A stretch of 64,000 nucleotides of DNA from contig JAJEKV010000053.1 of NCBI GenBank assembly GCA_021234155.1, forward strand, positions 1,251,307 through 1,315,306, given 5' to 3'. The stretch comes from Isoetes taiwanensis (taxonomy: Eukaryota > Streptophyta > Lycopodiopsida > Isoetales > Isoetaceae). The notes beneath the pieces were generated by a model, which was given only the letters and a program-made list of their open reading frames with translations, ran no database searches and was not told the origin of the DNA. Of the stretch, positions 1 to 64,000 are shown in pieces (position 1 is the first letter of the stretch; each line of letters begins with the position of its first letter). Made by a program: the position numbers and the translations under genes.

Positions 1-17
1 CCTCCCTTGCTGACGAT

Positions 18-1090
18 TTGGCTTCTACTTCTGTGGTCCTTAACCGTCTCCAGACTGCTCTTCCTTTCTGGCAGTCTATATATTCCTCGCAACAAGTCTT
101 GCATTGGATTCAGTTTGGTTATCGCCTCCCTTGGTTATCTTCTTGTCCATCGGTTGCTTTTTCCGCCCCAAACCACTCTTCTCTGTCTGCCCACCTAGAG
201 TTTGCTCGCTCAGCTGTATCTGATCTCTTGCGTACGGGTGCCGCATCCCAGGTCCTCTCACAGCCTTTCTTTTGCTCCCCTTTGGGTGTCGTCCCCAAAG
301 CCCTCAACAAGTTTCGCCTTATCCTTGATTTGCGATGTTTGAACTCCTTCTTGACCATCCCCTCCTTCCGGTACGAGTCTCTTCAGTTGCTTTCACATTT
401 ATGTCTACCTAATGATTTCCTCTTTGCAGTCGACCTTAAGTCTAGGTAGCACCATGTCTCTATCTGGCCTCCTCACCGCACTTTTTTGGGATTTGAGCTC
501 GAGGGTCTATTTTATGTCTTTAATGTCCTCCCTTTTGGTCTTGCTTCCGCTCCCTTTGTCTTTACCAAGTTAGTCAGACAGTTAGTTCGGTTTTGGCGTG
601 GTCAGGGTATTCGTTGCTTGCCCTATGTCGATGACATCTTGTTTTTATGCCAGTCCCTCCCTGAGTCTTTCCAGATTCGCGTCATTGCCGATTTGCAGCA
701 GGCCAGTTTTCTCTTGGCATGGAAGAAGTGTCGTTTTCATCTCTCACACCGCACAATCTTCTTAGGCTTCATAGTAGATGCTCAGGAAGGTTTCTTTCGC
801 ATTTCTCAGGCCAAGAAGGAGCGGGTCTTGTCTTTTTGTTCTGGTATGTTAGCCTCCCAGTATATCACCTCTCGCCTCATTACCCGGTTTCTTGGTTTTA
901 TCCAGTCTTTGCGCTTAGTCCTGGGTCATCTTTGTGCTGCCTTGACTTGGGGCCTCAATTCAGATTTGCGCGATGCAGACCTTTGGGATACCCCTCTCCT
1001 TTTGTCGCCTCTTGCGTCTCAGGAAATCCGGTTGTGGGAGACTGTTATACGTCATTTCGACCGAGCCCCTGTATGGCCCCCCACTGTGGT
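18..1090 (+). pseudogene. DIRS reverse transcriptase domain
   Basis: Copies element RNA into DNA. The frame from 18 holds the RT fingers, including a FRLILDLRCLN stretch and VDLKS just before the stop. A TAG at 447-449 interrupts the same frame, which resumes with FLGFELEG, the NVLPFGLASAPFVFTK motif and the catalytic YVDD at about 624-635. DIRS proteins normally have Gly-Tyr where Arg-stop now stands, so this is probably a nonsense change. A frameshift near 1085 moves the RNase H to another frame. The RT core is otherwise close to full length. Confidence 0.85.
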
Positions 1091-1898
1091 CAAGTCTACC
1101 TTGATGAGGGCTGGGGTGGCTGGCTTTCACGTCCCGGTTCTCAGCCTCTCTCCTTCTCTGGTGTCTTCTCAGCAGATGCTCGCCTCCAATCTTCCACTTG
1201 GCGCGAACTCTTTGCTCTTTTTCAGATCTTGCAATCCTTTACTGACCGCATCTCGCGTGATAACTCGCGGGGATAACTAAAATGTGTTTTTTCTGTTACA
1301 GAATGGCGGTTCACGATCTCCAATCCTTCATTTGTTGCTCCTTGAAGTACTAATTTTTTGCTATCAGCATCGGATTCAGTTGGAGCCGTTGTGGGTTCCA
1401 CGTTTGGAGAATGAGTGGGCTGATTATCTATCAAAGATCCGGGCCTTTGACGAGTTTTCTCTCTCCCCATCTATTTTTCATCTCTTGGAGGAGCGCTGGG
1501 GCCCTCATCATGTGGATCGTTTTGCTAGCCCATCCAATGCCTTGCTGCCAGTCTTCAATACTAAGGATTGTTACCCTCATCGGATTGCGCCTGATGCATT
1601 GTCTTATGATTGGCATGTGTTCAATAACTACTGCTTTCCTCCGCCTGCCTTGATTCCCGAAGTATTGCATCACGCTCGTCTTTGTAGAGCACGGCTTATG
1701 CTAGTTGTCTTCGCTTGGCCTTCTGCACCTTGGTGGCCGTTGCTTGCCGTCGATTCCTCTTCTTGGCAGCCCTTTGTTCACGATGCCGTCTTTTTTCATG
1801 AATTTTCTCATGCCTTACTCCCATCACCCTCTTCTCCCATTGCAGGCTCTCGCCGACATGCTGCTTTATTTGCCTTACATTGTAATTTTTTCGATTAA
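1091..1898 (+). pseudogene. DIRS RNase H and C-terminal extension
   Basis: The frame at about 1091-1278 reads DEGWGGWL followed by SSTWRELFALFQIL, as in the RNase H of DIRS polyproteins, which degrades the RNA of the RNA/DNA hybrid. A stop and frame change follow. The frame from about 1284 then reads WVPRLENEWADYLSK and a His/Pro/Trp-rich region (HHVDRFAS, then APWWPL), the conserved tail of DIRS RT-RNase H proteins. It ends at 1898. Parts lie in two frames, so no intact protein is made. The role of the C-terminal extension is not known to me. Confidence 0.75.
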
Positions 1899-2054
1899 AT
1901 GGATCTTTATTGGTTCATCTGGTCATTTTCTCTTTTTAATTTGTCTTGTTCTAAGTTATGTTTCCCAGTTTAGGGGTTGCTTGGCTTCTTTTGCTTGTCG
2001 TGTGCATAGCTAGAAGTTGTTCAGGTTTGAGGTTTATGATAGGTTTTAACTTCT

Positions 2055-2925
2055 GTGGTTTTGTCTTGTTTTCCATATATCTTACCTTTCTTCGACGATC
2101 CCTCTTTGCCCTTCTTCACATCGGCTTTGGTATCTGTCCTCCAGTCCCATGCTTCATCTACCTTGCTCAGTTACTCTTCCGCTTGGCTATCTTTTCGGCA
2201 TTGGTGCAGCTCGCAGCAGGTTACAGCACTACCTGCCTCCCCCCTACATGTCGCCGCCTTTTTCTCCTCTTTGGTATCCGCCCATCGCAGTCCTACCTCC
2301 ATTGGCATCGCTTCTGCTGCAATTGCCTTTTTTCACGGCTTGGTCAACTTCCCGTCTCCTTGCTCCGCGCCCCTTCCTGCCTTAGTTCGTCAGGCAGCCC
2401 CACGTGTCCATAGCCCTTCACGGGAGCGCCTTTCGCTGACTGCGGCCCACGTTCGCCAGATCATTTCTTTGCTTGCCCCGCCACAAGCCGATTGGCGTGG
2501 TATTATGAAGGCCTGCCTTGTCACAATCTGCTTTGCTGGGTTTCTTCGCATATCTGAGGCCCTGCATCTGAATTGGCGTGACCTTTCTTTCTTCCCTGAC
2601 CATAGCTCGCACTTTTTCTCCCTCTTGTCCTGTGATGTTACTGCAACGTTTGTTATCTGCCTGTGGTTTTCGCACCTCTGACCCACCTTCGGGTGGACCG
2701 TTGTCTTATGCCGCTGCCCGCTCCTGGTGGTTCGAGTCTCTGCGTCTTATCGGCTTGGAGCCTCAGGCATTTGGCACCCATGCTGGTCGTAGGGGTGCTG
2801 CTTCTTCTGTCCCATCGGACATTGTCCATTCCCATGGGCGGTGGCGCTCCGCCTCCTCCCATTCGCGCTATGTTCTTCCCAGTATTCAGGAGCGCCTCAT
2901 CGTGTCTCGCCATCTTGGTCTTTGA
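2055..2925 (+). pseudogene. DIRS tyrosine recombinase
   Basis: Catalyses integration of the circular DNA intermediate without target-site duplication. The first frame (2055-2681) has a Ser/Ala-rich core-binding part and the box I arginine in FAGFLRISEALHLNWRDL. After a frameshift near 2640, the frame ending at 2925 has box II (GTHAGRRGAAS, the His-x-x-Arg pair), then HGRWRS, and the likely nucleophile tyrosine in SRYV at about 2869. All catalytic boxes are visible, but one frameshift separates them. Confidence 0.85.
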
Positions 2926-2968
2926 GGTAGGTTCCTCTTCTATCGGCCACTTGTTGTATCTCAGGACC

Positions 2969-3026
2969 CATCCTAGGAATGCTGCGGTTCTATTGCGCTA
3001 GCTATAGAACTGCCATTCCTTGGATG
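2969..3026. other. Imperfect palindrome at the B1/A2 junction
   Basis: The arms CATCC-GGAATG-GGTTCTAT pair with ATAGAAC-CATTCC-GGATG around a TGCGCTAGCT centre. It lies directly downstream of the B1 repeat. It could be a recombinase recognition site or an RNA hairpin; which one is not shown by the sequence. Confidence 0.7.
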
Positions 3027-3205
3027 GGGACGCCACCTCAGCCCATTTTCCCTTTTTATAGCCCATTTTTTCTTGTCTTTGGCTATTGGCATTCTCCTTG
3101 AGCTTTTTTCCTAGCTTCATTCGCCTCTACCTAGTTTTCCCGCCCCCCCCTCCCTCTTAGTTGGTCAGCTTGGTTCATGGTCACTTATTTGGTCTCTTTT
3201 TTCAT

Positions 3206-3383
3206 TCTCGGCGTGGCACTGTAGCCTCCGAGACATTCTTCTTTTTATTATCTCTCGGCGTGGCGATGTAGCCTCCGAGGCAGCACTAATCGGATGTTTT
3301 TTCCCGCGATGGTCATTCCGCGGACGGTTCCCGATTGGTCGGCTGTTGTTTCTTTGTTCAGCGTGGCCCTGGAGCCTCTGAAC
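3206..3383 (+). repeat. Three hairpins with one loop and changing stems
   Basis: Hairpins lie at about 3206-3233, 3253-3280 and 3356-3383. Each has a 16-nt loop like CGTGGCACTGTAGCCT. The stems are TCTCGG/CCGAGA, CTCGG/CCGAG and GTTCAG/CTGAAC, so the third changes on both sides and still pairs. They lie inside the non-coding tail of the DIRS element. Confidence 0.65.
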
Positions 3384-3988
3384 TTTTTTAGATATTTGAT
3401 ACATTAATGCGCAAATGTCTAACCCCTTGACGGGTCACTATCTTTTTTCATCTTTGTCTTGGCAGGTTATTTTGGAGGTTTCTTGGTGGTCGGTTGTACG
3501 AGGTCGCACCAGGGCGGGGTTTTCCATCCTGATGGGAGCGAGCGCCAGTTTTCTCATCTTTGTATAGACCGAGCGACGGATGAATGGTCTTTTATCTTGT
3601 ATTCCCTAGTTTCGGCGTGCTCTCGATGATTGTCTAGTTTCGGAGCACTCAAATTTCAAAGTTTTTCAGAAGTTCTACCCCAGTAGGGGCATCTATTTGT
3701 ACTCAACATTTTTACAAAGCTCAATGAGAACACCACTTCACTTCGGCCACTTGTTGTATCTCAGGACCCATCCTAGGAATAGGAAATTATTGCTATAGTT
3801 TCATTTCACTAGTTTCCATAAATCACGATAAATAGTTTGCGTGACATTTTTGCTGAGGCTTCAAATTTTTCTTCACAGTCATTTGTTGGAACATGGATGT
3901 TTTGATACAACAAGCTTACTTTTGTTTAATTGACAATCTTATTGTTGCTATACAAATTCAAACCATGTTAAAGATAAGATAAGATGAA

Positions 3989-4024
3989 TTTTTACGTCCA
4001 CGGGAACCCAACGGGTTATGGGAC
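3989..4024 (-). repeat. Retroposon-type 3' hairpin with A tail, copy 1
   Basis: Read on the minus strand this is a hairpin (CCCATAACCC pairing with GGGTTCCCGTGG) followed by a short A run and GATAA-like repeats. The same architecture recurs at 8187-8222 and 62937-62974. It looks like the 3' end of a LINE or SINE family. Confidence 0.5.
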
Positions 4025-4542
4025 GACACATGCAAGGGCATTTGTTATGTATAGAGATCAGGCATCTACTTTTGCAACAAAGGAACCTCTAGATGTATAA
4101 TTTTTTATTTTTTGTGTTGTCCAGGCTCGACTTCTTGCTGCTATACAAAGTTTGCCATTAAAAGCTCTATATTTTGCAAAGAATAATGTTTGATCCTGAG
4201 ACAAAACAACCTTAAAAGTTGAACTTGCACGGTTAAACTTTGACACAAAGCATCTTCTATTTGGCCTTTAGGAAAAAAAACTATTTTTGTAACTTGATAA
4301 CAATAGCTTGAAAATTCTAATCGTTTATTTTTACAGAGGAATTGCACATTTTTCCAAAATTGTAGTGCTAAGCATTGAAATAATAATTCCAATGAACATA
4401 AAACAAAGTACTTCTGCAATTTATTTTGACCTTGTGCATTTTTGAGGATCTTTTAAAAAATATGCAATCTAAAGTGCTAAATGCCAATGCTTATCGAATC
4501 ATTTATAGCAAATCCTTTATGAAGTTTATCATGCCAAATATT

Positions 4543-4634
4543 CATTATTTTGAATAATTGTTTTATTAAAAATACTCATTATTTTGAATAATTATTTTAT
4601 TAAAAATACTCATTATTTTGAATAATTGTTTTAC
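4543..4634. repeat. 34-bp tandem repeat, about 2.7 copies
   Basis: Units start with CATTATTTTGAATAATT at 4543, 4577 and 4611, an exact 34-bp period with one or two differences. It is a short AT-rich minisatellite in non-coding DNA. Confidence 0.85.
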
Positions 4635-5015
4635 TACTATATTTGTAAAATCTGATATACAACAACTATAGATAGTTAAATAACATTTGAACTGATAGAA
4701 TTGTAGTACTAAGGGGTCTATGTTAATAGAGGTCCAACTACATAGGTTTGGGGCCGCTGCAATAAATTTCTTGTAATAATAAACTAGCAAAAAGCACATG
4801 AAATATTGTAGTAACGACACAAGGTCAAGTTTATTAGGCATTTAGAATGGTGGTGTTAGATTTTCAGTTACTCATACCTAGAAATGATACTTCGTTTTTC
4901 TTGCAATTTGCTCCGCTTGCTAAGGTTAATACCAAGGTTCTGCAATGTGATTAAAATGCATAGATTGCTTATTTCCACTTTGTTGTTGAAAATTATTGAA
5001 GCTAATATAGCTCGA

Positions 5016-5702
5016 TTTTTTTTTTTTTTGAAGAACTGTGTCATCAATATATTAAAAGAATGGTAATGTTACAAAGCAAGTGAGGAGGAAGGAGAACTGC
5101 CCCAAAGAGACAGCGATACCTCGACACTCCACAACAAACTCACAAAAAAACTGCAACTCTACTACTGTACAAACCGACCATCACCATCTACAACACCCAA
5201 GAAGTCCCCCCAAATGGCAAACTTCCGCTCTACTAATCCCGGGAACACCAGAAAGCTTTGAAATAGCTTGTACCTGAGTCGTGGAATCAGAGAGGCTGCA
5301 GGCTGCTGAATCCCCTGAAAGATCCACAACCGCCGCCGCTTCCAAATCAACCACACCAACCAAGCCACGCACAGATGCAAGGCTTGCTGCCGCAAGAGCG
5401 GCCAACTACCAGGATACACATGAAGAAGCAACTGCTGGGTAGTCAATCTCACCTGAAATAGAGCCCTGACCCAATCCCAGGCAGCCTGCAAGTGAGGGCA
5501 TAAAACCAGACAATGCTCCACAGTCTCATGATGAAGGCCACAACAAGGGCAAAGAGGGCTCACACCCAGCCTAAACTGACTCACAAGGACATTCACCCTG
5601 ATACAGCGGTGCACCACCTGCCACAGAAGCACCCTAACCTTCGGTGGGGGAAGTGAGCTCCATGTCCACGTCCAAACCGAGCGCCATCGAGAGCCCGGAA
5701 TC
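5016..5702 (-). mobile_element. 5'-truncated L1-like LINE, 3' end
   Basis: A minus-strand frame (5632-5162, extending to about 5702 in degenerate form) encodes LLWQVVHRCIRVNVLV, then CPCCG and ETVEHCLVLCPH. This is the C-terminal zinc-binding domain of plant L1-like reverse transcriptases (zf-RVT). A 14-nt T tract at 5016-5029 is the poly-A tail on the minus strand, preceded by the TGATGACACAGTTCTTC segment common at plant LINE 3' ends. Most of the element is missing, as in a typical truncated insertion. The frame itself is still open for 157 codons. Confidence 0.85.
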
Positions 5703-6779
5703 GATTTTCATGCTATTCAAGTTAGTTCTGATGCATATTTTGAACTCAAGAAAGTGAAGACGATTTATGTGCTGCTAAAGAAACAAGTTATCTTGCACAG
5801 ACTAAACGACTTCCTTTGTAAATTGTTATTTTATCTGTAGCAAGCATGCAAACGTCGCATTTAATTAAAGTGGGTCTCATTCCATTCCCACTTTTTTTTG
5901 GAACCCTGTTATTTTACACAAAAAAGATGAGGGAAAACTACTCGGACTCCATAACTGTCCAGAATTTGAATATTTCTTTGTTAGGGTGGGTCCAATCTTT
6001 CCCCCTGTTTTCTCGGATCGCAAGTCGAGAACAAGAAGAATACAACTCAAATAAAGGAATTTCATTACACATTGAAACCAAAGTTGTAGTTGAAAAAGAA
6101 TTTTTATTAATAATTTGAATAGTTACAATGTATTTTACATCGGACGCAGAGACCATGGCGGTCTTGCTGTCACTACAGGTACATCATCATGGTAGGTGGT
6201 CCACCTTATGGGAAGAACGTGTGGGGCTTCTTCTTGCCGTCTGTAAGCTTTGGGAACAACCTGAAGAAGGTGAAATGCCTACGAGGAGGTGTCTCGTGAG
6301 CCACCCGCTGACTTGTCCACCCGATTTCTCCACCCTCCTCTCGCATCTTTTCATCAATCGCCGGGTCAAATATGCTCGTTCCACAACCTCCGTGGATGTC
6401 ATGCAATGCTTGCAAGATCCTTTGAGCTTTCTGGACTTGCGAAATGTTCTTCCTCTCTTCTTCATCCCTTGAGGTCCCATAGCGTCTTCAATCACGAGCA
6501 AGCTTATCCCAAAGCCCTGGTAAGAGTGTAGCCTGAGCAGGACATGTGCCAGAGCGGGATCTCTGCCGCCTGGAGCGGGATCTGTGTCGCCTGGAGCGAC
6601 CGAGCGATAAGAGTGTAGCCTCAGCGGGATCTGTGCCTGAACCACCTGGAGCAAAGACAGTCCATGATTAACAATTACGGTGCCATTAGTCATAACGAAG
6701 AAAAGAATGGAGAATTCAAAATAGATTGGAGAGCATTCATTCCATATAGCTGCATCCAATCACACAAAGAATCGTACAA
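5703..6779. other. No recognised gene; one degenerate hairpin unit
   Basis: A minus-strand frame of 190 residues (6759-6187) exists, but its composition and internal repeats match no family I know. An overlapping frame (6415-6206) reads LQALHDIHGGCGTSIFDPAI and may be a decayed exon. A hairpin TTTTCTCGG/CAAGTCGAGAAC at 6008-6032 resembles the tandem units at 6780-7120. Confidence 0.45.
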
Positions 6780-7120
6780 ATGGTCTCATCAACGGGACAA
6801 GCATTGCCTTTCTCGACTCGCGAGTCGAGAAAGGCCCTAGAAAGTCAATGTACAACCATTTTCATTACAGAATATGGCTGCATAATCACACAAACAAGCA
6901 TACAAATAGTCTCATCCTTGGGACAAGGAGGGCTTTTCTCGACTCTCGAATCGAGAAAAGCTCTGGAAAGGGAATGTACAACCATTTTCGTTACAAAAGA
7001 CTAATCACAAAAAGAAGCATACAAATGGTCTCATCATTGGGACAAGCATGTCTTTCTTGACTCGTGAGTCTAGAAAGGCCACGAAAAGTCAATGTACAAG
7101 TATTTTCATTACAAAATATA
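6780..7120. repeat. Three ~120-bp tandem units, each centred on a palindrome
   Basis: Each unit has GTCTCATC.. GGGACAAG, then a palindrome, then AATGTACAA.. TTTTC.TTACA. The palindromes are at 6806-6835 (perfect, 30 bp, centre CTCGCGAG), 6932-6961 (13 of 15 pairs) and 7052-7077 (11 of 12 pairs). Unit 2 changes both arms of its outer stem, so pairing is kept while sequence differs. No protein is encoded. Confidence 0.85.
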
Positions 7121-7130
7121 GTACAATTGT

Positions 7131-8640
7131 TTTTTTTTTCTTTTACCAATAAGAATGGAGAAGCCATGCCCTCAAACCTAGGGGAATTTTAACATCATGG
7201 AGAGAAGAACAAGAAGAATATTAAGATCATGGATAGAAAAGTAGAAATTAAATGCTAGATTTGTAATACAATTAGATTCTAAGGCGTATTGCAAAAGCGC
7301 AAAAAAACCTAATTATATCCTCAACTAGCTTGTCAATGTTTCAATAAAAATGGTGCTTTAAATAAATTGTGGTCCTCACTATTTTGCTAGTCTGTGCATG
7401 CTTTCTAGAATATCTATGATTTGTGTTGGGTTGAACCCTTAAAGGACGCCCATGTGTGCATTTATGACAAGATTGATATATAGCCTTTAGCCCAAACATT
7501 ATAAATTTTGTTAAGAGCCATCTCGGGCCATGTCCCAAAGAGGCCCCTTGCAGTCATCTACCTTTTAGCCATTACAACAATATGTCTTTTCTCTACTGTT
7601 CAACAATATCTATATAGTCACATCATAAGTACAGTAAAGGGCCCCATGAAGTGACTGCTAGGTTAAAAGATCGAAAGAGACGCCAAAAGTACATAACAAA
7701 ACAACTGAAATATCATGTAGAAAATATTTCCAACAAATATATTCCTAGCCTAGATCTTTCATAGCCTGCCTATAAAAATCAAAAGCCTAAAAAATCAATT
7801 TTAAGGTAACATAGACTACAGACATGTTCTATTGCCTTGAGTCCAAGATTATTGTGGAAGATTGAACAAGCTAAACTTCATTGCTTTAGAGATCATTCAA
7901 CGCAGAATTGTGTACGACAATTAAACAAAATTTCTATTTTTATAAAAATGGTATGAATTCGGTTTCGCTCAATGCTTTTGCGAACGGGCTTTTCATGAAT
8001 CACTTGTAGAAATATGAATTCATTGTAAAATTTAAGAATGCAATCTACAATTCACTCTAGAAGACCACTTCTTAGTAATAAAGGTTTTGGTGCATCATTT
8101 AGAATTTCTAACCAAGAGTTAAACAATTTGATTCAATATTTGAATCAACATGAAAGATTTAAAATTTTAATTTGAATTGAATTGAATTTTTTTGTCCATG
8201 GAGACCAAAAGGTCTATGGAACTCAAGATGAAAAGAGCACAACAAACCCATTAGGGTTGAAAAAATCCTCGCTCAGAAGGATTTTGATGGGAAAACCTTA
8301 ATAGTACTAGACCCACTAAGAAACTATACATTTGTACATACTAATCTGATGATAGAAGATTTTTTTTTTTTTTTTTTTTTTTTTCATGTAATAAAATTCT
8401 TTGTTTCTATAAATCTTTCTTTTATGCCCCTTTATCTTTTTGCTACGCCAAACATAGCCAGATGATGCCTTTATCACTGCTGCACACAGGGTAGGAGCAT
8501 TATAGCCTCACCGCCTGTGCATAGTGAAATTTACAATGCCAAACTTGAGTACTAAAATGGATATCCTAAAGCAGGCAAATCAATTGAAAGAGACATCTCT
8601 GTATTTGGATTTTGATCTTACTATGTCACAACAATTAGCA
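7131..8640. other. AT-rich DNA without recognised genes
   Basis: Only short shadow frames occur. It contains the hairpin/A-tail motif at 8187-8222 and an uninterrupted run of about 25 T at 8360-8384, which could be the tail of a minus-strand retroposon whose body I cannot identify. Confidence 0.55.
8187..8222 (-). repeat. Retroposon-type 3' hairpin with A tail, copy 2
   Basis: On the minus strand CCATAGACC pairs with GGTCTCCATGG through a TTTT loop, followed by an A run and AATTC repeats. It is the sister of the copies at 3989 and 62937, with covarying stem bases. Confidence 0.55.
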
Positions 8641-9003
8641 AGACGCCAGGATTTATAAAATGTCCAGGTTACTCAAAAGAATGGTGGTAAGGATGCATTG
8701 ATCCGTGAAAAACTACGTATCTTTACACCACCACATGCAACCTTTGCTGCCACATTTCATCATGCTACGACCACTCATATTGCTGCTGCTACAAATGCTA
8801 CGCACGCCAAAGCTGCAAATGTCCATTCTACCATTCCATCCTCTCATGCTCAAGGCCCCTCCTCTCAAGATATTACTAATGGTATACCTGCTACTACTGC
8901 TTGATGTTGTTGAGTGGATAGTGATCTTAATTTATCTCCTCATCTCTATGCCTTGTGTCAACTTAGGCTTGCACTTGGGAAATGGTATAATCAAACCACC
9001 TCC
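8641..9003 (+). other. Unidentified retroelement-like coding fragment
   Basis: A degenerate plus-strand frame around 8580-8904 reads SQQLARRQDL, then KDALIREKLRIF, then an Ala/His/Thr-rich stretch. The spacing faintly resembles the coiled-coil ORF1 of plant LINEs, but no diagnostic motif is present and the frame has a stop near 8656. I give no function. Confidence 0.25.
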
Positions 9004-10390
9004 TGTGACGTCCCCTACTCCTTATACGATGCACACATCGTATCAGAAGACGGAGCATTCCCCCGACAGCCAAACTGGCAGGGGCCATCCACCTGACACC
9101 ACTCCCAGTGGAATGAGCCAGCAAGGGAAGAGTGGATGTGTCATTCACCCGTCTCCCTTCGGGTCGACCTAGCTGTGGAAGCGTGAATAAACATGAGCAC
9201 ATAATACAATATATCAATACGATCACCTCGAAGGGTCAACACATAATGATCATCACATATACAACACATCAACATGAACAACAGCAACAAGGGAGATCCT
9301 ACCTAGAGCTCAGACTCAAGGGGGTTGACTGACGGCTTGGGCTTCCAGAGGTCATTGCAGACAGAATTCATGGCAACTAGATTTGGCTGGCATAGGAACA
9401 TAGCTGAGGGTAGTCCACTCCATCCGCCCCTCCTGTGCACACTTTGCAGAGTAGGCTGAAAAGTATTGGGACCGGGCTGTATCCTGCCGGGTACATAGCC
9501 AAGAGGGCTACTACTGGGTTGCATCTCCCCAGCCCCGATGAGGCAGGAGGAGAGTCACCTCTCTCCCCAGGGGCATGCATGCCCATCACAGGTGGCTAGA
9601 GGGCCACTGCCCTTATTCGACTTAACCTCATGGAAGGCGACGCATTGCCCCAAAGGTGTCGAGCTCATGCCTTGCCCACATGCAGTGGCAAGCCATTAAG
9701 CCTAGCTCACTAAGGTCCCTGGTAGGCTTTACACACCAGAGGAACTCTTCTGTGATGGGACAAGTCCCCCTTTTTCATCGGCTTGGCCCCTTCACCCACA
9801 GCCAGGCGGGCTCATTGTGCACATGCCGCATGTAACTGGGAACTAGTAGGCTACCTAGAATCATCTGCTACACAGGCTTTAGGCCTCTACCCCCCTTCCC
9901 AATACATGGAGGTCACAGAGTGAAATACCGACATCATCACAGAACTGAAATTAATAATATCATCTAATCTACCTACCTAAACATCCAAGGTTAGGTTCCT
10001 TTGTTAGGGCTCATGATCTTGGGATCTACAAGGTCTCTATGGCTGAATGAATATGCTAAACTACCTTATTGCCTAGCCCAAAGGCGGCTTTGCACAACAG
10101 AATGACTGATTACCTGGTACTCGACCTGCTCTAGATCCTCGGAATGCATCCATGCTTCTGATCTTGCTGAAGACTGCTGCTACTCGACGAACTGTTGTGC
10201 AAAGGCGGCTTTTCAGAGCCTAGCAATGCGAAATTGGTTCTTAGCTTGGCCGAAATGGCTCAAGAGAACCCTAAATGCGAGGCAAGGAAGGGAGCTCAAG
10301 GGAAACCGTAAATGCAAATAGAGAAAAGGTTTAGGGTGTTAGGGGAAGCCCTTATATAGAAACCCTTAGGGTTAGGTTAGACCTTGGCCA
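9004..10390 (-). mobile_element. LTR of the histone-H3-bearing element, copy 1 (solo or 3' LTR)
   Basis: On the minus strand it begins TGGCCAAGGTCTAACC and ends GGGACGTCACA, the TG...CA rule, at about 1387 bp. Positions 9004-10290 match 48121-49407 in inverse orientation, and 10291-10390 match 50283-50382. A TATA-like TCTATATAAGG lies near the 5' end (about 10355 on the minus strand), as expected for a U3 promoter. No primer-binding site follows at 9003, so this is a 3' or solo LTR. No clear target duplication is seen at its ends. Confidence 0.7.
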
Positions 10391-10534
10391 AAAAACATAG
10401 TTCCAAAATTTCCTACTTAAGGTTCCACATCGTTCCCTTCGCAGTGTGACCTTCCTGTCGCTAGACTCTCCTATTGGCCTGCAGGTCCAACACTACGTTA
10501 GTACACATTTAATTAATATAAAGGTTGGTTGTTA
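10391..10534. other. Flank between the LTR and the Ty3 element
   Basis: No coding signal. The last five bases (10530-10534, TGTTA) are the left target-site duplication of the Ty3 element that follows. Confidence 0.7.
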
Positions 10535-11133
10535 TGTTAGTCCTGTGCCTCCTGGTTCAGGACTATTCATGCATACGACGGACCAGGTCAAGCTCAAGGA
10601 TCCACAGACAGGCATGGGTCAGCCATCAAAGGCTCAGCAGAAGACCAAGCAGCAGACCACGCAGTCAAAGCCTGCGTCCGTCAACAAGAGGCGCCGCTCA
10701 GACAAGTGATGACCCGTCACCGCCCGTTTCAGCGTCAGCGTGATTCTAGGCATTTCAAGAGGCACCGCCAACATTACTGCAAATCAGGCCTCCTTCCAGG
10801 AGTCGGCACCGAGATCAGTCCGAGTGTCTATATTGGGCCAGAGGCCATTGTACTATATATATGAGTAGAGCTAGCATATGAGGGCTAGATGAGTTTTGAG
10901 TCTTGTCTCTTTTAGGTCTTCTCTCAATTCGCGAGAGCTCATGTATGTTCATCGATGATATCAAGGAAGCATATCATTTTCCTCTCATTGTTCTTTTACG
11001 TTCCGTTTTCTTCTTCTTGTTCTTTTCTTGCAAATCCCAGCGTGACATAGTCCCCCCGGATTCTCTGTTAGATCAAGGGTCCTCACAGGAGAACAGTCTT
11101 CTTGCGGGGAGTTCCCGAACCCGACCCCAAACA
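10535..11133 (+). repeat. 5' LTR of the Ty3 element
   Basis: It starts TGTTAGTCCTGTG and ends CGACCCCAAACA. A TATA box lies in TTGTACTATATATATGAG at about 10847-10864. It pairs with 21058-21661, differing by scattered substitutions and small indels, so the insertion is not recent. Confidence 0.92.
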
Positions 11134-11151
11134 CCGCCGCCCGCTGCCGGG
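11134..11151 (+). promoter_or_regulatory. Primer-binding site, tRNA-Asp-like, degenerate
   Basis: CCGCCGCCCGCTGCCGGG directly follows the LTR end. It resembles the TGGCGCCGTTGCCGGGG site used by Athila-type elements, with several changes. Assignment to tRNA-Asp is inference. Confidence 0.5.
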
Positions 11152-11181
11152 TCTGATTCGTTTTTCCCTTCTTACGTCAGC

Positions 11182-13180
11182 CATGTCGTCCAAAACTTCA
11201 CGCCCGGAAGAACTTCTTTCCCCACGGCGTCTCGATTGGGCGCCATCATCGACGGAAGTCGTTCGTGACATGTATGGATCTCGCTTATGACATTGAGGGA
11301 GGCCACATTCGGTCTAGGGCTCGGTCGGCGCCACCCACCCCTCGTGTCATGTCTCATCCAAATTCTCCACCTCAAAGCGTGCAAACATTGCTCCACGACC
11401 TCGTCTCCTCATCACTATCAGAGCCCTATCCGGCTCCACCTGCTCAACCTTACTTTCATACCCCGAACATGCCTTCATCAATCACTCTTACGGCCATGCG
11501 CCTCTGCCTTCACAACCATCATCTCCTCTGGGGTAGACGGGGATATCCACATGTCTCTTTTGCTCCTCCCGAGTTTTCCCTTCCCTACCTTTCCCACCGC
11601 TCTTCCCGTTTACAATCTTACGGACCTCAAACCCAATGATCGGGCACCTCCAGTACCCCCACCTCGGCCACCCCTTGGCGCAGGGTCTTTCCAAAGACCA
11701 TACCCCCTCCAACTCCACCTCAATATCCTCACTATCATGTTCGGTCCAGCCCGGCACTTTTACCTCTACCTTTCGGACCCTTAAGCTGACTTATCCCACC
11801 TTTGGCAACCACGAAAAGGCAAACCTTTAGACCAAAGTGCTCGTGCCCACATGGAAGAATTTGAGGCTCGGCTGTCACGAATGGTCATGCGCAACCTCAA
11901 CTGAAATTCCACATCTTTTCCACCACATTGCATGGCTCCCCTCATCAATGGCTCATGTCCAACAAAAGCCACTTGGAAACAAGATTGGTCCAAATGAAAA
12001 CTTTTCTTTCTCACTATGGGACCACGGATGATGATCAACTTCATCTCAAGCAACTCAATGACCTTCAACAAGAGCCCGCAGTTCCGCGGGGATTTTGCGC
12101 ATCCGTCTTCACATTCTCGGCAAACTCAAGGAGTACCCCCACAGAGCGGATCTTGGTCCGGTTTCTCCAAGGACTTCCTCCGGCTATCGGACTCATGACT
12201 GAATACACTGCGCCCAAGACTTTGGAGCGGGCTATCGATCTTGTCAATCACTTTCGGTCAATGTTTCCTCCCGTGGCGTGGCTCTTGAGGGAGCTCCCTT
12301 TCATTCCACCCGTCATGGTTCCCCGGGCTGGCTGTTCAACCTCAACACGCCAATCCAGCGGCCTTGCGGTCCGGATCACGGTGCCATATCTCACGCAAAT
12401 ATCAAGGCCACTTGGCAAATGAGTGCAACTCCACCAATGGCCCGCCTCATTGTAAACGGCCAAGCAACATGTGCAATCATGCCCGCGGAAGAATGCACTC
12501 GCACTCATCCTACACCTTTCCGCGCAACAAGATGGTTTATCAAGTGCAAACAACACCTCGGCACCAATCGCCATATCGGCTGCCACCAAGCGGGCGCAAC
12601 CCAATCAACTCTATCAGCAAGGGGGCAACAACGGGGACCCAACACACGTTCTCCTTTTGATCCTTCAAAGCTTCGGTGTTATCATCTTTGTCAAGAATGG
12701 GGTCATACCACCACGGCATGTCCTCAACTCCCCAAGTTCAGGTGCGGCTTCACGGCACCAATCGGACCACATCGATCACGCCTCACGGCTTACCAACTCT
12801 GAATTGCTAATGGCAAACAAGGCCCGGCGTCATTCTTGGGAAGCCACCTCGCGGCGCCTCGGCAATCACGCTATCAACCAGCTCCTGCCAATCAACCTCA
12901 GATGGATCAACAAGCACAGGAAGAAATTTTTCAGGCTCTTAATCCTCCAGTCCAGCCATCAAATTGGGTTGGTTTGGTTTCACGCCAGACCAGGGCGTCA
13001 CGTCCCTTAACCATTATTCCTAATGGCACGCAACCTGCCTTTACAGTCGACGCCATTCCTCATGCAGAAGACAAAAAGGTCCATTTTGCACCGGACTTGG
13101 AGAAACTCATGCCGAATGTCATGCCTAAAGTTCGCCAAAGCATTTTGAACCTCATGCAAAGCTTTCTTTGAAGGCCGCAC
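11182..13180 (+). pseudogene. Ty3 Gag region
   Basis: Gag packages the element RNA into virus-like particles. A start at 11182 opens MSSKTSRPEELLSPRRLDW and then shifts frame. The capsid part is readable at 11928-12260 (SPHQWLMSNKSHLET, later TERILVRFLQGLPPAI), matching the retrotransposon Gag domain. A damaged zinc knuckle lies at about 12676-12725 (CYHLCQEWGHTTTACP, with one residue too many between the first two cysteines). At least four frame changes occur. Confidence 0.75.
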
Positions 13181-13181
13181 G

Positions 13182-14156
13182 TTGGCTAATGTCCATGCCA
13201 CCACGAGAGCTCAACAACGACAAGACGCACCTTCCACGTCTCAACCTCCACGCTCTCAGACATATCCCAATATCGCTGCGGAGGTTGACCTACTCAAAGA
13301 AGTTGCTGCTTCCTTACCACGCACTCCCGCACCTGTGGATCCAGCCGATCCTTTTTCTCATGTGCCTCTGGAACTCCAAGAGGAGCTAGCCAAAATCAAA
13401 ATTCCTTTAAGCTTGGCTACAATTTTGAAACTCTGTCCTGCTCTCAAGGACCAGTTACCACTCCCGACTGTTTTGGTTGGGGCTGTTGCTACCTCTACTC
13501 CCACGGTCCATGCCACGGTGGGCAATCAACAAGTCAATCATGTTCAAATTGACGGAGGTAGCGCGGTCAATCTCATCACGGATAAACTCCGCAAACAAAT
13601 GGGCATCAAACAACTCTATCGTGCCCCATATGACATCAAATTGGCCAATGGCCATATCCGAGACCTCAAAGCGTCCCCTCTTCTTCACATCAACATAGGT
13701 GATCTCAGATTCCCCTTGGAATTTGGTGTTTGGAAGGCTGGAGAAGATCCAGGTGATTATGAAATGTTGGTCGGCAGACCTTTTCTCCGCCAGGCCAAGA
13801 GCATTCATTACTGGGCCACGGATCAGTTAGTCATCACTGATGGTCACCTCAATGCCACCATGGACTTGGAAACAGGCAAAATCATTTCCGTCGACAATGC
13901 TGAACCCTCTCTCTCCGACACCGACTCTGAGGACGCCCAGAATATTTATCAAGTTCAGGCTCCACTGCGAAGTGCGCCTCCTCGTCATCCTACCCCCAGT
14001 ATCTTTGATCCTTGGGGAGAAATGACTCTTGATCGGGGACCAGGTGGGCTGCTTTGCTTGACCCTTACCTGGCTCCTTGCAATCGAATCCAACGTGTTGA
14101 TCACTTTTCAGACGCTGAACCTCCTGCAGCTCCTGTGGAAGTACACGCTGTCATGA
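13182..14156 (+). pseudogene. Ty3 aspartic protease region
   Basis: This is the longest open frame of the element (324 codons). The active-site motif is VQIDGGSAVNLI at about 13542 (Asp-Gly-Gly in place of the usual Asp-Ser/Thr-Gly), followed by the flap-like IKLANGHIRDL and MLVGRPFLRQAKSI. It would cleave the Gag-Pol polyprotein. The frame then runs into non-homologous sequence before RT, suggesting a frameshift near 14050. Confidence 0.75.
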
Positions 14157-15170
14157 AGCAACCTCTGCTTGAGGAAACTCAGCAACCTCTCTTTTTCACC
14201 ACGCAGAGCGCCACGCATCCTGTTATGCTTCAACCTCCTGCTCATATTGTCCAGGACATGGAAGTTATCCCCATATTCGGACTCGGCGTAGAGATTGTGG
14301 GCGTAGGCAACAATCGACTGTCCGGATTGCTGCCAATCTTCCCACACCCTATCGTAACAGGGCCGTCACGCTTTTCAAAAAGTTCAAACACATTTTCGCC
14401 TGGAGCTACAGAGATCTTCGGGGGATCAACAAAACCTTGGGGGAACTCACCATTCCTACCAAGTCTGATGCACGCCCAGTCTAGCAACGACAGTACCGGC
14501 TCAACCCCAATTACCGTGATCGCGTCAAGGCAGAAATTGACAAACTCCTTGCTGCGGGTTTTGATCTATGAGGTCAAACATTACGAGTGGGTGAGCCCCA
14601 TCGTCATTGCACTCAAACACAATGGTAAGATCCGCGTTTGTGTGGACTACCGAAAACTCAATCAGGCCACGGAGCGTGATCATTTTCCCCTTCCCTTCAC
14701 AGACCAGGTTCTGGAAGAGGTTGCTGGACATGAGATGTACTCCTTCATGGATGGTTTTTCTGGCTACAATCAGATCTCAATCAAAGAATCTGATCAACTC
14801 AAGACTACCTTCACCACCCCGTGGGGCACTTTTGCCTACAAGGTGGTTCCTTTTGGATTATCAAACTCTCCATCCACGTTTCAAGCGTATCATGCTCTCG
14901 ATTTTTCATGATTTTATGAAGGAAAATCCTTCTTTAAAATTTTTCAAGATGACTTCTCGCCTCTCGGTTCCATGGCTGACCATTTGGATAAATTGGAACT
15001 TGTCTTTCGAAAATGTGATGAGTCCGGCATTAGTCTCAATCCCAGAAATGCACCTTTTAGTCGTCTTGGTGTGTTACTTTGGGACATGTGGTTAAAGCAG
15101 CGGGTATCACCACGGATCCTGCCAAAATCAGCTGTGTGCTCAAGGCTCAAGCACCAGCCAATATAAAGGA
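14054..15170 (+). pseudogene. Ty3 reverse transcriptase
   Basis: The frame 14054-14911 contains IRVCVDYRKLNQATERDHFP, the MDGFSGYNQI palm motif and GTFAYKVVPFGLSNSPSTFQ. A frameshift near 14890 follows. The active-site region, read in another frame, is FQDDFSPLGSMADHLDKL, so the double Asp survives although the usual Tyr/Phe-x-Asp-Asp context is altered. Thumb sequence (KCDESGISLNPRNAPF) continues to about 15070. Confidence 0.85.
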
Positions 15171-15960
15171 AACACGCTCTTTCTTGGGTAAGGTCAATTA
15201 TTACTCCACCTTCATTCCTGGACTCGCGACCATTGCGGATCCCATTCATAAACTCACGGGTGATGAATCCACACGGGCTTGGAATTCCCGGCGGATGCTT
15301 TGCTTTCCAACGATTGAAGCTCTTGCTTTTCGGGGCCCGGTTCTTGTTCCTCCTCAATGGGACAAGCCCTTTCATGTCCATGTCGATGTCACCGGCCTTT
15401 GCTATTGGAGCTGTTCTTTCTCAAGAATATGATCGCGCTGCGATAAACCAAACCCTTCGCCCGGTAGGAAACTCAATTACTGGCTGAGCGCCTACTCGCC
15501 CGCAGGCGAGAAGCCTTGGGTTTAATTTTTCAAGGTCCAACGCTTCCGTCACTATCTTTTGGGCAGTCAAATCAAATTCTTTGTTGACCACCGGGCACTT
15601 CTTTACTTGATCAACAAATCCACGCCCACGGGCGCATTGCTCGTTGGGTCCTCCTTCCGCAAAAATTTGCACCTTTTGAAATTGTTCACAAGGCCGGCCA
15701 AATCTCATGTTGTCCCGGATTATCTTTCCGCATCCACCGCGGATGATCCCTCCACCGGAGTCTCGGGCGCCTTTCACGGCGGCTCAACTCTTTTTGAGTC
15801 CGCGGCAACACCTCATTGGTTTCATGACTTTCAGCGGTATCTCCTCCACGAGCTCTTCCACCGAGGGCGCCCGCGCTCTCTCCACCAGCGACAATCCCGT
15901 CGCCATCAATTTCTCCGCGAGGTCCATGACTACACCATGGTTGCGGGCCATCTTTACAAA
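15171..15960 (+). pseudogene. Ty3 RNase H
   Basis: The connection FLGKVNYYSTFIPGLATI (from about 15181) leads to FHVHVDVTG, an altered RNase H first strand with the usual Asp. Later FFVDHRALLYLINKS matches the late RNase H motif. The parts are in two or three frames. It would remove the RNA template during cDNA synthesis. Confidence 0.7.
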
Positions 15961-16079
15961 AAAAGGTAAGGATACAATCCTTCCGGCGGTGTGTTCTCCT
16001 TCATGAGGTCCCGGATATTGTTCGAGAAGCCCATGAAGGGCTCGGTGGTGGTCATTTTCATGGAACACCACGGCGGCCG

Positions 16080-17146
16080 CAAAAATCCTTCTTCTTTGGT
16101 TATTTTTGGCCCACGCTCTTCAAAGGCGCTCCATGCGCCATACGTGTGATGCTTGCCCGGCGTGTGGGGCGACCCGCCCGTGGCGCTCTTCCTTTGGCGC
16201 CGGTTGCCGCGCCACTTCCTTCAGCAAATGGGGAATGGATTTTGTGGGACCCATCGATCCTCTGCGCGGCACACCGTGCCTGCTACGTCCCAGTTCTCAC
16301 TGACTACGCTACCAAATGGGCGGAAGCTTGCGCACTTCCGGACAACAACTGGCGGCCGGCCGACCAAAGTCATCTATCAATAAATCATCACGCGATTGGC
16401 TGCCCCACGGGGCTGGTCCGTGATCGTGGTGTCCATTTTATCAATCACACCATCAAGGAGCTGACGGATTATCTCCCGATACATCATCACAAGAGCACAC
16501 CTTACTATCCTCGGGGAATGGTTTGGCTGAAAGCACCAACAAAACTCGGTCACAATTCTCCGAAAATTTGTGGCGCTTCTCGACCGGATTGGCAAAACAA
16601 GCTTCCCTCTTGTTCTTTGGGCTTACAATACTTGTTTCAAAATAGCTACGAGTCACACCCCTTTCAAATTGGTTTATGGTCAAGAAGCTCTCATGCCGTT
16701 TGAATACATACTTCCAACACTCCGTTTTCAACCAGCTCGCCCCATAATCCGCTTCTTTGCACTCAAAGAAAGGGTTTATCAATTGGAGCAGTTGGATGAA
16801 CTTAGAAGAGATGCTTATATTAGGACAACAAAAAATCCTTACATGACAAGCGGTGAAGACAAAACATTCAACGAAGGAGATTTGGTTCTTCTTTATGATT
16901 CTCGGTACAAAACTTTTCCTGGTAAACTTAAGTTTAAGTTGGCTTGGCCCTTATCAAATTGTTCAAGTGGTTCGACCGGCGTTTTTCAACCTGGCTGAGT
17001 TAGATGGCACTCCATTACCTACAACGGTTAATGGCTTTAAGCCTCAAAACATTTCATACAACGAAAGTGCACATCCACAAGCGGATGATGTTCGGTTTCC
17101 ACGCACAAAGCGGATAGTGACTAAACCCGGCATATTTATATTATAG
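16080..17146 (+). pseudogene. Ty3 integrase
   Basis: The zinc-finger end is visible as CDACPACGATRP. The core shows WGMDFVGPI (first Asp), RDRGVHFINH (second Asp) and, one frame over, NGLAESTNKT, where Glu at about 16529 completes the D,D,E triad. The C-terminal part (LWAYNTCFKIATSHTPFKLV, then EGDLVLLYDSRYK) is Ty3-like, and no chromodomain follows. Coding similarity ends at about 17146. Several frameshifts make it non-functional. Confidence 0.85.
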
Positions 17147-17149
17147 GTG

Positions 17150-20100
17150 GAAATTTTTTACAAAATGTGGGTGCGCCCAGCTCTTTCGCTATAGGCGCTG
17201 CCTATATACAAAAACGGGCTCGAGCCCTATCTACTAAGTCCTAAGAAGAAAAACCCTCTACTCGGGTTTGGAGCGGTGATCGCGAGGATGTGGTAGAGGT
17301 TACTTTTCGGATCCCAGCGAAGGTGCGAACCACCTCCATCCCGTTGGTCTTGGTCGGGATGTTCACCCATCCCGCACACCAGCCGTCCATTCTCACGCCC
17401 GCGATTGTGGCGGCGCTAGAGGTCCGGACAATTCATCTTGCGGGTAATCCACTCCGACGGTTAAGTGGGCATAGTGCGGTCCTCGTTCAAACCGGCGGCG
17501 ACCATCTTTGGCGCCATCGGATGCCTTCGTTTACTCGGTTAGTCTTATATAGCCAATCGAGGAACTCCTTGTCGACGTGGACCAATCACATAAATCGCCA
17601 ACGTGTTTGCAATGCAAGGCTGTTTCTAAAATGAGAATCTTTTCTCCCGCCGCATATCTAGCCATGGTACCTTCTGACACATTCCTTTTAATGATATCCC
17701 ACTTCGAGTTGCCAGCATTGAATGCCATTTCTTCTTTTCACGCCCGTCGGACATTAATGTGTGTCCTTTGCCCACCTGTCACATCCCATCATTCTCTCAC
17801 GCCTCATCTCCACCGTTCATTTCTTCTCCATTTGTTGTTTGGGGACTTAGCCACATTTTTGCCTCTCAAATCGCCTCCTTGGCATCTTCGACACACGGCA
17901 CCATCAGCGGTTGCGGCTTTGCCCTTATCATGCCCCTTAAGCCCACCTTTGCGCCCTAAACCTTTTTCGTCTCTCTTTGTTCTCTGCTCTCCACTTCTTC
18001 AAGCAGTTCCTTCTATTCCGGCGGCTTTTTTAGCCATGGCTGCCCCAAACTTTCTACACTTCAAACACGCTCCAAGGGATCGCGACTCTTTTTGGTCATG
18101 TCTTTCTCGGCGCCCACCTTCGAGGCCCTTGTTGGTCGAGTCGGAAGTGGCGAACGCATACAAGCTTTACACAATTTTCACAAATGGAGCTCCCGGCCCC
18201 AAATCCATTGCAATTGCGGCGGTTCATCGCACACATCGTCAACGGCCGGAAGGATTTGCTTTCACGATTGGTCGATGGCACCACCATTTTACTTACTCGG
18301 CATTTGATTTACGAGGTATTCCACATCCCTTTGCAAAAACCTTACGTCTCTTGGGCTGCTTTACGACATGGGCGTCACTTTCGGTTTAGGCGCTATTGCT
18401 TATCAAGCCAACCAAAGATCGCCTCACAAATATTGCCAAACCTCATGAGACTTTTGTGAAGTTTACGTGGCGAAAATTGCTTGGGCATTCCATTAAGAAC
18501 ACCCACATCAATAAGCCGTTTTATAATATGGTCATCAGCGCGCCATTCACTCCACTCTGCATGTCGATTGGCCTCGGCTTTTTATTCTCACCGTCTTCTT
18601 CAAAAGTAGACCGCGTTCGGCTACCCCCTCCTCTGTCTCTGAAATTTCCGTGGGTGGCCATCTTCGGGCCCTCATTAAGTCATTATCTTCCGGTTCTTGA
18701 GAGCCCTTCCACTTCCCATATACCTCCACTCAGCGCTCTCTCACGCATTCCCGCGTCAACTCAACAAGCTGTACCTTCCGCCACACCTCCCCTCGTCTGT
18801 TCAACATCGGACCACGCATGTCCTTTGTCTCCTCTTCTTCCTCACGAGGGCCACGCCTTCCAATTCCCATCATGCCTCTCAACAATCTCGGACAAGGCAG
18901 CAACGGGGGCCTGCGCCTCCCCATCCTCGGCGGCTCACATACAAATTCCGGCAAGATGTTCAAGCCGGCGCCTTGCGGCTCCATGCGTCCCAGGAGGCTC
19001 TCATGACTGGTGTTCAGGCGTCCCTGGAGGCTTCCGATGCTGTTCAAAGAGACCTTCAAGCTGCCACTGCCCATGTTCAAACCCTGGAAGCCCAACTTCA
19101 AGAAAAGCACGCGGCTCTATTACAGGCCCGTATAGATCTCACCGGTTAACTTTCGGGATCGAGACCGCCTACTTACGGATCGGCGGTAGCTCTCCAAAAA
19201 CTGAAATTCAGGACTTATTGGAACAGAACAAGTCCAAAGATACCCTTCTGAGTGACAAGGAAAAACACATTGCTAAGCTAGACACCTTGTACTCAGAGCT
19301 TTGTGACAATTACAGCACTCAAGTTCAAAATCTCAGCGAAGCGTGGCTTCGACTCACCTCCCCTTGAAGCTCAGCTTTCCACGCTCACCAATCAGTTAAC
19401 GTCCCTCCAGACTCAGCTTTTGGAGGCTCAGAAACAAAAGGTCATCGATGACGCGGAGATTGCCACGCTTCGCCTCCATACCCCGGGGCAATCCTCTTCA
19501 CATGCCACGCTTCCTGGAAAACGGGTCCGTGATCAGTCCCGTCTTTTGTTAGAAAAAGAGCATCGGATCCGTGACCTTGAACATCAGCTCCAGCAAGCAG
19601 TTCAATCTGCTGAGGAGGCCCAAACCAAACAGGAGGGATATCTTGACATTGCCACCAACATCCCGGTGGACTTCTCTACTCCTTCCAGCTATCTTGACTA
19701 TGTGGTGGCCCGACGGCACCTCTTTCTTTTTGAATGGTACGCGGCCAATGGCAATGTTCATCAACAGCCACTCAAAAGTATGGACTTCCTTCGAATCGGC
19801 GGATCTTTCTATAGAAGACAAGGGTTTATTTTGTGCACTCTTAGTCTTTGATCAGCTCCGCGGTTGAAGATCCCGAATTAGTCATCTTCCGAGTTGTTCA
19901 GCCCATGGCTTATGTTTTTCATGACTTCTACCTGGCGGATCTCCAAGATAAATTCCGGGATGAGGCCCATCGTGTTTTTCAAGGCAACTCAAATGCTGCT
20001 TGGTTATTATCACCCACCAACAAATATTTCCAGGATCCTGCTCAGTCTCAGACTTTTGAACAAGAGTACATGCCTGAATTGGCTCAGCACTTACCTCTGT

Positions 20101-21048
20101 GGCAGGTTGAAACGTTGGAACAGTAAAAAAAAAATCTGAAGCACCCTGATGATCTTGAGTTTGCTCAGATATATATGCAGCACTTGGGAGGCTACAATCA
20201 ACTCCGTGGCCTTCTGGAAAGCAAGACCATTCCCACGGGTTGGGTCAATCCTCCTGTCTATCAATTACTCTCTACTTCAGAATGGGACCATTGGTGTCGT
20301 GCTCTTGATCAAAATCTTGTTCAAGCATTCGGGGACATGGCTCGCAACCCACGCACACGGGCATGATTCCCTCTCCATATGCTTCCTTAGGAGCCCCCCC
20401 CCCCGCGGTTCCTTTCTTCGATTGGCGTCTTCCCTTTTGGGCCTTGGTCATGGATAGCCCGCTGGGTCGACTACCCTCGATCTCCACGGGATCTCCGGTG
20501 GGATCCCGATTTGTCGACGCTCAATTGGGAGGATAATGCCACTTTGGACACTACTGAAAATTGGATTTACATCGGTAATGGCGTGGGCGGCAAAAGCTGG
20601 CGATGCTCTTAATGGTCTTGACACCTTCTTGCGAGAATGCCGCCACCTCACCGGATCCTTGATTCTGCCGTCAAGACACCGCAGGTTTTACGTTAAATTG
20701 CTGCTCTCAAATGCATCCTGGTCAGCTCTTTAAATAGGCGGCCCAATCTTTCATTTGTAATCCGAATGCCCGGGTCGGTGCCTTGGTCTTCAAACTGCCT
20801 TCTCATGGAGTGCCGGTTTGTTCCTTGGCTGCCCATGCTTGCCTGGAAGACATGGTGCGCTCTCACTTCCTCATTGAGGCCCATCCTGCCCTAGGGCTCA
20901 ACACCCACGGCGGCTCTTCAAACACGCCCGGGACCTCATTGCTCATTACCATAATGGCACCCGACTCATTCCCCGTGAGGATCACTTTCCGGCTAGCGGT
21001 TTCCCGCCCGGAAGCACTTCCTCCTTTTCTTGGACCGAGTGTCATTTG
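17150..21048 (+). pseudogene. Extra coding region between integrase and 3' LTR
   Basis: Roughly 3.9 kb of degenerate sense-strand coding sequence. Part one (17577-18600) has NFLHFKHAPRDRDSFW, a VESEVANAYKLY stretch, then ILLTRHLIYEVFHIPLQKPY. Part two is Ser/Pro-rich. Part three (18980-19640) is heptad-rich coiled coil (TLEAQLQEKHAALLQ, QLQQAVQSAEEAQTKQEG). Part four (19650-20370) reads FLFEWYAANGN, then YVFHDFYLADLQDKFRDE. A TATA-like CTATATACAAAA at 17195 could give it its own promoter. It resembles in position, not clearly in sequence, the third ORF of Athila-type elements. Function unknown. Confidence 0.55.
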
Positions 21049-21057
21049 GTGGGGGAG
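21047..21057 (+). other. Polypurine tract of the Ty3 element
   Basis: GGTGGGGGAG directly abuts the TGTTAG start of the 3' LTR. It is the plus-strand priming site expected at this position. Confidence 0.85.
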
Positions 21058-21661
21058 TGTTAGTCACATGCCTCCTGGTTCAGGACTATTCATGCATCTG
21101 ACGGACCAGGTCAAGCTCAAGGATCCACCAGGCAGGCATGGGTCAGCCATCAAAGGCCCGGCCAAGACCAAGCGGCCCAGACCACCCGCGGTCAAAGTGC
21201 GTGCGTCATCCAACAAGAGCCCGCTCGGACAAGTGATGACTGTCACCGCCGTGTCGGCGTCGTCGTGATTCTAGGCATTTCAAGAGGCACCGCCAACATT
21301 CTTGCCAAATCAGGCCTCCTTCCGAGAGTCGCACCGGTAGATCAGTCCGAAAGTGTCTATATATTGGGCCGTGAGGCCATTGTACTATATATATGAGTAG
21401 AGCTAGCATATGAGGGCTAGATGAGTTTTGAGTCTTGTCTCTTTTAAGTCTTCTCTCAATTGCGAGAGCTCATGTATGTTCATCAGTGATATCAAGGAAG
21501 CATATCATTTTCCTCTCATTGTTCTTTTCTGTTCCGTTTTCTTCTTCTTGTTCTTTTCTTGCAAATCCCGCGTGACATAGTCCCCCCGGATTCTCCTGTT
21601 AGATCCAAGGGTCCTCACAGAGGGCTGTCTTGCAGGAGTTCCCGAACCCAGACCCCAAACA
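21058..21661 (+). repeat. 3' LTR of the Ty3 element
   Basis: It starts TGTTAGTCACATG and ends AGACCCCAAACA, then TGTTA (target duplication). The TATA box is ATTGTACTATATATATGAG at about 21379. It matches 10535-11133 over its whole length. Confidence 0.92.
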
Positions 21662-21919
21662 TGTTAGGGAACGACCCATTAAATACAATTACATGAATGC
21701 AAGGCATATCTCCCGGCGTAGGAAGATTATGTTTCTTCCATCGTGGCTGTGGAGACAGTGCCCTATCATGCCTAGGATGCTCATTCATGCCTACACCTTT
21801 AGTTGCCTTTGGCATGGAGGATAGTGTCCTTCCCGTATTTGGGCGTGAAGGATAGAGTCCTCCCCGTAGAAGGCATTGACTAGAGGTGCTTTCCTATCAA
21901 TGCATACCTGAATGACCTC
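21662..21919 (-). other. Probable 3' untranslated part or LTR remnant of the chromovirus
   Basis: It lies between the chromovirus stop and the Ty3 insertion point. It repeats GGATAGTGTCCTTCC- and GGATAGAGTCCTCCC-like words. No LTR boundary is certain. Confidence 0.4.
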
Positions 21920-23363
21920 TTATCTCTCAAGGTCGTCTACTTCCGTGGGACGGAAGTAGACTTTGTAATCTACCTTCCACTCACTTATCGAGTCGATGTC
22001 GACTACTTCGGTGACGAGCCGACCCTTGCATTGCTCCATGAATTGTGAGTACTGCTTCTCCAAATCTGATTGTAGTACCCACATATCGTCCTCCACATGT
22101 AAGTGTGTCCATTTTACAAGGTATTGGAGAAATTTGGATCTTCTTGTCTTCTTATAAGCCATGTCAAGAAGAACCTCAGGGATGATTTCAAGTTGGTCGT
22201 CCGTCATTTCCAGAAGCACATTTGTCTCCAATACCTCCTCTGGATTAGGAGTGTGTTTCTTTAGGAGACTTACGTGGAAGACCCTATGGATTTTTAGATG
22301 CGCTGGCAGGTCCAACTTGTAGGATTGGGTACCTACTCTTTTGGTAATCCTGAAAGGTCCAGCCCATCTTGGAGCAAGCTTCTTGCAGTTTCCGATGCGG
22401 AGCTTGGCCAGCTTCACCTTGATCTTCAACCACACCTTGTCTCCCACCTGAAATTCTCTTACTATCCTGTGCTTGTCGGCGATGCTTTTCTGCCTGCTTC
22501 TTGCTGTTAGGAGGTATCCTCTTATCTCCTGCACCAATTCTTGCATCTCCGAAAGCATCTGCTGGGAGACTTCCACTTTTGACACTGGATTGTGCCAAGT
22601 ATCCGGGGTAAGATACTGATACCCATAATTGATCATAAAAAGAGACATCTGCGATGACTCCTGCTTGGTACTGTTGTAGGCGAACTCTACTAAGTGGATG
22701 AAATCATCCCACTTAGATTGTTTGTTCCAAACATAGCTTCTTAACATATCTTCGATGATCCTGTTGGTTCGCTCTGTCTGACCATCTGTTTGCGGATGAT
22801 ATGCCGTGCTCATTGAGAGCTTCATCTGGATGGTGGTAAATAGGTCCTGCCAAAAAGCACTCATGAATTTAGAGTCCCCATCCGAGATTATCTCCCTTGG
22901 CATACCGTGGAGTCTAAAAATCTCCTTAGTAAATAGGACGGCAGTATCCAAGTTGTCCTGCACGGCACAAAGTGTGCCATCTTCGACAACTTATCGACCA
23001 CCACCATCAGGGCATCCTTGCCTCTTGCTGTTCTTGGGAGCCCTGTAATGAAGTCCATGCTAATAACCTCCCACTTAGCATTTGGCACTGGAAAAGGCTC
23101 CAAGGCTCCTGGGATTCGGAGTTGCTCCGCCTTTGTTTGCTAGCATATCTGGCACTCACGAATGTACCTTGCTATCTCCTTCTTCATGCCGCCGGGCCAA
23201 AAGTAACTGCTTCTAATCTTGAAGTATGTCTTCATAAACCCTGCATGCCCTGCTATGGGACTATTGTGTATGGAGGATTAGCTTCCTTACTCCTGAAGAT
23301 TCGGGTACACACAATTTGTTTTTATTGTATAGCAAGTTACCCTCTTTCTTATAGTGCCTGAAC
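21920..23363 (-). pseudogene. Chromovirus integrase with C-terminal chromodomain
   Basis: Upstream frames carry the zinc finger (YIRECQIC) and KWEVISMDFITGLP with the first catalytic Asp. A frame change near 22960 leads to a long clean frame (347 codons) with DGDSKFMSAFWQ (second Asp), YHPQTDGQTERTNR (Glu), the GPY/F motif RWAGPFRITKRVG and a chromodomain at the end (FLQYLVKWTHLHVEDDMW). Chromodomains direct such elements to chromatin marked on histone tails. The last third is well preserved. A one-base shift near 22960 and the insertion at 23364 disrupt the N-terminus. Confidence 0.9.
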
Positions 23364-23702
23364 TGTCAAGGTCGCACCAAGAAAGGGAGAGAAGGGGATG
23401 CACACCAATATCCGAGAGCGCAAGCTCCCAAAACAAAGGCAAAATGGAATTGTATTAAACGTAAGTATGAATACAAGATATAAACAGGGGCAGTAAATAA
23501 TAACTGCTCCCGTTACCAACCACATCTAATTATGCCGTAACTAATTAAGGCAAGTGCATGCCGTAGCTAATTAAGGCAAGTGGATGTGCTGGTGTAGGTG
23601 CTGATGAAGTGCTGATTCAGCACATAGTCAGCACCTCTGTGCTGAGTGCTGGCAGTGCTGTCAAGCAGCAAGATGGTGATCTCGATATCATATATCTCGA
23701 CA
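23364..23702 (-). repeat. 3' LTR of the Gag-only element
   Basis: In plus orientation it runs TGTCAAGGTCGCACC to ATATATCTCGACA, 339 bp. It contains short internal duplications of GTAACTAATTAAGGCAAGTG- and GTGCTGA-type words that are absent from the partner LTR. Confidence 0.9.
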
Positions 23703-23784
23703 CTCCTCCTTGATGAGAGATCGCCATCTCCATGCTCAGCCTCCTCCTCCTGGAGATAAGATCTGAATCTTGGTCAAGGCTCAT

Positions 23785-25218
23785 TTAATCAGGGTCATCT
23801 GAAAAGCTCAAAAACCAAGTTTGCATGAAGAGATCAGCTCTATTCTCTCTGATAGGTAAATAGACCTGCTGATCAACCACTGTATCAGGAACTATAAGTC
23901 GATAGAGTTCGTCTTTGATATCCATAATTGTTTTGCCAAGAGGAACATGAAAACTATTTTCATGCATAGCCTCGATATAGGCAATAGAAGCATCAGATAT
24001 GAGTACTTCGTTAAGACTTGTGCATTCAACAACCATAAATGCAGCTACTCCAACAATGCTAGGTCGAAATTCTCTATGAAAATCAAACCCTAGTACCTTC
24101 GTTTGACCTTGATCATGTGTGGCTAGAAGTAAAGAGTCATCTGCTCCTCCTTGCTTTGGAATCATGATCATATATGATGCATTTTCAACTTCTTCACAAT
24201 CAAGTAAATTAAGATCTCCTCCTTGATCGGGAAACAGAATTGAGTTGAGTGCCATAACAGGTGCTGGAAGTGTTGGAAGTGCTTTAAGTGCTGGAAGTTT
24301 CTGTAATCCGAACAGAAAAATCAGTTGATCAGGTGTTAGAACCTGAGTGCCTCCTTGCATAAACGCCGCCAAAGTATCAGAAATGAATGCCACTTGATGA
24401 AGTGTTGCTACATTGTCTGAAAATGGGAAGAGGAAGGCCACATCAAGGTATCCTAACTCAATGGCTGAGGTATCTATTAATCCTTGCTTGGAAGATGCTA
24501 GAATATCAGAAATTGGCATCCATTTATTGGGTGCTACTGCATCGTCTGATATCCAGAAAGTAGAAGGATCTAAATCTACTACTTCATGCTTAATAGGAAG
24601 AGATAATCTGCTGCCAATGTGCTTCTCCTCCTCATCGTGCTCATCCCCATTTAGGGTAGATTGAGTCTTTGAATGCCCTGCTGCAAAGAGAGTGGCATGA
24701 TCATCTTTACCTGCATCTTGCCTCATCATGATCTCCTCCTTAATAGAAGTGATTGCTTGATGGAAGCCCATATCTTTGTCTTGCATAAAGCTGCTGCACA
24801 AAGAATCAAATGCATTAGGTGATGACCTGAGGAAGAAAAATAGTTGCATCGATTGTGAGATCTGATGCTCTTCTCCAAAAGCTTCAATCTGCTGGAAGGT
24901 GTGCTTCATGTGATCCGAGAACTCGTCAAGACTTTCGACAGTTTCGTCCCAGCACATATCCATCACCTCTGCATACAAGTGCCCAATCTTATTGGTCTTT
25001 TGGTCATGCTTCTCAATGAGAGCATGCCACAAATCGCGGATATTCTCTTGTTGGAACTCATCAAGGATAGAGTCAGCTAAAGAGAGCCCCATATATGCCA
25101 TTGCCTTGTCATCTCGGCGCTGCCAAGCATGCAAATCAGCAATATTCTTGGCATCTGGTGCAGGTTTTTGGCCATTGACAATTCCCCAAACTCCTTCATC
25201 CTTGAGAATGAAGATCAT
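23785..25218 (-). CDS. Copia-type Gag of the Gag-only element
   Basis: An uninterrupted 477-codon frame. The N-terminal part (WGIVNGQKPAPDAKNIADLH, then AMAYMGLSLADSILDEFQ and IRDLWHALIEKHDQKTN) matches the UBN2/retrotransposon Gag family of Copia elements. The C-terminal half is unusual, without a zinc knuckle, and ends FMQTWFLSFSDDPD. Gag would form the particle that carries the RNA. The start used is the first ATG of the open frame; upstream in-frame similarity (an IQIFDGTGF-like stretch) suggests the true start is nearer the primer site, around 25320. This is among the best-preserved genes in the window. Confidence 0.8.
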   Translation of the reverse strand: MIFILKDEGVWGIVNGQKPAPDAKNIADLHAWQRRDDKAMAYMGLSLADSILDEFQQENIRDLWHALIEKHDQKTNKIGHLYAEVMDMCWDETVESLDEFSDHMKHTFQQIEAFGEEHQISQSMQLFFFLRSSPNAFDSLCSSFMQDKDMGFHQAITSIKEEIMMRQDAGKDDHATLFAAGHSKTQSTLNGDEHDEEEKHIGSRLSLPIKHEVVDLDPSTFWISDDAVAPNKWMPISDILASSKQGLIDTSAIELGYLDVAFLFPFSDNVATLHQVAFISDTLAAFMQGGTQVLTPDQLIFLFGLQKLPALKALPTLPAPVMALNSILFPDQGGDLNLLDCEEVENASYMIMIPKQGGADDSLLLATHDQGQTKVLGFDFHREFRPSIVGVAAFMVVECTSLNEVLISDASIAYIEAMHENSFHVPLGKTIMDIKDELYRLIVPDTVVDQQVYLPIRENRADLFMQTWFLSFSDDPD

Positions 25219-25357
25219 TCCGCTTTTCCATTGCTGAAAACCTGTGCCGTCAAAGATTTGAATCGCATGACCGCCAGGGAAGGTAATCTGGTTATATTAT
25301 AGCTTGCATTCTTCTCCATTGCTGTATTGATCTTGAATCAATCTCAGCACACCTAGT

Positions 25358-25369
25358 GCTCTGATACCA
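25358..25369 (-). promoter_or_regulatory. Primer-binding site, initiator tRNA-Met
   Basis: The minus strand reads TGGTATCAGAGC directly next to the LTR end at 25370. It is the standard plant Copia primer site. Confidence 0.92.
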
Positions 25370-26223
25370 TGTCAAGGTTGCACCAAGAAAGGGAGAGAAG
25401 GGGATGCACACCAATATCCGAGGGCGCAAGCTCCCAAAACAAAGGCAAAATGGAATTGTATTAAACGTAAGTATGAATACAAGATATAAAAAGGGGCAAT
25501 AAATAATAACTGCTCCCGTTACCAACCACATCTAATTATGACATAATACGCATACGGAAATGAATACGGGGACCCAAAAATGAATACGAAATACGAATAC
25601 GTGAAATACGCATACGGAGAATACGGAATATTCCATAAAATATCATATTTGTACTTGATCTTTTCAGCTTAATCTCTATTTTTTAAATATGAAAACTGTA
25701 AATTCTTCTATTGCAATAATAACAACATTAAGGGAAGAAAACATAAAAGTAAAATTTATCATATTAAAACATAAAAGTAACTCAAAAGTTAAAAGTCAAG
25801 TTTATCATATTATAAAACATAAAAGTAACTCAAAAGTTTTGTTACGTTAACATCACCATAGTTTATATATAGATAAGATATAATAAACCAACATAGAAAG
25901 GATATGATACTGTCACTCTGGGTAGAGAGAGGATGGAACAAATTCAACATCAGCAGTAGGGCTATAAGAGAGATAAAGAAAACAAAAAGAAGCCCCTTTA
26001 CGTTGAATTTTTTTCGTTAAACACTGAATACGGCCATATTTGGGCCCGTATTCTCAGGAATACGGGCGTATTCTGTTTTAGACTTTCCTTACGGCGTATG
26101 CATTTTGCGAATACGGTTTTTTTTTTAATTGCGTATTCGCCGTATTCGATGGTGAATACGGCCGTATTCTGTTTCTGTGCGGCAAGCAGCAAGATGGTGA
26201 TCTCGATATCATATATCTCGACA
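25370..26223 (-). repeat. 5' LTR of the Gag-only element, with a foreign insert
   Basis: The first ~175 bp (25370-25543) and last ~45 bp (26179-26223) match the other LTR. The middle is replaced by an AATACG-rich segment. Confidence 0.88.
25546..26177. mobile_element. AATACG-rich insert, probable small DNA transposon
   Basis: The left ~90 bp carry many AATACG words and the right ~160 bp carry AATACG and CGTATT in both orientations, while the centre is plain AT-rich. Clustered subterminal motifs of this sort suit a hAT-like non-autonomous transposon. Ends are imperfect (ATAATACGCATACGG against GGCCGTATTCTGTTT) and about 110 bp of LTR are missing at the site, so boundaries are approximate. Confidence 0.5.
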
Positions 26224-26348
26224 TGAACATCTTCCTTTCCTTATCAGTCCTGGCCTCCTTACAAAGACTTGCCCAAACTTCTTTAAAGTCCGAATCTGTT
26301 GGCAAGGTTTCTTCGATCTTCTTGCCATACTCACTTGTGAGCGTTGAT

Positions 26349-26973
26349 TGTTGTAGTTGTCATGTAATAATTGTGAGTGATATTCTATTCTAATCTATGA
26401 GAAGCAGTGGCAGTAGATTAGAGCAGTGGCATATTAAATGGTGTCATGTTATACAAAGCTTTGGAAAGACCTATGAGAAGCAGTGGCAGTAGGTCAAAGT
26501 CAAAGTCAAAGGTGGCGGGTCAAAGTCAAAGTGGCGGGCACCCCCTACCCGGGTGTTGCTGGGCTCGCTAGAAACACACAGACACCCCCTGCCCGCCACT
26601 TAGGGTTTGCGTTGACCAGTCAAAGTCAAAGTCAACTAGGGCCGAATTTTAAGGAAGGCAAGTCTATCTACTCCTGATTTTTAGGCAAGTTGGAGAACTT
26701 TCTATATGAAGGGGATGCACAATTTGACAAGTGGATGCACCCGGATTGGAAGGTAAATATGGAGATAAATACTGGAGGAATGGATAGACAGGCGGGCTTA
26801 CAGGTCGAGAGCTGAGTGCAGGAGTTGTATTTTTTTGTAAAAGGTTTATGGATGAGTGACCATATTTTGGCTCCATGAACCTAAGCTTTTATAAGCCTTG
26901 TTTATAAAGTTGTCTAGCAAATTTGGTGAATAAAGCTATTGTTATACTGACTATTTCTGGAACAATTTCTACA
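26349..26973 (+). repeat. 5' LTR of the Copia element
   Basis: It starts TGTTGTAGTTGTC and ends CAATTTCTACA. Positions 26493-26634 carry a dense cluster of GTCAA/TTGAC words, the core of W-boxes bound by WRKY factors. The identical cluster is at 31463-31606 in the other LTR. Confidence 0.93.
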
Positions 26974-26974
26974 G

Positions 26975-26986
26975 TGGTATCAGAGC
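26975..26986 (+). promoter_or_regulatory. Primer-binding site, initiator tRNA-Met
   Basis: TGGTATCAGAGC lies one base after the LTR end. Confidence 0.95.
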
Positions 26987-27000
26987 TAAGGTGACTCAGG

Positions 27001-27910
27001 ATGTCAACCAGATTCGGTGCCAATTTGCTAGCAACTGTTGAAGTGTTTAAAGGTGACACTGGTTTTCAAATTTGGAAAGAAGGAATTGAATCTGTTTTAA
27101 AGTTTGAAAATCTTTGGGGCTTAATTGATGGCGTTACATTTGCCATGGCTATTCATCCCCCCGCTAGATCTAGTACTGCAGGTACTAATCCAGGAGGTGG
27201 TCCCACTGAGAGTGCAAGTGCAAGTTCGGGTGGTGAAAGCTCGGGTGGTGGATCTGTTGTTGGTGGAGGTAGCTCTGCAATTCAAACTGATGCCACTAAA
27301 ATAATGGAGGCCCAAGCCATTATTATGAGCAAGGTAGGAACTGCTTTGAAATTAAAATTGAGAGGTAAACAGCCAAAGGAGATGTGGGAATATATGATTA
27401 AACATTTTGAAATCAAGAGTTCGTCCCAGATAGATGTTTTGGAAAAACAACTTAGAAGACTTAAGTTGTTTGAAAAAGACAATATAACTGAGTTTATGGA
27501 GAAATTTGAGTCCATAATTGCAGACTTAGAAGGTGCAGGATCTATTGTGAATGATCAAAATCAAATTCTCATGACTTAGCCAAGTCAAGTTTCTCATAAT
27601 TCTCATTTAGCTACACTAATTAGGAATGTGGCTACTAGCAAAGAGCATGTTTGTAAAATGATTCAAAACAGAGTTTGAAATTGACTTCGAAGGGGTTTTG
27701 ATGATGAAGAGCAATCACCAGAAGTACTATTCAGTGGGAAGTTTAAAAAGGGTGTAAGTACTTCAGAAATCAGCAAAGATAAAATAGGGCCATGTTTTAA
27801 ATGTAAGAGGTATGGTCATTTAAAAGCAAATTGTACTTTTGAGGGCAAGGTGTTCAAGTGTTTTAACTGTGATGGTAAAGGACATTTGGCTTCAGAATGT
27901 CCAAGTCCTA
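27001..27910 (+). pseudogene. Copia Gag with two zinc knuckles
   Basis: A frame of 192 codons from 27001 begins MSTRFGANLLATVEVFKGD and includes FQIWKEGIESVLKFENLWGL and QIDVLEKQLRRLKLFEKDN, typical of Copia Gag. It holds a Gly/Ser-rich insert at about residues 60-95. A TAG at 27577 truncates it. Downstream, two CCHC knuckles lie side by side, CFKCKRYGHLKANC (about 27792) and CFNCDGKGHLASEC (about 27856), then a Gly-Arg-rich tail (SSGRGRGRARTGGRGRGRF). The knuckles bind the genomic RNA. Confidence 0.85.
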
Positions 27911-28460
27911 AATCTTCATCTGGAAGAGGGAGAGGTCGTGCCAGAACTGGAGGCAGGGGGAGAGGGAGGTTTCAACCAAGTATGAATCTGGTAAAAGAGG
28001 AAAGTATTGAAGAAGCTAGCAGTGGAGATGAAATTTTTGAGGTAACGTGTAATCATGTCTCAAATAATGTTCTTGCTTCAAAATCCTTGGATGACAATTT
28101 TTGTGTGATAGATTCAGGAGCAGAAAAAAGTGTAGTCTTCAAGCCAAATCTGCTTCAGAATTGTGTAAAGAAAGTTGGGCATGTACAGTTGGGAGATGGT
28201 GGAGTGCAGCAGATTAAGGATGTTGGTGTTTTAGAAATCTTTGATTTACAAGGGAAACCTGTTAAACTCAAAGATGTGTTGTGTGTTCCTGGACTAGTAA
28301 GAAATTTGATTTCAGTAAGTCAACTTGTTGATCTTGGTTACAAAGTTGTATTTGAAAAACTGGAATGTACTATTTTTCATGATAATGAAATCAAGTTCGC
28401 TATGCGATTTTTGGTAACTTGTTTGGTTTTCCATACGGTCATGTTCCATGTCTAAATTCC
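27911..28460 (+). pseudogene. Copia protease
   Basis: The frame that carries the second zinc knuckle continues to FCVIDSGAEKSVV (about 28099), the aspartic protease active site, and to VLCVPGLVRNLISVSQL, the usual end of this domain. It stays open to 28455. It releases the Pol enzymes from the polyprotein. Confidence 0.85.
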
Positions 28461-29370
28461 ATTGAATGTACTTCCAAACAAGTTTGGCATACTAGGCTTG
28501 GACATACAAATTTCAAGAATCTTGATGCTCGGGAAAGAGGGTTGATCACCATGACTTCAAATAAGGAAGAGAAAATTTGTGTTTGGTCAGATGCTTGGAA
28601 AGCGACTAGACAAATCTTTAAGAAGTCAAAACACAGTCAAAAAGAATTTTGGAGTTAATTCACACAGATTTGTGTGGGCCTATAAATGTAACTAGTATAT
28701 CCAAGTTACAAGTATTTTATGACTTTTTATTGATGATTTCAAAGAGAAGAGCTAATTGCTATTTATTGAAATCAAAAGATCAAGCTCTAGATGCTTTTAA
28801 AATTTTTTGTTGCTGATGTAGAGTTGGAAACCGGAGCAAAGATCAAATGTATCGATCCGGCAGAGGTGGTGAATATCCGGCCGATGAATTTAAATGGTTC
28901 GCGGCATCCAAAGGTATTAAAAGACAACTTACATGTCGGTATTCTCCACAAAGAGAATGGAGTGGCGTAAAGAAAAATAGAACCTTATTAAATGCAAATG
29001 ATCTATGTTGAAGTATTCAGATTGCCAAATTTTTATGGGATGAGGCACTAAAACCTGCAGTGTTTATTCAAAACAAAGTTGCCTTCAATGAGCATAAATG
29101 GAGCCATACCCGAAATGCTATGGTCGTAAGGCACCATCTTTTGAAAAATTTAGAACTTATGGTTGTTTGGCTTTTGCACGTTCCGTAAGAATTAAGGAAA
29201 AAGCTTGATGATCGATCTTATATCCGCTTATCCGGTAGGCTATGATGAAAATTCAAAGGGATATAGATTATACAATCCAGCTCAAAGGAAAATAATTATT
29301 AGCGGAGATGTGGTATTTTAAAGAAAATCAGTTTTACTGTAACTATTCCTAAAGTAAATACAAAGCAGAT
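28461..29370 (+). pseudogene. Copia GAG-pre-integrase and integrase
   Basis: VWHTRLGHTNFKNLD (about 28482) is the pre-integrase zinc-binding motif. The core reads IHTDLCGPI (first Asp, about 28655) and, after frameshifts, GGEYPADEFKWF (second Asp region, about 28865). The third catalytic residue region is scrambled (SPQREWSGVKKNRTLL). At least five frame changes and small indels are present. Confidence 0.75.
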
Positions 29371-29379
29371 GGCAAGGAA

Positions 29380-29830
29380 GCTATGAATAATCAAAAGGAA
29401 ACTAATAGTCTGCATGAAGAGTCAATTAAACTTGAAGGAAATACTAGTGTAGATGGTCAGACTAAGGTTGCAGACTTTGGTGATGATGATGATGAGGTAG
29501 AACAAGTAGAAGAACCTGCAAATGGGACTGAAAAACCTGCAGAAGATACTCAACATATACATGAAGAAATAGTGGAAAAACCAAAAGGAAAAGAAGAACT
29601 GAAGCACAGATGCTACAGGATGAAAATAAAGATATTGCATTATTTGGAAGGGATGTTCATGGCAGAAGTAAAAGATTGCTGGAAAGTGAGGGGGAAATAA
29701 ACACAGTATTTGATATTCTAGTGCTAGAAAATGAAGAGGCTCCAAAAAGTTATAATGAGGCTATAAGTGGAAAAAATAAAGATGATCGAGGAAAGCTATG
29801 GAAGATGAGATGAACTCATTTCATAGAACT
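29380..29830 (+). pseudogene. Copia integrase-RT linker, acidic
   Basis: A Glu/Asp-rich, Lys-rich frame (DDDDEVEQVEEPANGTEKPA) between integrase and RT, followed by EEAPKSYNEAISGKNKDD, the usual entry to the Copia RT. No separate function is known. Confidence 0.6.
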
Positions 29831-29859
29831 AATACTTATATACTTGTGGGACGGACACG

Positions 29860-30760
29860 AAAAAGTAAAAATGTTGTAGGAAGCAAATGGATATCTGAGA
29901 ATTAAACTTGGAGCTGATGGGAAATCCGTAAAATACAAAGCTAGACTTGTTGCTCAAGGATTCACTCAAAAAGCAAGGTCAAGACTTTGATGAAACATTT
30001 TCTCCATTAGTAAAGATTAATAGTCTTGAATGTTGTTAGCTATTGCAAATTCTCAAGACTTAGAGATTCATCATATGGATGTCGTCTGACATTTTTAAAT
30101 GCTAAATTGGAAGAAGAAATCTATCTAAAACCAGCTCCAGGATTTGACAAAATTGAAGGTAAAGTTTGGAAGTTGAATCGAGCTGTGTATGGGTTAAAAC
30201 AGGCTCCTAGAGAATGGTACAAATGTATGGATGGCTATTTGCTTGAACAGGGATTTGAGAAGTTTTTGTGTGATGGGAATCTATATAGATTTAGAAGTGG
30301 AGATGAATGGTGTGTGATTGCCCTATATGTAGATGATAATATTATGGTAGCGAAAGGCAAGAATATTCTTTTGCATTGTAAGAATATTTTGAGTAAAAGA
30401 TTTCAAATGACTGATTTAGGAGAACTGAAGAGGTTTCTTGGAATTGAAGTCTGCAGGGACAGGACAAACAAGACTTTACTCTTAAGTCAACAAACACATA
30501 TTACTAATATGTTAAAAACTTTTAAAATGCAGGATTGTAATGTTGCAGATACTCCATTAGTACCTGGACACAGAATTTCAGAAGATATGTGCCCAAAATC
30601 TGCTCAGGAGGTGAGGCAAATGGAAAGAACTCCATACAGATCTTTAATTGGTTGTCTTGCTTATGTGGCTAATTGTACAAGGCCAGATATTTCCTTTGTC
30701 ATCCAATTTATTAAGCGAGATATAATAACAATCCCGTGTAGCTCATTGGATCGCCGCAAA
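29860..30760 (+). pseudogene. Copia reverse transcriptase
   Basis: YKARLVAQGFTQKA-like sequence, then a damaged DVKTAFLNG site (HHMDVV, TFLNAKLEEEIYLKPAPGF), WKLNRAVYGLKQAPREWYK and the catalytic YVDDNIMVAKG at about 30329. The main frame (30026-30820) is open for 264 codons, but its first part joins from another frame and a shift near 30700 cuts the link to RNase H. Confidence 0.88.
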
Positions 30761-30767
30761 AAGAATT

Positions 30768-31310
30768 TTGAGGTATTTAAAGGGCTCCTTGGAAGTTGGA
30801 ATTATGTACAATCCAGCTAAACTTGAACTGAAAGCATATTGTGATTCAGACTGGGGAGGAGATTTAGATCAAAGAAAATCCACTTCGGGTTATTTAGTCA
30901 TGTTGGGTGGGGCACCTGTAGCCTGGAAGTGCAAAAAGCAGTCTAGCATAGCACTGTCAAGTGCAGAGGCTGAATACAGTGCAGCCTGCTTAGTAGCAAA
31001 GGAGTTGATTTGGGAAAGAAGACTCTTAGCAGAATTGGAAACTCCACAGAATAATCCTACTGCTATTTCATCGCGACAATACCAGTTGCATAGCTATGTC
31101 AAAAAACCCTGTTCTTCACGAAAGAACAAAGCACATTGAAATGGAAGTCCACTTTCTTAGAGACATGGTGAAGAAAAACATGCTACAAATGATATATGTT
31201 GCAACGGATGGACAATTAGCTGATATTCTCACCAAGGCACTTACAGCCAGCAGGTTTCTCAAGTTAAGAACAATAATCCAGTATAATCAGAATCTGCTTA
31301 TTACATGAAG
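30768..31310 (+). pseudogene. Copia RNase H
   Basis: AYCDSDWGGDLDQRKSTSG, then AWKCKKQSSIALSSAEAEY, and after a frame change ERTKHIEMEVHFLRDMVKK and DILTKAL, the canonical Copia end. The catalytic Asp and Glu residues are in place. The gene stops just before the purine tract ATGAAGGGGGAA at 31305-31316. Confidence 0.88.
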
Positions 31311-31316
31311 GGGGAA

Positions 31317-31946
31317 TGTTGTAGTTGTCATGTAATAATTGTGAGTGATATTCTATTCTAATCTATGAGAAGCAAAGGGCGTGGATTAGAGCAAAGGGCA
31401 TGTTAAATGGTGTCATGTTATACAAAGCTTTGGAAAGACCTATGAGAAGCAGTGGCGTTAGTAGGTCAAAGTCAAAGTCAAAGGTGGCGGGTCAAAGTCA
31501 AAGTGGCGGGCACCCCCTACCCGGGTGTTGCTGGGCTCGCTAGAAACACACAGACACCCCCCCGCCCACCACTTAGGGTTTTGCGTTGACCGGTCAAAGT
31601 CAAAGTCAACTAGGGCCGAATTTTAAGGAAGGCAAGTCTATCTACTCCTGATTTTTAGGCAAGTTGGAGAACTTTCTATATGAAGGGGATGCACAATTTG
31701 ACAAGTGGATGCACCCGGATTGGAAGGTAAATATGGAGATAAATACTGGAGGAATGGATAGACAGGGGGGCTGACAGGTCGAGAGCTGAGCGCAGGAGTT
31801 GTATTTTTTTTAAAAGGTTTATGGATGAGTGACCATATTTTGGCTCCATGAACCTAAGCTTTTATAAGCCTTGTTTATAAAGTTGTCTAGCAAATTTGGT
31901 GAATAAAGCTATTGTTATACTGACTATTTCTGGAACAATTTCTACA
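31317..31946 (+). repeat. 3' LTR of the Copia element
   Basis: It starts TGTTGTAG after AAGGGGGAA and ends TTTCTACA before TTGAT. It is nearly identical to 26349-26973. Confidence 0.93.
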
Positions 31947-31951
31947 TTGAT

Positions 31952-32490
31952 ATGGCATTACAATGCGTCCTCGTCTTCAATGGCTTCCTAGAAAGTGCAG
32001 CTACAACTACGTTGAGCTTGCCTGGCTTATAAATTATCTCAAAGTCATATTCTTCGAGGAATTCCATCCACCTCCTTTGCCTCAAATTGAGGAGCGGTTG
32101 TGTAAAAATATATTGGAGGCTTTTGATGATCCGTATCTAGCTGGAACCTTCTTCCCAACAGATAGTGCCTCCAAATTCTTAAAGCTCTTACTATAGCCAG
32201 AAGCTCCTGATCATGCGTCGGGTAGCGCTGCTCTGCTTCATTCATCTTCTTCGAGTCATACGCCACTTCCCTTTCCTCCTGCAGAGGACTGCACCTGTTG
32301 CTATCCTACTAGCGTCTGTCGCCACAAGCTTATCTTTGGCTGGATCTGGCAACACTAGGACTGCGTTGTTGTCAAAGCTTCTTTCAAGGTCTCAAACGCT
32401 GTATGGGCCTTCTTTTGCCAATGACCTGCCCAATCCTTTATCTTTCCTGCCTGCTGTGTGTCGTATTGCTCTACTAGCCAAGACAACTGG
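31952..32490 (-). pseudogene. Chromovirus RNase H, degenerate
   Basis: Minus-strand reading gives AHTAFETLKEALT (RT connection, about 32400), then DKLVATDASRIATGAVL (first Asp), NEAEQRYPTHDQELLAIVRA (Glu) and [15 protein letters not shown], then [14 protein letters not shown] before the Copia insertion. The pieces are spread over three frames. Confidence 0.75.
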
Positions 32491-32491
32491 C

Positions 32492-32911
32492 CTAGGCTTG
32501 GACTTCAAAGGTTTCAGCTTCATGTACCATCCTTGGAGAAGCAAAGTTGTGGGTGCTCCCTGTATCTATCAAGACTATGAAAGATTTTGCTTTGGCTTTC
32601 CCAGTTGTTGAAATAACTTGATGCTGACTCTCAGCGTTCTCAGTGTCAATGGCGGCAAAAATATGGCACTCACCCTGGATGTAGTCTGGTGCATCGTCCT
32701 CGTCAGCATCCGTTGGTGTCTCCCATCCCATCTCCGCTAATGCCGCGTTCATCACCAAGGGGCAGTTGTTTGTCCTATGCCCTGGCTGGAAACACCTAAA
32801 GCACAACTGCTTTTCTATACACTCCTGCTTCTTCTCTTTGGAAATGGATTGCAAAAACTGTTTCACTGCCTTGGAATAGTTGGAACCCCCTCCTTGCTCT
32901 TTGAAGGTCAC
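32492..32911 (-). pseudogene. Chromovirus zinc knuckle and protease
   Basis: Open for 139 codons: CFRCFQPGHRTNNCP is a CCHC knuckle, followed by an acidic linker and FIVLIDTGSTHNFASP, the aspartic protease active site. Sequence then jumps to the RT-RNase H connection, so the whole RT domain has been lost, probably by deletion. Confidence 0.85.
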
Positions 32912-33082
32912 CTGTTTCTTATCCTGCTTGCCAAAGTTTGCATTGCCCTGCTTCCCATAATTAGCATTGTATTGAGGCCTGCTAGCTGCTGGGCTTGCCG
33001 GTCTTGGGCTATAGCCTCCTGTGCCCTTTCCCTTATCCTGGTAATAATGCTGCCTTGGTGGATGTTCTTGGGGTCCGGTTCC

Positions 33083-33615
33083 CTACAGGCTGACTACTTT
33101 GGATTCTGCTTCTGAGACCGTCCTAGGGTTGATTGCTCTTACTAGCTTCCGGATCTCCTCGTTCAACCCCTCTATGTAACCCTCTACTGCGTGCCTTTCA
33201 CTCAACTTCAGCACATAAAGCCTTAGTCTCATGAATTCTTCCGTGTACTTTTGAACTGATTTGTTGCCTTGCTGCAACCTGTAAAACTGCTGCATCATGT
33301 GACACTTATGTTCTCTTGGCACATAATGACGCTTGAATGCCTTAGCAAAATTCTTGAACTTGCAACTATCCCTGCTTAGTACATGTGCTTTGGAGTAGCC
33401 TTTCCACCAAATCCCAGTGGCTCCCTTCAAGTTGGCTGTAGCTACTCTGCCTTTGTCCTTGTCCTTCATGCCATAGGCATTTCTATACTCCCTCATCTCG
33501 TCCAACCATGCTTCTGCTTCCATTCCCAACCTATTATCCCCTGAAAATTGCTCCAGCTTTCTTGCCTTCCATACATTACTGAGCGTTGAGTCAACCTTCT
33601 TCTGATAGTAAGCAT
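33083..33615 (-). pseudogene. Chromovirus Gag
   Basis: Reads KVDSTLSNVWKARKLEQFSG in one frame, then EAEAWLDEMREYRNAYGM, TGIWWKGYSKAHV and VQKYTEEFMRLRLYV, a typical retrotransposon Gag core. It is open for 148 codons after 33529. The N-terminus is missing beyond about 33615. Confidence 0.85.
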
Positions 33616-34496
33616 GAATTCATTAATTAGAGAAATTTGGAATTCTCGTTTAGCATGAAATAGGTTAGCGGGTAGCCATATAGTGCAAAAACTACTACCA
33701 ATTGAGTAAAAGTTGGCATTTTTTTGCACAAATTCTGCAAAGGCTTCGGTCTTATTCGGAAATATAGTTTTTACTGCTAATGCAAAGGTTCACCGCGAGT
33801 ATAACGTAGTAGGAGGGAGTGTTAAAACTTCTCGCAAGAAGCGCGAACGCGATGTTTCGCAGCTGAAAGGAGACAAAATAATGTGCCTTTTATTAAAACC
33901 ATATGAGAGCATTGTGTTAAAAGAAGGTACCGAGGAGCAAGGATATCACACAAAATTCAGTATTTAAAGCCATATAATTGCTACAGAGGATCGCGGTCGC
34001 GATTATTTTTAGCATTAAACATATGGTAAAAGATATGGGTAAAGACAAAACCAAAGTTCCCGAAACAAAAATTTCCATTGAAGGAAGTAATATACAACAT
34101 AGTGTTTCAGATACTTGATCAGGTATCACACCCATTTCATTGGCCATGCGATTGACATGCTCTCTACCCAATTCCATAGCTTGTGTTGTGTCCATCTCTG
34201 AATAACCTGTGATGTCTGGAACTACAACACCCATGGCCTTTGCGATGTGCTGCAGATGTGAATCAGGCTCCCATTCTTCACTGTCCATTGCACTGCTCCC
34301 GCCTATAAGTTCGTTTTTACAAGAGCTCCGATCTTGCAAAGCAGATTCTTGGTCAATCATTGTGGATGAGAGAGCTTCGCTTCTTGCTGTACCTGATGCT
34401 CCACAGTGACCCAAGAACCTCATCTTGGTCAATCTCCATGTCTTTGGTTTCTAGTGCCTTCCATGTGTTCTTTCACGCCCGTATTCAAACTGATGT

Positions 34497-36086
34497 TCAA
34501 TGTTTTTCAAAGAAAGGCATGTACCCATCAAGCTTCTCATTAAGTGCACTCAATTTTTGAAAAGTGGGCTCTAGGGCTTCTATACCTTTTTCCGTCTCTT
34601 CAAGCAAGCGCTTTGTTTCTTGCATTCTCTCTTCGTAGGACTTAGCATCGAGGTTTTCCAAAATGGAATCCAACTTTGATAGATCTGTGTTTTGGGTGAT
34701 ACTGATGTCGGGTTGAGCTGGATCAGGCTCAACCCTCTCTGCTTTCGGCTCTTCCTCAAACCCATCGGCACTTGGATTGGCCATTTTATCAAGCGTTTCA
34801 AAGAACGCCCTCAGGAAACGGCACACTTTACCCGAACTTTTCGAAGCCACGCTCTTTTGCCTTGCATAAGAGCAACACGAAAGCCGTCCCAGCCGAAAAA
34901 GAAATCCGAACACAACCATCGGTCGGCACCAAATTGTTCAACAATATGGTAGGCATAGGAGGTTTTCAGCTGGCATTTCAATACAAGATCTCCTTCCATT
35001 GCCGCCCATTTGAATCTTGGTTTGCCTGTAAAAAGAGTCTGATATTTCTTTTTTATCTTCTCGTCGGCATCCTCATTACCTGTTAGCGGCATTGGAGGCA
35101 ATGGTGTTGACTTAGGAGCCTTGCCGGGTGTGGAGATAGGTGAAGCTCAACTCTGGTTGCCCAGGTGTTACCACGAACATCACTCCTGTTAATGCACATA
35201 TGACTAATAAAGTACTGATGTTCTTTCACCCTTCGTTTGCTCTCCCATCCCATTTCTTCATAGGAACCTAAAGATAGGTAGCCACCGCCCTGAATTTGCT
35301 TCTGACTGTACAAGCAATTTGGCAAATTCACTGAGCGCATGATAATAACCAAGTGATAAACTTTGGCAATCGTCATGGTAGCTATCCTTGTAAATAGATC
35401 TGTGTATTTCTTGCAATCCCATACCTTGTTCATCCCTCGGATGTCAATAAATATCAATGTCGCATTCTCTGACACTTGGGAGGAAGTAGGGATGCCATCC
35501 TTTGTCACTGCTATGACAATATTTTTCTTTTCCTTTCTTTTTCTAGCCTCTTCTGGCTTTAGAATATTCCTGATTGGCTCCAGAAAGGCTACAGGTAGGT
35601 TACCTAGTGTATGATCCTTGTTATAATTAGCCTTCACGTACTCTGTATGGGTGTCGATATATCCAATATTCTCTGTTCACCAAATCGGGAAAAGCACCCA
35701 AGCAATTCCTCCCAGCTATCGAAATCCTTTTGCAGTAAATTTGTGGCATAAGAAAAAATTTCTCGCCTCATAAAAGTGAGGGTTCTGATGTCAGTTGCCC
35801 GTTGTTTGCAATCAAATCTCCCGCTATAACCTGACTGCACCTTTAAATACGTCTTGCCTTCTATAATCTCATCGAGCAGCTGTGACACCTCTGCATTCGA
35901 CATACCTCGTAGCAACCGGAGCCAGGTCTTGTTAAAGAAGTCTTTGGATGGCTTGTCCGGAAACTCACCATGGTCGTCACTGAGTTTACGACTCACCCAC
36001 AGACCGGCAACTTCCATTAACTTCTTGAAAACCTTTTCATCCATAAAAATGAATTGTTTTTCATCCTTAAGCTCCTGCACTTTCAA
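34497..36086 (-). pseudogene. Unidentified transposon-like protein, C-terminal part
   Basis: Four consecutive minus-strand frames join through single shifts. Part 1 (36086-35634) has KPSKDFFNKTWLRLLRGMSN. Part 2 (35637-35083) has VKANYNKDHTLGNLPVAFLE, LIFIDIRGMNKVWD and GGGYLSLGSYEEMGWESKRR. Part 3 (35101-34811) has FKWAAMEGDLVLKCQL and GADRWLCSDFFFGWDGFRVA. Part 4 (about 34800-34497) is an acidic coiled coil (QETKRLLEETEKGIEALEP). I do not recognise the family. Codon-level conservation across the shifts shows it was once one protein of more than 500 residues. Confidence 0.45.
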
Positions 36087-36099
36087 GGTGGTCGTTGCA

Positions 36100-37747
36100 A
36101 TTTCATGGAAATCCTGCGAATTTCAAGGTCATCAAGATCGTGACGCGAACTTGGCGAGTAAAAACAAATAAATACCTTCCAAGCTGAAGTTTTAGCTGTC
36201 CCTATAGGTCCTTGTGGAGGGCAACCATAAGCCTTGTCTGTGATGGCGATGACGGTTTTCTGCGATTTTCAATCGGTGGCTCTGACACCGGTGTTTGCAA
36301 TTACCGTTGCATTGAATACTCAACTCTATATATTCCTTTGTCTAAGATTTCCGTTGAGCACCCTCGATCGTCTTCTAGCATATACTTTGGCAAATTCTAG
36401 ATTTCTTTGCTTTCGAACTTCGTAAACAATAGAACAAAGGAGTTGTGCAACAAGCGCAAATACTTGGTTTGCCGAAATAATATAAAATTTCTTGCCCTTC
36501 AAATCTTACGGATTGCTCCATGTCACCCTCTTCACGAAAGATAGACAACCGTCGGTCAAATCTACATAACGAGTGTCCAAAAGATAAAGAATTAGTTACA
36601 CGGTAATAGGGTCAAATGGAACGGCGTCGGCCCGGGGTGAGGACCTCTGTCGGGTATGTCTTGAAGCTTTTAACGGAGTTTGAACATGGTCATTTGACCG
36701 CGTTCGTGTGTCAAGTTTGCTGGTGCAGGTTCACAATCAAAAATAGAAATCTTTGTAAACCAATTAACCCCTAAGGGGTAGAACCTTTTGAACTGTTCAA
36801 GCTTCTGAGTGGTTTGCTCTGCCATCTTGCGTTCCTCTTCGGGATTGAACTTCAACTCGACTGGAATGGCAGGTGCGTGGTGCCATGGCAATGCTAGTCT
36901 AGAGGAAGCATCCGTAACTGGGGGGGGTTTGTGAACTGCTGGGCTGCGGGCTATCTTCAGTAGGTGTCAGATTCCTGAGGCTAATTCTGAAAGAAGGGAA
37001 CTTTTTTGGAATAGATCCACTGGTCAGATGTAGTGCTATCTGGGGCCTTCATAGCAATAGGAAGAGTAGGGTTAACAATACCGGGAGGGGTTTATAAGTG
37101 GATTGTGGTTCTTGAGCAATTTCTTTTGGTGCTGATGTCTCTCCCAAAGCAACAATAGGCTTCACACTCTTTTTCTTGGCCCGCGGCTCTTAGCCAATTA
37201 GTGTCCATCACGGAGGGCATCTTCTCGTCCGAATCGCTTTCAAGGCACGGCTTCGGAGGCTTCTTGTCCAGAGACAAACCATTTCTCGCATCTTAGAACC
37301 GAGCAATATGTCTCTGTTTCCCTTTATACGACAAAAGAGAGATTCATAGGATGGCAACAACCAGCCATAACCCTTAGGCGACGTGGGGACGTTTTTCCAC
37401 AATGGGTCGGGCTTGTTCATTTTTTGGGGTCGTCATCATAGGCGGGTCATAATTGCGCCATTTCAAAATGTACTCCAGAAACTGCAATGCTTGTGTGTCC
37501 TCAATGCTGCATATGATAGCATCTTGCACATTGTTCTTCGTGCCTTCCCACATTGCCACCACTATGCCAACTTGTTCAACGTCCTCAGCTTTTTTTCCAG
37601 TCCGCAGAAAGAAAAGCGGCCGCAGGTCCTTTCTGCGGTCACCCTTAATGTCTTGGTATAGCACATTGCAATCTCAATACACCATTTCCTTTCATTGGAA
37701 GGGGTTATATCTGACCGCTTCGACATCTGGTCCTCGGAAGAGAGCAA
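36100..37747 (-). pseudogene. Unidentified transposon-like protein, N-terminal part
   Basis: Likely the start of the same decayed gene. Pieces read ERKWCIEIAMCYTKTLRV (37680), KNNVQDAIICSIEDTQALQF (37520), NPEEERKMAEQTTQKLEQF (36840), FYIISANQVFALVAQLL (36470) and YGCPPQGPIGTAKTSAW (36200). Stops and frame changes separate them; some gaps could be introns. No domain assignment. Confidence 0.35.
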
Positions 37748-37827
37748 GTGCTGTAAACAAAAGCCTGTGGTGAGTGCCTGGTAGGCTGCATAATGTGGTG
37801 CAAGGAAAAGGTAGAAACTACTGTAGA

Positions 37828-39672
37828 GAAACGCGACCGCGATCCTGCCGAGCAGCTAAAATAGAACTCCACACTATCAGCGGCGCGACGTTTGTAGTAG
37901 CACTTAAGCCGCGACAAAGAAAACATCGCGGTCGCTGAACCTAATGACGTATACTACACTAGTACTCATGAAACATATAAAGAAAGAAAATCTATACTCG
38001 GCCCGGACGTGGCGCGATCTTGTTGAGCAGCTACACTTATGAAGACCGCTGTCTAGAAATTACAAAACCTATCAAGCAAGACCGCGGCCGCGATCTTGTT
38101 GAGCAGCTACACTTATGAAGAACGCTGTCTAGAAATTACAAAACCTATCAAGCAAGACCGCGGCCGCGATCTTTGCCGAAAGCAATATACTTATGAAAAC
38201 AATAGAAGCTCGAGTAGGCAACATCGCGGCCGCGATCTTGCTGAGCTGAAATGTTAGAAAATACCTTCTTTGAGGGAGTCCTTAGGTGCCATGGGATCGC
38301 GGGCGCTGGCTGAGTTCGAAATACGAGTCTTTTTGGAGTGGCTCGAGAAGGCGCTCGGAGGGCGAAGGCGCTAGGCGCTGAACGAAATCGCGGAGTCGAA
38401 ATTTGTTTTTAAAGGTTTGAAGTTTCAATTTATAGAACGCGGCCGCGGAAATTAATTGCCCGCCCCTCATAATTGCGCGTGAAAAAACGTGCCGGCCATA
38501 ATGGCGTCGTACGCCGGCAGTAATAATTACCGGCCGGCCGGCCGTATTTATTCCCTGACATAAATGCGGTCGTGCGAATATACCCGTCCGAAAAGGCAAG
38601 TAATCCGTAGGAAAGGTCCTTATCCACTTGGACGTCCGCGTTCAAATTCGGGGCGTAATTTCGGACCTGACACATTATGCAGCCATAAATGCCCCAAAAA
38701 AATCCGGTTTACGGACGGACAGTGACTGTAGAATTTGAAATCGAGAACAAACCAATTCGAGAAAGCGGGAAAAGCCAATTCAAATTTCATTGTTTTGCAA
38801 GATCTTCGAGGCGCTGGAGCTGCGCCTAAGCTGGGCCAAGTTCGGGCAAGGATTTGCTGCAGAATTCCGCATCCATTGAAGGCGCTGACGAGGGCGCTGA
38901 TAATCCGCTTGCAATCCGCCACTACACATTCAGAATTCTGCAACTGCATCGAATTCAGGGTTTCGGGCGAGGTAAAAGGCCTATTCTGATGCATATCCCT
39001 CACTGAAGTGAACTCAACGTCTATGTTGCACTGAATTTTAATTATAACTACAACCCTATGTATTGCATGGATTGATAAGATACCTCCTGATACTTTGTTG
39101 CAACTATGTAAAAATAGATGTTCTAAGCAAAACTGTGCACTCTGGTGTGTTTATTATACAATGTAAATGTGTTTCAGGTATATGCTTTCTTTCTCCATGT
39201 GGATGAAACTAAACACTGTTTTTATGACACTGCAGCTTCTGACGGGTACAAGTTGATGTTGACGCCACCGGCTACAAGTTGACGTTGACGCCACCGGCTA
39301 CAAGTTGACGTTGATGCCACCGTATTCTGTGAGGTATGAGTAATGCTTTATTCTGTAAGTCAGTCGTATAACTTTGGTGCTCCACGAGATCGCGGTCGCG
39401 ATACCTTCAACCGTCTACACTTGCTATTGACCAATGAACTCCCAGCTATCGACAACTTTGAGTTGAAACCACTAGCTAGCCTCGAAATGTGATTTGCACG
39501 AGTTCTTATCGAAACAGCTAGTGTGAATGCTTGCAAAAAGCGCGACCGCGTTCTTACCCATGCTCGATAAGATCGCGGTGGCGATAGTCCCGAGCATTTT
39601 TTATTTTTCAGTTCCTATTTTTTGTAGTGGTTTGTGATCACAGTGCTTTCTGCTTACGAGGATCGCGGCCGC
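37828..39672. repeat. Array of GC-rich palindromes
   Basis: Copies of GATCGCGGCCGCGATC or close variants lie at about 37829, 37924, 38012, 38084, 38160, 38223, 38304, 38440, 39388, 39540, 39567 and 39660. Three of them belong to a 76-bp tandem repeat (units start at 38016, 38092 and 38168) containing TTGTTGAGCAGCTACACTTA. There is no gene here. The motif also occurs at 33841 and 33988. Confidence 0.75.
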
Positions 39673-39697
39673 GCTATTCACGACCTCTTGTTTGCAG

Positions 39698-39976
39698 GAT
39701 GGCTGATGTAATTCCGCTTTATCTGCTGGGGAAAAAAGTGGCAGAAGGAAGAGTCCACAATTTCGAGCGCCATCACAATTCGACTGTCCCGGAGGGTATG
39801 GTTGTCGTTTCAATTGTGAATGTTCTGGATGGACAGTTACCGCTACCAATTCCCGAAATGGAAATAGAAAAAATGGGTGAAGCTGTGGGGACTTTTGTGT
39901 TGTGGTACAAGAAGGACATTGCTGCTCAACTTGATAGAGATGAGGAAGCATGCACCCCACGGTCGGATAAAGCATA
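39698..39976 (+). pseudogene. DUF8039-like transposon-associated domain
   Basis: MADVIPLYLLGKKVAEGRVH is followed by a Val/Ile-rich stretch, then LPLPIPEMEIEKMGEAVGTF and VLWYKKDI. This pattern (VPEG, LP.PI, GEAVGTF.. W) matches the DUF8039-type domain of plant transposon and Ulp1-like proteins, as I recall it. A splice-acceptor-like TTTGCAG directly precedes the ATG, so it may be an internal exon. One of the GATCGCGG palindromes lies 40 bp upstream. The frame ends at 39976, and decayed coding sequence continues in other frames. Confidence 0.55.
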
Positions 39977-40019
39977 GGCCGGCGGGGACGGAGGGGAATG
40001 AGGGGTTAGCCCGATGTGG

Positions 40020-40976
40020 GGAGCCGAATCATGTGCAAGGGCTTTCTAGAGATGAGTTAGTTGAGAAGGCGTGCACACTCATGCATGAATCTTTGCTACA
40101 TGGCTTATGCCTATGGTGTTATCGTTTTTGCCGATCAAACCATCTTTGTGTCGGCGTGAAGTTAGGGGAAGGCTCGATAGCTGCTACTATCATGAACATT
40201 TTTCCAATGCACGAAAAAAAGATCTCTATCTTGTTGCCGGGCACGTGCGAGAAATGCCCCAACCGCATGACCTTGTGAGATGGCCCATAGCCCTCGTGCT
40301 CGTTGATAACATTCCGGTTTCTACTCTTGTGGTTGCGGTGAAGGAGAAGGATGTGGAGAATGAACCTTACTCCATTAGACCCGAAATTGGCATCACCAAA
40401 AAGAGACCTTCTGAAGATGGTCAATCGGAGACCCGAACACGCCCGACCACGAGTAAATGTGAAAGAAAAACTAGTCTTGAGGCTATTCTAGACTTCGGTC
40501 ATCAACATCTTTGCATGAAACGATCTTTGTGCAAATTTTACATCCCGGAGATAGCTTGCATGAGAACCTTTTCTTTGGAACATGAAGTCCTCGGGCGCGC
40601 ACAACTTTTGCATATAACATGCTAGATCTTTGCTCACGAAAATGGTGTAGTCCATAAACCGATGTTGAATAACAAACGGTGTCGCGTGAAAGCATGGCAT
40701 AAAGCCTATGGCATTCCCATTTCCACTTTTACAAGTGGAAGAAGCTCTTCAATGATGGCCCGCGAATTGCCGAGCACGGAAATCTTGGGTCTAAAGCCAA
40801 GGTCTCATACTTTGGTCGGCAATCTTGTGCTATCTATGTTCATAGATGAAAACGCAGAGACGATGCCACACCTCGAAAATTACGGCGAGGGTAGCGGACA
40901 AAATGTTAAGAGGCTACCTTACATCTTGACTAAGAAGGATATACACCAAGAAGTAGATATTTCCGTTCTGAGATGA
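40020..40976 (+). pseudogene. Continuation of the transposon-like gene, unidentified
   Basis: Frames 39877-40278, 40107-40625 and 40662-40976 overlap and appear to be one decayed coding region: LCLWCYRF, then RKKDLYLVAGHVREMPQPHD, then AYGIPISTFTSGRSS. The spacing suits the part that follows the DUF8039-like domain in plant transposon proteins, but I see no catalytic motif, for example no His-Asp-Cys protease triad. Confidence 0.35.
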
Positions 40977-41099
40977 CGAGGCAAGCATATTTCTCCTTAG
41001 TCATTTTAAATGCGCTTGGAAAGAGAATCATTCAGAGGTATCAATAGCTAAGAGGATAGCATTTTCCAAGTGTAACACACATATTGTCATAAAGGAAAA

Positions 41100-42826
41100 G
41101 CTTGCTAAGACCCGGAGATCCAAACGAAAGAAGGGTACTTGCAATAGAGAGGAAATCGCATATGATGGCCCCTGATTTCTTGCGGGGAGCCTTTATTGGT
41201 CTGGAGAGCTTTGTCGCATAGATCTCCCGAGCATGCTTTAACCATTATACATGATAAGATGGATCAGAATAAGACCATGGTCCCTCGCCTAGAGAAGCTA
41301 GCAAAGTCTCAGATGGAGGGGTGAGCGATTGAAGGTCGGTGTTACAAGTGCTCTCATGCACGCCATGGTATAGGTGCCTTGGGCCACTTCTCACTTTGAC
41401 CTCTGGCCTGATGATTCTAATTTTCATGTGGGATCCTTGAATCATACCTTGAAGACACTGGAGAATAAATCTGAGGATAATTGGGGCCATTTGAGAGATA
41501 CTGATCGTCCTGAAAGCAGCTGGGGTGCAGCAATTTTAAACACAGATAACCTCAGGACAAAAATGATGAATGGCAGTAGAAATGATTTTATGCCTCCTAT
41601 CAAAGGCCCCATGGTAGCAAACAAGTTGCCTAGGAGGCTTTACTTGCAGCTAGATAATTGCTTTCGGTCGAATAAGAATAGATATCTTTTCTCTTACTTG
41701 TCATACTTGGTTTGGTTAGGTGTATTTGATCAAGTGCAGCTGGGATTCATGATGGTTGGACACACCCACGATGACATAGATGCCCTATTTGGAAACTACT
41801 CTACTCTAATGAGAAGATCAGATGCATTGACTATTCCGGAGCTTATGCAACTCTTCAGGCAGTGTAGTTCAAAGGCTCCTTCGCCTTACCTTGTGACAGA
41901 GGTTCCTGATTGGAAGGAATTCGTGAAAGGTTTTATCCCTGATAAGAAGGACCGTTTATGTGGTCACTTGGAACCTCTACTCTTCAAGTTTTGCATGAAG
42001 GATGGATGGCCACTAATGTTCTACAAGATGAGGCCAGGGGCATAGGGAGTGGCTCCAAAAAGGGAATCGAATGTGGAAGGAGGATGCCCAAGGTTTACCT
42101 ATGATTCCGAGAGGGTCACCTAAGGTCCTGCACCATATGGGAGCTTGAAAGATATAGGTGCATTAAGAGCTTCTATTGCCAAGTACATGATGCCTTTGGG
42201 CAGCTATTTCTAGAGCTGGCGATAAGTCATGGTCCAACACATATATGAATGAAGTTATTGACTCTTGGGTCCACCTTGTTGCGAGTGCTTGGTGACGTGC
42301 AGCCCGGTGAGAGCTCATTCAGATTTCTGGCCCAAAGACCGGGCAAAGTGCATTGGAAGAACCCGAAAGAGTGTTTGTGGATGAGCACATTGAAGCATCT
42401 CATTACGTTGGGCCTTTCTCGGGTAGACCCAAGAACCCAGTTGAAATATTCGACCCCTACCAAGATGTCAAGAAGGGAATGCTCTTGCTAATCAGACCAC
42501 ATGATAACTGCCCGACATGGATGGGTTTTGCCGAAGAGGACCCAATAGAGGACCCTAATCTCCCACATTACGAAGAGGTGTTTGTCTCTTGGTTTGAACC
42601 TATTGCCAGAAAGGGAACCTCATATGCAATGCAGTATAGGGATTGCTGGAGCAAGAATTGGAGACCCAAACCTAATGACCCGCCACGCTACCAACCTTTG
42701 AAAACAATAGACTATGGTTGGGCCGTAGAGACCAGGCCATTGTCAGTGGTGATCCCCAGTAGTGTTCGGGCTCAGTTGCAAGAATTAGTGGCTAAAGAAG
42801 CTAAGGACGATGATGAGAACTCTTGA
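41100..42826 (+). pseudogene. DUF7869-like (putative DDE-type) transposon protein
   Basis: A first part (about 41230-41330) reads IIHDKMDQNKTMVPRLEKL. The main frame (41374-42045) has LQLDNCFRSNKNRYLFSYLS and FMMVGHTHDDIDALFG, the hallmark DNC..NKN and GHTH.DID motifs of DUF7869 proteins found in transposon-like genes of plants and animals. After shifts, 42353-42826 holds EVFVSWFEP and YRDCWSKNWRPKPN, the usual C-terminus, and stops at 42826. Asp residues in both motifs could be catalytic, which is inference. Two or three frameshifts inactivate it. Confidence 0.7.
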
Positions 42827-42964
42827 GGTATGCAATGCTCTTTTACATAATTACTATATCATTCATAACATGAAAGTTACAATAGACTAGTTATTATTTG
42901 TTACGCTCTGCGTTTTCCATCTCAACACAAGAGCTCTTACACTATACAATGCTAAACAGGTGAT

Positions 42965-43207
42965 TCATTCATCTTCAGGATCTGTAGTAGTGATCCCTGA
43001 TATCTCATAGCTCATTCGCTCAGGAAGCCAAATCAGATGGATCATTACACGAATTGACGCAGGGCAACGAATCTCAGCGCCCAAAGCTTTTCTTCGCAGG
43101 TAGGGATCAAGAAGAAGATGCCTGTCTAGGCAACCAACAAGATCAGAGTGGCTCATTGAGCACTTGATCGCCTCGATGTGGTGAATTGATGAAGGCAAAT
43201 AATCCAT
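42965..43207 (-). CDS. Small unidentified protein, 80 residues, copy A
   Basis: An intact frame beginning MDYLPSSIHHIEAIKCSMSH and including CLDRHLLLDPYLRRKALGAE. It sits behind a TATA box (CACTATAAAAGC on the minus strand, about 43240-43251), roughly 35 bp before the ATG, and a 95-bp upstream region that is repeated before copy B. The family is unknown to me. It is transcribed toward the end of the DUF7869 gene and could belong to either neighbouring element. Conservation of both promoter and frame in two copies argues it is a real gene. Confidence 0.5.
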   Translation of the reverse strand: MDYLPSSIHHIEAIKCSMSHSDLVGCLDRHLLLDPYLRRKALGAEIRCPASIRVMIHLIWLPERMSYEISGITTTDPEDE

Positions 43208-43589
43208 GGGAGAGGAATGAACTTTAGCCCCGAAGTGAGAAGCTTTTATAGTGAGGTAGAATTATTGAGGTGAATTATTGGGGTAGACTTGAGGCCCATT
43301 ATTGCTCGTGTATAAGACCGTTGTATAAATACAAGTATAATACATCTTTCGTATGGATATATGTATGCGTACTAATATGCGTATGTTTCAAAACATGTTT
43401 GCTTGACGAATTTAGCTATGATTGAATTCAATGACAGCTTGCAGAATAAGTGGAGGTGGGATAGCACATCGTTACAATATACTCAGTTAAGGTGCATTGA
43501 TATTACATCCTTAATCGAGAATGCTATTACATCCTTACTTAGTTATTAGGTACCCATGTCATTATTACATTATTAGCGGTGCGGATTCA

Positions 43590-43831
43590 CTCGTCATCAA
43601 CATCAAAGCTCGTGATGCCATTCACTCATAGATCTCCGATCGGGAAGCCGATAAATATGGACTTTAACGCTGAGTGAGCTTCACCTGCAAGCACTAGCGG
43701 GTCCATCAGCTTTAGATAAGAGCCATGGATCAAGCTTAACGCTATTTCTAAGCGCGTTCGCCCGGATCGTTGTAGCTCAAGTAACACTTGAAAGAGCGGA
43801 TGTGCTCGGGGCGAGGCATCGAGGAAGCCAT
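43590..43831 (-). pseudogene. Small unidentified protein, copy B, broken
   Basis: Begins MASSMPRPEHIRSFKCYLSY, which aligns with the start of copy A (IHHIEAIKCSMSHSD), but stops after 27 residues. Later pieces in other frames still match copy A's end. The same TATA box (CACTATAAAAAC, about 43866-43877) lies upstream. The two copies are about 624 bp apart. Confidence 0.55.
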
Positions 43832-44105
43832 GGAAGATGAATGGCCTCTACCCCCTCGTGAAGCCGTTTTTATAGTGAAGTAAAATTATTGATGTGAATT
43901 ATTGGCGTACAATGTAGGGCCATTATTGAGCTTATACGAGTGTCATGTACACGTACAAGTATAACACAAAATTTGTATGTATATGTGTATGTTAATTACC
44001 TCATGTTTGTTGGGGTCGAGTACTAGGTGAAAGTATTCGTGCTTGAGCAAATAAGGTGTGCTCAAAATTCTCAAAATTGCGTTATTTTATCCAATTAATG
44101 AAATC
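43832..44105. promoter_or_regulatory. Duplicated upstream region of the small gene
   Basis: TTTTTATAGTGAAGTAAAATTATTG...GTGAATTATTGG at 43867 repeats 43243-43300 closely. It holds the TATA box and no frame. The rest up to 44105 is AT-rich. Confidence 0.5.
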
Positions 44106-44110
44106 ATGCT

Positions 44111-44587
44111 TTAGTCAGATTGTGTCCTGCCCCTATCATGGTTTGGACCCTCTCGGTAGTCTTGCCTCTCTTCCTCCTGCTCTTCCGATCCGGAATCAGA
44201 GTCTGAACTAGAGTCGGAGGACCCTGAGCTAGGTGATCTCCTTCTCCAGCTTCTCTTCCTTGGCTGAACTGTTCGGCCGGCTGGGGTTTCTGGCAGTTGC
44301 ACATTCTGGTCCTGTCCTCCTATTGCTGCTACTGCCATCAATGCTCTTATCTCATGAATGTCTGTCTTGATCTGGGATAGCTCCTTTTCTGGTGTTGGTG
44401 CATCAAACTCTTGGTACAAGTTTCTTGGTCGGAATTGCCTTGGTGGAGTGCGCTCTTGGTCACGTTGTCCTTGTTCCTCAACATTTCTAGGTGCTCTAGT
44501 TGCATCCACATTAGATTGAACTCTGATGATTAGTTCCTTGTTTGGGTTGTTGCACAGGTTTGTTAAATGATGCAATTGTGGGGGCAA
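44111..44587 (-). CDS. Acidic, Arg/Ser-rich ORF of the histone element
   Basis: A 158-codon frame: CNNPNKELIIRVQSNVD, then ELSQIKTDIHEIRALMAVAA (short coiled coil), then a basic run RKRSWRRRSPSSGSS and Ser/Asp/Glu repeats (SDSSSDSDSGSEEQEEERQD). It follows the second gene at a distance of about 60-110 bp and might be its last exon, but no clear splice sites are seen. The tail composition suggests a nucleic-acid- or chromatin-associated protein; function unknown. Confidence 0.4.
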   Translation of the reverse strand: MPPQLHHLTNLCNNPNKELIIRVQSNVDATRAPRNVEEQGQRDQERTPPRQFRPRNLYQEFDAPTPEKELSQIKTDIHEIRALMAVAAIGGQDQNVQLPETPAGRTVQPRKRSWRRRSPSSGSSDSSSDSDSGSEEQEEERQDYREGPNHDRGRTQSD

Positions 44588-44647
44588 AATTATATGTCAA
44601 GAAAACATAATTAAGATCATCTTTTATATTCATGGATATAATACTAT

Positions 44648-46209
44648 TTATACATTCAAGATATTAATCATGAAAATTGAAAACATTTTTAATTTTATTC
44701 TTGAAATTTCTTCAAGTAATCTGGGTTGTCCTCCAAAAATTTCTTCACTTCGGCCGTGCCGATTGTTCGCCCTAGGTTCCTGAGGATATTTGTGGCCATG
44801 CCTCCTTGAAGTGCGGTCACCAAGTCTTCGATCTGATGTATAGGCTGCAGTAGCTGCCAATCTGCCCTGCCGTCTATAGGGGACCGCAAAGTCGAAGATA
44901 CTCAATGCTATTGTTCTCTTGACAAGGATGACATGATCAATGTTTGGGGCCATACGAGCATGACTTCTGAATCCTGAGAGAGCAATGAGCATAAAGACTC
45001 CTTCTTCACCCCGTGGGCTGAATTGATGGTGTATAACCGCTATCCTTCCATCAATGAGCAAGGGGAGGTAGAACCTAAGGGCTTTGTCATGCCTTGCCTC
45101 TTCGCCGGTTCTAATTGCTACTCTGTGTCTTCCGGAGTACTCATCAACCGGTACTTCCACCATCTCTCTGTAATCACGGTACATGGAAGCTGTCAGGTTG
45201 ATGCTGCCTTCCGCTAGTGCTGGTGCCGATGCTGATGTACTAGGTAGGAGTGCGGACGTTGATTTTCCTCTGATTCCCATGCGCTCCTGAATTGCTAAGA
45301 ACTCCTCTTCCGAAGGCAACTCCTGTTCAGCCATCATCTGTCTGATGCCGGTGTAGGCTTCAATATCCGTTGATGTTTGGCCGGTGTATGTCCGGGCTTC
45401 CCTTATGCTGATAGGAAAGTCCTGTGTTTCGCAGTCGATGAAGTCATCGAGATCCGGATGTTCCCGTAGGAGATGCAGAAGTTCGTCTACTCTATAGCCC
45501 CTGTCTCGGCACTCTGGGAGGTTCTTGATGTCGTGGAGGGTTAATTATGCCTCCCCTTGGATAATCACTGGGTCCAAGCTTGTGATTCCTTGCCCAAGTG
45601 GTGGGGTTGTTCTTGTGGCTCTCAGCCCTTCTTCGAAGCGCTGGAGTTGTTGCTCTGCTTGCTGCCTTTCTTGTACCAGGTCTATGTCGGCGATGTCTTC
45701 CGCGTCCGACTCGCATCCTTCCTCTTCTTCTTCCTCTGCCTCCTCATATGCAAGGCGCATCTGTTCTTCTTCAGCTGCTGCCATGGCCATTGGCTCGACG
45801 TCTAGGGGTTGCACAGATGGTTCTCCTATCTGGGTTTGGGCTCGAAGAGATAGGAAGATAGCTACGGCTGCTGTGTAAGAAAAATATCTCCTCCTATTGA
45901 CAGCTATGGACATATAGTTAGGCAAGTGGCTAGCCTTGTTTTCTAGGTACTTGTCTATATTGGGGATGTCTTGCAGAGCTGTCTTGAGGGCCATGCTTGG
46001 AGCAAAGTATCCTATGCAAGGTGGGAGCTCTCTAGAGAAGGTCCTATCTTGGCATGGAAATCAAACATGATATCTTGGTAGAAGGGGATGGCATTGATGG
46101 TAGCTTCCACATCAACCTCCTTCTGGAAGACGGCAAAGACGGAGTTGATGTCGGCCTCGGCCACATGAGCTGGGGCGCTGTACCATCGCCTAAATTTAGT
46201 GGTTGCCAT
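44648..46209 (-). pseudogene. Second gene of the histone element, unidentified ~520-residue protein
   Basis: ATG at 46209, chosen because the TATA box at about 46320 lies 110 bp upstream. It begins MATTKFRRWYSAPAHVAEAD. After a shift near 46031 the frame runs from GYFAPSMALKTALQDI through RRRYFSYTAAVAIFLSLRAQ and an acidic stretch (EEAEEEEEEGCESDAEDIAD). A TAA at 45543-45545 interrupts, and the same frame continues with LTLHDIKNLPECRDRGYRVD to FSPRGEEGVFMLIALSGFRS. A last shift near 44890 leads to EVKKFLEDNPDYLKKFQE. I recognise no domain. It could be the structural protein of the element, but that is a guess. Confidence 0.5.
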
Positions 46210-46317
46210 GATGCTTGAGCAGCTGGGGATATCAAACAGATGGGGAAGCGCCTTAGGGGCCTGGAAAATCGGCTTGGAGTGAGGAGCAAAGGTGTAGGAT
46301 GCAAATGAGGGTTGTGG

Positions 46318-46328
46318 TCTATTTATAG
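46318..46328 (-). promoter_or_regulatory. TATA box of the second gene
   Basis: The minus strand reads GTCTATAAATAGACC, preceded by TTAGGGTTTTG (telo-box-like) and followed by ACCCTCATTTGCA. It lies about 110 bp before ATG 46209 and resembles the promoter at 49980 (TATAAGTAGAC...GGGTTCCTCATTT). Confidence 0.7.
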
Positions 46329-46500
46329 ACAAAACCCTAATTTTGGAAAATTTCAAAGTTGGGGAATCCCTATAATTCTAAGATATTGCTATGCAATTCA
46401 CAGGCTAATTATGTTGAAGAGTGCATTCTAAGGATCCTATTGCAACAAATTCCATCTAATTTGGGGAAAGTTAGGACAAATTAGGACAAATATGGTGTGA

Positions 46501-46949
46501 CCACTCACACAGTGCGCGAGGAGCAAATCCGAGAATGGCGAATTTGGTCTGGGCGCACTCTGTGAGGGGTGGGACCTTGTTTGGGTCGAGGATGATGCCA
46601 AACATGCAAACTAAGGGTAGAATCCTGCTCATCTCGTCGATATAGGTCGGATTGTGCCCTTACTTTCTTCATTTGGACAACTTTTGGCATAGATTAGGGT
46701 CGACCACTCACACAGTGCGCGAGGAGCAAATCCGAGAATAGCGGATTTGGTCTAGGCGCACTCTGTGAGGGGTGGGGCTCCATTTGGGTTGGCCAATTTC
46801 TACAATCTAAGGGTCAAATCCTACTAAACACAATGAGCTGAGTCGGATGGTGCCCTTATTTTCTACATTTGGATAATTATTGGCTAAGATCGGTGCTTGA
46901 CCACTCCGAGAATGGCGGATTTGGTCTGGGCGCACTCTGTGAGGGTTGG
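46501..46949. repeat. Promoter palindromes of the second gene (three copies)
   Basis: Copies lie at 46501-46572, 46704-46775 and a shortened one at about 46901-46949. Each is a ~72-bp palindrome. The outer arms CCACTCACACAGTGCGC and GCGCACTCTGTGAGGGGTGG pair, the inner arms GAGCAAATCCG and CGGATTTGGTC pair, and about 5 nt form the centre. The sister copies are at 49622-49873, upstream of the H3-tail ORF. Confidence 0.85.
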
Positions 46950-47088
46950 GGCCAAAAACACTGAGTTTTGTTCCAATTTTGTTGATTCCAAATGCAGAAC
47001 TTAGTAATACACCCTAATTAAACATGATTTAACACATTAATTTGACAAAACCATAAATTTATATTTACAAAAATCATTTACAACAGAC

Positions 47089-48120
47089 TCAATAGTCTTC
47101 TTTCTTAATGTACTTGGCTAGCCTCATGTCCTTGGGCATGCATGTTACCCTGTTTGCGTGGAGTGCGCATGCTACCAAATCTTCAAAGTGATGAACAATC
47201 CTCTGCTCGGCTGCCTCCTGTAGCGCGAGTAACATGTCATCAGTCACGCGCTTGCTCTTGTCAAATTCCTGCAAAATCTCGCGAGTGAGTCTCGCGAAGG
47301 GGGCTCTCGGTATCAAAAGTCCATAGCTCCTCTGGAAATGCCTGATCTCCCGAGCAGCTCTGGCAAAATATGAGTCGGCCTTTCTCCTGATCGGCTTCCT
47401 CGGAGGTGCTGGTTTCTCAGGGGGCGGCTTCAGTGTGTTCTTCTTGGTTGGTCTGCCTCCTTCGACATAGGTGACCTTGTGCTCCTCATAGTACTTCGAG
47501 TATTCCTCGTACATTTTCATGTACTGGGTATACTCTTTGAGTTTCTTCCTATATTCAAGCTTGTTCTTGAGTACATAGGACTCTCGCGCAGGCCTCGGCT
47601 TCTTCTTGTCTGCTGCAGGGTGCTTCGGGGACGGCCACCTTGGGTACGGGGGTACCTCTGCTACCGGCTCCTCCTCTTCATTCCTTGCATTCGAGGGTCC
47701 TGAGCCCTCAGTGGGAACAGGGACCCTCATCTCCTCATCTGACTCAGTGTCAGATGAGGATGGCGGCTTATCGGGCTATTGCTCCCAAATGACGACGCTT
47801 TTGGCCGGCGTCGTCTTCAACTTACGCCCGGTGTCTTTAGGCAACTCGGGGGCTTTCCCCTTGTCTACCTTCTTCTGCAAGCGCTCCTCCCTGCGCTTCC
47901 TACTTCTGCCTCCTCTCCTCTTTCTGTTTCCGGCGCTCCTCCTTCTCTCGCCGACGCTCCTCCTTGGTTTTCTTGACCTGTGTTACTTCGTCCTCCCTTT
48001 TTCTCTTCCGCTCTTTCTTGTCTAATTTCTTGAGCTCCCTCTCTATCTCCCCCCTTAGTTCTTCTGCAGCTCCTTCATCTTTGTGGCCCGGCTCGCTCTG
48101 GCTGCCGGGGCCCTTCTATG
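47089..48120 (-). pseudogene. Histone H3-fold protein, body and C-terminal histone fold
   Basis: The C-terminal 88 residues (47355-47092) align without gaps to the H3 fold: REIRHFQRS (alpha-N), LLIPRAPFARLTREILQEF (alpha-1), LLALQEAAEQRIVHHFED (alpha-2) and CALHANRVTCMPKDMRLA (alpha-3). By hand about half the positions equal canonical plant H3. Upstream are a basic coiled stretch (ERELKKLDKKERKRKRED), a Ser/Asp/Glu patch (PPSSSDTESDEEMRV) and a Tyr/Lys/Glu region (KEYTQYMKMYEEYSKYYEEH). A TAG at 47776-47778 and a shift near 47914 break the frame. The matching start with the H3 tail is at 50092 on the other strand. A CenH3 relative is possible, but loop 1 is not longer than in H3. Confidence 0.85.
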
Positions 48121-49407
48121 CCTTCCTTGCCTCGCATTTAGGGTTCTCTTGAGCCATTCCGGCCAAGCTAAGAACCAATTTCGCATTGCCAGGCTCTGAA
48201 AAGTCGCCTTTGCACAACAGATCGTCGAGTAGCAGCAGCCTTCAACAAGATCAGAAGCATGGATGCATTCCGAGGATCTGGAGCAGGTCGAGTACCAGGT
48301 AATCAGTCATTCTGTTGTGCAAAGCCGCCTTTGGGCTAGACAATAAGGTAGTTTAGCATATTCATTCAGCCGTAGAGACCTTGTAGATTCCAAGATCATG
48401 AGCCCTAACAAAGGAACCTAACCTTGGATGTTTAGGTAGGTAGATTAGATGATATTATTCATTTCAATTCTGTGATGATGTCGGTATTTCACTCTGTGAC
48501 CTCCATGTATTGGGAAGGGGGGTAGAGGCCTAAAGCCTGTGTAGCAGATGATTCTAGGTAGCCTACTAGTTCCCAGTTACATGCGGCCTGTGCACAATGA
48601 GCCCGTCTGGCTGTGGGTGGAGGGGCCAAGCCGATGAAAAAGGGGGACTTGTCCCATCACAGAAGAGTTCCTCTGGTGTGTAAAGCCTACCAGGGACCTT
48701 AGTGAGCTAGGCTTAATGGCTTGCCACTGCGTGTGGGCAAGGCATGAGCTCGACACCTTTGGGGCGATGCATCGCCTTCCATGAGGTTAAGTCGAATAAG
48801 GGCAGTGGCCCTCTAGCCACCTGTGATGGGCATGCATGCCCCTGGGGAAGAGGTGACTCTCCTCCTGCCTCATCGAGGCTGGGGAGATGCAATCCAGTAG
48901 TAGCCCTCTTGGCTATGTACCCGGCAGGCTACGGCCCGGTCCCAATACTTTTCAGCCTACTCTGCAAAGTGTGCACAGGAGGGGCAGATGGAGTGGACTA
49001 CCCTCAGCTATATTCCTATGCCAGCCAAATCTAGTTGCCATGAATTCTGTCTGCAATGACCTCTGGAAGCCCATGCCGTCAGTCAACCCCCTTGAGTCTG
49101 AGCTCTGGGTAGGATCTCCCTTGTTGCTATTGTTCATGTTGATGTGTTGTATATGTGATGATCATGATGTGTTCACCCTTCGAGGTGATCGTATTGATAT
49201 AGTATATTATCTGCTCATGTTTATTCACGCTTCCGCAGCTAGGTTGACCCGAAGGGAGACGGGTGAATGACACATCCACTCTTCCCTTGCTGGCTCATTC
49301 CACTGGGAGTGGTGTCAGGTGGATGGCCCCTGCTAGTTTGGCTGTCAGGGGGAATGCTCCGTCTTCTGATATGATGTGTGCATCATATAAGGAGTAGGGA
49401 CGTCACA
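48121..49407 (+). repeat. LTR of the histone element, copy 2 (inverted, lacking its U3 end)
   Basis: Matches 9004-10290 in inverse orientation and ends GGGACGTCACA directly before the primer site. Its promoter end is not at 48121, where the H3 body begins. The missing ~100 bp are at 50283-50390 in the opposite direction. Both breakpoints carry GGAAGG, so an inversion through short inverted homology explains it. Confidence 0.75.
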
Positions 49408-49408
49408 G

Positions 49409-49420
49409 TGGTATCAGAGC
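49409..49420 (+). promoter_or_regulatory. Primer-binding site, initiator tRNA-Met, of the histone element
   Basis: TGGTATCAGAGC lies one base after the LTR end CGTCACA. It shows that this LTR is a 5' LTR and that the H3-tail promoter region belongs to the element's leader. Confidence 0.9.
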
Positions 49421-49621
49421 ATGATCTTGGTACACCAAGATCGAGCACTGACCATTTTCCTATTAAGACTAACAGTAGACTTCAAGTCTTGGGAATAGCC
49501 ACCCAAGCATGAACCCCGAAAATTGGAAATTTTTTTCCAATTTCTAGTGCAGTAAGTAGGTTAATGCTAAGTTAATCGAAAGTTTTAGCAAGAACTCAAC
49601 CAAATTTGGCCAAAAAGAGGT

Positions 49622-49873
49622 CACCCCTCACAGAGTGCGCCTAGACCAAATCCGCCTTTTTCGGATTTGCTCCCCGTGCACTGTGTGAGTGGTGGACCCA
49701 AGTTGACCTAGTTAGATGCATAATTTAGCTAATCTAATGGTGCAGTTCAGCTTCTCCCTTAGATTCTAGCTAGTTTTGCATATTAGATCACTAAGAAGTG
49801 ACCCCTCACAGAGTGCGCCCAGGCCAAATCCGACATTCTCGGAATCGCTCCAGGCGCACTGTGTGAGTGGTGG
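49622..49873. repeat. Promoter palindromes of the H3-tail gene (two copies)
   Basis: Copies at 49622-49695 and 49801-49873 have CACCCCTCACAGAGTGCGC pairing with GTGCACTGTGTGAGTGGTGG and inner arms around CAAATCCG/CGGATTTG. They are the reverse-oriented sisters of 46501-46949. Each gene's set lies some 220-290 bp before its ATG. Confidence 0.85.
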
Positions 49874-49979
49874 ATGCTTTCTGGCTACATAAACCTAATG
49901 TACTTATCATATCTACACTAATACCTCCTAGAATGACATAATATGAAATTGCAGGTCCAAACCCTAAAATCCCCCTACC

Positions 49980-49986
49980 TATAAGT
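49980..49986 (+). promoter_or_regulatory. TATA box of the H3-tail gene
   Basis: CCTATAAGTAGACAATTAGG, with AAACCCTAAAA (telo-box) about 25 bp upstream, lies 112 bp before ATG 50092. The spacing and flanking words match the second gene's promoter. Confidence 0.7.
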
Positions 49987-50091
49987 AGACAATTAGGGTT
50001 CCTCATTTACACTTACCTCCTCCAACAAACAGTTCCTCGTCCCAGAAGACGATTTTTAGGCACCAGGAGTCGGATTGCGTTGATACAAAAC

Positions 50092-50289
50092 ATGGCCCGG
50101 ACCAAACAAACCGCCCGCATTGTAGTGCCCGAAGACCATGTGAGCGCCCAGGAGCTAGCAGCCCGACAGAAGGCCAGACAGGCTCAGGAGCGGGCCAGGC
50201 GGAGACAAGATGCAGAGGCCAACCCAGACGCCCAAGAGGAGGCCCAGGAGTGTCAGGAGGAAGAGCAGGCACAGGAAGGAAAACCCTAA
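50092..50289 (+). pseudogene. Histone H3 tail-like N-terminus (start of the H3-bearing protein)
   Basis: The ORF begins MARTKQTARIVVPEDHVSAQ: residues 1-8 after Met are identical to the H3 tail (ARTKQTAR, with R2, T3, K4 and R8), and the rest is unrelated. K9, K27 and their surrounding motifs are missing. What follows is an Ala/Gln/Glu/Arg helix-prone stretch (QKARQAQERARRRQ, then EEAQECQEEEQAQE). The frame stops at 50289 because LTR sequence is joined on at about 50283. Undoing the inversion would place the charged body and H3 fold directly after it. A host histone gene is excluded by the divergence after residue 8. Confidence 0.75.
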
Positions 50290-50390
50290 ATGCAAAGAGA
50301 GAAAAGTTTTAGGGTTTAAGGGGAAGCCCTTATTTAGAAACCCTTAGGGTTAGGTTAGACCTTGGCCAAATGGGGTTTAGCCATTTGGCA
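50283..50390 (-). repeat. Displaced U3/promoter end of the histone-element LTR
   Basis: Matches 10291-10390. On the minus strand it starts TGGCCAAGGTCTAACC and has a TATA-like TCTAAATAAGG (TCTATATAAGG in the other copy). Here it points toward the H3-tail ORF. Confidence 0.7.
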
Positions 50391-50559
50391 ATGGGGTCCA
50401 TGGGGTTTATAATTGTGTATGTTTATTTAACATTCACAACATTCGAAGTTGCCCCCCTAGGTGCTACACTTGCCCCCTAGGTGCAACCTTTTACGACCTC
50501 CCAGTACATGTCATTTATGACATGTACGTGTGACGTGGCAGTATAATATACATATTTGG
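50391..50559. other. Spacer with a perfect 24-nt palindrome
   Basis: GTACATGTCAT-TT-ATGACATGTAC lies at 50504-50527. TTGCCCCCCTAGGTGC and TTGCCCCCTAGGTGC are repeated at about 50449 and 50470. No gene. Confidence 0.6.
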
Positions 50560-51285
50560 ATCATATATTATGCTGGAACGTCACACCTCCCTGCCTATCA
50601 TGTCTACATGTAATACCTTTAGAGTGTGGCCATTGCTCTAAGCCATTACAAATTATCATCTCAAAGACTTCACACAATTGAATGAGTTCCCATCCAAATG
50701 TGACAGGTTTGTTAGCATCAGGCATTGAACATGGCGAAATTCGTATCATTAGTAGACATCCATAAACAGTCACGGGCATCCTCAAGTATAAGCTGAGCAA
50801 CTTGCATTGCAGCAGTACGAGCATTGAAGTCACCAAGAAGAATAGCATGCCCTAACTATTTGATTTGAGCAATGTCATCATAAATATCACCATAAGGGTC
50901 ATTGCGGTCTACATATTCATCATAGAAAGGTGATGATGTATGTAGGTGGAAAGTAATAAGCTGCAACAAAAATGGCACTACCCATTGTTGCAATGGAGTT
51001 TGATCCATATATAACAGTTATATCTGTCAGCTTTATGAAGCGTGATAGATGGAGCAAGGGCATCCTTGAAATAGCAAGCAACCCCACCATATAGCTACGC
51101 ATGACATTCATTAAACAATGAAAATTGATCGCCTGCGAAATGAGATAGCCTTTTGGCAGAATGCTCCCATGTTTCCGTGAGCAGAAGAATATCCATATCT
51201 TTTGCAATGGTATTCAGACCATCACGCCAAGGAAAACCTCAACAATTCCAAGACACCAACTAAAGTCACATTTCCTAGGAAGATA
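50560..51285 (-). pseudogene. LINE endonuclease domain, inverted 5' part
   Basis: Minus-strand pieces read NTIAKDMDILLLTETWEHSA (catalytic Glu, about 51200), LYGGVACYFKDALAPSI and HAILLGDFNARTAAM (catalytic GDFN motif, about 50835). This is the apurinic-type endonuclease that nicks target DNA for L1 elements. The RT of apparently the same element lies next door on the opposite strand. Frameshifts and stops are frequent. Confidence 0.8.
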
Positions 51286-52386
51286 CATTTAAAGTACGAG
51301 CCGTATGAACTGAAGAGGCTTATGCCATAGAGGCGGCGGCAGCAGTAACAACATCATTAAAGTGGCAGCTTACACATCTTCAACCATTGCTGTCCATGCT
51401 CCTGCTTCCCGCATTTGCTTGACCTATTCTAGATCTTTTGAATATGCACAAACATTAGCTCCTGCACTTGAAGGTATTTTGGATTACCCAACTCTTTAAG
51501 AATGTAATGCTACATTTGCTGATGCTCTGCTTACTTCAGTTGTCTCCTGCTTTGGTGTGCGCGCTTCTAGTGCTGCTCAGGCTAGTAGGAAATTCTTTCT
51601 AGAAATGCATAATTCCATGCAGAATGCAAGCAGCTTAAAAAAACACTTGTGAATGATCATTGAGCCAGATACACATCATAGTACCATCAAGAATTATAAG
51701 TATATGTCAAAACGCAAGAAGGCACGCTTTGTTCTGAGCATCAGAAGCAAATGTTTGAATTGCTACTACGTGAGCCTCAGATTTTGTGGCGCAAAATATT
51801 ATATCGACCATATCCTACTCTTGAATATATTCCTATGCAGCAATGGGACGAGCGATTGCTCCAATTATATGATCATTCTAGGATTCTTAATTTTGTGCCT
51901 CATTTGGTAGGTAATATCCTTCAATTCACAAAAGAGAAAGTCAAAGAAGGTCTGTGACATCTATCCAATGGCAAGTCTCCTGATCTACAAGGTTTGCAAG
52001 TAGAATTGCTTAAATTGGGAGAAAAGGGGGAGGGGGTTCCGCTATTGCTTCTAATCATTACTGCTCTTTTAAATCAAGCTTTGCAAGAAGGATTGCCAGA
52101 AACTTGGGCTATCAGTAAAGCCGTACCAATTCACAAAGCAAGTGATAAGAATGACCCTTTGAATTATCGCATGATCATGGTCGGTTCCATATTTTCTAAG
52201 CTCCTAGCTAGTATTACTGAGAAGCAGTTGACATCATGGGCAGAACATACTGGTGTACGTGTTGTAGCACAGGCAGGCTTTCATCCAGGCCATTCTATGA
52301 TAGATCATATTTTCACATTGCACATGCTTATTAAACATAATCAAAGCTTGAAACAAGACCTCCATATATGTTTTGCAATTGATCTG

Positions 52387-53780
52387 AGCTATTGGATCGA
52401 GATTTTGGGAAGGGACGATCACTATATAGGTATTGCCATTTTAGTTAGCCGGTTATTGGCGTCATCTCGCAGCAGCATTCCCTATTGCCCTTTGGTATCC
52501 TCCTTTCTCTCCCTTGTATTTGCCTTTGTCATTTTTCATTGATATTCCTTGTAGATGTCCTTGGTGACACCATTACTTATTATTATTCTCCACCCCGGGG
52601 GATTCACCTTTGATCAGCGTATAACCCATGAGAGTTCAATGGAGGGGTGTTTTTTGGATCATTTGCGTACGTATACTTAGAGGTTAGGGGTGTTTTTAGG
52701 CACTGATTTGGAGCAATATCTATACACAGAGGGGTCAAATTGCCTTTTAAAATTGCGTATACAAGGGGGTTTTTTTGCTACCCTCTGAACGCAGATGCCA
52801 TACTTCCCCTTATGTATAAGTGCACCCCCCCGGGTTCTCCACCTGTTGGGCGATGCTATTTTTCCACCTATTGAGTGTGGCTATTGTTTTTCCACCCGCT
52901 GGGTGATGCTAATTTTTCTCCACTCACTGGGTGATGCTATTTTTTATCTTTACCCACTGGGTGATGCTATTATTTCTCCGCCTACTAGATGATACGGTGC
53001 TTTTCCTTTGTACATTTTGATGATATTACTCCTAGATATATTTACATTAATTTAATGCTCTTGCTCTTAGTTATTATTCTCCACCCGCTGGGTGATGCTA
53101 TTATTTTTTCCACCCACTGGGTGATGCTATTTTTATCTCCACGCACTGGGTGATGCTATTATTTTTCCACCCGCTGGGTAATCCTATTTTATTTTTCACC
53201 CGCTAGATGATGCTATTTTTCCACCCGTTAGGTGATGCTATTTTATTTTCCACCCACTGGGTGATGTTATGCATATTTTCACCCATTGGAGGTGGTGTTG
53301 TTTTTTCTTTCTTCCACCAGTTGGTGATGCTATTTTTTGGTACTAATATCTCACGGATGCTTACGATTTGTTGGGTTTTTATTTTCTCTTTTAGGTGGTC
53401 GCTCGTCCGTGGTATGCGTTCTTCTTTGATTTTTTTAACATTTAATGGGTATTTTCCATGTGTTCTATTTTGTCAGGGTCAAGAAATCATGTGGACTTTG
53501 CCATATATTTATCTTCCATCTTCGCCCATCTTCGAGGTTCTTGGTGACATTTTCTCATATGTTTATCTTTCGTCTTTGGGCATCCTCGAGGTCGTTGACG
53601 GCATTTTTTGCCACTGGCCTCACTCTTGCCTGCGCATAGTGTATTATTTCAGTTTTATGGGGTAGCTCGACGTTGTTCCTATGGTCAGCTCCCTATTCAT
53701 TTTCCTTAAACATGGTACACTACTGCTGTGATGAAGCCTATCTATAGGTTTTCTGTGTGCATTGCGAGTTCCTTTACAGA
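52387..53780 (+). mobile_element. 1.4-kb insertion in the LINE RT, with minisatellite
   Basis: The LINE protein reads cleanly across its edges (FAIDL before, DFISAFDTV after), and ATCTG is found at both junctions (52382-52386 and 53781-53785), a likely target duplication. The insert starts AGCTATTGGATCG and ends CCTTTACAGA and carries no recognisable gene. The ends do not form inverted or long terminal repeats. Type unknown. Confidence 0.65.
52839..53340 (+). repeat. Minisatellite, about 14 units of ~30 bp
   Basis: Units resemble CCACCCGCTGGGTGATGCTA followed by a T-rich spacer. They form two blocks (52839-52995 and 53079-53340). Spacer length varies from unit to unit while the CTGGGTGATGCTATT core is kept. 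Confidence 0.85.
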
Positions 53781-54660
53781 ATCTGGATTTTATTTCTGCT
53801 TTTGATACAGTACCTTTAAGCTTCTTTGGCAGTGCTTGCAAGCATTTGGGGTTCCACAAGACCTTCAAAATGAGTTTATCGGCTCTATGAAAGGGTCTTT
53901 GCTAAATTTCCAGCATCGGGTACCCAAATCACTAGCAATATTGGAATACGTCAGGTTGCTCTCTATCTCCTACACTTTTTGGCTGAATGGCTTGATCACC
54001 ATGGCGGTGGCGACCCACATTTAGCACACTATATCATCAAGCAACTTATGTTTCACTTATGGTACATACTGCTGCTAGTATGCAATAACACTTACATGCT
54101 ATGTACATTTTTTGTGAGAGCACAGGCCTGCATGTTAATCTCCAAAAGACCAAGCCCTTGGTAGTTCAATCTTCTTGGCATATCCAACATTACACTATGA
54201 TAGCCACAAAGTTGAAATTGTAGATAGCTACGGGTATCTTGGTGTAGAGTTCTGTAAGAACACACTTTGGGAATAGTGTATTACCAAGCGTATGACTACT
54301 AGCTAGAGAGCACTCTATACAATGCAAAACAATTGTTTTCTCACAGAGATTCATGATTGGTCACTAAAGCCCAGAACCTGTTTTACTATATGGTTCTGAA
54401 GTATGGGGGCCTGCCATGTGCTAGTGCTCTGGGGAGCTTGGAACGGGTGCAAAGGTCCTTTCTTACTTACAGCCTAGGAGTCAAAACTATGGTGCCCTAT
54501 GCTATTCTTTTACAAGAGACAGATTTTTGGCCATTTTAATATTCTGCCATGAAGCGTCATCTTCACTATATCAGCAAGGTGCATCACATGAATGATGATA
54601 GATACCCTCTTCTCACGCTTTCCATGGCTGAATTTCCCCAGCATTTGAAATGATGTTGGA

Positions 54661-55612
54661 AAGATAATTGTAACTAGAAATGTGTGCCTGGTGATGCAGG
54701 GCATTAATCATGGATGTGGACGTGTGGAATAGGTAGGTTGTAGATGAATTTAAAGGGCTAAATATAATCATATCTACAGATGTCAAGGAATGCATGGTCA
54801 ATAGAATTGCATTTAAGTGTAGTGTGGATCTTATTATTAGATATTGCAAAGTCCATTTTAAATCCTCTTTCCCGTTGTGATGAATCCTTATATTATTTAT
54901 AGCCCATTTGCTTATACAGCCCAAGGTATGGCTGGTTGTGCTCTGTTAACCATTTACAAAATAGTATAGCAACCAAAACATGCCACATATCATATAAGAT
55001 AAACGTATATGCAATTGTAGTTTGTGATTGTCCCTTAATTGTTAGGTTCTATAGTATTTAATTTGTGGCTAGATTTATAACTCAATAGATGCTTATGTCA
55101 TTTGAACCTCTTATGTGATCTTAAATCCACATGCGAAGCTCAAATCCTTTAGGTTTGTCCACACACCAAGCTCAAATTCCTTAGGTATCACCCAACTTGT
55201 TTTTTAATATTGTTTTGGATATTGGATCAAAATGAATATTGCTATGACTTATATGACATAGCAACATATCTATATGGGCCGCATTGTTTTGCAAGATTAC
55301 ACCAATTTAGAATGCAACACGGAAGATCATCATGGGAAAATTGCATTGGATTAGAATATTTGAAATCTCCAACTATAACAATTGCCATCGCACCAATGGA
55401 AACATTGCACTGGATTCATATATTTAGAATTTCCAAGTAAAAGCTAAAGAATAGACTAGAATAGAGTGTAAATAAAGTTGACATCTATTCTACACCTTGC
55501 TCAACAATGGACTTAATAACATTGCTTTAATCCTTATTTGACATCAACACATTTGATAAATAGAATCAAGCACTCTACATGCAATATTTGAGCAAATAGT
55601 AAGCAACATGGG
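54661..55612. other. AT-rich DNA without recognised genes
   Basis: Only short shadow frames. No motif, repeat pair or splice pattern that I can identify. Confidence 0.55.
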
Positions 55613-56409
55613 AAAGTCCTACATGGCTTACTTAATAAACAAACCAAAAGCTTATTTTACCAAGTGGGCAAATTGGTTCAAGGTTCCAGGATCAAAGCTT
55701 TCAACTTTCAATTAAAGCTTTTAAGCACTAAAAAGCCTAGCCAAATGACACGACTATTTAGACAATACAAATTGTAGAAGCAACACAGAAGAAATCAAAT
55801 GGACTTTGGCCTTTGATATAACATCATTAACTCCTTCAAATGCTAAATACTCATCAATTGAAGCTCAAATAGAGTGATGATAAAAAAATGTACAAAAAAT
55901 GTCAGTCATTGCCATAATCAGATATAGCTCTTACTATATAGCTAGCTACTCGTAAATAATCTGTTGAAGTTGCCTTTGTGAGATGAGGCATCTAGACTCC
56001 ATGAGCTTAGTGGTATGACATGCATTACAAAGTATGTTAATAGCCTACATGGCTTAGTTAATAAACAAACCAAAAGCTTATTTACAAAGTGGGCAAATTC
56101 GTTCAAGGTTCCAGAAATCAAAGCCTTCAACTTTCAATTAAAGCCTTCAAGCATTGTAGAGCCTAGTCAAATGACACAACTATTTAGACAACAAACTGTA
56201 GAAGCAATACAGAAGAAATGCAAATGGGCTTTGGCCTTTGATATAACATCAGTATCTCCTTCAAATGCTAAATACTCATCAATTGAAGCCCAAATAGGGT
56301 GATGACCAAAAATGTGTGAACAATGTCAGTCATTGCCTTTGTGAGATGCGACATCTAGACTTCATGAGCTTAATTGTATGACATGCATTACAAATTATGT
56401 TAATAACTC
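55613..56409. repeat. Tandem duplication, ~425-bp period
   Basis: 55613-56043 and 56041-56409 are two copies sharing CAAACCAAAAGCTTATTT, ATGCTAAATACTCATCAATT and GCATTACAAA near the end. The first copy has about 55 extra bases (about 55912-55967). No coding potential. Confidence 0.8.
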
Positions 56410-57354
56410 AATGATTAGCAACCTATCTAGTTAAATTCACATGACTCGATCTGCCATAAATAAGAAGTTTTTTTAATAAAAGAACATGTAACCCAGTTTC
56501 AATTATTTGTATGACTGGAATACCATTTTCTAATTTATTAAAATGAATTTATGTACTTTTAAACTTAACCTCCAAAAACAGCAGCAAATGCTAACAAATG
56601 CAACATTACTTTCACAATATCTCCAACAATAATAATTATTCTAAAACTGTCAATGAAGTTGTTCTACTTATAAGAATGGGTACCTGAAAGACCATTCTGG
56701 TTTGGACTTACAGAAAGAGGAGGGTAAACAATTCTCGTGTGTTCTATGACTGCTTGGAGCATTTATGGATAAAGCAAAATGGCATGGTGTATCAATGGGT
56801 TTGAGTATACCTAATTTATATGCATTCTTTTGATGATGAAGAATGTTCCATTTCCAATAGAAATATAAAGAGGAGAGGAAGATAAATCAAGTGGCAAATG
56901 AGCTACAATTGATCTGTAAAATGCCAGTTGAAGTCAAATATGGAGGGCTATATAAACACCTTCAGAATCAGTAATTTGAGCCATGTTAACTGAAGATTTT
57001 CTGTCCCCTCCTGTTAATGGTGATGTACTTATTTTTTTCAACGTCGCAGTCTATTGATATGTACAAAATGCAAAAGTTACTACATGTAAATTTCAGTTAA
57101 GCATTCTACTAATAATATAAGTTCGTAGTAAGAACTTACCTTCTAAGATACAAAAACGGCTTCTATAATTTAGAACTTGGTTGGAGTAGAACGGAACATT
57201 TCCAACATCTTTGATCATTTTTCATACATAAAGGATAATGAAGTCCTAATAGAAGAGAAAATCATAGTACAATATGCTATGGTTTAGTTTATGAGCATTG
57301 AGTAGTGTGAGGAGTTTGGTATATTATAAAATTTTGTCTCTCTTTTTGCATTAG
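56410..57354. other. AT-rich DNA, probably intronic or intergenic
   Basis: No exon-like segment is recognised. If the GDH fragment downstream was part of a full gene, earlier exons should be here or further left; I did not find any. Confidence 0.5.
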
Positions 57355-57970
57355 GCTCGGACATGCCCTGCACTGTTGAAGCTGTTGGTATGCTTTGGAA
57401 ATAAAAAGTTATTGTTGTTTCAAGCAAAGCCGCAAATGTTGGAGGGGTAAGAACCATCGAGTTTATTCGCCATGCTTTATGTTCTTGAGCCCATAAAAGT
57501 GGGAAATATTAAAAGAAGACAAAATACGTTTACAAATTGTGGATGTGAGAGTGGCTTATGTAGCCCACTGAATTTACATAGGTTGTTGTCAAAACCATCT
57601 TCTTGAGTTTTGCCATCTTATGTGCTTCACTCTTCATGAGTTGATGAGGGATGTCCATCAAAAGTTTGTCGCCATTGCAAATGCTTTTGGATATGGCAAG
57701 GGGCACCCAGAGTACTTGCCATCCCGCTTTTATTTAGTTTATTTGATTGGTTAAAGTGTCTATGTAGACAAAAATTTATAAACCTAAGTAATTGATGTGT
57801 CTAAGAATTTATATGAGCTACTAGTGCTAGCCAAAGATTACTATGTATGGCAATGAATGCAATTTGGCTCGTGTACTAATGAATCTTTTTGCAGGGCACT
57901 AGTTCATGGAGCAAATATAGTAGGCTTTATTCGTGTAGCACAAGCAATGTTGGATCAGGGATGTGCGTGA
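57355..57970 (+). pseudogene. 3' exons of an NADP-type glutamate dehydrogenase-like gene
   Basis: Three exon-like blocks in order. Block 1 (57355-57446, after TTTTTGCATTAG and before GTAAG) reads DMPCTVEAVGML, then KVIVVSSKAANVGG. Block 2 (about 57632-57720) reads HELMRDVHQKFVAIANAFGY. Block 3 (57895-57970, after TTTTTGCAG) reads ALVHGANIVGFIRVAQAMLD and QGCA, then stop. These match the C-terminus of NADP-dependent glutamate dehydrogenase (MPTTxEA, PxKAANAGG, GANIAGF, VADAM). A TAA at 57402-57404 breaks block 1, and block 2 lacks a clear donor site. The enzyme makes glutamate from 2-oxoglutarate and ammonium. Relic or degraded end of a host gene. Confidence 0.7.
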
Positions 57971-58185
57971 TAAGCATACAGATAAGCATGGCAAGCATTA
58001 CTTGTGCCTCACTTGGCTGATGCAATTTATGCTGCTCTTACATAAACAAATGCAAAAGGAAGTCCAGGTTAGTGTAGTCATTCTGGTACTTTACAGTGCC
58101 CTTTCTTATTAAAGTTTTCTGAAACATAAATGCTTGTTCAGAAATTGAAAGAAACATTTGATGTTCTATCGAGAGACAGAAAAGA

Positions 58186-58341
58186 ATGGATATATTCCTT
58201 TCCAAATTCCACAGACATGATTTAGAGCTAGATCATTGCTTCTCTATTCTTACAGCAAATGTTGTAGAAGAACAACTCGTGGAGCTGAGAGACCTTAGAG
58301 ATAAAGAAGATGCTGCCCGACAACATGGACTGACATCATAG
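58186..58341 (+). other. Small exon-like ORF, unidentified
   Basis: ATG at 58186 opens MDIFLSKFHRHDLELDHCFS and ends VEEQLVELRDLRDKEDAARQ plus HGLTS, 51 residues with a charged helical end. An acceptor-like TTCTTACAG lies inside it (58249-58257). It may be the last exon of a lost gene downstream of the GDH relic. No family known. Confidence 0.3.
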
Positions 58342-59217
58342 ACTTCCGAGGAACCTACACAATATTGCAAGTGTCTCATAACACTTTTAAAATCTTTGAC
58401 AAATAACCCAGTTTGTTCTGAATGATAAACTAGAGCTACCTTAAACAAAGAGTAAACAACAAAACAACGCCAACAAAGAAGGGTCAAATGTACCACTAAA
58501 ATACCACTAACAAGCAATAGAATTTTAACCCTTAAAACATGCTCAAAACGTGCCAAAACAACTACACCAATTGAAACCAAACCTCCCCTGGTGCAACGAT
58601 GATAATGTTGTTGTCGAAGTCTTGAATGTTTTCGGAGTGCATATTCCACAATAGAGTCTGTCCCGCGTGCGCTGGATCATGATCGTCCCTCTTAGGCTCC
58701 GCGCCATCCAGCTCGAGGATTGTGCATTGATCGTTAAATTGTGGCCCATTCCTCGTTCATCTTGATGCATGCTTCCACATACAGGGACTCTTGTGAAGGT
58801 AGTACATGGCTCGCATCACGACAGTTGGATTCACTTCACAAAACAAGTATTTCCATTCTCTCCTCTATCAGACTTTTCCTTATGCTTCTGCCATCCTTGT
58901 TCCATACCGAACACCAAAGACCAATACATTACACTCAAACCCCAAAGTCTATGTGTCCAGCTGGATTCGAGTCCAAGAGGAGCTCAACATCTAAGGAGGA
59001 GTTAGTGATGCAAATGGGTACCATCACCTTCACAAAATGTCAATGTTTAAAAATAGCAATTTTGATTGATTGTTTCGTATGTTACCAAGTATCAAGTACT
59101 TTATTGTCTTGAAGTAGCAATTTGAATTGATTGTCAAAACATAACTTTCAACTATGATTTAAGCCACTTCACCCTCCGGCCATGGAGGGCAACCCTCCTT
59201 GCGCAGCACCTTGTTAT
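58342..59217. other. No recognised gene
   Basis: Frames of up to 123 codons occur on plus (58741-59112) and 138 on minus (58649-58233), but composition and overlaps give no family. 58543-58770 is less AT-rich than its surroundings. Confidence 0.4.
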
Positions 59218-59810
59218 ATTGAAGGTCGTTAATTTATTCCTCATCACATCATGAGTACTATTGCTATATCACATTCTACATATCACATGGAAAAAAAGGA
59301 ATGGTGCCATGTGTCGAGGCGCGATTGGAGAAAAGGACGAAATGCAATGTAATAGATTTTTACGGACCATGCAATTTTCAAGTTCTATTTATAGGATGCA
59401 ACATCTGCTCCCAGATTGTCTCAGTAAGTCTTTTGTCCAACTCTTTCCAACGGAATGCATTATAGAGGTAGCTTCTTCTTCCATAATACCTCCTAATACA
59501 TCTACGTTAATAACTACATACCAAAAACGTGTACATCTACATTGATAACTACACACTAAAAATGTGTACCTGGCAATTGGCAATGTTTTTTTATATTGAA
59601 GGACATCAATCTATTCCTCATCACATCATGAGTACTATTGCTAATAACTACACACCAAAAATGTGTACATCTACGTTGATAACTACACACTAAAAACGTG
59701 TACCTGGCAATTGGCAATGTTTTTTTTTATTGAAGGACATCAATTTATTCCTCATCACATCATGAGTACTATTACTAAGTATATCACATTCTACATATCA
59801 CATGGAAGCC
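59218..59810. repeat. Degenerate tandem repeat block
   Basis: TTTATTCCTCATCACATCATGAGTACTATT-type sequence recurs at 59230, 59611 and 59746. Between them, AACTACACACTAAAAA.GTG and CCTGGCAATTGGCAATGTTT recur at about 59543-59588 and 59680-59720. Units are about 135 bp in the second half. Confidence 0.75.
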
Positions 59811-59929
59811 AATCCACTACCTAGCCACGATTATCTAGTATATATGGCAGGCTTGTATTGATATATATCACATGAAAGCCAATCCACTACGTAGTATATA
59901 TGGCAGGTTTGAGGTTTCTACCACAGGAC
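59811..59929. repeat. Short duplicated segment
   Basis: AAGCCAATCCACTAC with TAGTATATATGGCAGG occurs twice, at about 59806-59850 and 59876-59910, separated by TTGATATATATCACATG. It is probably part of the neighbouring repeat block. Confidence 0.6.
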
Positions 59930-60062
59930 TGCTTGGTCATGCTTGAACCCCTGAACTCGGGGCAATAGATTTTAATGTCCTCATTACTAGACCGATGTTG
60001 GTCATACTTGAACCCGTGACCTCAGGTGTGGTAGTTTAAGGTTCTGCCAATAGACCAGGTGG
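59930..60062 (-). repeat. tRNA-like dimer, SINE-type
   Basis: The minus strand shows two consecutive ~62-nt units. Each begins with an A-box-like GGTCTATTGGCAGAACC or GGTCTAGTAATGAGGAC and ends with a B-box-like GGGTTCAAGTATGACC or GGGTTCAAGCATGACC. These look like internal RNA polymerase III promoters of a tRNA-derived SINE. The cloverleaf is incomplete, so it is not a functional tRNA gene. Confidence 0.45.
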
Positions 60063-60383
60063 GTATCTGGCAATGTTGATGCTTGAGGTATATATCAAAT
60101 TGAAATATGTGTTACTATAGGGTTAATAAAAGGCTAGAATAACATTGTATGTGAAATTACCATTATTATACAATCTAAAACTATCACTTGCAATGTTGAG
60201 GGCTCTATAGAGAAACTATGGCCTTAAGTAACATGGACATCACATTGGCTCTCATATCTAAATTCAGTAATTCAACAAATGAAGTATATAAAAATGGTAA
60301 TTCTCTCAAGGACCATAATGTACTAGTATTCCTACCTATTTTAAACGACATTCTAACTATTGTTGAAAGGGCACAAATGGGGC
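60063..60383. other. AT-rich spacer without recognised genes
   Basis: Short frames only. Confidence 0.55.
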
Positions 60384-61010
60384 CTTTTTTTATTTTGAAG
60401 AATGCAAAACAATTTATAGTAATAAGATAGACAAAATTTGATTTCTTGGTAGAGGCTTGCGGGAGGAGTCTGCAACCCTCTGAAGATGACATGACACTTA
60501 CGTTTCACACCGCCTACAACTAGAGCTCTGCAAATATTGAATGACCACTTCTTAAAGTGAGACCACTTCTTGCCTTGTAAAAGAACATCTTGCCTTGTAA
60601 AAAGAAGCTTGTACAGCTGACCAAATGTGGCAGAGATTGCCGCAAAACACAAAACAATGCTCTATTGTTTCAGGTGCAAGTTTACAGATTGGACAGAGAG
60701 GACTAACATTTGGCTTGAAGGAGCGAACTCAAACATTAATCCTCACTACCCTATGCACAACTTGCCACAGAAGAATTGAATGTTTTGGAATAATATTCTT
60801 GTCCCATACTCTAGACCAGACCAATGCATGCTTAGCTTCTAGAATTTGCAGCTGCCAGTGCGTCGACAGAGGCAGAGGAGTTTGCATGGTGAGCTGCCTA
60901 TAGCAAGTCCGAACATACCACACACCTTCATTGTCGAGGTTGGGCTGCAAGGGGATGTTATCTGCCACAACTTCCCATATAAAATAGTCCAACGAAGTCA
61001 GCCTGAAAGT
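60384..61010 (-). mobile_element. 5'-truncated L1-like LINE, 3' end
   Basis: The minus strand reads NEGVWYVRTCYRQLTMQTPL, then LVWSRVWDKNIIPKHSILLW and QVVHRVVRINV, the end of RT and the zf-RVT region, as in the copy at 5016-5702 (same LLWQVVHR and RINV words). A T run at 60384-60391 marks the 3' end. The following zinc-binding part is broken by frameshifts. Confidence 0.75.
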
Positions 61011-61790
61011 GTCTTAAAACTCTTGCCACAAATGGGGCTATTAAACAATGATGTTTGTTTTTTATTTCTATATAATGATGGGGCTATATAAATAGTGGCA
61101 TATAGGATTTTGTTTTTCATCTCAATGTGCTATTGAATGTATGCTAACTTCTATTTCAATAGTCTCCATTTGTGATTCATAATATAGAAGGAATCGTCTA
61201 AAATGATGGTTTTCGATTAAGTGATGAGCAAAATTGTCAACTAAGCCACATTTCACCTAAAGATTTAGGGTTTATCACAATGCACCAACTCTAGAATACA
61301 AATGTAATGTAACGATTTTTGTGAACCAAAGAATTTTCTGCTCTATGTTTGGAAATCAACCGCACATGTTGCACCATGATAAGCAATATCAAAATTAGAT
61401 ATGTCTAATATACTCTTAACACAAACAGTAATTTATGGAAAAATTATAATGTGGTTGTGCTTGCAACAAAATGGATTGCAGATCCTACTAGATAACATGC
61501 AAAAGATATTACGAAAGCTGAAATTCCTATGGTCATTTGAGGTATATCAAACAGATAGATACTGCAAAAGAATTGATGTATCAATAATAAATATTCAAGT
61601 TGCATTTATCTTTAAGTTGTACATGAGCATGATGCATGAGCATGTACAATGCTTTGAATGCATGCACATTGTAAAAATGCATGTAGATATCTACCAACAA
61701 ATATAAAGAGCATAAAAAGTAAAAAACATCCCTAAGCATTCAAGATGTGGATGTTAATGTAGTGCAAGATATAAAGAAGAGAGGGCTAAT
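61011..61790. other. AT-rich DNA without recognised genes
   Basis: A plus frame of 101 codons (61401-61706) has no recognisable features. Nothing else is seen. Confidence 0.5.
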
Positions 61791-61931
61791 GCCCTGACCG
61801 AGGGTATTATGCAAAAGAAAAAATTGAGGGCCATTTTGTGTATGGCCAAAATGTCTCGGGCGGAGACATTTTGCCCATACACAAAATGGCCCTCAATTTT
61901 TTCTTTTGCATAATACCCGAGGGATCAGGGC
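61791..61931. repeat. 141-bp near-perfect hairpin
   Basis: The left arm includes GGGTATTATGCAAAAGAAAA and AATTGAGGGCCATTTTGTGT; the right arm is its complement. Only one mismatch lies in the inner ~56 pairs, and the outer part GCCCTGA/TCAGGGC pairs again after a small bulge. The loop is about 5 nt (61858-61862). Foldback element or long hairpin RNA source. Confidence 0.9.
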
Positions 61932-61932
61932 G

Positions 61933-62154
61933 TTAACAACGTGATCCGAGCGTTTATCTCAGATTCGGCGACGGATGCAGGCTCTGCAATAGCTACATCT
62001 CTTGTTTCTGTAAGAATAGCTTGGCAATGGCATAACATCCTAGGTTCTTACGCATTCAGATGCATGGGCCACAGTGTGTTATAGCTGATAACAAACTTTG
62101 ATCCAGCAGCTGAGATCTGATCTCAGCCTATAAACATGAGGATCACGTTGTTAA
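61933..62154. mobile_element. MITE with TTAA ends
   Basis: The terminal inverted repeats are TTAACAACGTGATCC (61933-61947) and GGATCACGTTGTTAA (62140-62154), extendable to 23 bp with 19 matches (AACAACGTGATCCGAGCGTT on the left). Length 222 bp, no gene. TTAA at both edges could be the duplicated target, as for piggyBac-type or, with TTA, PIF/Harbinger-type elements. Confidence 0.7.
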
Positions 62155-63139
62155 GATGGTTATATCAATGTGCATTAGGAGAGATGATTCATCAGTAATT
62201 GTTAATGCAATAAGAGAAATCTACAGTGTGTTTGTGGATTTATAGTCAGAACATGATTCATGGCATGGTGAGGAACGTTTCTACATATCATAATGAATGT
62301 GCTTAATGATGTCTCCACTTCTTTTATCTATATGATTTGTGAAGCCAAGATGTGAAAGCCCTCCATTAAGTTGCTTTCATACACATGCATTAGAAAAAAG
62401 TCATTCAATAAAAAATAAGTATTTAAGTACAAAGATTGATTCCATCCAACTTAAGAAACTATGCTGAAATAAATAAAAATGCATATGGAACTGCTAAAAC
62501 TTTTAACCCAAGCCATTGTTGAACTTCATTGCAACTGCAAATTATTTATTTAATTCAATACTAATTACAAAAGCATTCTAAGCCATAGTTTTATTTAGCT
62601 CCACAGGAATTAGAAGAGGCAAACAATCAGTTTAACTATTTAGGAGAAATAGACTAGCTTATATAAAATATTATTATATGAAGTGGTGTCAGGCTTCTTC
62701 ATAGGAACATGAAAATTCCCATTTGCACCTAAAGGAAAAGCAGTATATGTTATAGGGTCTAGCATAAACAGAAGAAAGATAAGTTGTCCATAGTTGTCAT
62801 CGGGTTAAGCATAGCAAGACAAGTAGTTCAAAAAGGTCCATGGACGTGTTTATGGACATAGTATAGTAGTTGCAATTGTTACCACAAATGTATATGATTT
62901 TTTAATAATTTAATTGATTCATTAGCAATAGAATAGATTTTTTGACATCCATAGAGATCAATAGACCGTGGGACCCATACAATGGGCTAGAACAACCCAA
63001 AGCATCACCAAACATAATGGAAACATTGCAAGGTTGGGCAAAACCCAGATGAAACTATGACTTGGCTTTTGAGACAGACAATCAAATCAAGTTTTACGTA
63101 CCACCGCAAAACACAAGAACAAATAGAAATAACAACATA
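62155..63139. other. AT-rich DNA with one retroposon-type 3' hairpin
   Basis: No gene. The hairpin/A-tail motif is at 62937-62974. Confidence 0.55.
62937..62974 (-). repeat. Retroposon-type 3' hairpin with A tail, copy 3
   Basis: On the minus strand CCACGGTC pairs with GATCTCTATGG through TATT, followed by an A run and an AATAG-type end. It is the sister of 3989 and 8187. Confidence 0.5.
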
Positions 63140-63142
63140 AAG

Positions 63143-63323
63143 AATAGAATAGAATAGAATAGTAGAACATGGCTATACAAAAGCTGTCCAGGATTAGAAG
63201 GCCACTGTATGCCATGTATGCATGATTGTAAGTTGCCATAACTCAAATAGACTAAAGTAGTAACATGACTATAATAGTACAGTTGGTACTTAAACATAAT
63301 AGAATAGAATAGAATAGAATAGA
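63143..63323. repeat. Two (AATAG)n microsatellites
   Basis: Four to five GAATA units at about 63143-63163 and 63298-63323, about 150 bp apart. Confidence 0.85.
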
Positions 63324-63540
63324 TTTTCTAGATTTTTTTTAAAGCAAAAGATAATGTTGCTATTGTCTATGATACATTTGAGAACCATAGCTGGCTAAAT
63401 AAAAAGGTTCCTTTAAAGAACATCTCAATAGCGTAATTGGATTCTTATAGCAATTGAATCAAAGCTTAAATAGAGGCATAGAAGGAGGTAACTAATTGAA
63501 CCTTAGTAATATTGCTAGCTTATCATTTACATGCTTTTAG
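63324..63540. other. No recognised feature
   Basis: AT-rich, no frame or repeat. Confidence 0.5.
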
Positions 63541-63770
63541 TGTATGCCCGATAATGCTGGGCACCTTAACTTACCCCTCTAATGTTGAAAATCCTTTATA
63601 GGTCCTCACCACATTTCCACTGCGTTTGTTGGTCATTAATAGTGTCTAAATGTAGCCCAACAATGGTGGGCTTGGTTACAAAAGTTGGATTATTACTGCA
63701 CGCTTTTCTCATTTCGGCTGAAACATTTACAAGCAAGCAAATTATGCCCAACGCTGGGCACAGTTACTAG
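63541..63770. repeat. Three GCCCAAC-type mini-hairpins
   Basis: GCCCGATAATGCTGGGC (about 63546), GCCCAACAATGGTGGGC (about 63656) and GCCCAACGCTGGGC (about 63748) each fold on GCCC/GGGC. They lie about 110 and 92 bp apart in otherwise AT-rich DNA. Confidence 0.6.
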
Positions 63771-64000
63771 TTTTTTCAATAAATTTGACCTCAAGCCCTT
63801 TTTCCACCGCATGGTCGTCTCATTTTCTGCCAATGACCTTTTGTAAGCTTTTTCTTCTGGCGGAAAGCCCCCTTGACAAAGTATGACATCAAATAACAGC
63901 CAATCGATTCTGCTTTTCTCCATGTTTTTTGGAAGCTCTCAAAATAGGACATTATGTAGATATTTTTTCATAATGTTTTAGAGTAATCAGTGATGAAATT
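63771..64000. other. No recognised gene at the right edge
   Basis: A 76-codon minus frame (63923-63693) has no features. Confidence 0.5.

What the first reader, a model, noticed from the sequence alone, without database searches (positions are those of the whole stretch)
47089..50289. A retroelement gene that joins an exact histone H3 tail to a histone H3 fold
Seen: an ORF at 50092 starts MARTKQTAR, identical to H3 for eight residues after Met, and an ORF at 47089-48120 ends in an 88-residue gapless H3 fold. Known: K4 of ARTKQTAR is the mark read by PHD, chromo and WD40 readers; the H3 fold pairs with H4. Inference: one protein of roughly 400 residues with an H3 tail tip, a long charged linker replacing K9-K36, and an H3 core. 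An LTR element carrying this could enter nucleosomes, steer integration to open chromatin, or titrate H3K4 readers. I know of no described element of this kind.
Basis: partly seen in the sequence, partly recalled or inferred. Interest (0 to 1): 0.95.

Follow-up and report, generated by a model that had tools for sequence, protein, structure and literature searches.

The report
Histone H3-like gene in a retrotransposon
A decayed retrotransposon carries, ahead of its capsid gene, what looks like a captured histone H3: the exact H3 tail tip, a charged linker and an H3 core, hinting that some jumping genes may bring their own chromatin protein.

Summary
The H3 fold (47089-47730) is on the minus strand and the MARTKQTAR ORF (50092-50289) on the plus strand, so this copy cannot make one protein. 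An inversion explains it: the 1.3-kb LTR body (48119-49407), the primer-binding site (49409) and the tail ORF lie in a ~2.16-kb segment (about 48121-50279) flipped relative to the rest of the element; a missing LTR piece lies beyond its far end, and a second, unbroken LTR copy (9004-10390) shows the original order. Read back, one strand gives LTR, PBS, hairpins, tail ORF, charged linker, H3 fold, hairpins, then Gag of a Ty3 chromovirus (capsid, weak protease, RNase H, integrase-chromodomain, LTR). Three nested transposons have matching target-site duplications; at two of their empty sites a frame runs on open. This copy is broken. No other copy was found, but the source genome could not be searched. 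Function is inference: most likely an H3 variant that pairs with H4 and keeps K4 but lacks the K9/K27 context. Nearest known: single H3s of DNA viruses.

The parts
50280..50368 (-). Piece 'E' of the 5' LTR, still in the element's own orientation, cut off from the LTR body by the inversion
   Evidence: 82 of 89 positions identical to 10302-10390; contiguous and co-oriented with the LTR body in the other copy
48121..50279 (+). Inverted segment (LTR body, PBS, leader hairpins, tail ORF); AGGAAGG at both ends in inverted orientation
   Evidence: LTR body and PBS are opposite in strand to gag and integrase
48119..49407 (+). 5' LTR body, ends ..GACGTCACA
   Evidence: 97% identical to 9004-10291 in inverted orientation
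49409..49420 (+). Primer-binding site TGGTATCAGAGC (initiator-Met tRNA type, recalled), 1 bp after the LTR
49618..49873 (+). Two 78-nt hairpin units upstream of the tail ATG
50092..50289 (+). Tail ORF: MARTKQTAR followed by a charged stretch; element leader up to about 50279, the last codons read into LTR piece E
47731..48120 (-). Charged linker region (72% purine), frame broken
47089..47730 (-). Open frame with linker end, a long predicted helix and the H3 fold (core 47092-47352)
46498..46953 (-). Two full hairpin units and one truncated unit between the H3-like ORF and Gag, same orientation in element sense as those before the tail
44112..46209 (-). N-terminal part of Gag, no Pfam match above cut-off, broken by stops/frame changes
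   Evidence: in frame with the Ty3 capsid at the empty site of the nested DNA transposon
33083..33529 (-). Gag capsid region (Retrotrans_gag, Ty3_capsid)
   Evidence: E=1.5e-15 and 8.3e-13
32492..32911 (-). Zinc knuckle and aspartic protease (weak, below curated cut-offs)
31947..32490 (-). RNase H remnant; RT core not seen between protease and here
   Evidence: RT_RNaseH E=1.4e-18 for a peptide read here; frames
21920..22963 (-). Integrase C-terminal part with Tf2-type SH3 and chromodomain (integrase core rve only 0.014, below cut-off)
   Evidence: SH3_Tf2-1 4.7e-22, Chromo 6.9e-7
9004..10390 (-). 3' LTR (unbroken copy; its start may lie 39 bp further out at TGTGGAACC)
33610..44111 (.). Nested DNA transposon carrying DUF7869; terminal inverted repeats, 4-bp TSD TAGT
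26349..31946 (+). Nested Copia element, TSD TTGAT
23352..25546 (-). Nested short Copia-type element; no TSD established
10535..21661 (+). Nested Ty3 element, TSD TGTTA

Best explanation
What it is (well supported, about 0.8 on its own): the leader ORF of a decayed Ty3 chromovirus, lying between PBS and gag, that descends from a captured histone H3 gene. It encodes the exact H3 tail tip, a long charged linker in place of the rest of the tail, and an H3 core; a later ~2.16-kb inversion split it. How it works (inference, about 0.35 given the first part): the protein was made from the genomic RNA, lost its Met to expose ARTKQTAR, paired with host H4 through the intact core and entered host or element chromatin as an H3 variant. 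Keeping the K4 tip but lacking the ARKS contexts of K9 and K27, such nucleosomes could be read and written as active chromatin but not take the repressive H3K9/K27 marks, which would favour the element's transcription (anti-silencing). Shown: order and strand after the inversion, fold, tail tip. Inferred: one frame, expression, H4 pairing, deposition, effect.
For: Fold: Pfam 1.2e-21, PDB H3.3 4.2e-22, AF2 model with the H3 helices, block-mean pLDDT 91-96 over residues 141-210 and 72-75 over the alphaN region, Foldseek to nucleosome chains E=6.1e-8, 52% identity. Of 19 histone residues looked at, 12 are kept: R49, R52, R69, R72, R83, C110, H113, R116, T118, K122, D123, L126 (roles recalled). 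The 46 retained core sites are those that 24 relatives conserve (0.78 vs 0.48, 0 of 20000 permutations), and 23 of 41 new residues occur in a relative at that column (null 10.9, P=0.0002). Tail: unique 8/8 match, expectation ~1e-7; start context CAAAACATGGCC; no ARKS in the tail frame or in any of the three sense frames of linker and fold. Element: LTR, PBS and inversion; gag, RNase H, chromodomain on the minus strand; three nested insertions with TSDs, two empty sites open in frame.
Against: One copy, broken: the joined tail-linker reads on only 15 codons past the junction before a stop, and the charged stretch and the fold are in other frames. Neutral decay of H3 to the same identity leaves no stop in the core in 9-11% of simulations, and replacements are not milder than neutral by BLOSUM62, so selection rests, whose relatives were found with this query (bias). 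Replaced: K56, R63, K64, F84, K115, R129, R131; alphaN approach altered. LTR divergence (0.030) is lower than that of the nested Ty3 element (0.095; Fisher 7e-8), which a simple single insertion does not allow; partial LTR conversion (piece E 0.083, Fisher 0.02) is an ad hoc answer. TSD of the element itself not found. Nine ATGs lie between PBS and tail ATG. No expression or function data.
Confidence: 0.5

Rival explanations
1. Same gene, but the H3-like protein acts in the particle or at integration: a charged histone-like packaging or tethering factor that condenses nucleic acid or brings the preintegration complex to K4-marked chromatin, beside the integrase chromodomain.
For: It lies directly before gag on the same strand; the fold ORF has net charge +15 over 213 residues (K+R-D-E); the integrase ends in a chromodomain. 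DNA viruses with histones exist (PMC9145170, section 9 and passages).
Against: No Gag fusion seen: a stop follows the fold and the first candidate Gag ATG is 880 bp on. The tail stretch itself is not basic (net -4 over 63 codons). An exact N-terminal H3 tip is not needed for packaging.
Confidence: 0.2
2. Passive capture: a host H3 gene was transduced into the leader, drifted and never had a function for the element.
For: LTR elements pick up host genes (recalled); only one copy known here and it is broken; neutral simulations leave a 9-11% chance of no stop in the core and replacements are not milder than neutral.
Against: Retained core sites are the conserved ones and replacements are those tolerated in relatives (biased relatives); tail tip 8/8 while core is 53% identical.
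Confidence: 0.2
3. Tail ORF and fold ORF are two separate small genes of the element (or separate exons), not one protein.
For: No single open frame joins them in this copy; the fold ORF is open from its own ATG at 47730 for 213 aa.
Against: Tail precedes fold on the restored strand with only the charged, purine-rich linker between.
Confidence: 0.2
4. Tail and fold are unrelated: MARTKQTAR is a chance or convergent peptide of a retroelement ORF and the fold is a degenerate host H3/CenH3 locus hit by LTR insertions.
For: Opposite strands at present.
Against: Expectation of the tip ~1e-7; both in one element after the inversion that the LTR/PBS orientation requires.
Confidence: 0.05

Closest known systems
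Single H3 histones of DNA viruses (xenomavirus, Dishui Lake phycodnavirus, Sylvanvirus and others; review PMC9145170, section 9 read)
   Same: A viral genome encoding an H3-like protein without the other core histones, three of six with extended tails; the review thinks all six likely to form nucleosomes with host histones
   Different: Those are DNA viruses, fold identity 73-87% to a possible host H3; here an LTR retrotransposon, core 46/87 identical to H3, exact ARTKQTAR tip, then a charged linker instead of the tail
Ty3 chromoviruses (name recalled; domains)
   Same: LTR, PBS, Ty3 capsid, RNase H, integrase with C-terminal chromodomain
   Different: An extra H3-derived leader ORF and hairpin arrays between PBS and gag
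Ogre/Tat elements with an extra ORF before gag (recalled, no call)
   Same: Additional ORF between 5' LTR and gag
   Different: As far as I recall that ORF is not a histone and those elements lack an integrase chromodomain
Bracovirus H4 CvBV-H4 (PMC9145170, passages only)
   Same: A virus-derived genome encoding one core histone with an extended tail that enters host nucleosomes
   Different: H4, not H3; about 87% identical to insect H4 in the fold
H3-tail mimics such as influenza NS1 (recalled, no call)
   Same: Protein with an H3-tail-like peptide
   Different: There at the C-terminus and without a histone fold (recalled); here N-terminal, exact, with an H3 fold

Membership tests
Histone H3 family | Core histone fold with significant match to PF00125/H3 | tested here: met
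   E=1.2e-21, 4.2e-22, structure
Histone H3 family | N-terminal ARTKQTAR tail on the same protein | tested here: inconclusive
   Present and exact, on the same strand as the fold only after the inferred inversion; frame broken
CenH3/CENP-A | Loop 1 longer than in canonical H3 (recalled criterion) | tested here: not met
   Gapless to H3 through loop 1
CenH3/CENP-A | Groups with CenH3 in a tree | tested here: inconclusive
   Pairs with P0032, a named centromeric H3 of a bee, at 82/83, but the tool flags this as two long branches meeting; end branch 1.13, no starred set holds it
Ty3 chromovirus | LTRs and tRNA primer-binding site | tested here: met
Ty3 chromovirus | Ty3-type gag, protease, RT/RNase H, then integrase with chromodomain, on one strand | tested here: inconclusive
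   capsid, RNase H, SH3 and chromo found in order; zinc knuckle, protease and integrase core below cut-off; a further integrase piece matched no family; no RT core seen in the frames read
Ty3 chromovirus | Target-site duplication around the element | tested here: not met
   CCATT vs GGAGG in element sense; the outer edge of the 5' LTR may be truncated
Ty3 chromovirus | LTR pair at least as diverged as those of nested insertions | tested here: not met
   K2P 0.030 vs 0.095 for the nested Ty3 element and 0.061 for the short Copia type, but 0.027 for the nested Copia and 0.083 for LTR piece E
Single viral H3 (as a functional class) | Enters host nucleosomes | not testable with these tools
   needs biochemistry

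The most novel reading that the evidence does not exclude
A lineage of retrotransposons (presumably of plants) encodes its own H3 variant that carries the K4 reader/writer platform but has shed the K9 and K27 contexts, so that nucleosomes on the element cannot be silenced by host H3K9/H3K27 methylation; with an integrase chromodomain, the element both reads and supplies H3.
Probability: 0.25. Interest if true: 0.95.

Novelty: new variant of a known kind. Interest (0 to 1): 0.8.

Why it matters
Host silencing of transposons works in part through methylation of H3 tails (recalled). A retrotransposon that encodes an H3 with the activating tip and without the repressive sites would be a counter-measure written in the silencing system's own substrate, and would add retroelements to the mobile genomes known to carry single histones. 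It would also be a natural test of which parts of the H3 tail are needed for deposition and for silencing. I know of no described retroelement of this kind, but only three literature searches were answered, so absence from print is not established.

Tried and rejected
Rejected: (1) fold and tail as one present-day ORF: opposite strands. (2) Hairpin arrays as terminal inverted repeats of a DNA transposon carrying the H3 gene: they look inverted only because of the inversion; in element sense the units point the same way. (3) The region just behind the tail ORF as part of a gene: it is an LTR piece. (4) LTR copy at 9004 as an unrelated solo LTR: it follows the chromodomain gene by ~400 bp of 3' region once the nested Ty3 element is set aside; not fully excluded because of the LTR ages and missing TSD. 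(5) CenH3 origin: loop 1 has H3 length; the tree is unresolved. (6) Stop-codon and BLOSUM arguments for selection: not significant.

Led nowhere: Rfam on 46000-50600 at E up to 0.1 (0 matches); viral contigs, 12 and 4 pattern stretches, none confirmed; PDB search of a Gag N-part ORF (0); AF2 of the Gag N-part alone (mean pLDDT 36.6). Protein database: 35 hits among 180 candidates and 3 among 187, all histone-type. I read 11 sequences and aligned 25 of the 38; none of these has this linker, and the one with an ARTKQTAR tip among those read, P0001, is an H3 of ordinary length (136 aa). P0005-P0009, P0014, P0017, P0020, P0022, P0024, P0025, P0030 and P0031 were left out of alignment, tree. Of three peptides sent only the RNase H one matched.
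Full report
1. What is there. ORF 47089-47730 on the minus strand (213 aa) ends in an H3 fold, and a plus-strand ORF reads MARTKQTAR from 50092. The fold matches PF00125 at 1.2e-21 and a solved Histone H3.3 at 4.2e-22; from REIR to the C-terminus 87 residues align without gaps, 46 identical. AlphaFold2 gives a helix at 50-83 and then four helices at 121-208 as in H3, with block-mean pLDDT 91-96 over residues 141-210. Foldseek's best hits are nucleosome chains (E=6.1e-8, 52% identity); among viral models the best is an iridovirus H2A-like protein (1.5e-6), with clandestinovirus H3 third at 3.6e-5. ARTKQTAR is matched 8/8 once in the window; base-shuffled windows reached at most 5/8 (45 such hits in 20 shuffles); the expectation for MARTKQTAR is 1e-7. 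The opposite strands mean that no single protein can be made from this copy as it stands.

2. The inversion. Self-comparison shows a 1.29-kb block at 48121-49408 repeated in inverted orientation at 9003-10291 (97%). In the copy at 48-49 kb it ends ..GACGTCACA and is followed after one base by TGGTATCAGAGC, the initiator-tRNA-type primer-binding site of many plant LTR elements (meaning of the motif recalled). So it is an LTR. In the copy at 9-10 kb the LTR continues by about another 90 bp (piece E). In the copy at 48-50 kb piece E is missing from the LTR but present at 50280-50368, on the opposite strand, just behind the tail ORF. Both edges of the flipped segment carry AGGAAGG in inverted orientation, 50273-50279 on plus and 48127-48121 on minus. 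The same conclusion follows without the second LTR: gag and integrase of the element are on the minus strand, whereas this LTR body and PBS are on the plus strand.

3. Order after setting the inversion aside. On one strand: LTR, PBS, about 200 bp, two hairpin units, about 220 bp, tail ORF, charged linker, H3 fold and stop, about 135 bp, three hairpin units (one truncated), about 290 bp, candidate Gag ATG at 46209. Joining tail to linker at the shared motif gives a frame that continues 15 codons and then stops; the strongly charged stretch and the fold lie in the two other frames. The linker DNA is 72% purine, so its charged translation is not by itself proof of coding.

4. The element. Minus-strand ORFs between 46209 and 44114 have no Pfam match above cut-off. 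The last of them ends where a DNA transposon begins: 33610-44111, ends AAGCATGA.TTCATTAATT, 4-bp TSD TAGT on both sides. At the empty site the frame runs on unbroken into a Ty3 capsid (Retrotrans_gag 1.5e-15, Ty3_capsid 8.3e-13). Then follow a zinc knuckle and protease (below cut-off), RNase H (1.4e-18), a nested Copia element with TSD TTGAT whose empty site is again open, a short Copia-type element without an established TSD, an integrase end with Tf2-type SH3 (4.7e-22) and chromodomain (6.9e-7) (the integrase core only 0.014), a nested Ty3 element with TSD TGTTA, and the second LTR. An RT core was not seen in the frames read. No exact copy of the PBS 12-mer lies near the gag: the window holds it at 26975 and 49409 on plus and 25358 on minus only. 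Hence the H3-like ORF is a leader ORF of a chromovirus. An AT-rich stretch at about 25.6-26.1 kb, with no readable pol frame, is unexplained. The organism was not identified; 'plant' is my presumption.

5. What does not fit. The two LTRs differ by K2P 0.030, the LTRs of the nested Copia by 0.027, of the short Copia type by 0.061, but of the nested Ty3 element by 0.095 (52/587 vs 37/1286, Fisher 7e-8). A nested element should be younger than its host. Piece E differs by 0.083 (7/89; Fisher against the body 0.02), which would fit partial gene conversion of the LTR body, but this is an afterthought. The flanking 5-mers of the two LTRs do not match. It remains possible that the LTR at 9 kb belongs to another insertion of the same family; the inversion argument does not depend on this.

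6. Was it selected? Core sites kept are those that relatives keep (46 sites, mean 0.78, against 0.48 at 41 replaced sites; 0 of 20000 permutations), and 23 of 41 new residues are seen in a relative at that column against 10.9 expected (P=0.0002) (24 relatives used, all found with this query, which biases the test in its favour). Against: the chance of no stop codon in the core under neutral decay is 9-11%, and replacements are not milder than neutral (BLOSUM mean -0.49 against -0.56, 95% range -1.05 to -0.10). The tree does not place the fold safely. On balance past selection is likely but not proven.

7. Mechanism. Of 19 residues looked at, 12 are kept, among them R69, R72, R83, R116, T118 (DNA side) and C110, H113, D123, L126 (H3-H3 side) (roles recalled). 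Assembly with H4 is therefore plausible. The chaperone-recognition stretch of alpha2 is altered (SHAVL to DDMLL), and the alphaN approach is changed, so deposition need not follow the normal routes. K4 and its context are exact; K9 is replaced by I, and ARKS occurs neither in the tail frame nor in the three sense frames of linker and fold. My preferred inference is an anti-silencing H3 variant; packaging/tethering and passive capture remain open. The hairpin units (26 pairs, the 16 outer pairs kept in 4 of 4 full units; no double compensatory change) stand 220-290 nt before both ORFs and may serve the translation or transcription of each; that is a guess.

8. Known relatives. The review PMC9145170 (abstract and section 9 read, other parts as passages) describes six single viral H3s with 73-87% fold identity, three with extended tails, and bracovirus H4. 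Its main text has no word starting with 'retro'. Literature searches answered: 11 papers; 4 papers; 0; none shows a retroelement-encoded H3 in its title or in the start of its abstract. The other searches timed out.

9. Verdict. A real and unusual finding: an H3-derived leader ORF in a Ty3 chromovirus, rearranged and decayed, known from one copy.

Noticed in passing
window 33610-44111: A 10.5-kb DNA transposon with ~26-bp terminal inverted repeats, 4-bp TSD TAGT and internal GCGGCCGC-type repeats carries DUF7869 (PF25273, E=1.8e-40) on plus and unmatched ORFs on minus: ties the DUF7869 domain to a transposon.
   Followed up: partly
window 486-2681: RT (PF00078, 2.2e-11) followed by a weak tyrosine-recombinase match (PF00589, 0.0022, below cut-off): possibly a DIRS-like element (name recalled).
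   Followed up: no
window 46498-46953 and 49618-49873: 78-nt hairpin units repeated at about 175-205-nt spacing before both leader ORF and Gag.
   Followed up: partly
window 23352-25546: Short Copia-type element with ~190-bp repeats and a 477-aa gag-like ORF (Retrotran_gag_2, 9.3e-18).
   Followed up: no
window 52835-53338: Irregular tandem array of ~29-nt units.
   Followed up: no
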